From: Melioribacteraceae bacterium
GTDB lineage: Bacteria; Bacteroidota; Ignavibacteria; Ignavibacteriales; Melioribacteraceae
Direction: 5' to 3'
NCBI GenBank assembly: GCA_021740785.1
Contig: JAIOZI010000040.1
Location: forward strand, 1-46,417
Length of the DNA stretch: 46,417 nucleotides
In this document: positions 1 through 46,417 of the stretch, piece after piece
Position numbering within the stretch: the stretch's first letter is position 1
How the letters are laid out: each line of letters starts with the position of its first letter
Translations under genes and position numbers: made by a program
The notes under the pieces: model-generated
Database searches by the model: none
What the model was told of the DNA's origin: nothing
Seen by the model: the letters and a program-made list of their open reading frames with translations, nothing else

Positions 1-100
1 CTTGTAGAGGATTTATAATTGAAAACAATTTGTGAATATGATTTTATAGATCATCTCCAATGATCTGATTATTAATGAAAATGGTTCTCTACAAAAATAT

Positions 101-117
101 GAACATCTACGATGTTC
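101..117. repeat. Perfect short hairpin
   Basis: The sequence GAACATC-TAC-GATGTTC is a perfect 7-bp inverted repeat with a 3-base loop. No T-tract follows, so it does not look like an intrinsic terminator. It is one of several palindromes in the first 450 bases. Confidence 0.55.
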
Positions 118-171
118 GAGAATCAATACCTCGGACCTTTAGCCCCACGCCTTGACGATAAGCCATAAAAC

Positions 172-229
172 AAGTGTCGGGAAGTCCCGCCTACACTTAT
201 CAGTTACGGCGGATAAAGGTTCCCGACAC
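172..229. repeat. Compound inverted repeat
   Basis: The outer arms GTGTCGGGAA (174-183) and TTCCCGACAC (220-229) are exact reverse complements. A second hairpin, CGGGA-AG-TCCCG (178-189), is nested in the left arm, so alternative foldings compete. This pattern is typical of REP or MITE-type intergenic elements. Mobility is not shown here. Confidence 0.5.
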
Positions 230-655
230 CCGAGTATGATAGAACACGGATTTCACGGACAACGCGAAAAAACACGGAGAATCGATAAAGTTATTGAGTT
301 AGTGAGTTATTGAGATCGGACGAATTGACTATTGAATATTGACAATTGACTATTACCAGCGCAAAAACTTCCTCCTTCGTTAAAGTTTACCAAACGTAAC
401 AATTAGTGAAGTTTGGCTACGGAGGACAGGTCGGTGATTAAAATTGATAATTTGTTATTGAGAATTGTTTGAAATTTGGTTTTTGTTTCTTAGGATTTTG
501 GATTTAGAATTTAGCCGAACAAGGAAAACAACTTAATCAATTTTGAATTTGAGATTTGTTTATTGAGAATTATTTGAGATCTGTTTTTTCTTGTCCACCG
601 AAGCGATTGTTACGTAGGTGGAAGCTTGGTTTTAGCGTATGTGGTTTTTTTGTTT

Positions 656-694
656 CTTGCTACTTGCTACTTGCTACTTGATACTTGATACTTG
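656..694. repeat. 7-bp tandem repeat array
   Basis: Three copies of CTTGCTA are followed by two of CTTGATA and a partial CTTG. The units are too short and lack spacers, so this is a slippage-type microsatellite and not a CRISPR array. Confidence 0.75.
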
Positions 695-892
695 TTTTTT
701 ATGATTTCTTTGTTGTTCATTGTTACTGGTTTGTCATCAGGAAATCTAAAGTTGTTATCAGACACTCTGGGAATGTGAAGGCATACACCATTAAACAATA
801 AATTAGGAATAAACATCTAAAAACAATCGGTTCTTGTTTCGTTATGTGATTCTAGAGAACCTGGATATAAAGATTTCAACGTTTGAGTTTTC

Positions 893-927
893 GATAAAAA
901 AAAAGAGCGACTTAAAAGCCGCTCTTT
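893..927 (-). terminator. Intrinsic terminator of the multihaem cytochrome gene
   Basis: Read on the minus strand, AAAGAGCGGC and GTCGCTCTTT form a 10-bp stem with one G-U pair around a TTTTAA loop, followed at once by a run of T residues. The G-U wobble works only in the minus-strand RNA, which fits termination of the gene ending at 953. The stem starts about 25 bases after its stop codon. Confidence 0.85.
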
Positions 928-952
928 ATAAATCTGAAATGTGATTCAAGAA

Positions 953-3613
953 TTACTTGATCAACAACATCTTCTTAACTGATGTAAAATTATCAGTCAT
1001 AATCTTATAGAAATAAACACCCGAAGCAGTAGAAGAAGCATTCCATTGATATTCGTAATAACCAACATCAAGAGTTTTGTTAACAAGAGTAGCAACTTCT
1101 TTACCAACAGCATTATAAACAATCAATTTAACATTTGCAGCTTCAGGAACGGCAAATTTAATTGTTGTTGTTGGGTTGAACGGGTTAGGATAGTTCTGGT
1201 ACAATGAGTAATCGGTTGGGATACCTTCATCGATTCCGAGTCCAACGATCATTGCATTAACTTCTTCAGAAGCTTCGCCTTCGTTGCCTGAGAAGTCAGT
1301 AGCTGTAACTTTGTAGTAATATCTTACATCAAAGCTTACATCTGCGTCAGAATAATCCAATCCTGTTGTTGTAGCAATAGGAGTAGTTAATTCAAAGTTT
1401 TCGGTTGTTCCTCTATAGATAGCAAAATATTTAAAATCAACATCCATAGATTCCTGCCAAGCTAGGTTAATAGTTGCGTCGCCAACTTCTGCAATAAGAC
1501 CAACAGGAGGAGCCGGATGCAGGTTATCGACAGAATAACCACTATCAACAGCAGTTTCAGCAGTTGCCATACCTTCGGTAACGCCAAGAACTTTGAAATG
1601 TGAGTAGAACATACCGTCTGCAGTTGAGTCGCCTAAAGTAGGAACAACAGCGCTGTACTCTAAGTATTGGAAAGCAGGAACGGTAGCAACAACAGTCCAT
1701 AGACCGTCATTAACACCAAAAGTTTCGTCAACTTCAACATCCTGAGGAACTTTCTGGAATGAATCATAAACAACCACATCTTCAGGTGCAGTCAACATTG
1801 ATTTTCTTAAAACTACATAAGTAGAAAGAGGATCATCACTAACGCCGTCACCGCCGAATCTTGTCCAAGCTATTTCAACTTGTCGACCTTGATCGTTAGG
1901 AACGTCTGCGATTCCGAGAATTTCACCTTCACTTAATACACCGTAATTCATTGCTTCGATCGAAGTTTTCAGCAAGCCGACAGCATATTGGAAGTTGTGC
2001 ATACCCATTGATTGATCTTCTTCAACAAATAAATAATTGAAAGCAGCTTTCAATTCTAATTTCGAATAATCAGCACTTACATCAACAGCAGGATCATCAT
2101 AAGGAGGTAACAGCAATCCTAATTCATGCAGTAGCCCTTCAATTTCAGCCATAGCAGTTTCGATCGTTCCGTCCTCATCATAGTCATGACGAGCAGGGAA
2201 TTCTTCAAATGATTCTAATTCACCGTGGCAGCGTGCGCATGCTTCGGTATTGTCATATCTTACACCGTCAACTTCTGTCCAAATTGAGAAAGTGTGTGCG
2301 CCAAGTTTATGCATTGCAGGACCTTCTGCAGGTGTTTCGTACATATGGCAGCTAACACAGCCGTCTTCTAATGCGTCTCTGTGTGTTGAACTAGGAATAT
2401 AGCGACCGAATGTAATTGCATTTGTTCCGGCTAACAAGTCAGCCTGATTACTGTGATGAGGTCCGTAGTGAGAATGATATTCTTCAACATATTCCTCAAC
2501 ATTTCTTCTACCGTGGTGGCACTGCATACAAAGTTTACCCGATCCGCCGAATGCAATTTCATAACCGTTAGGTAAAACAACATTCTCGAATGTTCTCAAC
2601 TGCATTGTACCTTCGCCTTCAGGATTGTGATGAGGGTCGTGGCAAACCTGGCAGGATACATTAGATGTTCCTGTTTCAGGATGTCCGAATTGTGTTGTAG
2701 CGTCATGAGTAGCAATGTAACCTTCACCCGAGTGGCAAGGAGCGCATGAGCCGCTTGTACCTCGGGCAAATGATCCGCCCGTTGCGTGTCTTGAAAGTTT
2801 CCACTCTGTGTTTTTAACGTGATGACTTGCGTCTTCATGGCATCTTCCGCAGACAGCTTCATCTAAAGTTACACTCATAATATCAGGAGCGCCGAAACCG
2901 GCAACGTGTTCGCTACCTGGTCCATGGCAGTTTTCGCATTGAATATTTGCGAAGTATTGTAACGGATCGTAGTTTAATACAATATCATCCCAGTTGCCGT
3001 CAACTAAAGAATCAGGGAATGTCCATGCAACATCTTCAGCTACATCGTCGAATCCGTTGTTATCAGCATCAGGATCTGTATTATAACCAACTGTGTGGCA
3101 TTCGATACAGCTTTCGCCGTAATGACTGCTTTTTAGCCCGTCGATAGCCAACGTAAACATGTCGGCATGTCCTGTATTTTCATATTCACCGTAAACAGGT
3201 GAGTGGCAGGTCATACAATTGTTATATCCTTTGTATGTACCTGAATTAATAACAACATCCTCAGCGGCAACACCGTCAACGGTTAACCCGACTGTGAATG
3301 CTCCCACCATATCGGTTTTAAGAGCAGTCATCTGCTGGTCTGTGTTATCAAGAGTTGCTGATGATCCGTCAGGACCTGTTAATGTCCAAACGAAAGTTGT
3401 ACCGGTATCCGGCATAGCGAAAAGATATACAATGTCACCAATACCGACATTAGCTAAACCTGTAGATGGTGTTTGGTAAACACTTGTGTCGATTTCACCC
3501 CATACAATTTCACCAGGACTGATACCGTCTACCTTAATAAAGGCATCCTGAGCATTGATTGTTATTGCGGTGAACAACAAAAGGGTGAGACAAATACTAA
3601 ATAGTTTTTTCAT
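953..3613 (-). CDS. Nine-haem cytochrome c with T9SS C-terminal sorting domain
   Basis: Secreted multihaem c-type cytochrome of 886 residues. The chosen start at 3613 is preceded by a GGGG Shine-Dalgarno-like run and begins a clear signal peptide (MKKLFSICLTLLLFTAITIN, then AQ); the frame is open 29 codons further upstream, but that extension is not signal-like. Nine CXXCH motifs lie between about residues 132 and 463 (CMTCH, CIECH, CENCH, CGRCH, CAPCH, CQVCH, CMQCH, CVSCH, CARCH). A PKD/Ig-like segment precedes them, and an Fn3-like domain with a T9SS tail ('LYQNYPNPFNP', ending KKMLLIK) follows. Known: such tails direct outer-membrane export and surface attachment. Inferred: a cell-surface electron-transfer protein; the redox partner is not visible. 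The histidine-rich haem region resembles octahaem or c554-type cytochromes, but I cannot fix the subfamily. Transcribed alone, with its own terminator. Confidence 0.9.
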   Translation of the reverse strand: MKKLFSICLTLLLFTAITINAQDAFIKVDGISPGEIVWGEIDTSVYQTPSTGLANVGIGDIVYLFAMPDTGTTFVWTLTGPDGSSATLDNTDQQMTALKTDMVGAFTVGLTVDGVAAEDVVINSGTYKGYNNCMTCHSPVYGEYENTGHADMFTLAIDGLKSSHYGESCIECHTVGYNTDPDADNNGFDDVAEDVAWTFPDSLVDGNWDDIVLNYDPLQYFANIQCENCHGPGSEHVAGFGAPDIMSVTLDEAVCGRCHEDASHHVKNTEWKLSRHATGGSFARGTSGSCAPCHSGEGYIATHDATTQFGHPETGTSNVSCQVCHDPHHNPEGEGTMQLRTFENVVLPNGYEIAFGGSGKLCMQCHHGRRNVEEYVEEYHSHYGPHHSNQADLLAGTNAITFGRYIPSSTHRDALEDGCVSCHMYETPAEGPAMHKLGAHTFSIWTEVDGVRYDNTEACARCHGELESFEEFPARHDYDEDGTIETAMAEIEGLLHELGLLLPPYDDPAVDVSADYSKLELKAAFNYLFVEEDQSMGMHNFQYAVGLLKTSIEAMNYGVLSEGEILGIADVPNDQGRQVEIAWTRFGGDGVSDDPLSTYVVLRKSMLTAPEDVVVYDSFQKVPQDVEVDETFGVNDGLWTVVATVPAFQYLEYSAVVPTLGDSTADGMFYSHFKVLGVTEGMATAETAVDSGYSVDNLHPAPPVGLIAEVGDATINLAWQESMDVDFKYFAIYRGTTENFELTTPIATTTGLDYSDADVSFDVRYYYKVTATDFSGNEGEASEEVNAMIVGLGIDEGIPTDYSLYQNYPNPFNPTTTIKFAVPEAANVKLIVYNAVGKEVATLVNKTLDVGYYEYQWNASSTASGVYFYKIMTDNFTSVKKMLLIK

Positions 3614-4008
3614 GTGTAACCCCGTAATTAATTGAGTAGAATTGTGTGAATAGATTTTTGATTTGTAGTTAATTATTGATTTTTTCATTAAAGATAACAA
3701 GATATTTTTGTTTATTTATTCAGTAATACCAACTTATGTGCCAAATTTGATGAGTGCCGATTGAGATAATTCACGTAATAAAGAGCCGATTATACTGAAT
3801 AAATGCACTTTTTAATCTAATCGGAAGCCTATTCCTATTTTATTGATTTAATGTAGCATAGTTTGTGTGACATGCGTGTCGCAGCGTGACATAAATTCGA
3901 CATATTGCAATCCATTTCCCTTAATATTAAAATGAATAAAGTGATCTCTATAAATTGATTAACGAATACACTATTTGTATATTTTGACTTGTTAAAAATT
4001 GGTGAGAA
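3614..4008. promoter_or_regulatory. Divergent promoter region between cytochrome and cysS
   Basis: This 395-base gap separates two divergently transcribed genes, so it must hold promoters for both. No gene or RNA was recognised. The main structure is an imperfect 18-base palindrome at 3866-3883, described separately, with a further TGACA half-site at 3887-3891. No confident -7/-33 elements were picked out. Confidence 0.5.
3866..3883. promoter_or_regulatory. Operator-like imperfect palindrome
   Basis: TGTGACATGCGTGTCGCA is symmetric at 14 of 18 positions, and every mismatch is a transition pair. The core TGACA-N4-TGTCG has the 5-4-5 spacing used by CRP/FNR-family regulators. It lies about 125 bases upstream of cysS and about 250 upstream of the cytochrome start. 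The cytochrome is the more plausible target because redox genes are often under FNR-type control. This is inference only. Confidence 0.3.
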
Positions 4009-5415
4009 ATGAAGATTTACAATACTTTAAAACGAAAAAAAGAAAACTTTGAACCCAGCAATCCGCCGAAAGTAACATTCTATACATGCGGACCTACTGT
4101 TTATGATTACTTCCATATCGGGAATGCTCGTTCTTTTATAATGGCAGATATCACAAGAAGATATCTTATTTACAAAGGTTATGATGTAAAATTTGTGATG
4201 AATATTACCGATATTGACGATAAGCTGATTAAAAAAGCGAATGAGCAGGGGAGAACATTTTCGGAAGTTGCGGCGGAATATACCAAGGCATTTCTTGATG
4301 ATATTGAGAAACTGAAAATTAAGAAAGCTGATGTTTACCCAAAAGCCACAGAACACATGGAGGAAATAAGATCTCTTATTGAAAAATTAGAAAGTAGAGA
4401 ACGTGCATACAATGTTTCCGGTGATGTATTTTATGATGTGAAAAAATTTGAAGGATACGGAAAGTTAAGCGGAAAGAATACCGATGATCTCGAAGTCGGC
4501 GCTAGGATAGAGTTGAACGAATCAAAAAGAAATCCTCTCGATTTTACACTTTGGAAAAAAGCAAAAGAGAATGAACCTGCATGGGAAAGCAAGTGGGGAA
4601 GCGGCAGACCCGGCTGGCATATTGAATGTTCAGCTATGAGCACAAAGCATCTCGGGGATACAATTGATATTCATGCCGGGGGAAATGATTTAATTTTTCC
4701 GCATCATGAAAATGAAATTGCTCAAACAGAAGGCGCAACCGGAAAACCATTTGTTAAATATTGGATGCATTTCGGTTTTCTAAATATTCAAAATGAGAAA
4801 ATGTCTAAATCACTCGGTAATTTTTTCACTGCAAGAGAAATCTTAAAAAAGTACAGAGCTGAATCTATACGGTTGTTGTTTTCTCAATCACATTATTCGG
4901 GTCCGCTTAATTTCAGCGAAGAATTATTGGAATCAGCCGAAAAAGGATTGCAGAAAATTAGAAACTTTGTTGAAAATATTAATGAAGGATTAGCGGGAAA
5001 TATTCCGGGTGAATACACAAAATTTGATTTCACTCAATATTATCAGCAGTTTGAAGAGGTTATGGATGATGATTTTGATACTCCACGTGCTGCTGCAATC
5101 ATGTTCGATTTTGTACGGGATGTAAACAAACATATCGTTGAAAATGATAATCTCCCTGCAGCATTTTATCAACAGGCAAAAATCTTTATGGAAAAAACTG
5201 CCGGAGAAGTTCTGGGCATTGTTAGCTTTGACGAGAGCAAAGATAATTCGAATAATTCACTGGAGAAAGAATTAATAGAACTGTTGATAAGGTTGAGACA
5301 GGAAGCCAAGAATGATAAAAATTATCAGCTCGCCGATAAAATTAGAGACGAACTAAAGAGTCTTGGAATTGTTCTAAAGGATTCCAAAACCGGTACCACA
5401 TATAAAAAGGAATAA
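4009..5415 (+). CDS. cysS: Cysteinyl-tRNA synthetase
   Basis: Class I aminoacyl-tRNA synthetase (468 residues, normal length) that charges tRNA-Cys with cysteine in the cytoplasm. The HIGH-type motif HIGN is at residues 36-39 and KMSKS at 264-268. C27 in TCGPTVYD and the later ECSAMS and HHENEIAQ segments supply the zinc site that selects cysteine. The C-terminal DALR-type helical region is present and ends in the usual charged tail ('YQLADKIRDELKSLGI'). The start is the first ATG, after GGTGAGAA. A small anchored protein follows ten bases later and is probably co-transcribed. Confidence 0.98.
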   Translation: MKIYNTLKRKKENFEPSNPPKVTFYTCGPTVYDYFHIGNARSFIMADITRRYLIYKGYDVKFVMNITDIDDKLIKKANEQGRTFSEVAAEYTKAFLDDIEKLKIKKADVYPKATEHMEEIRSLIEKLESRERAYNVSGDVFYDVKKFEGYGKLSGKNTDDLEVGARIELNESKRNPLDFTLWKKAKENEPAWESKWGSGRPGWHIECSAMSTKHLGDTIDIHAGGNDLIFPHHENEIAQTEGATGKPFVKYWMHFGFLNIQNEKMSKSLGNFFTAREILKKYRAESIRLLFSQSHYSGPLNFSEELLESAEKGLQKIRNFVENINEGLAGNIPGEYTKFDFTQYYQQFEEVMDDDFDTPRAAAIMFDFVRDVNKHIVENDNLPAAFYQQAKIFMEKTAGEVLGIVSFDESKDNSNNSLEKELIELLIRLRQEAKNDKNYQLADKIRDELKSLGIVLKDSKTGTTYKKE

Positions 5416-5424
5416 ATTAAATAG

Positions 5425-5811
5425 TTGAGCACAAAATTAATCTTTGCTGCAATCATAATTATTGCCGGTATTTGTATCATTTCATTTTTTATCTGGCATT
5501 ATGGATTTAGTATTTATGAAGTCCGCTCCAAAGTTGATTATTCCCGTTTTAAAGATGATAGTATTGTTCTAATAAAAGTTTTCCCGGTTAACTCATTCGG
5601 CAGCCGAATTCCCTTACGGAATATTGAAGCAGATTTTGATATTATTTCAGGTAGTGAATCAATTGATAAGATTGAAAAAATATCCGGAAATGAATTATTA
5701 ATAAAGATACTTAATCAATTCGGGGAGGTTAAAATTAGTATTGACTCACAATATTCATTGGCTCCGCAAATTATTTCAATCAATATAGATAATGCAGTGC
5801 ATTTTAACTAA
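5425..5811 (+). CDS. Small membrane-anchored hypothetical protein
   Basis: Unrecognised protein of 128 residues. One N-terminal hydrophobic helix (about residues 4-27, rich in Ile, Ala and Phe) is followed by a short beta-rich segment, so the bulk should face the periplasm. The phrase 'NSFGSRIPLRNIEADFDI' resembles the strand pattern of bacterial Ig-like folds, but this is weak. The start is TTG at 5425, since no ATG or GTG exists nearby; AAAGG upstream is a poor, distant ribosome site. It lies nine bases after cysS, suggesting read-through transcription. No function is proposed. Confidence 0.6.
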   Translation: MSTKLIFAAIIIIAGICIISFFIWHYGFSIYEVRSKVDYSRFKDDSIVLIKVFPVNSFGSRIPLRNIEADFDIISGSESIDKIEKISGNELLIKILNQFGEVKISIDSQYSLAPQIISINIDNAVHFN

Positions 5812-5830
5812 ATAATGATTCCAAAAGTCA

Positions 5831-5838
5831 TATATTTG
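5831..5838 (+). promoter_or_regulatory. Possible Bacteroidota-type -7 element
   Basis: TATATTTG matches the TAnnTTTG -7 consensus of the Bacteroidota housekeeping sigma factor and lies 53 bases before the next ATG. The same octamer precedes the lipoprotein gene at 6812. No clear -33 TTG was found at the right distance, so confidence is low. Confidence 0.3.
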
Positions 5839-5891
5839 TTTTATATTTTTAGAATAATATAAAACTTTCAGTCAACAGGAACTGGGGAAAC

Positions 5892-6665
5892 ATGAAAAGA
5901 ATAAAATTATTATCGATACTTTTATTATTAATATCATCATTTTTGTCTGCACAAGGAACCTCCGGTACTAATGCAAAATTTGAATACCGTTCACTGGTTG
6001 ACATGCCGACTGCAGGGATATTAGAGAAAGGTTACGTTGGTGTTTCAACTGACATACTTCCCGCGGGTGTTGTTATTTCGAAAATAGAAGTTGGAGTATT
6101 CGATAATTTTAGTTTCGGAATTTCTTACGGCGGAGTTAATATTATCGGATCCGGTCCGGTTGATTGGTATAAACTTCCGGGCGTAAATTTAAGAGCAAGG
6201 ATTTTTGACGAGACTCAAACTTATCCAGCTATCACAGTTGGATTTGATTCACAGGGTAAAGGCTTATATTTTGATTCTAATAATAGATTTGAAATTAAAT
6301 CTCCCGGTTTTTTCGCAGCCGTATCAAAGAATTATGAATTCCTCGGATATCTCAGTATTCACGGGATTGTTAATTATTCATTGGAAAGAGAAGATGGGGA
6401 TAAAGACTTAAATTTGCAGGCGGGTTTAGAAAAGACGATTGGCGGTGTTGTTTCAATTGTTGCCGAATATGATTTTGCTGTAAACGACAATACATCAATT
6501 TCAATCGGTGACGGAAATGGTTATTTGAATATGGGATTAAGATGGTCTGCCGGAGAAGGCTTTACGATTGGAGTTGATTTACGCGACATGCTCGATAATA
6601 AAAAAATTAACAGCAACAAGGCTGATAGAGCAATATTTGTTGAATATGTAAGGGCTATTTTCTAA
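5892..6665 (+). CDS. Predicted outer-membrane beta-barrel protein
   Basis: Secreted protein of 257 residues with a signal peptide (MKRIKLLSILLLLISSFLSA, cleavage before QG). The mature part is a series of alternating amphipathic strands ('GVGVFDNFSFGISYGG'-like pattern, glycine turns) and ends in a terminal phenylalanine (…EYVRAIF), typical of outer-membrane barrels. The overall look resembles small YjbH-like barrels, but I do not claim the family. ATG follows a good GGGG ribosome site ('ACTGGGGAAAC'). Single gene, with about 145 bases to the next start. Confidence 0.65.
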   Translation: MKRIKLLSILLLLISSFLSAQGTSGTNAKFEYRSLVDMPTAGILEKGYVGVSTDILPAGVVISKIEVGVFDNFSFGISYGGVNIIGSGPVDWYKLPGVNLRARIFDETQTYPAITVGFDSQGKGLYFDSNNRFEIKSPGFFAAVSKNYEFLGYLSIHGIVNYSLEREDGDKDLNLQAGLEKTIGGVVSIVAEYDFAVNDNTSISIGDGNGYLNMGLRWSAGEGFTIGVDLRDMLDNKKINSNKADRAIFVEYVRAIF

Positions 6666-6770
6666 GTGTACAGTATAATGTACATGCTGGTTTAATTTTA
6701 TATACACTTCTCCGAAAAATTAGCACAAAAATCCCCATGTTAGTGCATTTTCGAGGCACGCCTTTTGTTG

Positions 6771-6778
6771 TATATTTG
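6771..6778 (+). promoter_or_regulatory. Possible Bacteroidota-type -7 element
   Basis: TATATTTG, 34 bases before the ATG at 6812, fits TAnnTTTG. It would drive the three-gene envelope operon that follows. The -33 box is not obvious. Confidence 0.35.
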
Positions 6779-6811
6779 TTAAAACAATCATAAAAGAAAG
6801 GGGTGACCAAA

Positions 6812-8128
6812 ATGAAATTTGTCAACCTTTTAGTATTTCTAATAATTTCTTCATTTTTAACCGGCTGTTACACACAGTTTGCAGTTAAAGAACCTGCTGA
6901 TAATTCGTATTCCGAGTCTTCAGATGAATATTATGAAAATTCTGAGACAGAAGAATATTATGATGAAGATCAGTATTACGAAGATGAATATTACGAAGAT
7001 GAATACGACGAATCGGATTATTATGAAGATGAATTCTATAATCCCGATGAACAGGAAGTTTATGTTGATGAAGACGGGGAACTAACGATAGTAAATCAAT
7101 ATTATTACGATAGTTATTACCGTCCCTATTATAGACGTTATTATTCATCATACTATCCTTCATTCGGAATTAGTATAGGTTATGGTTACTGGGATTATTA
7201 TTACAGTGATTGGTATTACTTGGGATATCCATCTTATTGTATTTATCCCGGTTATTATTATTCATACTACCCGTACTATTGGAATAACTATTATCCATAC
7301 TATAATAATTACTATTCTTATGACTCTTCGCCGTACAAGTATCGCACACATCAAACAGCGCTGCGCGGAACTCATTCGGGCAGAGGTTCAGCATCAAGAG
7401 ATGCCGTTCCCAACCGTGACCGTTCAGACCGTATTTCGAGAGGCGGAAGCAGTTCCAGGTCAACAGGTGCAATTACATCGAGCAGGTCGCGTGATCTCAA
7501 TGTTGATCTAGGTTCGATGCGGGCTGCTGGACGCGCTACGGGAAGCAGCAGAACCAGTGAACCACAGAACGATAGAATAGTTGAGAAAGACAGAGCATCA
7601 TCAAGAGCAACCGGAGATGCCGTTAAGATTAAATCACGAGTATCTTCGCCTAGAGTTACAAGCAGTCGTAGAGTTTCACCCGGTTTCAAAACAAAGGATA
7701 GTGATACAAGAACCTATGACAGGTCTAAAATCAAATCATCAGATTCAAAGTATACTATTCCTAAAGTTGTAAGAAAAAGTACAAGTGAAGCTGCGAAAAT
7801 AAGAGCGAGATCAAAATCCTCAACCGGAAGTTATAAAGTTAAGTCACCAAGCAGGAAATACATCTACAAAGATTACAGTGATAAACCGTCCTCGAGCTCA
7901 AGATCAAAATCAACGCCTAGATATTCAACGCCGAAGACTAAAACATATTCACCTCCGAAAACATCTTCACCCCGACCACGGGTGAAATCAACTCCTAGCG
8001 CTCCGAGAACCAGATCCTATTCACCGCCGAAGACTAGTTCACCTTCTGTCAGAAGTGCGCCGTCAAGACCTTCGACAAGGTCATCTTCTCCGTCTACTAA
8101 ATCATCAGGTTCAAGGAAGAGAAGATAA
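6812..8128 (+). CDS. Low-complexity envelope lipoprotein (Tyr/acidic head, Arg/Ser tail)
   Basis: Unrecognised lipoprotein of 438 residues. ATG at 6812 is preferred to the in-frame GTG at 6803 because AAAGGGG lies at normal spacing before it. The signal sequence ends in the lipobox LTGC (C19). Three compositionally distinct blocks follow: an acidic Tyr/Asp/Glu block (about residues 27-95, with repeated YYEDE units); a block dominated by Tyr with Pro, Trp and Gly (about 96-180); and a long basic Ser/Arg/Lys/Pro tail with SPPKTSSP repeats, ending SGSRKRR. The opposite charges of head and tail suggest self-association or polyanion binding, but this is inference. It is first in an operon with a CXXCH lipoprotein (one base away) and a barrel protein. 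Confidence 0.8.
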   Translation: MKFVNLLVFLIISSFLTGCYTQFAVKEPADNSYSESSDEYYENSETEEYYDEDQYYEDEYYEDEYDESDYYEDEFYNPDEQEVYVDEDGELTIVNQYYYDSYYRPYYRRYYSSYYPSFGISIGYGYWDYYYSDWYYLGYPSYCIYPGYYYSYYPYYWNNYYPYYNNYYSYDSSPYKYRTHQTALRGTHSGRGSASRDAVPNRDRSDRISRGGSSSRSTGAITSSRSRDLNVDLGSMRAAGRATGSSRTSEPQNDRIVEKDRASSRATGDAVKIKSRVSSPRVTSSRRVSPGFKTKDSDTRTYDRSKIKSSDSKYTIPKVVRKSTSEAAKIRARSKSSTGSYKVKSPSRKYIYKDYSDKPSSSSRSKSTPRYSTPKTKTYSPPKTSSPRPRVKSTPSAPRTRSYSPPKTSSPSVRSAPSRPSTRSSSPSTKSSGSRKRR

Positions 8129-8129
8129 A

Positions 8130-8681
8130 ATGAAGACGAAAAGTGTAATCGGAATATTAATCTTGATGTTATCTGCTTTCGGCTGCTATACTGTGTATGA
8201 GCATCCTGTAGTTTTAGAAAATGTTGAGAATGATCATTACTTAGAATATGACGTGAAATTTTATAATGAATGTGCACAATGCCATGACGCACAGGAATTA
8301 ACTGACTTTAATTATTATGCCAATTCCGATTATGCGCTAGTAAATTCAAATGGTGAGGAAATAAACCCGGATTATGCTTGGTGGTATGATGTTCTGCCGC
8401 CGGTAGATGAAGAATATACCGAAACAGAAGAAACAGTTACCGGAGAAGATCACGAAACAGTAATCTATACAGAAATTGTAAGACCTATTTTGATTCCCGT
8501 TCCGGTGGGTCCAAAATTCGTCGTTGGTCCGTACAAACCGATGAGACCCGTTCATCCCCCCACTGCCCCGTCAAAGGGAACTACGGTCGAGCGGGAAGAC
8601 AGTAAAACACGAGATGGATCATCTTCAACTAACTTAAGAAACACAGGTAGTGAGCGTTCCACTAAACCCAGGAGACGTTAA
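8130..8681 (+). CDS. CXXCH-containing lipoprotein
   Basis: Lipoprotein of 183 residues. ATG at 8130 starts one base after the previous stop and begins a signal sequence with lipobox AFGC (C19); the frame is open further upstream but only overlaps the previous gene. A single haem-binding motif CAQCH sits at residues 48-52, about 30 residues from the lipid anchor. A Tyr/Trp-rich stretch ('DYAWWYDVLPP'), an acidic segment, a Pro/Val segment ('ILIPVPVGPKFVVGPYKP') and a basic Ser/Arg tail ending TKPRRR follow. No Met/His sixth-ligand domain of a standard cytochrome c is recognisable, so haem binding is plausible but unproven. The GCYT sequence after the lipobox and the basic tail echo the upstream lipoprotein, suggesting that the two act together. 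Confidence 0.75.
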   Translation: MKTKSVIGILILMLSAFGCYTVYEHPVVLENVENDHYLEYDVKFYNECAQCHDAQELTDFNYYANSDYALVNSNGEEINPDYAWWYDVLPPVDEEYTETEETVTGEDHETVIYTEIVRPILIPVPVGPKFVVGPYKPMRPVHPPTAPSKGTTVEREDSKTRDGSSSTNLRNTGSERSTKPRRR

Positions 8682-8682
8682 A

Positions 8683-10140
8683 ATGAAATTAAAAATTGTA
8701 TTCGTATCAATGATGATAATTGGATTAGTTTCATTTGTGAATGCACAAAATGATAATGATGTTTTAAGACTCAGCGAGCCGGGCATCGGAAGCAGCGCCA
8801 GAGCTTTGGGTATGGGGAATGCGTATGTTGCTGTCAGCGATGATTATTCAGGCGCCGCATTTAATCCTGCAGGATTAGGACTTATTAGAAAGATGGAGAT
8901 GAGCGGTGGTCTGCAATATAATTCGCTGGGTAATGAATCTTTATTTTTCGGTAACACGACTGATTATTCAAGTAGTAAAACAGGGCTTAACCAATTCGGT
9001 TTTGTTTTTCCGTTCCCCACTTTTAGAGGCAGTTTGGTTTTCTCACTTGGGTACAACAAAATAAAGGATTTCAACTACGCCCAAAAATTTGACGGTTATA
9101 ACAACAACAGTAATTCGATGATTCAGTATCTAACCGGTTTTAATGATGATGTTCCTTTCCTCCTCGGATTGAGCTACCCTGTTTATGATAACAATACAGG
9201 CGATTATTTGTATGACAATACAAAAATAAACGGACAACTTAATCAGAGCGGAACAATATTAAAACAAGGCAGTTTGAATAGTTGGTCACTTGCTGGCGCA
9301 GTTGAAATTGCACCGGAATTATACGTTGGCGCAACACTTAATATTCTTTCCGGTGATTACTCAAGCAACAGGGAATACTACGAAGATGATACAAAGGATG
9401 TTTATCCCAATTCCATGCTATTAGATCCGGCTGAACCGGCAACTGCGGGTTTCAACACATTTTATTTTAATGATTTTCTTGAATGGGAATTATCAGGATG
9501 GGATTTGAAGGTCGGTCTTTTGTATCAGCTTAGAAATAATTTCCGATTCGGCGCTTCCATTAAATTCCCAAGTTCAATAACTATTGACGAACTTTATTAC
9601 GTTGATGGCTATTCGGATTTTGAAAGCAGCGGAGGATTTGAACTTGATCCTCAATCAATAAGCAGTGAAATAGAATATAAAGTTAAAACTCCCTTCGAAT
9701 TTACAGCAGGATTCTCCGCTAACTTTTATTCGCTTATTGTAAGCGCTCAGGCTCAGTTAATTGATTACACACAAATGGAATTTACCGAAGGCTTAACTCC
9801 GACGGATGTTAGTCAGATTAACAAAGACATTAAAGATAATTACAAAGCTGCCGGTAATTATAATCTCGGTTTGGAATATAATATCCCGTTCGTAAATATG
9901 CGCGTTAGAGGAGGTTTCATGTATATGACTTCTCCATATAAAGATGATCCGTCACAATTCGACAAAAAATATTTGACCGCCGGAATTGGTTTTCTCGCAG
10001 GTAGATTGTTAGCGGTTGATATCGGATATGCTCATGGCTGGTGGGAAACTTTTTCCGATAATTATGGTTTTGCATTATCTCGCACAACTGAAAAAATATC
10101 GTTGGATAATTTTATTGTTACTCTTGGATATAGATTTTAA
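8683..10140 (+). CDS. OMPP1/FadL-type or PorV/PorQ-like outer-membrane barrel
   Basis: Outer-membrane protein of 485 residues. ATG at 8683 has AGGAGA seven bases upstream and starts a signal peptide ending FVNA-Q. The mature N-terminus ('GIGSSARALGMGNAYVAVSD', then 'GAAFNPAGLG') is the signature shared by the FadL/OMPP1 and PorV/PorQ barrels. The rest is a strand-rich barrel ending in the aromatic residue of 'VTLGYRF'. In T9SS, PorV shuttles cargo to PorU; this protein is longer than usual PorV and not next to porU, so a transport barrel is an equal possibility. It is third in an operon with two lipoproteins, one base after the previous stop. Confidence 0.8.
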   Translation: MKLKIVFVSMMIIGLVSFVNAQNDNDVLRLSEPGIGSSARALGMGNAYVAVSDDYSGAAFNPAGLGLIRKMEMSGGLQYNSLGNESLFFGNTTDYSSSKTGLNQFGFVFPFPTFRGSLVFSLGYNKIKDFNYAQKFDGYNNNSNSMIQYLTGFNDDVPFLLGLSYPVYDNNTGDYLYDNTKINGQLNQSGTILKQGSLNSWSLAGAVEIAPELYVGATLNILSGDYSSNREYYEDDTKDVYPNSMLLDPAEPATAGFNTFYFNDFLEWELSGWDLKVGLLYQLRNNFRFGASIKFPSSITIDELYYVDGYSDFESSGGFELDPQSISSEIEYKVKTPFEFTAGFSANFYSLIVSAQAQLIDYTQMEFTEGLTPTDVSQINKDIKDNYKAAGNYNLGLEYNIPFVNMRVRGGFMYMTSPYKDDPSQFDKKYLTAGIGFLAGRLLAVDIGYAHGWWETFSDNYGFALSRTTEKISLDNFIVTLGYRF

Positions 10141-10304
10141 TTGCTACCAGTAAATTCTATGATGTATGTTTATACATAATAGATATTGATTGACACATCC
10201 TAATAATTATTGAAAAAATGTGTAGCCCAGTTATGTACTTAAAATTTCTTCAATAATTTTTGTAGTACTCAACCATTCTATTTTTCATTTCTATCGATTG
10301 ATTT
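10141..10304. other. Intergenic spacer
   Basis: AT-rich spacer after the barrel gene and before the palindromic element. No gene, terminator stem with T-run, or RNA was recognised. Confidence 0.4.
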
Positions 10305-10457
10305 CAATTTGTTTAACCCAGATTTTCCAATGGAAAATCTGCCCTTCGGGCCGACAATTTGTAAGTTAAGAAATATCAGATACTTTGCCATATAGAAATT
10401 TTGGAATTCGTTATTTAATTAAAATATTTTTCTTACAAATTGTCGGGGTTAACAATT
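10305..10457. repeat. Nested palindromic (MITE/REP-like) element
   Basis: Three inverted repeats are nested or adjacent. CAGATTTTCCA and TGGAAAATCTG (10319-10341) are perfect 11-base arms around a single A. GCCC-TTC-GGGC (10341-10351) follows directly. CCGACAATTTGTAAG (10351-10365) and its exact complement CTTACAAATTGTCGG (10432-10446) enclose 66 bases. Imperfect outer arms (about 10305-10319 and 10446-10457, GTTTAACCC against GGGTTAAC) resemble terminal inverted repeats. No transposase is present. The right half overlaps the predicted 5' end of rsgA. Confidence 0.55.
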
Positions 10458-11449
10458 ATTTTTCTATTTTAACTAACCATTATTATGGAGTTCAAATAGA
10501 AGGCAAAGTATTAAGATCGGAAAGCAAAGATTATTACGTGCTCAACCGGGAGAATAAAGAAATCCGATGTACACTTCGAGGCAAGTTCAAAAAAGAATTT
10601 AACCTGAAGAAAGACAAATCATTTAAACTGGATTTTGCCGTTGTTGGTGATATGGTTGAGTATGAAATGAATCGCGACGGGACCGGCGTTATATATAAAA
10701 TTGCCGAAAGAAAAAATTATATCTCGAGGAAAGCCCCGCGGATAAAGGGCGCCAGCTACCGCGGTGAAAGACTCGAGCAAATTGTATCGGCAAATGTCGA
10801 TCAGCTTTTTATAATTTCGAGTCTGGCGAAACCTAAGTTCAACAACAAATTGATTGATCGATTAATCGTGGTAGGTGAAAGCTCTCACATCGATACTCAC
10901 ATTATTCTTAATAAAATTGATTTGGAAAATGAAAATGCGATTGAAGATTGGGAAAGGTTATACAACGATCTCGGGTATAAATTTCATAAAACAAGTGTGG
11001 TGAATAAAGATGGAATTGAGGAGGTTAAAAATTCACTTAAGGGAAAAACAAATCTTTTTTGGGGGCAATCCGGCGTAGGGAAATCTTCACTGCTGAATAT
11101 GATTTATCCGGACCTAAATTTAAAGACCGGCGCTATTTCAAATTCTACAAACAAAGGAACCCATACAACTGTAACGAGTGTGATGCATAAAATTGATGAT
11201 GATACTTTTGTAATTGATACACCGGGAATCCGGGAAATGGATCCTTACGGAATTATGAAACAGGACTTGAGTCATTATTTTATTGAATTTAACGAGTACA
11301 GTCACAATTGTAAATTCAATACTTGCACACATTATCATGAACCCGGCTGCGAAGTAGTTAAGGCAGTAGAAAATGGAATGATAACCAAAGAGCGTTACGA
11401 AAGTTACTTGAATTTACTTGATACAGTAGAAGATGATATGATTTTTTAG
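10385..11449 (+). CDS. rsgA: Ribosome small subunit GTPase RsgA
   Basis: Circularly permuted GTPase that matures or checks the 30S subunit. The order is an N-terminal OB fold (from 'IEGKVLRSESKDYYVL'), then G4 NKID, the P-loop GQSGVGKSSL, the switch region with NKGTHTT, G3 DTPG, and a C-terminal zinc knuckle (CKFNTCTHYHEPGC). All key residues are present. The start is doubtful: the only in-frame candidate is TTG at 10385, which lies inside the loop of a palindromic element and adds about 35 non-family residues ('NFGIRYLIKIFFLQIVG'). The real OB fold begins near 10496, where no standard start codon exists in frame. An inserted element or an unusual start may be involved. The stop overlaps the convergent gene by four bases. 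Confidence 0.93.
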   Translation: MPYRNFGIRYLIKIFFLQIVGVNNYFSILTNHYYGVQIEGKVLRSESKDYYVLNRENKEIRCTLRGKFKKEFNLKKDKSFKLDFAVVGDMVEYEMNRDGTGVIYKIAERKNYISRKAPRIKGASYRGERLEQIVSANVDQLFIISSLAKPKFNNKLIDRLIVVGESSHIDTHIILNKIDLENENAIEDWERLYNDLGYKFHKTSVVNKDGIEEVKNSLKGKTNLFWGQSGVGKSSLLNMIYPDLNLKTGAISNSTNKGTHTTVTSVMHKIDDDTFVIDTPGIREMDPYGIMKQDLSHYFIEFNEYSHNCKFNTCTHYHEPGCEVVKAVENGMITKERYESYLNLLDTVEDDMIF

Positions 11450-12345
11450 ATGCTTCTAACTTTCTCAGCCATAAAATAAATAAACTTTTCAACTATTTTG
11501 TCAGGCACACCATCAATATGTTTTGATTTAAATCTCATATCACACTGATCATTAACATAATCGATTATCCAAATTTTGCCCGTTTCATCTATTGTAAATT
11601 CAGTTGAGAAATAATCGAGTTTTGCCAACCCGGCGATCTTTATCATCATATTATGAATTTTCTTGAGTGGATACTTTTTGGTTTCCCAATCTGCCGGCTC
11701 AGTGTAAATGTGTGTGCGGTCGTCCCACCAAAGAGGAATTACATTTCCGAAAGCGTAAAAAACTCTGAACCAAATTCTTCTGCTCTTATTAACCGCGGGA
11801 ATTATTTTTTTCTGCAGTAAGTAATTGTCATCGGGATTAATTTTTCTTTCATTCATCACTTGCGTAAAATTTCTAGCATCGGTAATTACACCCTCGCCCC
11901 CGCCTGAATAATATGCCGGTTTGATGATAAAAGGGATTCCTAATTCTTTCATTTGTTTCTTTGTGATTTTAGGCAATTCACATTTATCGAGAGGAGGAAT
12001 GATGATCGTAAACGGTACCGGTAGTTTGTTGGCTTCAAGCACGGGATGCAAAATTGCTTTATCTACCGCAGCTTCAATTTGTCGGTAGTCATTAATAATA
12101 TATGTGGCTGAACTGCTCAAAAAATTTGCAAGTTCCTCGAAATCTTCATCCTCATCCGATGCTCTATCAAGGTAAGCGGTAAAAGTCAAACCATGATGCT
12201 TCACAAGTTCAGTCACTTCGAAGATGTTTTTCTTGTGGATTATATATGTAGATAAATTGAGTCCTTGGAATATGTGTTCAATTAGGGTAACAAACTCTTT
12301 ATCATAAATCCATTTGTATGAGACTGCTAAATCGTAATGGTTCAT
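11446..12345 (-). CDS. ATP-grasp domain protein
   Basis: Protein of 299 residues, probably cytoplasmic, with an ATP-grasp fold of the RimK/D-Ala-D-Ala-ligase kind. Visible elements are the ATP-binding lysine and glycine loop ('PFIIKPAYYSGGGEGV'), a central 'RRIWFRVFYAFGNVIPLWWD' segment, and the metal-binding strand 'IWIIDYVNDQCDMR'. The N-terminal third is a Rossmann-like pre-ATP-grasp region. Such enzymes join a carboxylate to an amine or thiol through an acyl-phosphate; the substrate cannot be told from sequence. It is convergent with rsgA, stops overlapping by four bases, and divergent from the TPR gene. No Shine-Dalgarno site is evident. Confidence 0.75.
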   Translation of the reverse strand: MNHYDLAVSYKWIYDKEFVTLIEHIFQGLNLSTYIIHKKNIFEVTELVKHHGLTFTAYLDRASDEDEDFEELANFLSSSATYIINDYRQIEAAVDKAILHPVLEANKLPVPFTIIIPPLDKCELPKITKKQMKELGIPFIIKPAYYSGGGEGVITDARNFTQVMNERKINPDDNYLLQKKIIPAVNKSRRIWFRVFYAFGNVIPLWWDDRTHIYTEPADWETKKYPLKKIHNMMIKIAGLAKLDYFSTEFTIDETGKIWIIDYVNDQCDMRFKSKHIDGVPDKIVEKFIYFMAEKVRSI

Positions 12346-12457
12346 AGTTCAATTAAATTTAAGCTGCAAATATATTCAAATTAAAGGCAGTATTCAATAT
12401 TTGGACTTGTTATTCAAATCTGTTTCCGATAAATTCTAAGTTTAATAAATTGTGATT

Positions 12458-14260
12458 ATGAAATACATTTTACTACTAACATATATACTTTTGCTTGCCG
12501 GATGTTCGGCTGATATTCAGAAATCCGACAAGGATAAATCCCCCAAGACCGTGAGCCCCGACTCATCAAATTTAAAAATGATTGCACAGGAAAAATTCAT
12601 TGACGGAACGATGATGGAGATGAAAGGGGATTATGCGCAGGCAATTTTAGAATACCAGGATGCATTAAATCTAGATCCCTCGGCGGGAATTTATTTTGCG
12701 CTGGCAAAAAATTATTTGCGGTTGAATAAAATTCCACCTGCAATAAAAAATGCGAGGATGGCTGTTAAGCTTGATCCTGAAGTTACAGATTATCAAGCGT
12801 TGCTCGGTCAGATTTACACAATGACGCACATGTATGATGAAGCAATTGATGTGTATAATAAGATAATCGAAAAGGATTCAACAAACCGCGCTGCCTACTT
12901 TACGCTGGGTCAAATTTATGAAATCGATAAGCCTATTCAAGCATTGAATATCTATAAAAAACTGCTCGATATTACAGGTCCGCAATGGGACGTACTGGTA
13001 AAAATAGCCGACCTGAACGAACGCATGGGTAACGTAGATGAAACAATCAATACGATGGAAAATTTACTGGAGATAAATCCATCCAATATCGAACTCCAAA
13101 AAGTACTCATCGAAGCATATATAAAAACAAAAAAACTTGAACGGGCGGAAGAACTGGTTTATGACGGCATGATTCTTTTCCCGGATGATCTTAATCTAAT
13201 CGAATTCAAAGCCAGCATTCATGCGCAAAGAGAGGAATGGGACGCAGCAATTGAAGAGTACAACAAACTTATTGACGCTCACGATCTGCCTTTCCAAAAT
13301 AAAATGAGATTGATTAGTGCATTCATTACACATTCCAAACAAGATACACTCCTGCTTCCGGCTGCAAAGGAAATGCTTTATAAACTCGACAGTGATTCAA
13401 CGGATTGGCAGTTAAAAATATATTTGGGTGAAGTAGAATTACAGGACGGAAACGATTCCATTGCGATTGATTACTTCAAACAAGGCGCTGAACTTGCCGA
13501 ATGGAATCCTCAGATTTGGATAAGGCTCGGCGGATTGCTTTTTGACAGCGGAAATTATGATGAAGCAATTGAACAGATGTCGACAGCAGTGGAGAGATTC
13601 CCGGATGAATATGTCATCAATATTGTACTGGGATTATCTTACTCTCAAAAAGGCAGACATAAATCGGCACTTCCTTATTTGGAAAAATCACTGAGCCTTA
13701 ATCCCAACGACATTACATCATTATCCGCAGTCGGCTTCACGCTAAATCAATTAAAAAGAGAAGATGAAGCCATGGAATATCTTGAAAGAGCCGTACGACT
13801 TGATCCGGGTAACTCGCAGGTTTGGGGAATGCTGGGCATGATTTACGATAATAAAAAGATGTGGAAACAATGTGATGATGCTTACACAAAAGCTTTGGAA
13901 TTAGATCCCGATGATGCATTGCTGTTAAATAATTATGCGTACTCATTAGTTGAACGCGATACACTGTACAATGAAGCGCTGGAGATGGCAAAAAAAGCAA
14001 TTGAATCTGATCCGGAAAGTCCTTCTTACTTGGACACAATTGGTTGGATATATTATAAACTTGGCGATTATAATACCGCGCTTGATTATGTTAAAAAATC
14101 AGTTGATAAGGATGAAAGCGCTGTTGTTATTGATCATCTCGGTGACATCTATTTTAAACTTGGGAAAAAAGATGAGGCTTTGGAACAGTGGAAGAAAGCT
14201 TATGAGTTGGATGACTCCATGGAAGAAGTAAAAGAAAAAATTGAAACAGGTGAATTGTGA
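12458..14260 (+). CDS. TPR-repeat lipoprotein
   Basis: Lipoprotein of 600 residues. ATG at 12458 is preferred over GTG at 12452 because it gives a compact signal with lipobox LAGC (C16). From about residue 40 to the end it is a chain of tetratricopeptide repeats, seen as recurrent 'A-x(4)-Y-x(2)-A-L-x-L-x-P' patterns such as 'GDYAQAILEYQDALNLDP' and 'DEAMEYLERAVRLDPGNSQV'. TPR chains are protein-interaction scaffolds; here it would work at the membrane facing the periplasm. The next gene overlaps its stop by four bases (GTGA). The order TPR protein, DUF4292 protein, EnvC-type LytM protein suggests one envelope-maintenance operon. The exact role is unknown. Confidence 0.9.
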   Translation: MKYILLLTYILLLAGCSADIQKSDKDKSPKTVSPDSSNLKMIAQEKFIDGTMMEMKGDYAQAILEYQDALNLDPSAGIYFALAKNYLRLNKIPPAIKNARMAVKLDPEVTDYQALLGQIYTMTHMYDEAIDVYNKIIEKDSTNRAAYFTLGQIYEIDKPIQALNIYKKLLDITGPQWDVLVKIADLNERMGNVDETINTMENLLEINPSNIELQKVLIEAYIKTKKLERAEELVYDGMILFPDDLNLIEFKASIHAQREEWDAAIEEYNKLIDAHDLPFQNKMRLISAFITHSKQDTLLLPAAKEMLYKLDSDSTDWQLKIYLGEVELQDGNDSIAIDYFKQGAELAEWNPQIWIRLGGLLFDSGNYDEAIEQMSTAVERFPDEYVINIVLGLSYSQKGRHKSALPYLEKSLSLNPNDITSLSAVGFTLNQLKREDEAMEYLERAVRLDPGNSQVWGMLGMIYDNKKMWKQCDDAYTKALELDPDDALLLNNYAYSLVERDTLYNEALEMAKKAIESDPESPSYLDTIGWIYYKLGDYNTALDYVKKSVDKDESAVVIDHLGDIYFKLGKKDEALEQWKKAYELDDSMEEVKEKIETGEL

Positions 14261-15039
14261 AAAAAGTTATAATAAGTTTAGCTCTATTGTTTTTCTTAAT
14301 TAGTTTGATATCATGTGTACCGTCGAAACCTGTATCCGAGGAACAAATATTACCGGCGGATAGATTGATAAAAAAACTTGAAGCTAACCGAAGAAAAATA
14401 AAAACATTTAAAGGGAATGGAGTGTTGAGCATCGACAGCCCGGCATTCTCCGGCAAAGGAAGTTTTGAAGTGCTGCTTAAGAAACCGGATACGATTAAAG
14501 TAGCAATTTACGGTCCCTTTGGAATTGATTTGGCTCAGGCAATTGTTACAAAAAACGAGTTTACATTTTTCGATGTGATGAAGAATAGAGCATTTCAAGG
14601 CACGAATAAAAAAGGAATCCTTAAAGAAATATTCAAGATGGATTTGGAGTTTGATGATTTGATGGATGCATTTGCCGGCGCTGTAAACCTTACCGATAAA
14701 TTGCGAAACGAACCTGATATTTATAATGTTGATGAGAATGAATATGAATTGACTTACATTGATTCACTCAGAGAAAAGAAATCAATTTACAAAGTAAAAG
14801 TAGATGGACTGGCATTGTTCGGATATCAACTGAAAAATTTTAGTGATAATATTTTATTCGAAGGAGAGTACCGGGAATTCCGGGATTTTGAAAGTGTGCC
14901 GGTTCCATATAAGAGCAGTATTACCGATAAAATTAATTCACAAAGTATTGAAATCGATTACAGGAATATTGAAGTAAATCAAGAGATACGAAAAGTAACG
15001 TTGATTTTACCAACGGATGTAAAAATTATAAAATGGTAG
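14257..15039 (+). CDS. DUF4292 (LolB-like fold) lipoprotein
   Basis: Lipoprotein of 260 residues. GTG at 14257 overlaps the upstream stop and has AGG six bases before it; the signal ends in lipobox LISC (C20). The body matches the Bacteroidota DUF4292 pattern: 'IKTFKGNGVLSI', 'FEVLLKKPDTIKVAIYGPFG', and a C-terminal strand region with 'EIDYRNIEVNQ'. The family is related in shape to LolA/LolB lipoprotein carriers, so a part in outer-membrane lipoprotein or lipid handling is plausible but unproven. The next gene starts seven bases before its stop, indicating translational coupling. Confidence 0.82.
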   Translation: MKKVIISLALLFFLISLISCVPSKPVSEEQILPADRLIKKLEANRRKIKTFKGNGVLSIDSPAFSGKGSFEVLLKKPDTIKVAIYGPFGIDLAQAIVTKNEFTFFDVMKNRAFQGTNKKGILKEIFKMDLEFDDLMDAFAGAVNLTDKLRNEPDIYNVDENEYELTYIDSLREKKSIYKVKVDGLALFGYQLKNFSDNILFEGEYREFRDFESVPVPYKSSITDKINSQSIEIDYRNIEVNQEIRKVTLILPTDVKIIKW

Positions 15040-16250
15040 CTCGTAATATTATATTTATTACACTTCTCTTTATTCTTCACTCAATTAAAATTTCCGCACA
15101 GGAAACAAAGGAAATTCAGCAAAAAAATGTTGAGCTGGATAAACTCAAATCCGAGATCACACGTTTAGAATCTGACCTGAAAAATAAATCGGCAAAAGAA
15201 AAAGAATCGCTATCAGCTTTGCAGAATATTGACGAGCAGATTCATCTGCTGGATAAATACTTACTGAATCTTCAGTTGGAAATAAATAAAAGCAATGCGA
15301 CTATAACAAGACTGAAAAATGAAATCATCGAGAAAGAAAACAATATCGATACATTAAGAAATCGTTATGCTGATTATGTTGTCTGGCTGTACAAGCAGGG
15401 CAGGAACACAACTCTAAAATACTTACTTGATGCCGAATCGTTCAACCAGGCTCTCATTCGTTACAAATACTTAGGCTACATTACTGAAAGAAACAAAGAC
15501 AGGTTGAACCAATTGAAAAGCGACATAGCCGATTTGAATAATTCCAAAAGCATGATTGAATCGGAGCGAAACAGGAATCTGCGATTGGTTCGACAAAAAG
15601 AAAATGAGCTTGCAGCGAACAAGAAAAAGAAAAACGAAAAAGAAAATTTAATAAGTAAGTTGAAGAAAGATCAGGATGCGATAACAGAAGAGATTGCCGA
15701 TAAAAGAAAAGCCGAGATACAAATCAAATCATTAATAGCTGATCTGATTGAAAAAGAAAGAGAGAGACTTACATCAATAAGAGAAGCAAGATTAAAAGAC
15801 GAACCTGTTCCGGATCTGCCGGTGATTGATTACAATAAATTTGAGGACTTCGGTAAATTAAAAGGAAAATTAAACTGGCCGGTTCGCAGCGGATCAATTT
15901 CACGAAAATTTGGTGAAAATCAAAATAGTAAATTGAAGACAGTTACATTAAATTACGGTGTTGATATAAAAACAAAAGAGAACGAAGAAGTATTCGCCGT
16001 ATCGGATGGGATAGTTTCCAACATAAGCTGGATACCGGGTTACGGCAGCGTTTTGATTATCACACATAAAAATAATTACCGGACAGTTTACGGTCACCTA
16101 ACAGAATTCACTGTGAGTGAGGGGGACGAAGTCCGCGCGGGCACATCACTTGGCAGAGTAAACAAAGGATTGGAAGGAAACATCATTCACTTCGAGATCT
16201 GGAATGAAAGAAATTATCAAAATCCTGAGGTTTGGTTGGTTAGGAGATGA
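15033..16250 (+). CDS. EnvC-like murein hydrolase activator (degenerate LytM)
   Basis: Secreted protein of 405 residues: a signal peptide (cleaved about ISA-QE), a long coiled coil (about residues 25-250, heptad-rich Lys/Glu/Leu), then a C-terminal LytM/M23 domain (about 285-405). The M23 zinc site is incomplete: N307 stands where the first His ligand should be in 'LNYGVDI' (D311 is kept), and I384 replaces the first His of the HxH motif before HFEI (H386 kept). YGHL is present. This matches E. coli EnvC, whose inactive LytM domain switches on amidases during cell separation. Inferred role: amidase activator in the periplasm. It closes the TPR-DUF4292-EnvC operon. A decayed copy of a similar 3' end lies at 17648-17779. 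Confidence 0.88.
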   Translation: MVARNIIFITLLFILHSIKISAQETKEIQQKNVELDKLKSEITRLESDLKNKSAKEKESLSALQNIDEQIHLLDKYLLNLQLEINKSNATITRLKNEIIEKENNIDTLRNRYADYVVWLYKQGRNTTLKYLLDAESFNQALIRYKYLGYITERNKDRLNQLKSDIADLNNSKSMIESERNRNLRLVRQKENELAANKKKKNEKENLISKLKKDQDAITEEIADKRKAEIQIKSLIADLIEKERERLTSIREARLKDEPVPDLPVIDYNKFEDFGKLKGKLNWPVRSGSISRKFGENQNSKLKTVTLNYGVDIKTKENEEVFAVSDGIVSNISWIPGYGSVLIITHKNNYRTVYGHLTEFTVSEGDEVRAGTSLGRVNKGLEGNIIHFEIWNERNYQNPEVWLVRR

Positions 16251-16399
16251 ATAAAATTTTGTTATTCCATAATGAGTGTTTCAATTAAGAATGGCAGCAA
16301 GCCGATATATTTTCCTTTTATGGGAAAAATATAGCTATAATTTTTACAAAGTTGCAAAAAATATCGGGATAATGTATATTAATTCAAAAATTAATCTAA

Positions 16400-17644
16400 A
16401 TGTATATTCCTCGTAAATTACTAATGGAGCAAATTGAAAATGCATTTGCTTCGATGCCAATTACAATACTAATAGGGGCTAGGCAGGTTGGTAAAACCAC
16501 GCTATTAAAAAATCTTCATCTTTCCCAAAAACATATCTACCTAATTGGTCAAGACCCGGAAACAGCGCTTATTTTTGAAAAAGCTAGTACGGCTGAAAAT
16601 TATCTTAGAATTAATTTGCAAAAGGAATTAAACGGAGTTGTTTTATTAGATGAATTTCAATTTATCAATAACATTTCGACTATTTTAAAATTATTAACAG
16701 ACTCATTCCCAAATTTAAAAATAATTTGCAGCGGCAGCTCGAGTTTGGATATTATTCAAAAAGTTGAAGAATCTTTGGCAGGTAGAGTAAGAGTTATTAA
16801 TGTCTTTTCACTTTCGTTTTCGGAGTATCTAAAATTTCAGGATGAAAGCTTATTCGATCTATATACGAAGTATGATTACAATACAGTTGATGAAATAGTT
16901 GATTCCAGGGTAAAATATTTTTTAGATGAGTATCTTCTGTATGGCGGATTACCGAGAGCTGCTCTTAATTCCGACAGTAAAACCAAAATTACACTTCTTA
17001 ATGAAATATATAAAACCTACTTGCTGCGTGATGTAAGAAATTACGTGAAAAATGAAGATGCAGTTGGTTTTAATAAACTACTGATAATTCTTGCTTCACA
17101 GATAGGAAATATGATAAGCATTAATGAACTATCCAGCGCATCAGGACTTCCATACAGAAAATGTGAAGATTACCTGTTTCTACTTGAACAAATGTTTATT
17201 GTAAAACTGATTGAGCCGTACTTTACAAATAAACGTAAAGTAATAAGGAAAATGAAAAAAGTATATTTTACCGATCTTGGTTTGAGAAATATTATTTTCT
17301 CTAATTTTAATGAACTTAATATGAGAAATGATTCAGGAGCTATTTTTGAAAACTATGTTCTGCTGGAAATACTAAAAATAATTCCTTCTTATGCAAAGAT
17401 ATATTATTACCGTACCAAAGATGGTTCTGAAGTCGATTTTATAATAGATGATCTAAAAAACAAATACGCATTTGAAGTTAAATACAAAAGGTTAATGAAG
17501 AAAAAGTTATTTAAAAATATCACATCCTTGGAAGAGATTTTAAATATCCGGCAGTCTTTTTTGATAAACATAAATATGAATAGTGATTTTGAAAAACTTA
17601 ATTTTATACAGGGATATTTTATCGAAAAAATAAGATTTAACTAA
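16400..17644 (+). CDS. AAA ATPase with DUF4143 C-terminal domain
   Basis: Protein of 414 residues from a widespread, poorly understood P-loop family. Walker A is GARQVGKTT (residues 26-34) and Walker B is GVVLLDEFQF, followed by a sensor-like 'ICSGSSSLDI' segment. The C-terminal DUF4143 region is typical: 'YFTDLGLRNIIFSNF', 'GAIFENYVLLEILK', and a nuclease-like 'YYYRTKDGSEVDFIIDD…FEVKYK' motif. It stands alone between envC and a decayed envC end, so it probably arrived by recombination. Such genes travel between genomes; they are not in themselves evidence of a defence system. Confidence 0.88.
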   Translation: MYIPRKLLMEQIENAFASMPITILIGARQVGKTTLLKNLHLSQKHIYLIGQDPETALIFEKASTAENYLRINLQKELNGVVLLDEFQFINNISTILKLLTDSFPNLKIICSGSSSLDIIQKVEESLAGRVRVINVFSLSFSEYLKFQDESLFDLYTKYDYNTVDEIVDSRVKYFLDEYLLYGGLPRAALNSDSKTKITLLNEIYKTYLLRDVRNYVKNEDAVGFNKLLIILASQIGNMISINELSSASGLPYRKCEDYLFLLEQMFIVKLIEPYFTNKRKVIRKMKKVYFTDLGLRNIIFSNFNELNMRNDSGAIFENYVLLEILKIIPSYAKIYYYRTKDGSEVDFIIDDLKNKYAFEVKYKRLMKKKLFKNITSLEEILNIRQSFLININMNSDFEKLNFIQGYFIEKIRFN

Positions 17645-17647
17645 GCT

Positions 17648-17779
17648 GAATGTTGAATAAGTAGTGACATTAATAAAACTAGATGGTCAGTATAAACCAA
17701 ATCAAAATGGAAAATCGTATTTGAAATATGAAACAAGCACAATCATCAAAACGCTGAAATATGGTTGGTGAAGAAGTGA
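17648..17779 (+). pseudogene. Decayed 3' end of an envC/M23-type gene
   Basis: Read in frame to TGA at 17777-17779, the last codons give NKHNHQNAEIWLVKK-stop. This lines up residue by residue with the end of the intact EnvC-like protein, NERNYQNPEVWLVRR-stop. Just upstream, FEI followed by TGA (17729-17731) aligns with FEIW, so a TGG to TGA change broke the frame; one missing base in the T-run at 17720-17722 shifts the part before it ('LDGQYKPNQNGKSY'). Most codon differences are synonymous or conservative, so this was once coding. It indicates that the flippase once lay directly behind another envC allele. The relic ends 14 bases before the flippase start. Confidence 0.6.
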
Positions 17780-17793
17780 GAGGAAATTAATTT

Positions 17794-19059
17794 GTGATAA
17801 ATTTTGTAAGAAGAAATCTTAACTTGTTTAAAAATTTTTCATCGCTAACCGTATTACAAATTTCTAACTATATCTTTCCTCTAATTACATTTCCTTATCT
17901 TGTTAGAGTTTTAGGCCCGGAAAAATTCGGCTTAGCAAATTTTGCATTTGCCTTCACACAATACTTTATTACCGTCACGGATTATGGATTCAACCTATCA
18001 GCATCACGCGAAATTTCAATTTTTAGAGGGAATCAAAAACAGATAAACAGCATTTTCAATGCAACAATTTTCATTAAGATTTCTTTATTTTTGATTTCGT
18101 CCGTTATTTATCTTGTAATCATTTTTTCAATCTCTAAATTCAATAATGAATTCTCGGTTTATGGTTTCGCTTTCATAGCGGTTCTCGGAAATGTTTTATT
18201 TGCATCCTGGTTCTTCCAGGGAATTGAAAAGATGGGATACATAACCGCTTTTACAATTATCTTTCGTGCGATCAGCGTTATACTAATCTTCTTAATGATA
18301 AAGAACAGTGAAAACGTATTAGAATATATACTGATTAACAGCGGCTATATGCTTTTAATTGGATTGATTTCATTAGCTTTTATTTTCAAGCAGTTTGATA
18401 TAAATTTTTTCATTCCGACACGTTATCAAATCTTACGTCAATTGAAAAAAGGCTGGCATATTTTTTTATCAACAATTTCGATAAATATATATACGACTTC
18501 CAATACATTTTTGTTGGGATTATTATCTGGGGAAATTGCAGTCGGTTATTTTGCTACTGCGAATAAGCTGCGCGAAGCAGTTCAAGGAATATTCAGCAAT
18601 TCGGGCAGAACTGTTTACCCGCATTTATCAAATTTATTTAATCAATCTAAGGCCAAAGCTGCTAATTTTGTTAAGAAGTATCTGGAAATTGTCGGCACAT
18701 TATCATTTTTAGCGAGTTTAATCTGTTTGATTTTTGCTCACGAAATTATTTTCATTTTGGCGGGAGATGAATATGAAAAGTCAGTGTTAGTTTTTCAGAT
18801 ACTCGCATTTTTACCGTTTATTATAGTACTAAGCAATGTGTTTGGAATCCAAGTTATGCTGAATCTTGGATATTCAAAAGAGTTTAATAAGATAATTGCG
18901 TTTGCCGCATTAATAAATCTGATTTGTATGTTTATATTTGTCCCATTGTTCGAAGCCGCAGGCGCTGGTCTATCGATGATGATAACCGAGTTATTCGTAA
19001 CTATTGTGATGGTGAGTTTTGTGATTAAGAAAAAAATATTGGTTTTGAATGCGATTTAG
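17794..19059 (+). CDS. Polysaccharide flippase (Wzx/RfbX-like)
   Basis: Integral inner-membrane protein of 421 residues with about 12-14 hydrophobic helices, of the MOP/polysaccharide_synt family. The N-terminus carries the family pattern 'FPLITFPYLVRVLGPEKFGL' followed by 'TVTDYGFNLSASREIS'. It would flip undecaprenyl-linked repeat units across the membrane for O-antigen or capsule assembly. The start is GTG at 17794 with AGAGGA about nine bases upstream. It is the first gene of the glycan locus proper. The last 55 or so residues match, imperfectly, a decayed second flippase at 20877-21074. Confidence 0.9.
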   Translation: MINFVRRNLNLFKNFSSLTVLQISNYIFPLITFPYLVRVLGPEKFGLANFAFAFTQYFITVTDYGFNLSASREISIFRGNQKQINSIFNATIFIKISLFLISSVIYLVIIFSISKFNNEFSVYGFAFIAVLGNVLFASWFFQGIEKMGYITAFTIIFRAISVILIFLMIKNSENVLEYILINSGYMLLIGLISLAFIFKQFDINFFIPTRYQILRQLKKGWHIFLSTISINIYTTSNTFLLGLLSGEIAVGYFATANKLREAVQGIFSNSGRTVYPHLSNLFNQSKAKAANFVKKYLEIVGTLSFLASLICLIFAHEIIFILAGDEYEKSVLVFQILAFLPFIIVLSNVFGIQVMLNLGYSKEFNKIIAFAALINLICMFIFVPLFEAAGAGLSMMITELFVTIVMVSFVIKKKILVLNAI

Positions 19060-19129
19060 GTTGCAGAGTACCGAATTAAATTATACTTTACGGTATAATA
19101 CTAAATAGTAAAATACCTATGAGTAAAAA

Positions 19130-20284
19130 ATGAAAAAATCCCCATTTGTGTTTGGAAATATTGTAACTGATATAGCATTTACAAACCGGGACTGGGAAAT
19201 AAAGAAGCTATATTCAAATCTTACAACCGGAATTAACACTATAATTATATCTCCAAGAAGATGGGGGAAGTCCTCGCTAGTCCAGAAAGTATTTAATGAA
19301 ATATCAGATCACAAGAACAAATTTAAAACGGTGCATATAGACTTGTTCATGATAAGTAGTGAGGAAGAGTTTTTACAATTATTTGCAAAAGAAGTTGTTA
19401 AAGCATCCTCTTCAAAAGTTGAGGATTGGTTAAATAGCGGCAGGGAATTTTTCAAACAAATAATTCCCAAAATATCTTTTGGTATTGATCCAAATACAGA
19501 TTTTTCGATCAGTTTTGATTGGAATGAAATAATAAAGAATAAAAATGAGATATTGGATTTACCTGAAAGAATTGCTAAAAAAAAGAAAATGAAATTTATC
19601 GTTGGTCTTGATGAGTTTCAAAATCTTTCCTCAATTAAAAGTTATAAGAAAATTGAGAATAATTTAAGAGCAGTATGGCAGAGACAAAGTAGTGTGACAT
19701 ATTGTATTTATGGCAGCAAAAGACATATGATGACGGAAATCTTTCAAAAATCCTCGAATTCATTTTATAGATTTGGCGATGTGATGCTGCTCGGAAAAAT
19801 TAAAACAGAAAAATGGATTGAATTTATTTCCAGTGGCTTTTATAAAACCAACAAGAGGATTGACAAGTCTGCTGCTGAATTAATACCAACAATTATGAAA
19901 AATCATCCTTGGTATGTGCAGCAACTCTCTCACTATACATGGAATATGACTACCAATAAGGCAACAAAAAAAGAAGTTCGAAAAGCAGTTGAAGAAGTTT
20001 TATTCACAAATATTCCTTTTTATCAACAAGAGACTGAACAATTAAGTAAAACGCAGCTTAATTTATTAAAAGCAATAGCTAATGGTGAAAGTCAATTTAC
20101 AAGTGTTAATGTAATGAGAAAATATGAACTTGGCACGCCGAATAACGTAAGTAAAAACAAAAGTATTCTTATTAACAAAGATTTAATACAATTTACTGAT
20201 AAAGGCTTTGAATTTATTGACCCCGTTTATGAGCTTTGGTTTAGAAAGCAGTTCTTCAATTTTTGTATAGATGATTTATTTTAA
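19130..20284 (+). CDS. Archaeal-type (PF01637-like) AAA ATPase
   Basis: Protein of 384 residues. The N-terminal 'FGNIVTDIAFTNRDWEIKKL' and 'IISPRRWGKSSLVQKVF' (Walker A) segments and Walker B 'FIVGLDEFQNL' mark the PF01637-like STAND-type ATPase group. 'YGSKRHMMTEIF' is the sensor segment. A winged-helix-like C-terminus ('LSKTQLNLLKAIANGESQF') follows. The molecular role is unknown; these genes are often isolated passengers. It lies between the flippase and the glf fragment and is not an obvious glycan gene, though transcribed the same way. It is unrelated in sequence to the DUF4143 ATPase at 16400 beyond the P-loop. Confidence 0.82.
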   Translation: MKKSPFVFGNIVTDIAFTNRDWEIKKLYSNLTTGINTIIISPRRWGKSSLVQKVFNEISDHKNKFKTVHIDLFMISSEEEFLQLFAKEVVKASSSKVEDWLNSGREFFKQIIPKISFGIDPNTDFSISFDWNEIIKNKNEILDLPERIAKKKKMKFIVGLDEFQNLSSIKSYKKIENNLRAVWQRQSSVTYCIYGSKRHMMTEIFQKSSNSFYRFGDVMLLGKIKTEKWIEFISSGFYKTNKRIDKSAAELIPTIMKNHPWYVQQLSHYTWNMTTNKATKKEVRKAVEEVLFTNIPFYQQETEQLSKTQLNLLKAIANGESQFTSVNVMRKYELGTPNNVSKNKSILINKDLIQFTDKGFEFIDPVYELWFRKQFFNFCIDDLF

Positions 20285-20307
20285 TTAACAATAAATTAAA
20301 TGTATTT

Positions 20308-20928
20308 ATGAATTACGACTATCTCATTATTGGCGCCGGCTTCGCAGGTTCTGTTATGGCTGAAAGATTAGCATCGCAGCAAAATAAAAAAGTACTTGTT
20401 GTGGAAAAGCGCAATCACATTGCCGGTAATGCTTATGACGAGTATAATGAACACGGAATTTTAGTTCACCGCTACGGTCCGCATATATTTCATACAAATA
20501 GTAAAAAAGTAATTGAATATCTGTCCATGTTTACAGAATGGCTACCGTATGAGCATAAAGTTTTGGCTAAGTATAATAATGAACTTTATCCAATTCCGAT
20601 TAATAGAATCACCTTGAATAAATTGTACAACAAGAACTTTACGAGTGAAAAAGAAGTTAAAAATTTTTATAATTCCGTAAGAGAAATGAGACATCCGATT
20701 TTAAATTCTGAGGATATTATTGTCAATCAGGTTGGTCACGATTTATTTGAAAAATTTTTCAGATATTACACAAAGAAACAATGGGAAATGGAACCGCGGG
20801 AGTTGAGTCCATCAGTTTGCGGCAGAATTCCGGTTAGAACAAATGATGATTGCAGGTACTTTAGCGATAAGTATCAATTTATGCTGGGGTGCTGGGGTAG
20901 GGATATGATAAAGCGTTTTGCAAGATAA
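20308..20928 (+). pseudogene. glf: Truncated UDP-galactopyranose mutase (glf fragment)
   Basis: The first 192 codons (20308-20883) are a near copy of the intact glf at 22533: 181 of 192 residues agree by my count, including the FAD motif GAGFAGSVMAERL. Homology stops abruptly after '…DKYQFM'; 14 unrelated residues follow before the stop. The lost C-terminal half contains much of the substrate and FAD site, so the product should be inactive. The break coincides with TTATGC, a hexamer also present at the corresponding place in the flippase gene, and flippase-like sequence follows it. This is a recombination scar. Confidence 0.88.
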
Positions 20929-21074
20929 TGATTTTAGTGCGATAATTAATTTATTCCTACTGTTTATTTTCATCCCGATCCATAGGGCAGTTGGGGCAGA
21001 TATCTCTACTAATTGCTGAGATGCTGATAACTATTCTATGTTCACTTTTGTATGTTAGAAAAATATGGAAATAG
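20877..21074 (+). pseudogene. Decayed 3' end of a second flippase gene
   Basis: Allowing for a duplicated GCTGGGGT (20883-20898), frameshifts and a stop, translation gives GYDKAFCKIMILV, then AIINLFLLFIFIPIHRAVGA, then ISLLIAEMLITILCSLLYVR and KIWK-stop (21072-21074). These align in order with GYSKEFNKIIAFA, ALINLICMFIFVPLFEAAGA, LSMMITELFVTIVMVSFVIK and KKI of the intact flippase. The relic's stop overlaps the start of the GT-C gene by ten bases, so an older operon ran flippase, GT-C, glf. The divergence shows a different flippase allele, not a recent copy. Confidence 0.68.
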
Positions 21075-22543
21075 TAAAAACTAAAATCGAATATTATATT
21101 ACCAAGTTGAAAGTGTTAAGCAAGACTGCAAAACTTGTATTATTAACGATACTTACTGTATTATTTTTAGGCATCTTTACCTATTATGGTTTTGGAAAAA
21201 ATCTTTGGTTGGATGAACTATTCTCTATTCAAGTCATAGATCAAGATGCACCAAAACAAATTATCACCAAATTGTATTTAGGTGCGGATACAAATGCCCC
21301 TCTCTATTTTGTATTTCTAAAATTCTACTCAGATATATTTGGGTCCTCAGATTTTTCTCTTAAAATATTTTCACTGACTTGCGTGTTTTTGTCATTGATC
21401 ATTCTTTACCGAGTTTTTAGAAATTTTGGATTTAATGAAAGCGATATTTTATTGGTTCTGTTTTTTTTAATATTATCACAAGCGATTTCAACATATTTAC
21501 TTGTGGAGATTAGGGCTTATTCTCTTTACTTTTTACTGTCAACACTAACAGTATTAATATATTTAAGAAGTTTAGCTTCGGATTCTGTCACTGATTATTT
21601 TCATTTAATTTTCATTAATACCGCTTTGCTTTATACACATTATTTTTCATTCTTTTTAATTTCCGCAATAACTATATATGAGGTTTTGTTCCACAGAAGA
21701 AAAAAATACTTTCTTAGTTTGTTATTTAGTTTTTTGCTGTTTTCTGTTTGGATACCTGCTGTACTAAATCAATATTCTATAGGCAAAGGTTTGGTGCACC
21801 ATTCAATACCCTCAGTTATAGATGTTGTTTTTTCTTATAGATTTTTAATTGGATTTGGAGGGATTATTATTCTTTTTACGTCATTAATTTATTTAGTTTT
21901 CATTGAGAAAAAACGTGAACTGAACAGAATTCTTGTTTTTGGAATAATTCTTAGCATCCCACCCTTTCTTAATATCATTTTTTCAAAGGTTGGAATAAGT
22001 GTTCATAGCCCAAGGTATTTCATTTTTTCATTAATTGGGTTATCAATTATTTTGTTGTACACAATTAATAAACTTCAATTTAAGATAAAAATAATTTTAA
22101 TAATAATTTTAACTGCATTGGGAGTAAATCGAGTTTTGGCATACTCGGCATATATATATGAGAACCGCAAATACGTTGAGAAACTCAATGAAAAATCGCT
22201 AATTGATTTTCCTCTAGTTACTGAGAGTCCTCATATTTATTATCCGATCGACCATTACAATGAAAAGCAAGATGTATTTTTCTTACTAGATTCTTTATCA
22301 GCATTCGCTAACGGTAACATAAAAAATGCACCTTATGACTATTATTTGTTGAAAAACTATAAACGATTTTACTTTTTGCCGAACATTTTACCTATAGATA
22401 ATTTTTTAAAAATTCATAAAAAATTCTTTCTAATCAATGAGAATGAGCGGATGCTTTATGAAGTGAGATTTAAGAATAATAGCAAATATGAGATTACAAA
22501 AATGGATTCTATCATTTATAAAATTGAGACTAATGAAATATGA
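21065..22543 (+). CDS. GT-C family (GT39/ArnT-like) membrane glycosyltransferase
   Basis: Polytopic membrane protein of 492 residues with about 10-12 hydrophobic helices. The first extracytoplasmic loop holds 'LWLDELFSI', the conserved acidic pair of dolichyl/undecaprenyl-phosphate-sugar-dependent GT-C enzymes, followed by 'NAPLYFVFLKFY' as in the GT39/ArnT group. It should transfer a sugar from a lipid-phosphate donor on the periplasmic side, for example as a side branch on the repeat unit or on lipid A. It overlaps the intact glf by 11 bases, consistent with one operon. Confidence 0.82.
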   Translation: MEIVKTKIEYYITKLKVLSKTAKLVLLTILTVLFLGIFTYYGFGKNLWLDELFSIQVIDQDAPKQIITKLYLGADTNAPLYFVFLKFYSDIFGSSDFSLKIFSLTCVFLSLIILYRVFRNFGFNESDILLVLFFLILSQAISTYLLVEIRAYSLYFLLSTLTVLIYLRSLASDSVTDYFHLIFINTALLYTHYFSFFLISAITIYEVLFHRRKKYFLSLLFSFLLFSVWIPAVLNQYSIGKGLVHHSIPSVIDVVFSYRFLIGFGGIIILFTSLIYLVFIEKKRELNRILVFGIILSIPPFLNIIFSKVGISVHSPRYFIFSLIGLSIILLYTINKLQFKIKIILIIILTALGVNRVLAYSAYIYENRKYVEKLNEKSLIDFPLVTESPHIYYPIDHYNEKQDVFFLLDSLSAFANGNIKNAPYDYYLLKNYKRFYFLPNILPIDNFLKIHKKFFLINENERMLYEVRFKNNSKYEITKMDSIIYKIETNEI

Positions 22544-23633
22544 TTATTTAATAATAGGTGCGGGCTTCGCAGGCTCAGTTATGGCTGAAAGATTAGCATC
22601 GCAGCAAAATAAAAAAGTACTTGTTGTGGAAAAGCGCAATCACATTGCCGGTAATGCATATGATGAATATGATGAGCATGGAATTTTAGTTCACCGCTAC
22701 GGTCCGCATATATTTCATACAAATAGTAAAAAAGTATTTGAATATCTATCGTTATTTACAGAATGGATACCGTATGAGCATAAAGTTTTAGCCAAGTTCA
22801 ATAATGAACTTTATCCAATTCCGATTAATAGAATCACTTTGAATAAATTGTACAACAAGAACTTTAAGAGTGAAAAAGAAGTTGAAAATTTTTATAATTC
22901 CGTAAAAGAAAAGAGACATCCGATTTTAAATTCTGAAGATATAATTGTCAATCAGGTTGGCCATGACTTATTTGAAAAATTTTTTAGATATTACACAAAG
23001 AAACAATGGGAAATGGAACCGCGAGAATTGAGTCCATCTGTTTGCGGACGTATACCCGTCAGAACAAATGACGATTGCAGATACTTTACTGATAAGTATC
23101 AATTTATGCCGAAAGAAGGCTACATAAAAATGTTTGAAAAGATGCTATCGCATAAAAATATAGAAATAGTATTAAACACTGATTACAAGAAAGTAATTGA
23201 AGATATTAAATTTGATAAAATGATATATACCGGACCGATTGATTATTTTTTTGACTATCAATTCGGCAAGCTGCCTTACCGCTCGATTCGGTTTGAGTGG
23301 GAGACACTTGATTTGGAATTTTATCAAGAAACAGCTCAAGTTAATTATACTGGTCCGGAGGTAGCTTTCACTAGAATAATTGAACACAAGTATTTATCGG
23401 GTCAGAAAGCAATTAAAACAACAATAAGTAAAGAATATCCTAACTCAAACGGTGAACCATTTTACCCAATCCCAAATGTGAGTAGCCAAACACTATACAA
23501 TCAATACAAAAAAGAAAGTGAAAAAATTAAAAATGTAATCTTCACCGGTAGATTAGCTGAGTACAAATATTATAATATGGATCAGGTGGTAGCTCAAACC
23601 CTCAATCAATTTAGGAAATTAGCCACAACATGA
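22533..23633 (+). CDS. glf: UDP-galactopyranose mutase
   Basis: Flavoenzyme of 366 residues (usual length) that converts UDP-galactopyranose to UDP-galactofuranose, the donor for Galf residues in surface glycans. The FAD-binding GAGFAGSV begins at about residue 10; HIAGNAYDE, GPHIFHTNSKKV, 'FRYYTKKQWEMEP' and the C-terminal 'GRLAEYKYYNMDQVVAQTL' are all characteristic. ATG at 22533 was chosen because it gives the family N-terminus (MKYDYLIIGAG); the frame is open 15 codons upstream inside the preceding gene. The stop overlaps the next start (ATGA). A truncated near-copy lies at 20308. Confidence 0.96.
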   Translation: MKYDYLIIGAGFAGSVMAERLASQQNKKVLVVEKRNHIAGNAYDEYDEHGILVHRYGPHIFHTNSKKVFEYLSLFTEWIPYEHKVLAKFNNELYPIPINRITLNKLYNKNFKSEKEVENFYNSVKEKRHPILNSEDIIVNQVGHDLFEKFFRYYTKKQWEMEPRELSPSVCGRIPVRTNDDCRYFTDKYQFMPKEGYIKMFEKMLSHKNIEIVLNTDYKKVIEDIKFDKMIYTGPIDYFFDYQFGKLPYRSIRFEWETLDLEFYQETAQVNYTGPEVAFTRIIEHKYLSGQKAIKTTISKEYPNSNGEPFYPIPNVSSQTLYNQYKKESEKIKNVIFTGRLAEYKYYNMDQVVAQTLNQFRKLATT

Positions 23634-24550
23634 ATCCCTTAGTAACAGTAAATATTCTTTCATATAATCGAATAGAAGAACTGCGAAATACATTGACAAA
23701 AGTTTTTGATCAAGATTATAAAAATATAGAAGTAATTGTAGTTGATAATGCTTCTGCAGATGGCTCTCCTGAAATGGTTGAGAAGGAATTCCCAAATGTA
23801 AAGTTGATAAAACTTGAAAAAAATATTGGTATAGCAGGGTGGAACAGAGGTTTTGAAATTGCAAAAGGGGAGTTTGTGTTGGTTTTGGATGATGATGCTT
23901 ATCCTGATATTACCTCATTGAATCTGGGGGTGTCTTATTTAAAATCAAATTGTAGTTATGGAATAGTGGCTTATCGAATTGAAAATAAAAGATATCATTT
24001 ATCTGAAACGGCTAATTTTTTTGATCCCCCCAAAATGTTTGTCGGTTGCGGTGCCTTAATCTCAAATTCTGTAATTAATTCGATAGGTTATTTTAATGAG
24101 AGAATTTTTATTTACTATCATGAACTAGACTACTCAGCACGTTGTTATAATGCCGGATATAAAATCAAATATTTAGATAAAGCTAAGATATATCATCTGC
24201 AATCTTCGTCAGGAAGGAATGATTATTCAATAAATCCATTTATTTCTTCCTTTAGATTTTATAACTATTTTATCAGCTTTTCAATTTTCCTTTTTAGTTA
24301 TTTTCATTACAGACATGCGATAAAATATTTTGGTAAGTGGATAGTAAATCGTTTGATTATTTGTTTCCGTTACTCGTACTATAAAAGTTTTATAAAAGCC
24401 TTAGTATATATTTTCGCGAATATTAGAGGAATTGTCTCTGAAAGAAAAGTCTTAGATAAAAATGTACAACAGTTTTATAATAATGGAAATCATGCATTGG
24501 TAGATCGTCTATATTTCCCTACTTTCAGAAATGTTTTTAATAAAACTTAA
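23630..24550 (+). CDS. GT2 family glycosyltransferase
   Basis: Cytoplasmic, probably membrane-associated transferase of 306 residues with a GT-A fold. Motifs seen are 'VTVNILSYNR' at the N-terminus, 'VVDNASADGS', the DXD-type 'LVLDDDAYPD', 'GCGALISNSVI' and the acceptor-side 'FNERIFIYYHELDYSAR' (ED-type motif). The pattern is that of rhamnosyl/galactofuranosyl-like WcaA-type enzymes. With glf directly upstream and a four-base overlap, a galactofuranosyltransferase is possible, but donor specificity cannot be read from the sequence. Confidence 0.88.
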   Translation: MNPLVTVNILSYNRIEELRNTLTKVFDQDYKNIEVIVVDNASADGSPEMVEKEFPNVKLIKLEKNIGIAGWNRGFEIAKGEFVLVLDDDAYPDITSLNLGVSYLKSNCSYGIVAYRIENKRYHLSETANFFDPPKMFVGCGALISNSVINSIGYFNERIFIYYHELDYSARCYNAGYKIKYLDKAKIYHLQSSSGRNDYSINPFISSFRFYNYFISFSIFLFSYFHYRHAIKYFGKWIVNRLIICFRYSYYKSFIKALVYIFANIRGIVSERKVLDKNVQQFYNNGNHALVDRLYFPTFRNVFNKT

Positions 24551-25661
24551 AAATATACTCGCCGTAAGTATTATATTTTTTTTGAAAATTTTATTTAGGG
24601 TAAAGCTTACTTCTAGTGTAAAAAATCTTATAGTTTTTAAACACGATAAGTTTCTTGGTGATTTAATAATTGCATCTATATTTTTCGTTAATGCTGCAAA
24701 GTTTGATAAATTTCAAAAAATAATATTTGTTACGGATAGTAAAAACTCAGAGTTATTCGAGGAATATTCAGGGAATATATTAATATTAAAAATAGACAGT
24801 GCTAAGTACAAGAGAAATATTTTCTATAAGATAAAAAAAATAATAGAAATTCGGTCACATCATCCCACACATTGTATTAATCTAAATTTAAGAGTTGGAA
24901 TAAATATTGATGAATTGCCATTAGTTTGTGGTGCAAAAACTCTTTATGGACTAGCTGATTCAAATTCATCAAAGCGTACTCTAGGAAGTCTAACTGATAA
25001 ATATTATTATCAACTGTATAAAAATAGTAATCAAATTTTGCTTTATCGCTATAGATATCTACTAGAAATGGTCGCGGATGAAAAAATACAAGTAAAAACT
25101 ATTATTCCAATGGGAACAACAACCCAAGGAACAATTGATACCATATTAAAGAAGATTCAGAATAAAAAGATAATTTTAATAAACCCATTATCATCCAGAA
25201 ATGTGAAAAATTGGTCAATTAATAATTATAAAATGTTATTAAAAGAAATTATTTTGCTTCGTGATATCCATGTCATTTTGCTGGGCACTAAATCCCAAGA
25301 AAGCCAATTAAATGAACTTGTTTTAGATGTGAGTTATGTGAGGAATTTAGCAGGGAAATTATCTCTTATTGAAATCGCAAAGTTAATGAAACATTCAGCA
25401 ATTTTTATTGGCAATGATTCCGGGTTATTTCACTTGGCGAATGCTATAGATATTAGTTTTATTATTTTAATAGGTGGGGGTTCATATGGACTTTTTTATC
25501 CATATCCATATTGTAAAAATAAAATATATTTATATAATAGTCTTCCTTGTTTCGGATGTGAATGGCATTGTATTTATACAGAGCCAAAATGTATGACAGA
25601 AATAAAAGTTAATGAAGTACTAATAAACGTAAAAAAAATATTGAGTAGAGAAAAGAAATGA
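24531..25661 (+). CDS. GT9 (heptosyltransferase-like) glycosyltransferase
   Basis: GT-B enzyme of 376 residues resembling the LPS heptosyltransferases. 'KHDKFLGDLIIASIFF' is the N-terminal acceptor loop, 'INPLSSRNVKNWSINNYKML' the family mid-region, and 'GNDSGLFHLANAIDISFIIL' the donor-binding motif. The C-terminal cysteines 'PCFGCEWHC…PKCM' are typical of GT9. The start lies 20 bases inside the previous gene. From here to about 28890 the coding DNA is visibly richer in A and T than its flanks, suggesting acquisition from another source. The sugar transferred is unknown. Confidence 0.88.
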   Translation: MFLIKLKNILAVSIIFFLKILFRVKLTSSVKNLIVFKHDKFLGDLIIASIFFVNAAKFDKFQKIIFVTDSKNSELFEEYSGNILILKIDSAKYKRNIFYKIKKIIEIRSHHPTHCINLNLRVGINIDELPLVCGAKTLYGLADSNSSKRTLGSLTDKYYYQLYKNSNQILLYRYRYLLEMVADEKIQVKTIIPMGTTTQGTIDTILKKIQNKKIILINPLSSRNVKNWSINNYKMLLKEIILLRDIHVILLGTKSQESQLNELVLDVSYVRNLAGKLSLIEIAKLMKHSAIFIGNDSGLFHLANAIDISFIILIGGGSYGLFYPYPYCKNKIYLYNSLPCFGCEWHCIYTEPKCMTEIKVNEVLINVKKILSREKK

Positions 25662-25805
25662 ATGCTTAATTTTAGGAGTAATTCGGAAAATAAGTTTAAT
25701 ACAAAAACAGAAGTTATGCAAACAGTTATTCCGTGTAAAATGCGAAATTTAATAATTTATGTAATTAAATATTATATGTAGCGTAATTATCACTAAAAAA
25801 GAATT
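25662..25805. other. Short intergenic spacer in the glycan locus
   Basis: AT-rich gap between two otherwise tightly packed genes. It holds a 39-codon frame (25662-25781) that I could not match to any family and do not call. It may be a remnant of lost sequence. Confidence 0.35.
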
Positions 25806-27005
25806 ATGTCAATAAATAAAAGATATATTTTAATATATGTTAATTACAAGATAGATTTTGATTTCTTTTCAAGATTTCAGTCAGCTGTTGAAAAAATAGA
25901 TTATAAATTATTTCTTATTTCCAACAAAGTCTCCTTAAAATTCTATGCCAAAAAGAAAAACATAAAATTAGAACTTATAAAAAGTAAATATAAAATCAAT
26001 ACCAGGGTGGATATTAGTAGGTCAGTTGAATTTTTAAATAATTGGATTACCGAGTCTCAAGGTATATCATTATATAATTCAGTGTACTCTACTGCAAAAT
26101 CAATAATAAATAAATTTAATATTGATTATTTGTTTTTATTAAATGGAAATAATATTCATGATATAGCGTTAAAAGAGATTAGTGTTAATTTTAAAATCAA
26201 GAAAATATTTTTTGAGCTTTCTAATATCCCTGGAAAAATTTTTATCGATCCTATTGGAACTAATTCACAATCTAGCATCTTCCAATCAATTAATTTATTA
26301 GATAGTTATAAACTTGATGAAAATAAATATAAATTATGGTTAGCAAAGTATAAGGTTGCAAAGGAGAATTATTGTAAAGTTCCACAAGGAATATATAGAT
26401 TCAAAATTAATAATCCCTTATTACTAATTGACGAAATTGGATTTTTGCTCCTTCGAATTCCTAAAAATAAGAACGAAAATTATTTGAGAAAATTGTTAGA
26501 AAAAATACCTTCATTTAAATCAAATATATTTGATAGCTATGATATAGAGAGGAGAAGATATGTGTTTCTGCCCTTGCAATTACCTTCAGATACACAGCTG
26601 CTCATAAATAGCAAGATATCTAATGATGAGGCAATTTGCAGAGCTTCACAAATTGCCAAAAATATGAGTGTAGATCTTGTTGTAAAGCTTCATCCAGCAA
26701 CGATATCACATGATTTTATCAAGGAAGTAATGTTATTAAAACAGAAAATAAAGTTTTATTTAGTAGATATAAGAACAATAGATTTAATTAAAGCATCAGA
26801 AAAAATCATAACTATAAATTCAACGGTTGGTCTAGAATCCATGATTTTTAATAAAGAAGTCGAATTTTTAGGGGAGTCCATTTATACCGATTTTAATAGT
26901 AGCAGATTAAAAAAGTACATATGCTCTTATTTAGTTGATATAGATTATTTTTCTGATAAAGAGATTGAGTTGGAGTATCTGAATGATATCTTGCAGAGGG
27001 TATAA
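25806..27005 (+). CDS. Capsule-type (KpsC/KpsS-like) glycosyltransferase, probable
   Basis: Protein of 399 residues. The C-terminal half has the pattern of the capsule polysaccharide biosynthesis family: 'YVFLPLQLPSDTQLLINS', 'DLVVKLHPATISHDF', and 'ITINSTVGLESMIFNKEVEFLGESIY'. Known members (KpsC, KpsS) are beta-Kdo transferases that build the lipid linker of exported capsules. The N-terminal half is less typical, so the substrate is uncertain. AT-rich composition, like its neighbours. The next gene starts 32 bases after its stop. Confidence 0.68.
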   Translation: MSINKRYILIYVNYKIDFDFFSRFQSAVEKIDYKLFLISNKVSLKFYAKKKNIKLELIKSKYKINTRVDISRSVEFLNNWITESQGISLYNSVYSTAKSIINKFNIDYLFLLNGNNIHDIALKEISVNFKIKKIFFELSNIPGKIFIDPIGTNSQSSIFQSINLLDSYKLDENKYKLWLAKYKVAKENYCKVPQGIYRFKINNPLLLIDEIGFLLLRIPKNKNENYLRKLLEKIPSFKSNIFDSYDIERRRYVFLPLQLPSDTQLLINSKISNDEAICRASQIAKNMSVDLVVKLHPATISHDFIKEVMLLKQKIKFYLVDIRTIDLIKASEKIITINSTVGLESMIFNKEVEFLGESIYTDFNSSRLKKYICSYLVDIDYFSDKEIELEYLNDILQRV

Positions 27006-27037
27006 TAAATTATAAAGATGTAGGATCGAGAATTAAA

Positions 27038-27772
27038 TTGCAAAATACTATTCAAATATCTAATTTAACTTTAAGCTTATCAGATAAAGAAATGCTTTTT
27101 AATTTAATTATTAACTCAATTAGAGAAAATAGTTATCAAAATATTATTGCTTGTGATTTCAGGCATCTCCTATATTTCCAAATTAACGAAAATATTTTTA
27201 AACAAAACACGTTATTCTATCCAGATTCAAGCGGCATATTTTTTATATTAAAATTATTTTTTCATAATAGAACAAAGAATTTTAAAAGATTAGTAAGTAC
27301 TGACATTCATTATAATATATTGAAATATTGTACAAAGAATAAATTAAAATTATTTCTACTTGGAGATGCAAGCGATATTTTAGAGAGTTTTATTAAACAA
27401 ATGAGACTCAAGATGGGAGATATTCAAATTGTAGGTTTTGCAAATGGCTATAATGATTTAAAAGAGAAAAAATTGATAGAAAATATTAATAAAAGTAATG
27501 CAGATATCTTAATGATTGGTCTAGGAGTTCCAAAACAGGAACTTTGGTTATTGGATCATTCAGATAAAATTAATATTCCAGTTAGGATTACTGTCGGTGC
27601 CTTTTTTACATATTACAGTGGTAAAATTAATCGAGCGCCAACTATAATAAGAGCAGTATATCTAGAGTGGTTTTTTAGATTTATTAAAGAACCGAAAAGA
27701 TTATTCATAAGATATTTTTTTGATTTTCCGAAAGCAATCTTATTACTATTATCAATAAAATGGAAAAAATAA
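27038..27772 (+). CDS. WecG/TagA/CpsF family (GT26) glycosyltransferase
   Basis: Protein of 244 residues (normal for the family). Family motifs are in order: 'FYPDSSGIFFILKLF' (the usual PDG region), 'KLFLLGDASDI', 'MIGLGVPKQELWLLDH', 'VGAFFTYYSGKINRAP', and 'LEWFFRFIKEPKRLFIRYF'. Known members add N-acetylmannosamine or its uronate to a lipid-linked acceptor at the membrane during enterobacterial common antigen, teichoic acid or capsule synthesis. The start is TTG at 27038; an upstream ATG is followed at once by a stop. It overlaps the next gene by 13 bases. Confidence 0.9.
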   Translation: MQNTIQISNLTLSLSDKEMLFNLIINSIRENSYQNIIACDFRHLLYFQINENIFKQNTLFYPDSSGIFFILKLFFHNRTKNFKRLVSTDIHYNILKYCTKNKLKLFLLGDASDILESFIKQMRLKMGDIQIVGFANGYNDLKEKKLIENINKSNADILMIGLGVPKQELWLLDHSDKINIPVRITVGAFFTYYSGKINRAPTIIRAVYLEWFFRFIKEPKRLFIRYFFDFPKAILLLLSIKWKK

Positions 27773-28890
27773 ATATTGCAGTCATATGTCCAGATGTAGG
27801 AATTGATTTTGGTAGAAGCAAAATAATTTATACTTTACTGGAAAATTATAACTTATTTGAAAGTAAGTATAATCTGTTTTTGATAACTAATAAAGAAAGC
27901 AATATAAATGCTTTTGAAAATATAAATGTAAACATAAAATTTATTCCGATTGTAATTGAGAAAAGAAATCCTATAAATTTTATTATTTCTTTAGTCAAGC
28001 TATTCACAATAGCTAAACACTATAAAATAAGCTTGCTTCATTCACATCATAGATATTCAGACTTAATGGCTTTTTTGGTATCTAGATTTTTAAAAATACC
28101 AACTTGTTCAACAGTTCATTCATTTACTTATGGTAATATAAGAACAAGTTATTTAAATGATGAAATAATCTGTGTAAGTCATTGTATTAAAGAGCATCTC
28201 ATTAAATACTACAATATAAATAACAAGAAATTACATGTTGTTTATAACGGCACATTTATTCCTAAAAAAAGTTTTCGGAGCATATCTAAAATGAACAGAA
28301 TTCAAAGTGAGTTCAAGATATTATGTATTGGTCGCTTTGATTATGATAAAGGTCAAGACGTTTTAATTAAAGCTATGGAGATAATCTGGAAGACTAAAAA
28401 TAATATTGTACTAACTCTTGTTGGAGAATATTCTAGAAATACTATTAAATATATGAGAAAAAATAATAAAATAGTAAAATCTAGTTTTCAAAAATCATTC
28501 CAATATTTACTCAAAGAGAATTATTCTAGAATTAGAATTGTAAAATCTGATAATACCCCTTGGAATGAATTAATTAAAACTGATCTAGTTGTGATCCCTT
28601 CACGAATAGAAGCATTCGGATTAGTTGCTATTGAAGCAGGCGGCTTAGGTAAATGTGTAATTGCTGCAGATACTGGTGGTTTAATGGAGATTATTAAGAA
28701 CGAACAAAATGGTTTGTTATTTGAGTCTGAAAACTATTATGAACTAAGTGAGAAAATATCGTTTCTTATTAATAACAAAGAACAAATTAATTATTATGGC
28801 AGAAATTTGAAAAAGGATGTGTTTGAAAAATATAGTATTGATGAAATGGTGACAGGTTATTTACGGATATATTCAGATATATTTAACTGA
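27760..28890 (+). CDS. GT4 family glycosyltransferase
   Basis: GT-B retaining transferase of 376 residues. 'HSHHRYSDLMAFLVSRF' and 'TVHSFTYG' lie in the acceptor half; 'ILCIGRFDYDKGQDVLIKAM' opens the donor half, and 'VIPSRIEAFGLVAIEAGGLG' holds the E-x7-E donor-binding motif. The donor sugar is not predictable. It is the last transferase of the glycan locus; a 205-base gap follows before the sortase gene. Very AT-rich, with many ATA and AAA codons. Confidence 0.9.
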   Translation: MEKINIAVICPDVGIDFGRSKIIYTLLENYNLFESKYNLFLITNKESNINAFENINVNIKFIPIVIEKRNPINFIISLVKLFTIAKHYKISLLHSHHRYSDLMAFLVSRFLKIPTCSTVHSFTYGNIRTSYLNDEIICVSHCIKEHLIKYYNINNKKLHVVYNGTFIPKKSFRSISKMNRIQSEFKILCIGRFDYDKGQDVLIKAMEIIWKTKNNIVLTLVGEYSRNTIKYMRKNNKIVKSSFQKSFQYLLKENYSRIRIVKSDNTPWNELIKTDLVVIPSRIEAFGLVAIEAGGLGKCVIAADTGGLMEIIKNEQNGLLFESENYYELSEKISFLINNKEQINYYGRNLKKDVFEKYSIDEMVTGYLRIYSDIFN

Positions 28891-28973
28891 CAATAAGGCA
28901 CTCTTAGAATAAGTTTTATAAAATTATAAAAAATGTGAGTAATGCTACTCAAATATTTTATAACAGGAATCAG

Positions 28974-29099
28974 ATGAAATCGCATATTCGTCGTATTTTA
29001 TTACTTTTATCTTGCTATATTTATTGGAAATTAATAAGAACGACATTTCTTATATTTACAAATGTCTCAAAAAAATCAATCTTCGAGAAAGAATTATGA
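28974..29099 (+). CDS. Possible 41-residue small protein coupled to the sortase gene
   Basis: A short frame with a fair ribosome site (CAGGA before ATG at 28974). It encodes a hydrophobic, positively charged peptide beginning MKSHIRRILLLL. Its stop overlaps the start of the PorU-like gene as ATGA, the arrangement used for translational coupling. No family was recognised. It could be a leader peptide, a remnant of a lost gene or chance. Confidence 0.3.
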   Translation: MKSHIRRILLLLSCYIYWKLIRTTFLIFTNVSKKSIFEKEL

Positions 29100-32000
29100 G
29101 AATTTATAAAATCGTCTTCCTTGTATCTCTTTATTTGTTTATTCATGATACGGTTTTTAGTCAGTATAGATTAATTAAAACTAACACTGCGAATAACAAG
29201 CTTCACGTTACAATTGAAATTGAAAGTGAGAACTTTTTGTTTAATAGACTTGAATCGCTTTCTCAAAGAATTAAGGAAAATGATAGCTCAATCCCCACTT
29301 TTGAAAATCCGTTCTTTCTCGATCTCTTTATAAATCTGCCTGAAAATGTTGATGGATCAAAAATAACTACATTACAAAGAGAATCAAAACAAATTGATAT
29401 TGCACTTGGTGATTATTTATCCCAGCAGGTACTTAATTCATCTAATTTATTCGATTCTAAGAGTAGGAAAATTGAGTTTCGCGGGAATTTCAAGTTCAAG
29501 CAATTTATAATGTCTCACATCAGAATTTATCCGCTTAGCTTTAATTCAAACGGAGTGGGGATAAACAGCATTATTGAATTAATTGTACCGTTACCACCGA
29601 CCAGCAGTCAAAGTACAATTATATATAAACAGCGGAACGGTATGCTGATTACAGATGAATTGAAAATCCAAAGAGCCAAAGCTGCAGAGACAACTTTTGA
29701 TTGGATCGACTTTAATAGCGATTATTTGATAATAAAAACAAACAGCGATAACATATATAGAATCACAAAATCAGATTTAGAGGAATACGGTATAAGCTCA
29801 ATCACAATTAATCCCAATGAGTTACAACTATTTTTAAGAGGGGAAGAAATTCCAATATTTGTTTATGGAGCTGAAGACAATTCATTTGATGATGGTGACT
29901 ACATCGAATTTGCCTCAATGAGAAATTATGGAGGTAAGCATAGAGAAGTTGGTGAATTTGGACAGCCGTATAATGAATACTTAGGACGTTATACAGATAC
30001 AACAACTTATTTTTTAACATGGGGCATTGCAGCTGGACTGCGAGTAGAAGAAAGATCTTATGATTCCTCCATATTGGAAAGCTTGGATTTTTACCATGAA
30101 GTTCTACACTATGAAGTAAATAATTGGTTTGATTTTTCAATGGCGGATATTGTCAGAAGGGAATCACCATATTGGTTGGAAAATAAAACATGGAATGAAG
30201 GAAATATTAATGTAGGAATTCGGAATAGGAATTTTACTTTATCGGATGTATATCCGGATGAAACCGTTTATTTATTTGCAAAACTCCAAGATTATGCATC
30301 GAACATTAGCACAAATGCCCATGCTTTGGGTTTGAGTATAAATTCGACGTCTATTTATGATACCACAATCATTGATAAATATGAAAAGGTTGTATTACAA
30401 GCATCATATAATTCTAATGAACTGCTGGAGGGAAATAATACTTTTAAATTACATTCGTTTGCAACTGAGGCTGTATTAAACGCTTGTATCGGTGATTGGT
30501 ATGAAATTGAGTATCCAAGATATCTTAAGACATATAACGACACACTCCTGTTTAAATTTCCATATGTCGCGGTTCCAACTGATTACAAAGTAAGCATTAC
30601 CAATACCGGTTCTTCCGATTATGTAATTTGGCAGTATAAAAATGGTTACAAGAAATTTATTACACACCGGCAAGACGAATCAATTTACTTTACTGATAAT
30701 ATTCAGTCTGAAAACAAGTATATAATTAAATCCGCTGAAAAAATTAGGAAGCCGGAGTTTGCTTTTTATGGAAAAATAGAAAATTTAGGCGGCTCAAATT
30801 TACAAGCAGATTATTTACTAATTACTCACCCAAATTTCATCTTACAAGCAAATGAATATGCTGAGTTTATTGAAACAAGCTATTCGGTTTCGGCAAAAGT
30901 GATCAATGTAAATGATATTTATAATCAATTCAGTTACGGTTTTTTTAATCCTGAATCAATAAAAGATTTTCTTAAAATTACTCATCAAAATTGGGAGCTT
31001 CCTCACCCCGAAAATGTGTTTTTAGTAGGTGGCGGGACGTATGATTATCATTTAAATAAACATATTCATCAAGGCTATCCGATTGTTAAAAACTATGTCC
31101 CGTCATTCGGCGCTTCAGTTAGTGATAATTGGTTTACTGTATGGGATACGACTGGAGCATTTATCCCGCAAATGAATATTGGAAGAATCCCTGTAACTAC
31201 TACCGTAGAATTTGATTGGTATTTTCAAAAGCATCAGCAATATGTGTCACAAGAATTCACTTCATGGAATAAAACATTTTTATTCTTTTCAGGTGGTACA
31301 GGGGATGATCAATCGCAGTTAGATCAGTTGAGAGGAGTTAATGAATTCATTATTAATAATTACACCGCTGTACCGCCAATTGCAGGAAAGGTAAATCATT
31401 TTTATAAAACCATTGATCCTACTACTAATTTTGGTCCGTTTACAGATGAAGAGGTTGAAAGCGCTATTGATGAAGGTGCGTTGTTCATTTCTTATATCGG
31501 GCACAGCGGAACCAGAACTTGGGATAATTCGATAACCGAACCTTACCAGTTGGAAAATGAAGTAAACAGATTTCCACTTGTAACCGATTTCGGATGTTCA
31601 ACCGGAAGATTTGCAGAACCTGACGTAACTTCCTTTGCGGAATTATTTACTCTGTCCGGGGATGGACAGGCAATCTCTTATGTTGGAAATAGTTCACTCG
31701 GCTTCCTATCGACTGCGACTACTGTACCGCGAATATTTTATCGTAAGATTCTAGCTGATTCAATTTATAATATATCCGAAGCATTAAATTCTGCTAAACT
31801 TGAATTGATTCAAAATTACGGTAACACGGGAGTTAACCAGTTATTTGGTTTAACAAATACTTATTTTGGCGATCCTATATTGAATATTGCACTGCCGGAT
31901 AAACCTAATTTAGAAATCTCATCAACCGGTATTGCTTTTTCTACCCAAACTCCGTCTGATAATTTGGATAGTCTTGGTATCCAGATTGTTTTCAATAATT

Positions 32001-34360
32001 TTGGGATTGTAAGCACTGATTCATTTAAGGTCAGTTGTAAACATATTTATGAGGGAATAGAAGATTCAACTTATATATTTAATAAGACTGTACCATGGCT
32101 GAGTGATACAATTTCCCTTTCAATACCAATTAAATCCAAAGCCGGTGAACATTCATTAGAAGTAGTTCTGGACAGTGAAAATCAAGTTGATGAAATTTAT
32201 GAAGATGATAATAATATTGTCGTAAATTTCGAAGTTTCATCATCCTCTTACAGACCTCTACTTGGTTATGAAACTGAAAGTACGCTGAATAACCAAATTA
32301 ATATACTGAATCCAACAGCGGTTGCATCATCAACAACCTTACAGTTGGAAATAAGTGATAAACCGGAATTTCTGACATCAACTTTATTAGAAAAATCCAT
32401 CTCAAATATCCAAACACAATTTGGTTTAGAAAGTTTTGATTATGACAGATATTGGTTTCGCTTAAAGGGCAACAATCAAGAAGTTTATAGTAGCAGTTAC
32501 ACATTTTATAAATCTTCAGATGGAATAGCTTATCTCATTTCAGATTCACTCTCAATGGGAAAATCAACATTTCTAAATCTACGCAATAATGGTAATCAAA
32601 TTGAATTAGCAAATGATTCGATTAATTTTTCCGCTTTATCTGCCGGATTTAATGATGGAAGGACAGTTCTAATTTTGAAAAATGGAGATAATTTCATCCC
32701 GGAAAATACTTTGCGTGGTCATCATATATGTTTATTCGATACAAGTAATTATAAATTTGTCAAACACAAACATTTTGATTTATTAGGCGGTGGAAGTACA
32801 GCAGCTCAAGAATATATTCAGTTCTTAGATACTTTAACTAGTAAATTTATCACAATTATTGCAATTAATGATGAGGGTCGTGTAACGAATGCGGAATTAC
32901 GTAATCAGATAAAATCCATCGGCAGCCAATACATTGATAATGTCGGATTTCGTTATTCATGGGCTATTATTGGTCAAAAAGGAGCGCCAATCGGCTCAGT
33001 TCCTGAAGCTTATACAGTACCGACATTCGGCAGCGTAACGATTGATACGACAATTGTAAAACAGTTTAATAACGGGACTCTTTTAACAAGTCTAATTGGT
33101 CCATCTCGAGGTTGGAAAAATATATTTATTGAGGATTCTGTTTATTCAAATACATCCTTAACTTATTTCCCGGTCGTTTATGATAATAATATGATGCCCG
33201 ATACATTATCTCCAATTTCATCCACAACAAACTTATTTGATATTACCGGTATTGATTATAAGCAGTATCCGAAAATGAGATTGCTTGCAGAATTTAATAA
33301 AAGTGTGAATTCAACTTCTCCAAAATTATTTTCTCTTGGAGTTGAGTATGATGAGACAGCTGAGTTAGCTACTAATTATCAGGTAGCAGCCGTTACATCC
33401 GATTCTGTATTTCAAGGGGACAGTGTTTCTTTTAATTTTGCCGTATATAATGTTGGGGGCTCAACAGCAGATTCATTTAATGTTTTGCTGAATTTGATCA
33501 AGTCCGACAATACAAAGAATAAATTATTCGATACTCTAGTTACTGATTTATCACTGAATAGCCGGAAAGAATTTCTCTATAATTATCAATCAAATTATTA
33601 TGACGGTTATGGAAATATGGCATTTGAAATTTCCATTGATACTTCGAACAGAGTAACCGAATTTTATGAGGATAATAATTACTTTAAGCAGCCATTCTAT
33701 GTTATCCAAGACACAATTACAAACATAAAATCAGCAGAGATTGATGTAACATTCGATGGAATGAAAATTTATAATGGTGATTTTGTGTCGGACAAACCGG
33801 AAATTAAAATCTTATTGCAGTATCAACCTGAGTTTCCGTTCAGCGATACCAATGCTGTTCAATTTTTTCTAGACAGCAAGCCACTTTATTATACGGTGAT
33901 GGATACAATCGGATATGATACAATAAAACGACAGGTCACATATAGTTTATCTCCTTCACTGTCGGATGGCGAACATCTATTGAGGATCGAAGGGAAAAAT
34001 TTATTCGGTAATTTACAATCCTTGTCGGGTTATGAAGTGTCATTTCAAGTATCCAGCGAGGCAAAACTTCTATACGTTTATAATTTCCCAAATCCTTTTG
34101 GTGATCAAACATTTTTCACATTCAAACTAACTAAGATCCCGGATGAATTGAAGCTGAGAATTTATACAGTAGCCGGCAGGTTGATAAAAGAATTTTTAAT
34201 TCCACCATCGGAACTCAATATTGATTTGAATAAAGTGTTTTGGGATGGACGAGACGAAGACGGTGATTTAGTGGCAAATGGAGTTTATATCTATAAATTA
34301 ATTGCTGAATCCGAGGGGAAAACAATCTCTCAAACACAAAAATTGGCAGTTGTTCGTTAA
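29096..34360 (+). CDS. porU: PorU-like T9SS sortase (C25 peptidase) with CARDB and ILEI/PANDER-like domains
   Basis: Giant secreted protein of 1754 residues; classical PorU is about 1160. ATG at 29096 gives a good signal peptide (MRIYKIVFLVSLYLFIHDTV, then FSQ). A gingipain-type C25 domain spans about residues 570-935, with catalytic H803 in 'SYIGHSGT' and C834 in 'TDFGCSTGRF'. Two CARDB-like Ig domains follow (about 940-1045 and 1425-1545). Between them, about 1195-1325, lies a segment matching the ILEI/PANDER domain of FAM3 proteins: 'KHFDLLGGG', 'IAINDEGRVTNAELR', 'SIGSQYIDNVGFRYSWAIIG' and 'QKGAP'. The C-terminus has 'YNFPNPFG' and a FlgD/T9SS-type tail. Known: PorU removes the sorting domain from T9SS cargo and joins cargo to anionic LPS on the surface. 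A stand-alone surface protease is the alternative. Confidence 0.85.
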   Translation: MRIYKIVFLVSLYLFIHDTVFSQYRLIKTNTANNKLHVTIEIESENFLFNRLESLSQRIKENDSSIPTFENPFFLDLFINLPENVDGSKITTLQRESKQIDIALGDYLSQQVLNSSNLFDSKSRKIEFRGNFKFKQFIMSHIRIYPLSFNSNGVGINSIIELIVPLPPTSSQSTIIYKQRNGMLITDELKIQRAKAAETTFDWIDFNSDYLIIKTNSDNIYRITKSDLEEYGISSITINPNELQLFLRGEEIPIFVYGAEDNSFDDGDYIEFASMRNYGGKHREVGEFGQPYNEYLGRYTDTTTYFLTWGIAAGLRVEERSYDSSILESLDFYHEVLHYEVNNWFDFSMADIVRRESPYWLENKTWNEGNINVGIRNRNFTLSDVYPDETVYLFAKLQDYASNISTNAHALGLSINSTSIYDTTIIDKYEKVVLQASYNSNELLEGNNTFKLHSFATEAVLNACIGDWYEIEYPRYLKTYNDTLLFKFPYVAVPTDYKVSITNTGSSDYVIWQYKNGYKKFITHRQDESIYFTDNIQSENKYIIKSAEKIRKPEFAFYGKIENLGGSNLQADYLLITHPNFILQANEYAEFIETSYSVSAKVINVNDIYNQFSYGFFNPESIKDFLKITHQNWELPHPENVFLVGGGTYDYHLNKHIHQGYPIVKNYVPSFGASVSDNWFTVWDTTGAFIPQMNIGRIPVTTTVEFDWYFQKHQQYVSQEFTSWNKTFLFFSGGTGDDQSQLDQLRGVNEFIINNYTAVPPIAGKVNHFYKTIDPTTNFGPFTDEEVESAIDEGALFISYIGHSGTRTWDNSITEPYQLENEVNRFPLVTDFGCSTGRFAEPDVTSFAELFTLSGDGQAISYVGNSSLGFLSTATTVPRIFYRKILADSIYNISEALNSAKLELIQNYGNTGVNQLFGLTNTYFGDPILNIALPDKPNLEISSTGIAFSTQTPSDNLDSLGIQIVFNNFGIVSTDSFKVSCKHIYEGIEDSTYIFNKTVPWLSDTISLSIPIKSKAGEHSLEVVLDSENQVDEIYEDDNNIVVNFEVSSSSYRPLLGYETESTLNNQINILNPTAVASSTTLQLEISDKPEFLTSTLLEKSISNIQTQFGLESFDYDRYWFRLKGNNQEVYSSSYTFYKSSDGIAYLISDSLSMGKSTFLNLRNNGNQIELANDSINFSALSAGFNDGRTVLILKNGDNFIPENTLRGHHICLFDTSNYKFVKHKHFDLLGGGSTAAQEYIQFLDTLTSKFITIIAINDEGRVTNAELRNQIKSIGSQYIDNVGFRYSWAIIGQKGAPIGSVPEAYTVPTFGSVTIDTTIVKQFNNGTLLTSLIGPSRGWKNIFIEDSVYSNTSLTYFPVVYDNNMMPDTLSPISSTTNLFDITGIDYKQYPKMRLLAEFNKSVNSTSPKLFSLGVEYDETAELATNYQVAAVTSDSVFQGDSVSFNFAVYNVGGSTADSFNVLLNLIKSDNTKNKLFDTLVTDLSLNSRKEFLYNYQSNYYDGYGNMAFEISIDTSNRVTEFYEDNNYFKQPFYVIQDTITNIKSAEIDVTFDGMKIYNGDFVSDKPEIKILLQYQPEFPFSDTNAVQFFLDSKPLYYTVMDTIGYDTIKRQVTYSLSPSLSDGEHLLRIEGKNLFGNLQSLSGYEVSFQVSSEAKLLYVYNFPNPFGDQTFFTFKLTKIPDELKLRIYTVAGRLIKEFLIPPSELNIDLNKVFWDGRDEDGDLVANGVYIYKLIAESEGKTISQTQKLAVVR

Positions 34361-35035
34361 ATGAAAATAATTACTACTGTACTAATATATTTTTTTCTAT
34401 TTACTAGTATTTCATCACAGTCAAATTCTTTTGATGAAACCTTACCGGTTGAATTAGTTTATTTTGATGCAATTGACATGACTGATTCCATTTTAGTAAT
34501 TTGGGGCACAGCCACAGAACTAAATAATTATGGATTTTACATACAAAGATCTTTTGAGGACAGTTTGAATTTTACCGATATTGGTTTTGTATTAGGTCAC
34601 GGAACTTCATTTTCACCAAAAGACTATGAATATGGTGATTCAACTATGCCGGAATCGGGCACTTACTATTATCGATTAAAACAAATTGATACTGATGGAT
34701 TATACGAATACTCCTGGATTATCTCAATCGATTTTGTTACGGATTTACCTGACATTGAGGAATTAATTATAAAAGATTTTTCACTTTTTCAGAATTATCC
34801 TAATCCATTTAATCCTTCTACGACAATCTCTTTTGAAATTGCAAAAAGAGAAAATATTAGATTGGAAGTAATTAATAGTCTTGGGGAAACTGTCGATGTG
34901 GTTTTCAAAGGTCGTTTGTCTGCCGGAGTTCATGAATTTAATTTCAATGCGTCCGGTTTGACATCAGGTGTTTACTTTTATAGATTGAAGTCACAGAATC
35001 ATTCTCTAATAAAAAAAATGATTCTCTTAAGATAA
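34361..35035 (+). CDS. Mini T9SS cargo protein: Fn3-like module plus sorting domain
   Basis: Secreted protein of 224 residues with a signal peptide (MKIITTVLIYFFLFTSISS). Almost nothing precedes the common pre-tail module of T9SS cargo ('LPVELVYFDAIDMTDS', 'TATELNNYGFYIQRS', 'YYYRLKQIDTDGLYEYS'). The sorting domain follows ('LFQNYPNPFNPSTTISFEI', ending KKMILLR). There is no enzymatic head domain. The ATG touches the sortase stop codon, so the two are translated from one message. It could be a helper or substrate of the sortase, or the leftover tail of a larger protein. Confidence 0.85.
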   Translation: MKIITTVLIYFFLFTSISSQSNSFDETLPVELVYFDAIDMTDSILVIWGTATELNNYGFYIQRSFEDSLNFTDIGFVLGHGTSFSPKDYEYGDSTMPESGTYYYRLKQIDTDGLYEYSWIISIDFVTDLPDIEELIIKDFSLFQNYPNPFNPSTTISFEIAKRENIRLEVINSLGETVDVVFKGRLSAGVHEFNFNASGLTSGVYFYRLKSQNHSLIKKMILLR

Positions 35036-35061
35036 TTTTATGATATAAACCGGAAACTAAA

Positions 35062-36405
35062 ATGAAAAAACTCATAATCATAATTTCATTATTTACAGCA
35101 GTATCGATATTTGCTCAGTATAATTCACTCCGTCAGAATGAGGGAGTAATCGGCGGGGGAGCAGGCGTAACCTGGATCAACGGTCAGCCCTTCTATTCAA
35201 TTCATATCAACCCGGAAATTGCATTTGCAAATTTTGGGGTGGGACTTGATCTTAATCTTGAATTCGGCGCTGACGGAAATTTGAGAACGGAAAACTTCAA
35301 CGAGTTTTCGGATTATGCCAGTATTATCCGGTATGTTAGATACGGTCAAAAAAACGATCCCGTTTATGCCCGGCTCGGCGCTTTGGATTATGCTTCATTG
35401 GGTCACGGAAGTATAATGTATTTGTATAATAATAGTCCGAGTTATGATACTAGAAAAATAGGATTGGAATTCGATATTGATTTTTCCACGTTCGGATTTG
35501 AATCAGTTTACGGAAGTTTCGGTGAAGCGGGTGTTGCCGGTCTGCGCGGTTATGTTCGTCCTATTCAATTCACACAATTAGCAAGTACTCCTATTATCGG
35601 TCAGTTGGAAGTTGGCGCTACCTTTGCCGGTGATTTTAATGATAAAGCCGGTGTTATTTCTGGTGCTCCTGATCCTATAACCGGTGAATTTAAAGCTTCG
35701 TTTGATGAAGGCAGTACATCAATAGTTGGATTTGATTTGGGATTGCCTATCATTCGCACAAGTGTGGTTGGGGTAGATCTTTATTTTGATTATGCGAGTA
35801 TTGTCGGTTTCGGAAGCGGTACTGCTGCCGGAGTGAAAATGGGATTTAGCGGCTTGGGACTTGTGACTCTTCAAGCAAAACTTGAGAGAAGATTTAATGG
35901 GGATAATTATTTGCCATCCTATTTTAATGCGATGTATGAAATACAAAGATTTAATTTGAATGAATCAACCGGGGTGGTTAACAGTAAAATTCAAAACGTA
36001 AAATTCGGAAGCGCTGTAGGAGATGGATTTTACGGTGAACTTCTTGTTGATGTTCTCGGTGTGTTTGATATTCTCGGCAGTTACCAGCGGCTTGATGATC
36101 ATCCGCAGAGCGGCATGCTTCATCTTTCGTCAAATATTTCACCCGAAGGTTCTTCTTATGTTTTGCGCGCGGGTTATGATAAGGTGAATATCATTGATGA
36201 AAGTGATTTGTTCAAACTTGACGATCGTTCATACTTATTCGCTGAAGCAGGTTATAAACCCATAGAATACATTTTAGTATCATTAGTATATAATTGGACT
36301 TTCACACCGGTAAGAGACGGCGGTGATAATGTAATTGATTATGTACCTCAAAAGAAAATTGAACCGCGGGTAACTTTTATTTATCCTTTTAATGTCGGCG
36401 GATAA
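35062..36405 (+). CDS. Predicted outer-membrane barrel protein
   Basis: Secreted protein of 447 residues with a signal peptide (MKKLIIIISLFTAVSIFA). The mature part is strand-rich with repeated Gly-aromatic patterns ('GVGLDLNLEFGADGNLRTE', 'YVRYGQKNDPVYARLGALD'), as in outer-membrane barrels; the chain ends 'RVTFIYPFNVGG'. I do not recognise the family, and it lacks the PorV N-terminal signature. It follows the sortase and mini-cargo genes by 26 bases and ends at a terminator, so it is the last gene of the sortase operon. A T9SS-associated role is possible from position only. Confidence 0.7.
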   Translation: MKKLIIIISLFTAVSIFAQYNSLRQNEGVIGGGAGVTWINGQPFYSIHINPEIAFANFGVGLDLNLEFGADGNLRTENFNEFSDYASIIRYVRYGQKNDPVYARLGALDYASLGHGSIMYLYNNSPSYDTRKIGLEFDIDFSTFGFESVYGSFGEAGVAGLRGYVRPIQFTQLASTPIIGQLEVGATFAGDFNDKAGVISGAPDPITGEFKASFDEGSTSIVGFDLGLPIIRTSVVGVDLYFDYASIVGFGSGTAAGVKMGFSGLGLVTLQAKLERRFNGDNYLPSYFNAMYEIQRFNLNESTGVVNSKIQNVKFGSAVGDGFYGELLVDVLGVFDILGSYQRLDDHPQSGMLHLSSNISPEGSSYVLRAGYDKVNIIDESDLFKLDDRSYLFAEAGYKPIEYILVSLVYNWTFTPVRDGGDNVIDYVPQKKIEPRVTFIYPFNVGG

Positions 36406-36411
36406 TAAAAT

Positions 36412-36440
36412 GGAGAGTTTACCGCTCTCCGTTTTTGTTT
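36412..36440. terminator. Bidirectional intrinsic terminator
   Basis: GGAGAG (36412-36417) pairs with CTCTCC (36425-36430), followed by GTTTTTGTTT on the plus strand. The minus-strand copy is followed by ATTTTATTAT. It sits between two convergent genes and overlaps the last codons and stop of the HAD gene, so it can serve both directions. Confidence 0.75.
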
Positions 36441-37072
36441 ATAAACTTCAGCAATTCCTCAACTGAATAAAATTTGTTTTTGATGTTCATCAGTTCGAGT
36501 CTTTCTTTTGCATAACTGTCCCACATAACTGCCCCAAAGTCAACTCCGGCATCTTCCGCAGCATGAAAATCTACAGGCGCATCTCCAATCATTATAACTT
36601 TCTTCTTATCGAATTTGTGTTTTTCTAATATCTGGTTAATTCCATCGGGTGATGGTTTGTGATCTTTCACATCATCACCGCTGTAGATTTCTTCAAAGTA
36701 ATCACTATATCCCAAGCGTTTCAAAGTAATATCGGTGCTCTTTCTTCCTTTCCCGGTAAAAACGAAAAGTCTCTTATTATTTTCGAATAAGTTCTTCAAT
36801 ACCTCATCCATCCCATCAAAAGTTTTCACCAGTTTATCATGATTGTTTTCATAAAATATGAAATAATCATTCTCCGCTTCATCATATTTCTCTTTCATCA
36901 TTTCTCTTAGAATAAACTCCTCGGTCGGTCCAAATAATGAAATGATTTCTTTATCGGAAGGATCATGTCCTAAATATTTATTGGAAACGAATCTGAATGT
37001 TTCAAAAATAAGCTCGTTTGTTGATGCAAGTGTTCCATCCACATCAAAAATATAAGCATCATAATTTTGCAT
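36419..37072 (-). CDS. HAD-superfamily phosphatase (phosphoglycolate phosphatase-like)
   Basis: Cytoplasmic hydrolase of 217 residues. The motifs are complete: 'YIFDVDGTLAST' with nucleophile D10 and D12, 'VFTGKGRKST' (motif II), K in 'DHKPSPDGI' (motif III), and 'MIGDAPVDFHAAEDAG' (motif IV). The helical cap after motif I places it in the phosphoglycolate phosphatase/beta-phosphoglucomutase branch; the substrate is uncertain. AAGGAG lies close before the ATG and overlaps the stop of the upstream gene, so the two form an operon. Its own stop lies within a terminator stem. Confidence 0.9.
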   Translation of the reverse strand: MQNYDAYIFDVDGTLASTNELIFETFRFVSNKYLGHDPSDKEIISLFGPTEEFILREMMKEKYDEAENDYFIFYENNHDKLVKTFDGMDEVLKNLFENNKRLFVFTGKGRKSTDITLKRLGYSDYFEEIYSGDDVKDHKPSPDGINQILEKHKFDKKKVIMIGDAPVDFHAAEDAGVDFGAVMWDSYAKERLELMNIKNKFYSVEELLKFINKNGER

Positions 37073-37080
37073 AAATCTCC

Positions 37081-38889
37081 TTAATCGAATTTAAATGTAA
37101 CTATTTCCCCGTCAATGTTTGAGGCAGCATAAATGTTATTATTCAAATTAATAACTGAATTTACCGGTGAATCGCCCATGAATAGAATCGTCATATAACG
37201 ATGCTTTTCATTAATCCTATATACCTTCCCGTTTTCACTTCCGATAAAAATTTTCTTATCCCAATCCAAAGGAGGAAAAGGAGAGTTGTCATTTCCGAAA
37301 CGGACCGGCACTTCTCTAACCCAATTTCCATTTCTTGCCGATAAAATATGAAATTTATTGCTCTTGCCTTTAACCAATATCGTCTTTAAATCCTGTGATA
37401 TTCCAACCGAACTCCATGGATCATATCCCTTCTTCCGCCAGATAGTTGAGCCGAGAAGTAAATCGATTGAATAAACATAACCGTCCCTTGCAGCAAGAAA
37501 AACTTTATTACCATCCGTTACCGGAGTGCATTCAACCGGGTTCTCATCAAACTCTATTGAGTTTCTCCACTTCCAAATCAAGGAACCGCTAAGAGCATCA
37601 ACGCAGTAAACGGTTCCGTCCCAGCTATTAAAAACGATTTTGTTCTTTTCGTACAAGGGTTCAATTGTTACTCTGTTTTCAGCATTATTGTTTACCCAAA
37701 TTTGCTGAAGCGTTTCTAAATCATAACAATAAATTTTTCCGCTTTCTGTTCCGATCACAATTGCAGCTTTCGATTCGGAAGCTTTCGGAATCATTAAATT
37801 CGGATCGCCATCATAATTAAAAACTACTGGTGATGATGTGATTGATTCATTGAACCCGATTGTCTGAATAGGTTCTCCGGTGAATGCATTTAATGTAACC
37901 AAATCACCCTGCACAGTAGCTGCGGCAAAGTAACCGTCGGCGACAACAGGTTTGCGGATTATATCACCGAATGCAAGGTACTCCCAAATAACTTTCCCTT
38001 TGAAATCCAAACATGTTATTAATCCCGATTTGTCCGCAGCATAAATAAAATCGCGCCATTTAATTATCGGCGCTTCCATTGTGAACCCAATAGACTTTTT
38101 CCAAAGAACTTCGGTTTCATAATTTTTAAAACCGGAAGTATCAATCTCGACCGGTTCGGTATTAAATGATTTTCTAAATTTATCTGTCGTTTTACTTTCA
38201 AGATTTCTGATGGTAACCGAATCAGGTTTATTTATTATCTCGATTAGTGAAGTACTATTCTTATCGGCAAATTTGAAAACCGGAATTTCATTTATTCGTT
38301 CACTTGAGGATATTTCAGCGCCGCTTGAAAGAATAAATCGCACGTTATGATCTTTAAGAAGATTATTCAATTTGTACCAATTCATAATTTCATCATTGTA
38401 TGAATTCGAAAGGAAGATAAATATTTCACGAGTTTTGGGAATTGTGCTTAATTCTTTCTCCAGCCATTTAAGGTCTTCTACGGCAAAGTGATTTTGTGAT
38501 GTAATCCAGGGTAGCGATGAATTAAGTCCGATGATTACCAAATCATTTTTTTCAATAAGAAATCTGTCATCTCGGAAATATTCGCGAAACCTGGCATTAG
38601 ATGTACCCGATAATTGAATATCATCATTCCCGGGAACCAATTCATAAGGGAATTGGAGTCTCTTCAAAAATTCCGAACTGATTTCAAAATTATCAATTGA
38701 TCCATTCCCGGTTATATTTCCGGTTGTAATTAATAGGTCGTAATCCGGAGCACGGGTTAATTCGCGCAGCAGTTGCTCGGAATTCTGGGGAATTCTTGGA
38801 TTAATTACCCAAAGCAATTTCAGTTCCTGTGCATTGAGCGGAAATAATATCCCCAAAATGAATGAAATAAATAATAGTTTTGTTTTCAT
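37081..38889 (-). CDS. PQQ-like beta-propeller protein with degenerate metallophosphoesterase head
   Basis: Secreted protein of 602 residues with a signal peptide (MKTKLLFISFILGILFPLNA, then Q). Residues about 25-250 follow the order of a calcineurin-like phosphoesterase: a strand, 'DYDLLITTGNITGNG', 'YELVPGNDDIQ', 'LVIIGLNSSLPW', 'DLKWLEKEL' and 'VRFILSSGAEIS'. The metal ligands are missing: NPR replaces the DxH pair, GNIT replaces GDxxD, GNDD replaces GNHD, and SGAE replaces GHxH. Residues about 260-602 form a PQQ/WD-type propeller ('AADKSGLITCLDFKGKVIWE', 'GTESGKIYCYD', 'ARDGYVYSIDL'). Inferred: a periplasmic binding scaffold, not an enzyme. Upstream partner of the HAD gene. Confidence 0.8.
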   Translation of the reverse strand: MKTKLLFISFILGILFPLNAQELKLLWVINPRIPQNSEQLLRELTRAPDYDLLITTGNITGNGSIDNFEISSEFLKRLQFPYELVPGNDDIQLSGTSNARFREYFRDDRFLIEKNDLVIIGLNSSLPWITSQNHFAVEDLKWLEKELSTIPKTREIFIFLSNSYNDEIMNWYKLNNLLKDHNVRFILSSGAEISSSERINEIPVFKFADKNSTSLIEIINKPDSVTIRNLESKTTDKFRKSFNTEPVEIDTSGFKNYETEVLWKKSIGFTMEAPIIKWRDFIYAADKSGLITCLDFKGKVIWEYLAFGDIIRKPVVADGYFAAATVQGDLVTLNAFTGEPIQTIGFNESITSSPVVFNYDGDPNLMIPKASESKAAIVIGTESGKIYCYDLETLQQIWVNNNAENRVTIEPLYEKNKIVFNSWDGTVYCVDALSGSLIWKWRNSIEFDENPVECTPVTDGNKVFLAARDGYVYSIDLLLGSTIWRKKGYDPWSSVGISQDLKTILVKGKSNKFHILSARNGNWVREVPVRFGNDNSPFPPLDWDKKIFIGSENGKVYRINEKHRYMTILFMGDSPVNSVINLNNNIYAASNIDGEIVTFKFD

Positions 38890-39001
38890 AGTTTATTCAT
38901 TATGATTAGATCGATTGATTAAATAACAAAATTAAGATAATGTTGATTGAATTTCCATTAACCTATTGATATATTTCCTAGCTAAATTAATTTGAAAGTG
39001 T

Positions 39002-40798
39002 ATGAACCAAATCAGAAATTTTTGCATCATCGCTCATATCGATCACGGTAAATCCACAATTGCCGATGGTTTGCTTGAGTTCACAAAGACCGTTTCTGCC
39101 CGTGAAGCGAAGGAACAGCTTCTGGATAATATGGATCTCGAACGTGAGCGTGGTATTACTATAAAATCTCATGCAATAAAAATGAAATATTTACATGAAG
39201 ACAAGAAGGAGTACATCCTAAATTTAATAGATACTCCCGGTCACGTAGATTTTTCATATGAAGTTTCCCGGTCACTTGCCGCTTGCGAAGGCGCTCTTTT
39301 GGTTGTTGATGCCGCACAGGGTGTTGAAGCTCAGACAATCAGTAATCTCTATCTAGCTATTGATGCGGGACTGGAAATCATTCCTGTTATTAATAAAATT
39401 GATTTACCGAGCGCAATGGTTGATACGGTTAAATCACAAATTGTTGATTTAATCGGATGTGATGAGGATGATATAATTTTAGCAAGTGCGAAAACTCGTG
39501 CAGGGATTGAAACTATTCTTAAAACAGTTGTGGAAAAAGTTCCGCCGCCGGTCGGAGATCCGAATGCACCGCTGCAGGCATTAATTTTTGATTCCATATT
39601 CGATGCATACCGCGGAGCAATTGCATTTATTCGTGTGAAAAACGGGACGCTTCGTGAAAGGGATGTGATTAAATTTTTTGCTACCGATAAAGAATTTCAG
39701 GCAGATGAAATTGGAGTTTTGGGATTAACCCGTGTTAGGACAAAGGAATTGGGCACCGGGGATGTTGGTTATCTTATTCCAAATGCAAAAGATGTTCATG
39801 ATTTGAAAGTCGGTGATACGATAACTCACATAAAAGGGGGCGCTGAAAAACCGTTGCCGGGATATAAAGAAATCAAACCAATGGTTTTCAGCGGATTATA
39901 CCCAACTAACTCAGAAGATTACGAAGATTTACGAGACGCGCTTGATAAATTGAAAATGAATGATGCCGCATTACTGTTTGTCCCCGAAACTTCAGCCGCT
40001 CTCGGGTTTGGATTCCGCTGCGGATTTCTCGGCATGCTTCATATGGAAATTATTCAGGAACGGTTGGAACGTGAATATGATCAGTCGATTGTTACAACAC
40101 TTCCGAACGTTGAATATTATGTTTATAAAAAGGAAACGGGAGAAAAAATTATTGTTGATAATCCCGCAGAGATGCCGGTAATCGGTGATGTTGAATTTGT
40201 TGAGGAACCTTACATCAAAGCTCAAATCGTAACACCGAGCGAGTATGTTGGGAATGTTATGCAGCTATCGATGGAGAAGCGGGGAGTTTATAAAAACACG
40301 ACTTATATCGATCCCACTCGTGCTGATTTGGAATTCGAATTTCCTTTATCGGAAATAATTTTTGATTTTTATGATAAATTAAAATCTACCTCCCGCGGTT
40401 ATGCTTCGTTCGATTACGAGTATATTGGTTATCGTGAATCCGATTTGGTTAAACTGGATATTATGTTGAACGGTGAACCGGTTGATGCATTATCGGTGAT
40501 TGTACACAGATCAAAGTCGTATGATTACGGAAGAAAGGTTTGTACCAAGCTGAAAGAATTAATACCGCGGCACATGTTTGAGATTGCAATTCAAGCTTCG
40601 ATAGGAAATAAAGTTATATCCCGGACAAACATTAAAGCAATGCGAAAAAACGTTCTTGCAAAATGTTACGGCGGCGATATTACGAGAAAACGAAAGCTGC
40701 TTGAGAAGCAAAAAGAAGGTAAGCGGAGAATGAAGCAAGTTGGGAATGTTGAAATTCCACAAGAAGCGTTTTTAGCTGTTCTTCAGTTGGAAGAATAG
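39002..40798 (+). CDS. lepA: Elongation factor 4 (LepA)
   Basis: Ribosome-associated translational GTPase of 598 residues (normal). G1 AHIDHGKST is at residues about 11-19, with the switch segment [12 protein letters not shown]3 DTPGHVDF and G4 NKIDLPSA. The LepA-specific C-terminal domain ends '[20 protein letters not shown]'-like with '[10 protein letters not shown]'. The start is the first ATG, in a 112-base divergent gap from the PQQ gene. It is followed closely by lepB, the common lepA-lepB order. Confidence 0.98.
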
Positions 40799-40867
40799 GG
40801 GAACCTAATTAATAGTAACTTTGTAAGATTTTAGTCGTCTAATTTTTTAGTTAAACAAGAAGAGAAT

Positions 40868-41788
40868 ATGGGAATATTGAACAAAGAAGATAATAAACCA
40901 AAGAAGGAAAAAGTTTTACCGAAAACACCTCAGCAGAAGACTGTTGAGTTTTTAAAGAATTTATTTTTTGCACTGATAGCAGCGCTTCTAATAAAATCAT
41001 TTATTTTGGAAACATCTCGCGTACCGACCGGTTCAATGGAAAAAACAATTATGGTCGGTGATTTTTTATTTGTAAACAAATTTATATACGGATCTTCATC
41101 ACCAAGAAATATTCCTTTTACTAATGTTGCTCTCCCTTATTTTCAACTTCCGGCAATTAGTGAACCGGAAAATTATGAAATTGTAGTTTTTGAATATCCC
41201 GGCGATCGAGATCAATTGGTACCGACGGCAATTGATAATTATGTGAAAAGATGTATCGGTATTCCCGGTGATACAATCGAAATAATTAATAAAGTAGTTT
41301 ATGTAAACGGCGAGGAATTTAAAATTCCGCCGAACATTCAATATCTGCAGCCTTATGTCGTGCCGAAGGGTGTTCCAAATCCCAGGATATTTCCGAAAGG
41401 AAGCGGATGGAACGAAGATAACTATGGACCAATTGTTATACCAAAGGAAGGAGAAACCGTTAATCTAAATGCCGGCAACATTGAAACTTACCGTACATTG
41501 ATTGATCGAAGTTACGGAAATAGAGTTGTAACCGTAGAAGGTGACAATGTCTTAATCGAAGGGAAGCCAGCCGAAACGTACACATTCAAACAAGATTATT
41601 ATTTTATGATGGGCGATAACCGTGACGACAGCGCCGACAGCCGGTTTTGGGGATTTGTGCCGAGGGAGAACATTGTTGGTCAGGCGTGGATGATTTACTG
41701 GTCGTGGAATCCCGATATTTCATTTGCTGAATTTTTTAGATTGCTCGGTACGGTAAGATGGGAGAGAATAGCTAAATTGGTTCATTGA
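40868..41788 (+). CDS. lepB: Signal peptidase I
   Basis: Inner-membrane serine protease of 306 residues that removes signal peptides from exported proteins, including the T9SS cargo in this window. One membrane helix (about 29-47) is followed by box B 'SRVPTGSMEKTI' with catalytic S56, and box D 'YVKRCIGIPGD' with general base K127. 'MMGDNRDDSADSRFWG' is box E. A long insertion between the boxes (about residues 75-110 and 140-200) is usual for Bacteroidota. It lies 69 bases after lepA. Confidence 0.97.
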   Translation: MGILNKEDNKPKKEKVLPKTPQQKTVEFLKNLFFALIAALLIKSFILETSRVPTGSMEKTIMVGDFLFVNKFIYGSSSPRNIPFTNVALPYFQLPAISEPENYEIVVFEYPGDRDQLVPTAIDNYVKRCIGIPGDTIEIINKVVYVNGEEFKIPPNIQYLQPYVVPKGVPNPRIFPKGSGWNEDNYGPIVIPKEGETVNLNAGNIETYRTLIDRSYGNRVVTVEGDNVLIEGKPAETYTFKQDYYFMMGDNRDDSADSRFWGFVPRENIVGQAWMIYWSWNPDISFAEFFRLLGTVRWERIAKLVH

Positions 41789-41806
41789 TTTTTCAATTTT
41801 TTTTCT
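41784..41806 (+). terminator. Weak possible terminator after lepB
   Basis: ATTGA and TCAAT form a 5-bp stem over a TTTT loop, followed by a run of T residues. The stem overlaps the lepB stop codon and is AT-rich, so it may be inefficient. Confidence 0.3.
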
Positions 41807-41846
41807 TTTATTGTTTTTGTAAAATTGTTTGAAAAAATAGGAACCG

Positions 41847-43853
41847 ATGCAATATTTAATCATCATCTTTATTTTATTCTTTTTTAGTGAAAGTCTAACC
41901 GCTCAATCAAAATACTTTATTTATTTTGTTGATAAAGGGAATCCTGATTCGGAGATTATTAATAAATCATCTCAATCGTATCAATCCGCACTTAATTCAC
42001 TTTCGACCAAAGCTATAGCACGCCGCAAGCAATCGATGGGAAAGGATGAAATCATTTCATTCGAAGATATTCCAATCAAGAAAAACTACATAAATGAATT
42101 GGAAAATTTGGGGATTGAGATTATTCATCAGCTTAGATGGTTTAATTCAGTCAGTGCATATCTATCCGACTCAGAATTGGAAATTGTTCGTGAACTAAAA
42201 TTCGTTGAAAAGGTTGAAACTGTTGGCAAAATTATTTTCAACCGGTCGAATGAATTTACAGAAGAGATTTTTAACCGGCACAATAATCAATTACAAAAAA
42301 GTAATAACGGTGATTATGGTCCGTCCCTTATTCAATATGCGTTGTCGGAAATTCCGGAAGTACACAATCTTGATATAAACGGCGAAGGCGTATTGATCGG
42401 GGTTCTCGATACCGGTTTCAAATGGAAAACACATCCGGCGCTAAAAAACATGAACATAATTGCTGAACGTGATTTTGTTTTCGGTGATGATGTAACTGAA
42501 AACGAAGCGCTGGATCAAATTAATCAGCATGATCACGGAACATACGTCCTCTCACTAGTCGGCGGATACGATCCCGGCAATATCATCGGAACTGCATATG
42601 GGGCGTCTTACATAATCGCTAAAACCGAAGATGTGAGAAGTGAACGCAACATTGAAGAAGATAACTATGCAGCTGCTATTGAATGGATGGAATCGTTGGG
42701 AGTTGATATTACAACTTCATCAATCGGTTACAATGAATTTGATATTGGGCAGTCTTCATATACTTACGAAGACATGAACGGAAGAACAAGCATTGTAACC
42801 CGCGCATTGGAATTAGCCTACGAAAGGGGAGTAGTAACTTTTGCATCAGCCGGAAATGAGGGAGGAAATGATTGGCGGCATATTATTTCACCCGCTGATG
42901 GTTTCAACGTTATTGCCGTGGGGGCTGTGAATTCTGCGAATGAGCTGGCAAGATTCAGTTCTATCGGTCCGACTTATGACGGACGCATTAAACCTGAGAT
43001 AGTTGCTGATGGTGTTACCGTTTACGGTGCACGCGCTTATGATAATACATATTCTACACAGTCCGGAACCTCAGCTTCAACACCAATTGCAGCCGGTATT
43101 GGCGGACTTCTTTTATCAAAATATCCGCATTTAACAAATGAACAGGTCCGGAGAATAATTTTGGAATCGGGTGATAATGCAGCAGATCCGAATAATCAAA
43201 TTGGGTATGGCTTGGTATCGGCAAAAAAAGCTTTGTCATTTCCCAACTTAAGTTTTGACGGCAGTCGATATTCACTTAACAAAATGATTATCGATTCAAA
43301 CGGTGTAAATACTTCAACAGTGAAAATTCATTATGCCGTAAATGGAGAATCTTATATTACATCTGACTTAATTTATGATTCTGATAATGTGTTCGGTTTT
43401 GATTTCCCTTCACTGTTTGATGATGATTCAATTTCGTTTTATATAACTTATTCTGATTTATCCGGCTCCAATTTAAGAGCTCCGCAGACCGGAGAATATA
43501 AATTTGTTTACGGTTCTATGGATATTTACAATGAAACCGGTCCCGGTGTTTACCCAGATAAACCATCAAGTTATAAATTATATCAAAATTATCCTAACCC
43601 GTTTGCTGTAAATTATTATAACACTACGATTATAAGATTTGATTCAGAAGAAAACGTAAAAGCAGAGTTTTACTTATATAATTCGCTGGGACAGTTAATC
43701 AAACAATCGGTGATTATCGCAGCTGAAGGGATGAATCTAATTACCTGGAATGGAAAAAACGAATCCGGAAGGGAAGTTGCGGGCGGTGTTTATATCTATC
43801 TTCTTAAAATCGGGAATGAGATTTTTTCGAATAAACTTGTTTTATATAAATGA
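41847..43853 (+). CDS. Subtilisin-like serine protease with T9SS sorting domain
   Basis: Secreted S8 peptidase of 668 residues: a signal peptide (MQYLIIIFILFFFSESLTA, then Q), an I9-like pro-region (about 25-140), and a catalytic domain with D188 ('GVLDTGFKWKTH'), H230 ('QHDHGTYV') and S409 ('SGTSASTPIAAG'). A beta-rich spacer follows, then a T9SS tail ('LYQNYPNPFAVNYYNTTI', 'GVYIYLLKIGNE', ending KLVLYK). All three catalytic residues are present, so it should be active. Expected at the cell surface or released. Spaced 58 bases from lepB; a separate unit seems likely. Confidence 0.94.
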   Translation: MQYLIIIFILFFFSESLTAQSKYFIYFVDKGNPDSEIINKSSQSYQSALNSLSTKAIARRKQSMGKDEIISFEDIPIKKNYINELENLGIEIIHQLRWFNSVSAYLSDSELEIVRELKFVEKVETVGKIIFNRSNEFTEEIFNRHNNQLQKSNNGDYGPSLIQYALSEIPEVHNLDINGEGVLIGVLDTGFKWKTHPALKNMNIIAERDFVFGDDVTENEALDQINQHDHGTYVLSLVGGYDPGNIIGTAYGASYIIAKTEDVRSERNIEEDNYAAAIEWMESLGVDITTSSIGYNEFDIGQSSYTYEDMNGRTSIVTRALELAYERGVVTFASAGNEGGNDWRHIISPADGFNVIAVGAVNSANELARFSSIGPTYDGRIKPEIVADGVTVYGARAYDNTYSTQSGTSASTPIAAGIGGLLLSKYPHLTNEQVRRIILESGDNAADPNNQIGYGLVSAKKALSFPNLSFDGSRYSLNKMIIDSNGVNTSTVKIHYAVNGESYITSDLIYDSDNVFGFDFPSLFDDDSISFYITYSDLSGSNLRAPQTGEYKFVYGSMDIYNETGPGVYPDKPSSYKLYQNYPNPFAVNYYNTTIIRFDSEENVKAEFYLYNSLGQLIKQSVIIAAEGMNLITWNGKNESGREVAGGVYIYLLKIGNEIFSNKLVLYK

Positions 43854-43890
43854 TGGGATTGGAATGGCTGGATAGTTATTTGGTTAATAA

Positions 43891-43946
43891 GTTATTCAGT
43901 GATTGAGTTATTCAGTGATTGAGTTATTCAGTTATTCAGTTATTAT
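43891..43946. repeat. 8-bp tandem array (GTTATTCA/GTGATTGA)
   Basis: Units run GTTATTCA, GTGATTGA, GTTATTCA, GTGATTGA, GTTATTCA, GTTATTCA, GTTATTAT, seven in a row with no spacer. The GAGTTATTGAG word also occurs near 290-312 at the other end of the window. Confidence 0.8.
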
Positions 43947-44260
43947 GATATTAAAATGATAAGATGTAAAAGCGCATAGCGCAAAGAGCAGAGGGTGAAG
44001 GACAAAGGGCATAGAGGGTAAACGGTTAAGGGTGAAAGGTAAAGGGCATAGCAAAAAATTCTAACAACCATCAATCCATAAATCCGATAATCCGGTAATT
44101 CGTAAATCCACTCAAAGCATCTTTCTCGCAACGGCGCAGCGAACGCAACATAATGGAAAGACAATTGATCATCCAGTATCCTGCATCAAGCATCCCAAAA
44201 TTCGCTAATCCGCAAATTCGTTAATTCGGAATTCGTTTATCCACAAAATCGTAAGCCGCA

Positions 44261-44313
44261 AATTCGCCAATTCGCCAATCCGTCAATTCGCCAATTCGCC
44301 AATCCGCCAATTC
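44261..44313. repeat. 8-bp tandem array (AATTCGCC/AATCCGCC)
   Basis: Six units in phase: AATTCGCC twice, AATCCGTC, AATTCGCC twice, AATCCGCC, then AATTC. Related but less regular words extend about 150 bases to the left. The unit length matches the array at 43891, but the sequence differs. Confidence 0.8.
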
Positions 44314-44507
44314 ATCTACGTACTTATACTGATTTTTTACATCTCAAAATTTCATACATTCCGAGTGAATATTAACCAGGTTATTAAAAATAATAAACGA
44401 CTCGTTTTTTTTTTGATTTTATCATTAAGTTGCAAAGTAAATGCATGGGTCATCATTTAATTGAATTTATAAAAACAGATTCGTGCATTTAAATTGGAGG
44501 CGGGAGT

Positions 44508-45791
44508 ATGAAAAGATATTTGGCGATTTTAATAACATTAGCAGTTTCATTTCTATTGATTCAAAGCTGCAAAGAAAAAGGCACAGAACCGCAGCCGGAA
44601 CCAAAACCTCCGGGTTACCAGGAAGACATTCCCTGGCCTAGTTTGGCTGATTCGCCGTGGCCGATGTATAGAGCTGATCCACAATCAACTGGTAGAAGTA
44701 GAATTCCAATTCCTTTTATAAACACAGCTAAATCATTGAATGATTCATTATATATTTCTACCGGAATAGTGATTGGAGAAGATTCCACACTTTATGCCGG
44801 AATATTATACAATATTGAAAATAGTGATCCTTCTTCAGGTCTAGCTGCAATAGATCATGAAACAGGCAAAATAAAATGGCTATATGAATTTCTAGCAGTT
44901 GCCGGGTTTGAACCTTCTACCCCGATAGTGGGAAGAGATAATATAATTTACATCAGCAATCCTTCCGATAAAAGTTTCATAGCTGTAAATCCTGATGGTT
45001 CACTTCGATGGTCATGCTATGTTGGTGCAAAAATATTGCAGACTGGAATTGTCATTGATAAAGAGGGTAACTTCTATATGGTTGGAATAGATGAAGAGAC
45101 ATGGAATCTATATGGCGTTTCTAATACAGGTGAATTGATCTTATCAGAATCCGGTTTTGGAATTTGCGGTGATTTTTTGAACGGTATGAGTATATCACCG
45201 GATAGTAAAACTCTTTATATCCCAGGATGTTTAGATGGTGAAACTATAATAGCCTATGATCTAATTAGTAATTCTGTGAAGTGGAGTTTTGGTGAAGGAA
45301 GATTAATCTATTCTGCAATTCCTGTTATTAGTTCTCAAGGAGATGTTTATATAATTTCAAAGGATGGAGAAAAAGGAGCAGTATATTGTTTAAAAAGTGA
45401 TGGAACGATAAAATGGAAATATCTTTTGAAAGAGTATTATTTTATGCCTGGTTATCAATTGTTCTCATTGGATAAATCGGGAAATCTAATTGTAGGACTT
45501 TCTCAATTATACTCAATCAATTACGAGGGGATTTTAAATTGGGTAGATTCTTCATTTAGTGCAAATGAATATATTGTCTCACCAATCATTACCGATGCCA
45601 ACAATAATATTTTACTCTGTCATGGAATATCTGAAAATATTAAAGTAACACTGCTTAATCAAAATGATCAAGCAATAAGTTCAGTTGATTTAAATAATAG
45701 TTCGGGAAACTATTTGTTCTCCTTCTCTGTCGGGTATAATAGCATTTATATACCAACTTATTTAATGAAACAAGTGTTAAAAGTAAATTAG
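44508..45791 (+). CDS. PQQ-like beta-propeller lipoprotein
   Basis: Lipoprotein of 427 residues. ATG follows a strong GGAGG site, and the signal ends in lipobox IQSC (C21). After a Pro/Glu linker, the body is a propeller of repeated blades: 'GLAAIDHETGKIKWLYEF', 'FIAVNPDGSLRWSCYVG', 'AVYCLKSDGTIKWKYLL', 'LYSINYEGILNWVDSS'. Such propellers usually bind partner proteins or ligands; no PQQ or catalytic site is recognisable. It is co-transcribed with the small Cys-rich gene eight bases downstream. Unlike the 37081 protein, it lacks a phosphoesterase-like head. Confidence 0.85.
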   Translation: MKRYLAILITLAVSFLLIQSCKEKGTEPQPEPKPPGYQEDIPWPSLADSPWPMYRADPQSTGRSRIPIPFINTAKSLNDSLYISTGIVIGEDSTLYAGILYNIENSDPSSGLAAIDHETGKIKWLYEFLAVAGFEPSTPIVGRDNIIYISNPSDKSFIAVNPDGSLRWSCYVGAKILQTGIVIDKEGNFYMVGIDEETWNLYGVSNTGELILSESGFGICGDFLNGMSISPDSKTLYIPGCLDGETIIAYDLISNSVKWSFGEGRLIYSAIPVISSQGDVYIISKDGEKGAVYCLKSDGTIKWKYLLKEYYFMPGYQLFSLDKSGNLIVGLSQLYSINYEGILNWVDSSFSANEYIVSPIITDANNNILLCHGISENIKVTLLNQNDQAISSVDLNNSSGNYLFSFSVGYNSIYIPTYLMKQVLKVN

Positions 45792-45799
45792 GTGAAAGA

Positions 45800-46294
45800 A
45801 TGAAGATATTATTGATTTGGTTGTTAACGATAATAACCATTTTGGGGCAAGAAAAATTTCGCGCAGAAATGGAGATTGTTATAGAAAATGGAAGTGCAAA
45901 TTCTACCTATGAGATAAGTCTACTCAAAATAAATAACATAGCTTACTGTTATGAAATTGATGATCTAATTAATTATTCTTTCGTTGAATGCGTAGAATGT
46001 ACGACGGGATGCGATGAATGCAATGGCGGTGTTATAAATCTCGACACAGATTCAAATGGCGACTCTGGAGGAGGTTCCGGATTTGGGATTTGTTCACAAG
46101 GTTCTTCAACAATCTCTCCACATTTTGGATTTAGCTGTTACGTTTTAATAATTACTATTCCTCCTCCTAATTTTTCAAAAAAAATTATTTATATTGACAT
46201 GAGGGATGATAGATATAGTTTTCCATGGTACCCTGATCAATACGAAGATGATTTTATAATAAAATTTGTTGATGACAATTATTTTAACTGCTAG
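45800..46294 (+). CDS. Small Cys-rich secreted protein of unknown function
   Basis: Unrecognised protein of 164 residues. The signal peptide is MKILLIWLLTIITILG, cleaved near QE. Eight cysteines follow, including a tight CVEC-TTG-CDEC cluster (C64, C67, C71, C74) of metal-knuckle or disulfide type, then a Gly/Ser/Asp loop ('DSNGDSGGGSGFG') and aromatic strands. The gene lies eight bases after a PQQ-type lipoprotein, and the two probably act together in the envelope. No T9SS tail is present. Function unknown. Confidence 0.65.
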   Translation: MKILLIWLLTIITILGQEKFRAEMEIVIENGSANSTYEISLLKINNIAYCYEIDDLINYSFVECVECTTGCDECNGGVINLDTDSNGDSGGGSGFGICSQGSSTISPHFGFSCYVLIITIPPPNFSKKIIYIDMRDDRYSFPWYPDQYEDDFIIKFVDDNYFNC

Positions 46295-46349
46295 TCTGCT
46301 TTAGTCAAGTGATTTTTGTAATTCATTCAATGGTTTTGGCGAAGTTACA

Positions 46350-46371
46350 ACAGACTGCTGTATCAGTCTGT
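46350..46371. repeat. Inverted repeat, possible weak terminator
   Basis: ACAGACTG (46350-46357) and CAGTCTGT (46364-46371) form a perfect 8-bp stem with a 6-base loop, 56 bases after the preceding stop. No T-run follows directly, so it could equally be a REP-like unit. Confidence 0.4.
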
Positions 46372-46417
46372 AAAACAGCTTTCCTCTATAGGTTGATAAC
46401 TTTCTGTTAAAACGAAA

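Follow-up and report, generated by a model that had tools for sequence, protein, structure and literature searches.

Why would a bacterium that already possesses a canonical PorU and its partner PorZ encode a second, longer C25-peptidase protein, equipped with an ILEI/PANDER domain and placed at the end of a polysaccharide locus? The question is raised by a window of 46,417 nucleotides, the whole stretch of DNA that was analysed (contig JAIOZI010000040.1 of a Melioribacteraceae bacterium, assembly GCA_021740785.1), in which positions 29096-34360 encode, from an ATG start, a protein of 1754 aa; this and all other features described here up to position 35035 lie on the forward (+) strand. The longer open reading frame, 29012-34360, opens at TTG, with the ATG at 29096 as the alternative, and the N terminus of the ATG-start product resembles, by eye, a signal peptide.

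The protein is built around a Peptidase C25 (gingipain/PorU) domain (residues 573-930, 30812-31885; Pfam PF01364, E 2.9e-58). Its putative catalytic residues, His803 (31502-31504) and Cys834 (31595-31597), are assigned from their position and their presence in all PorU2-clade C25 domains compared, exactly where an earlier, sequence-only reading had placed them. Indeed, the His and Cys dyad is kept in 39/39, 80/80 and 21/21 PorU2-clade C25 domains of three sets, and given its presence in every such domain examined, the enzyme is conserved, rather than the protein being a lectin alone. Two CARDB-like domains had also been proposed, and Pfam counts two CARDB stretches: the best of them is the second module (residues 1432-1531, 33389-33688; PF07705), and the first (31901-32230, limits approximate and set by eye) shows weak self-similarity to this second copy. 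The C-terminal tail (residues 1664-1741, 34085-34318) is a FlgD/T9SS-like domain with a TIGR04183 score of 21.8 bits, just under the cut-off of 23. From the VIA-align ranges, a jelly-roll/MAM-like beta-sandwich can be delineated in two putative parts, N-terminal (residues ~1141-1171, 32516-32608) and C-terminal (residues ~1324-1422, 33065-33361), such that the ILEI domain seems to be nested within it; the corresponding rows extend from model positions ~95-101 to 375-386 with only ~107-127 residues aligned, and their Z of 9.7-11.1 may partly reflect a common arrangement. The excess of about 600 residues over classical PorU that had been claimed holds against P. gingivalis PorU, the numbering of which stops near 1158 in the accessible part of the source (PMC11285876); relative to the canonical PorU of the same genome, the excess is 438 residues over the 1316-codon frame and 554 over its longest ATG ORF.

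To which family does this protein belong? The best match is the PorU2 model NF052324, at 392 bits, nevertheless under the cut-off of 450, and the canonical PorU model NF033707 gives 277 bits, with the cut-off of 420 not reached. Elsewhere in the genome, a canonical PorU scores 998 bits with NF033707 and a PorZ 401 bits, so the 1754-aa protein is not the PorU for which the sequence-only reading had taken it. That reading had named, as the outcome that would count against it, a separate canonical PorU with the present protein acting only as a surface protease; the separate PorU exists, so that one half of this outcome has been observed. In our main phylogeny, built with FastTree, the protein is separated by a branch with support 100 from the PorU clade (61 PorU2 rows, which hold one gene twice, as L072 and L244, versus 34 rows) and shares a clade with above-cut-off PorU2 proteins, which also have ILEI downstream of C25. 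FastTree and an earlier quick tree disagree on the attachment of two ILEI-less C25 proteins (L111 and L112), and the deep branches within PorU2 are unsure in both. No PorV2 gene adjoins, the ORFs 27760-28887, 34361-35032, 35062-36402 and 36422-37072 giving no match, and the best PorV2 score among the matches listed for the genome is 181 bits, on C8, with a cut-off of 325. Judged by sequence, then, the protein is a second, PorU2-type C25 protein beside the canonical PorU and PorZ.

The ILEI/PANDER domain (residues 1172-1323, 32609-33064), as delimited by structure, is larger than its Pfam core (PF15711, residues 1207-1297, 32714-32986), which matches with E 1.9e-17 and 64 bits, past the curated cut-off of 27. 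This is the only PF15711 match in the whole genome, and there were 0 matches in 14 control genomes. A single-sequence search of the PDB retrieved FAM3C (5e-8), FAM3B, FAM3A and the POMGnT1 stem, and a profile of the bacterial ILEI domains reaches FAM3B at 2.8e-21 and POMGnT1 at 1.4e-19. The AlphaFold model of the region (pLDDT 93) overlays the POMGnT1 stem 5ggf_B with Z 20.4 and an rmsd of 1.8 A over 141 residues, and FAM3C with Z 20.0, an overlay that rules out a chance match. Thus, sequence comparison and the predicted structure confirm, far above chance, a true FAM3/POMGnT1-stem fold, and the ILEI/PANDER-like segment that had been read by eye at ~32690-33065 passes both the PF15711 and the AlphaFold checks.

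FAM3A, FAM3C and the POMGnT1 stem are sugar binders, according to the accessible part of PMC9802357, and all three GlcNAc contacts of POMGnT1 (3/3) have equivalents in the 1754-aa protein: Arg1207 for Arg129 (32714-32716), Asp1259 for Asp179 (32870-32872) and Arg1286 for Arg207 (32951-32953). Among 76 relatives, the equivalents of Asp179 and Arg207 occur in 54 and 63, respectively, and that of Arg129 in only 24, with all three together in only 22; the structure alignment left out 5 of the 80 named loci (defined below), in which the ILEI domain or its flank is cut or split. Hence the POMGnT1-like site is not general, and we rejected it as a rule for the PorU2 clade. Of the built-in glycan-recognition module that had been proposed for PorU, the POMGnT1 fold and the three contacts stand, with the addition of a polysaccharide locus on which the proposal had not drawn, and the canonical-PorU identity does not; the ILEI domain may present a glycan.

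How widespread the domain is depends on how loci are chosen. The named loci are the best 80 of 130, found by C25 patterns and ranked by an ILEI-containing query, and 78 of them have ILEI, the remaining two being truncated by a contig end. The first 40 survey loci (L035-L074) were picked by the presence of ILEI, and because that choice is circular, a second one was made by NF052324 alone. Of the 21 loci above the cut-off that were so chosen (L115-L135), 15 gave an ILEI match with the first profile. A retrained profile, the training pool of which included these new loci, detected the domain in 15 of 21 C25 ORFs from L225-L244 (in L231 weakly, at 11.5 bits) and missed it in four proteins of family f28, a protein of 1080 aa and a broken gene. 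Overall, 54 of the 61 sampled PorU2-clade tree rows have ILEI, so that the domain is a trait of the clade: the insert that was to be sought among homologues is indeed found widely, but it is not peculiar to this sortase.

The genes around PorU2 suggest what the domain might recognize. Directly upstream lies a GT4-type glycosyltransferase (27760-28890), preceded by a WecG/TagA/CpsF glycosyltransferase (27038-27772), the second gene upstream, and by the remainder of a polysaccharide locus (17794-27005) that includes a Wzx-type flippase (17794-19059), a PMT_2 protein (21065-22543), a UDP-galactopyranose mutase (22488-23633), GT2 (23630-24550) and GT9 (24531-25661) proteins and a capsule-synthesis protein (25806-27005). 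The PorU2 gene closes this locus, which strengthens the case for a role involving glycans. At the first base after the PorU2 stop begins the gene of a small T9SS cargo-like protein of 224 aa with a type A CTD (34361-35035); a homologue of it directly follows PorU2 in 18 of the 68 named loci that have a next ORF (18/80 overall), and 10 of these 18 overlap PorU2 by 4 bases. The outer-membrane barrel encoded at 35062-36405 follows PorU2 in many loci and was considered as its partner, but we dropped this candidate: the barrel is also encoded where no ILEI gene was detected (for example in G051, G066, G074 and G148), and in G009, G184 and G180 it lies on a different contig from PorU2 or at a distance from it. 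Its model (pLDDT 83) has matches among many kinds of porins and barrels, but no TM-score is high.

The position of PorU2 at the end of a polysaccharide locus recurs in Ignavibacteria, a linkage that is a new observation. Polysaccharide genes occur within three ORFs of PorU2 in 48 of 50 named loci (Ignavibacteria) and 25 of 35 survey loci; for canonical PorU the figure is 6 of 31 loci. At least two such genes occur in 46/50, 18/35 and 0/31, respectively. These counts omit loci that have fewer than three ORFs to one side (30 of the 80 named and 3 of the 34 PorU loci), as well as 5 of the 40 survey loci (L036, L053 and L063, with no C25 ORF, and L038 and L069, with too few ORFs); the genomes being related, their linked genes do not represent independent events. 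The neighbour profiles were built from PorU2 neighbours and could favour PorU2, and a Pfam-only comparison was made for this reason. Covering 19 of 27 usable genome pairs, with 114 neighbours a side, it gave, among the first 25 families listed out of 113 and 63, PorV (19 proteins) for the canonical PorU neighbourhoods, and WecG (11), GT4-type (14), GT2 (7) and GT9 (5) proteins for those of PorU2. The gene make-up differs among families: PorU2 of family f15 is linked to enzymes of the sugar transferase and GDP-mannose dehydratase types, the f33 locus L061 has an O-antigen-ligase domain with a GT4 near PorU2, and in L043 the second gene after it is a capsule assembly gene of the Wzi type. The cultured relative Stygiobacter electus 09-Me has the locus too (L182).

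WecG is the immediate upstream neighbour in 51 of the 68 named loci with an upstream ORF, on the same strand as PorU2 in 36 and on the opposite strand in 15. In the first 36 genomes of the class, WecG was present in 19/20 with ILEI versus 2/16 without; 13 genomes were then added, and the full count is 20/32 versus 2/17 (p 8e-4, a guide only, the genomes being related), so that a general PorU2-WecG bond is too strong a statement. Families f5, f6, f8 and f10 have ILEI, yet WecG is missing in 11 of their 12 genomes. Some of the 17 class genomes counted as lacking ILEI may carry an undetected domain; G023, G109, G124, G160 and G164 have long C25 proteins matching the PorU2 model. In Bacteroidota proper, PorU2 lies near polysaccharide genes in 3/19, no different from PorU, so that the linkage cannot be generalized to PorU2 as a whole; PorV2 is the immediate neighbour of PorU2 there in 7 of 20 loci and, in L243, is separated from it by one ORF.

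With even confidence for and against, we propose that PorU2 is a second type IX sortase, alongside the canonical PorU/PorZ system, that couples cargo to the glycan of its own locus, with ILEI reading that glycan. After export, the C25 domain would cleave the C-terminal sorting domain off a limited set of cargo proteins, the small CTD protein of the next gene probably among them, and, acting as a transpeptidase, would attach the newly formed C terminus to the surface polysaccharide produced by the surrounding locus. The ILEI domain, within the jelly-roll between the CARDB modules, would hold the polysaccharide near the active site, a job that in the canonical T9SS falls to a separate protein, PorZ, which binds the A-LPS glycan and hands it to PorU (PMC8545088, accessible part). 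This proposal is favoured by the fold, the three contacts, the conserved dyad, the Ignavibacteria linkage with its different gene make-up in f15 and f33 (L061), the WecG counts, the coupling to the CTD gene and the PorZ precedent. Against it count the lack of linkage in Bacteroidota proper together with the PorV2 neighbours there, the families without WecG, the variation of the POMGnT1 contacts among relatives, the PorU and PorZ already present in the genome and the ordinary type A CTD of the small cargo. A broader version, in which each polysaccharide locus comes with a sortase and a small cargo of its own, ILEI and jelly-roll read the local glycan, the variable contacts track the polysaccharide of each strain and the POMGnT1/FAM3 fold is related to bacterial glycan-coupling sortases, is offered tentatively, as falling somewhat short of an even prospect.

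The fold and the linkage would also fit a surface protease: PorU2 would mature T9SS proteins or release them, and ILEI and jelly-roll would act as a lectin-like tether to the polysaccharide of the same cell. C25 enzymes of the gingipain type are proteases, and this genome has a canonical PorU and a PorZ besides; however, the named models that come closest are those of the sortases PorU2 and PorU (gingipains being outside the comparison), the protein has a sorting-domain-like tail of its own, and its gene is coupled to that of a CTD protein, so that we consider a tethered protease rather unlikely. We assign a similarly low probability to a reading in which ILEI serves as a spacer or docks another protein, either a PorV2-like partner or a cargo CTD, and the linkage in Ignavibacteria marks a general surface-structure locus. 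PorU2 of Bacteroidota keeps ILEI without the polysaccharide linkage, often beside PorV2, the glycan-contact residues vary, and FAM3 proteins have roles beyond sugars; yet the linkage involves different gene sets in different families, the Asp179 and Arg207 equivalents are retained in most of the 76 relatives, and sugar binding is known for FAM3A, FAM3C and the POMGnT1 stem (PMC9802357). Finally, PorU2 might retain or lay out the polysaccharide itself, with C25 acting on a polysaccharide-carrying partner and no sorting of cargo, as its position at the end of flippase and glycosyltransferase loci and the Wzi-type gene of L043 could suggest; given that the conserved dyad and the CTD protein coupling indicate protein processing, this appears very improbable.

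Among the matches listed in the open-access literature (preprints excluded), the combination of a C25 sortase with ILEI is not described in any title or opening part of an abstract. The same literature gave nothing on PorU2 with type IX secretion or on a sortase with exopolysaccharide and T9SS, and in its one apparent mention of PorV2, within a table, the "2" is most likely to be a footnote sign. If the coupling of cargo to the local glycan is correct, the purpose of the PorU2 family would be explained, the T9SS would gain another covalent route of anchoring, fitted to the polysaccharide that the adjacent genes produce, by a sortase with a built-in PorZ substitute, and the fold of human cytokine-like and glycosylation proteins would be tied to bacterial glycan recognition.

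Comparison with known systems places the protein among several of them. It shares with canonical PorU (NF033707; P. gingivalis PorU) the C25 His/Cys dyad and the FlgD/T9SS-like tail, but it belongs to a separate clade and adds the ILEI, jelly-roll and CARDB modules, and its gene lies near glycosyltransferases, whereas that of canonical PorU lies near PorV. NF052324, the "putative type IX secretion system sortase PorU2", is the best family, with membership in the same clade and ILEI after C25 (the model spans 879 N-terminal positions, with ILEI outside); unlike the PorU2 that goes with PorV2 (NF052325), the present protein scores below the cut-off and has no adjoining PorV2 gene. The domain resembles FAM3A/B/C and the POMGnT1 stem in sequence (E to 5e-8), in fold (Z 19-20) and in the GlcNAc contacts, but it is bacterial and apparently nested in the jelly-roll of a cysteine-peptidase-type protein. 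Its proposed holding of the anchor glycan for the sortase would parallel PorZ, the A-LPS-binding partner of PorU; PorZ, however, is a separate protein, also present in this genome, and its fold differs from ILEI. Exosortase/PEP-CTERM loci likewise contain a protein-sorting enzyme inside an exopolysaccharide locus, as proposed here, although the exosortase, unlike PorU2, is an unrelated inner-membrane enzyme serving a different secretion route.

The 1754-residue protein encoded at 29096-34360 (+) had been read from the sequence alone as a PorU-like sortase with an ILEI/PANDER domain. That description holds for the ORF, its C25 peptidase domain, the dyad H803/C834 and the CARDB modules, and the ILEI domain, called by eye, is matched by Pfam PF15711 at residues 1207-1297 (64 bits, cut-off 27). 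In a PDB search with this protein alone, the first seven rows were FAM3C (5e-8), FAM3B, FAM3A and the POMGnT1 stem, and a profile of 38 bacterial ILEI copies retrieved FAM3B (2.8e-21), POMGnT1 (1.4e-19) and TMEM2, a cell-surface hyaluronidase (2.9e-16), with the following rows far behind, at 1e-4 and weaker. An AlphaFold2 model of residues 1045-1440, built from the window protein and 75 relatives (mean pLDDT 93.2, pTM 0.83), led to the same families: the first 19 Foldseek rows were all POMGnT1, FAM3B, FAM3C and FAM3A structures (best E 9.9e-9), and VIA-align superposed POMGnT1 with Z 20.4 (1.8 Å, 141 residues), FAM3C with 20.0, FAM3A with 19.2, FAM3B with 19.0 and TMEM2 with 14.6. The FAM3/PANDER fold proposed for residues 1195-1325 was thus found, the overlay spanning about 1172-1323. 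The next VIA-align rows (Z 9.7-11.1; meprin, the PNGase C-terminal domain, Eph receptors, Fbs1, phage tail proteins and others) mostly extend from model residues 95-101 to 375-386, yet align just about 107-127 residues, a pattern consistent with ILEI splitting a jelly-roll domain in two; in the model, the ILEI domain therefore appears to be nested inside a jelly-roll.

The assignment to PorU itself has to be amended: the FAM3-type fold stands, but the source genome, which encodes four C25 proteins, carries its canonical PorU separately, on contig C51 (NF033707, 998 bits), with PorZ on C17 (401 bits), and the window protein is nearer to PorU2. Its best NCBIfam match is PorU2 (NF052324; 392 bits, under the cut-off of 450), and that to PorU is weaker (277 bits, under the cut-off of 420). 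T9SS sorting domains are matched in at least 150 places of this genome, indicating a large cargo set. When 99 C25 domains were placed in a tree, 61 PorU2-type rows and 34 PorU rows fell on opposite sides of a branch with support 100, and catalytic His and Cys are present in every PorU2-type domain examined (39/39, 80/80 and 21/21). ILEI was detected in 54 of the 61 PorU2-type rows and likewise occurs in above-cut-off PorU2 proteins from Bacteroidota; thus, rather than being special to this sortase, ILEI is a trait of the PorU2 clade. The seven remaining rows comprise a split gene (L046) with ILEI in its next ORF, a broken gene (L243), a 1080-residue protein (L232) and four proteins from family f28, in which ILEI may have been lost or become too divergent. 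The NCBIfam PorU2 model covers 879 N-terminal positions and stops short of ILEI.

Several loci depart from the common architecture. L069 (oriented 8104-13956) and L070 (6246-11627) have an extra ILEI-like match N-terminal of C25 (46.9 and 31.1 bits, respectively). Downstream of C25, where ILEI usually sits, L069 gives a weak match of 7.3 bits and L070 a clear one of 56 bits, so that two ILEI domains may be present in certain proteins of the PorU2 clade. At L036 (9694-11451), in a genome of another family, ILEI lies in a 585-residue protein without C25. In L052, L066 and L233, closely spaced pairs of PorU2+ILEI genes, either adjacent or separated by PorV2, point to duplication. The genome of L046, a single contig, has its PorU2 gene split into three ORFs (6289-11440).

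Upstream of the window gene lies a polysaccharide locus encoding a flippase, UDP-galactopyranose mutase, GT2, GT9, a capsule-synthesis protein, WecG/TagA/CpsF and GT4. Patterns drawn from the C25 region picked out 130 relatives in named genomes; the best 80 of 130, mostly MAGs titled Ignavibacteria, Ignavibacteriales, Melioribacter(aceae) or Bacteroidetes/Bacteroidota, plus strain Stygiobacter electus 09-Me, repeatedly show the order Wzx-Glf-GTs-WecG-PorU2. WecG is directly upstream of PorU2 in 51 of the 68 named loci having an upstream ORF (36 same strand, 15 opposite). One or more polysaccharide genes are found within 3 ORFs in 48/50 usable named loci and 25/35 loci of the ILEI-chosen survey, versus 6/31 canonical PorU loci; for at least two such genes, the counts are 46/50, 18/35 and 0/31. 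With Pfam alone (19 genomes, 114 neighbours for each protein), the matches listed include GT4-type (14 proteins), WecG (11), GT2 (7) and GT9 (5) for PorU2, and PorV (19), Glycos_transf_1 (four) and a starch-synthase model (four) for PorU. Simple inheritance of one gene order is argued against by differing gene sets: in family f15, a sugar transferase, enzymes of the GDP-mannose dehydratase type and a protein that by eye resembles mannose-1-phosphate guanylyltransferase are encoded beside PorU2; in f33, locus L061 has an O-antigen-ligase-domain protein near PorU2, and GT4 follows in three loci. The linkage has limits. In Bacteroidota proper, it was found in 3/19 PorU2 loci, which do not differ from PorU loci in this, and PorV2 is the immediate PorU2 neighbour in 7/20. 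On the Ignavibacteria side, WecG occurs in 20/32 genomes with ILEI versus 2/17 without (all 49 sampled), and 11 of 12 ILEI genomes of families f5, f6, f8 and f10 have none.

The window also holds an AAA_14/DUF4143 ATPase gene immediately before the polysaccharide locus (16400-17644) and a short, 206-residue UDP-galactopyranose-mutase ORF containing the GLF-domain start only (20308-20928), near the full one at 22488-23633. The conserved outer-membrane barrel at 35062-36405, often found after PorU2, has no Pfam match, gives a generic barrel as its structure model and is independent of PorU2.

A 224-residue protein with a type A sorting domain starts at the first base past the PorU2 stop. Of the 68 named loci with an ORF after PorU2, 18 have a homologue of this protein in that place (16/18 matching at least 150 of 224 residues, 10/18 overlapping PorU2 by 4 bases), which suggests a dedicated PorU2 substrate; the majority of named loci have a different gene there. 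Elsewhere, a multihaem cytochrome at 953-3700 (-), with 9 CXXCH motifs, MtrC/cytochrome c7-like Pfam matches and a T9SS type A sorting domain, is a candidate T9SS-exported surface electron carrier.

The PorU2 sortase family, already named by NCBIfam and uncharacterised, carries a glycan-binding-type domain; neither this domain nor the polysaccharide-locus link was described in the literature searched. POMGnT1 contacts beta-linked GlcNAc via Arg129, Asp179 and Arg207, spaced by 50 and 28, and sugar binding is also known for FAM3C and FAM3A (PMC9802357). In the bacterial-profile alignment, these residues correspond to R1207, D1259 and R1286, so that the window protein could bind sugar in the manner of POMGnT1. 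The full site is not kept across the clade: among the window protein and its named relatives, R, D and R are retained in 24/76, 54/76 and 63/76, and all three in 22/76.

The sequence-only reading is thus confirmed in what it saw and supported in part in what it inferred: homology and fold stand, canonical PorU identity does not, and linkage to a glycan locus comes in addition. To these observations, and to the conserved active site and clade placement, a functional reading would add glycan binding, transpeptidation, choice of cargo and use of the neighbouring locus's product as the glycan. In P. gingivalis, PorU removes the sorting domain and attaches cargo to A-LPS (PMC8545088), the cargo C terminus being amide-linked to a special sugar (PMC7468200), and PorZ binds the A-LPS glycan, with PorZ-PorU binding tighter when this glycan is present (PMC8545088). 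The window protein combines, on a single chain, an enzyme resembling PorU with a domain of the FAM3 type, and within its own lineage the gene keeps to a glycan locus; taken together, this is most simply read as a second sortase, in which ILEI would be the built-in glycan holder.
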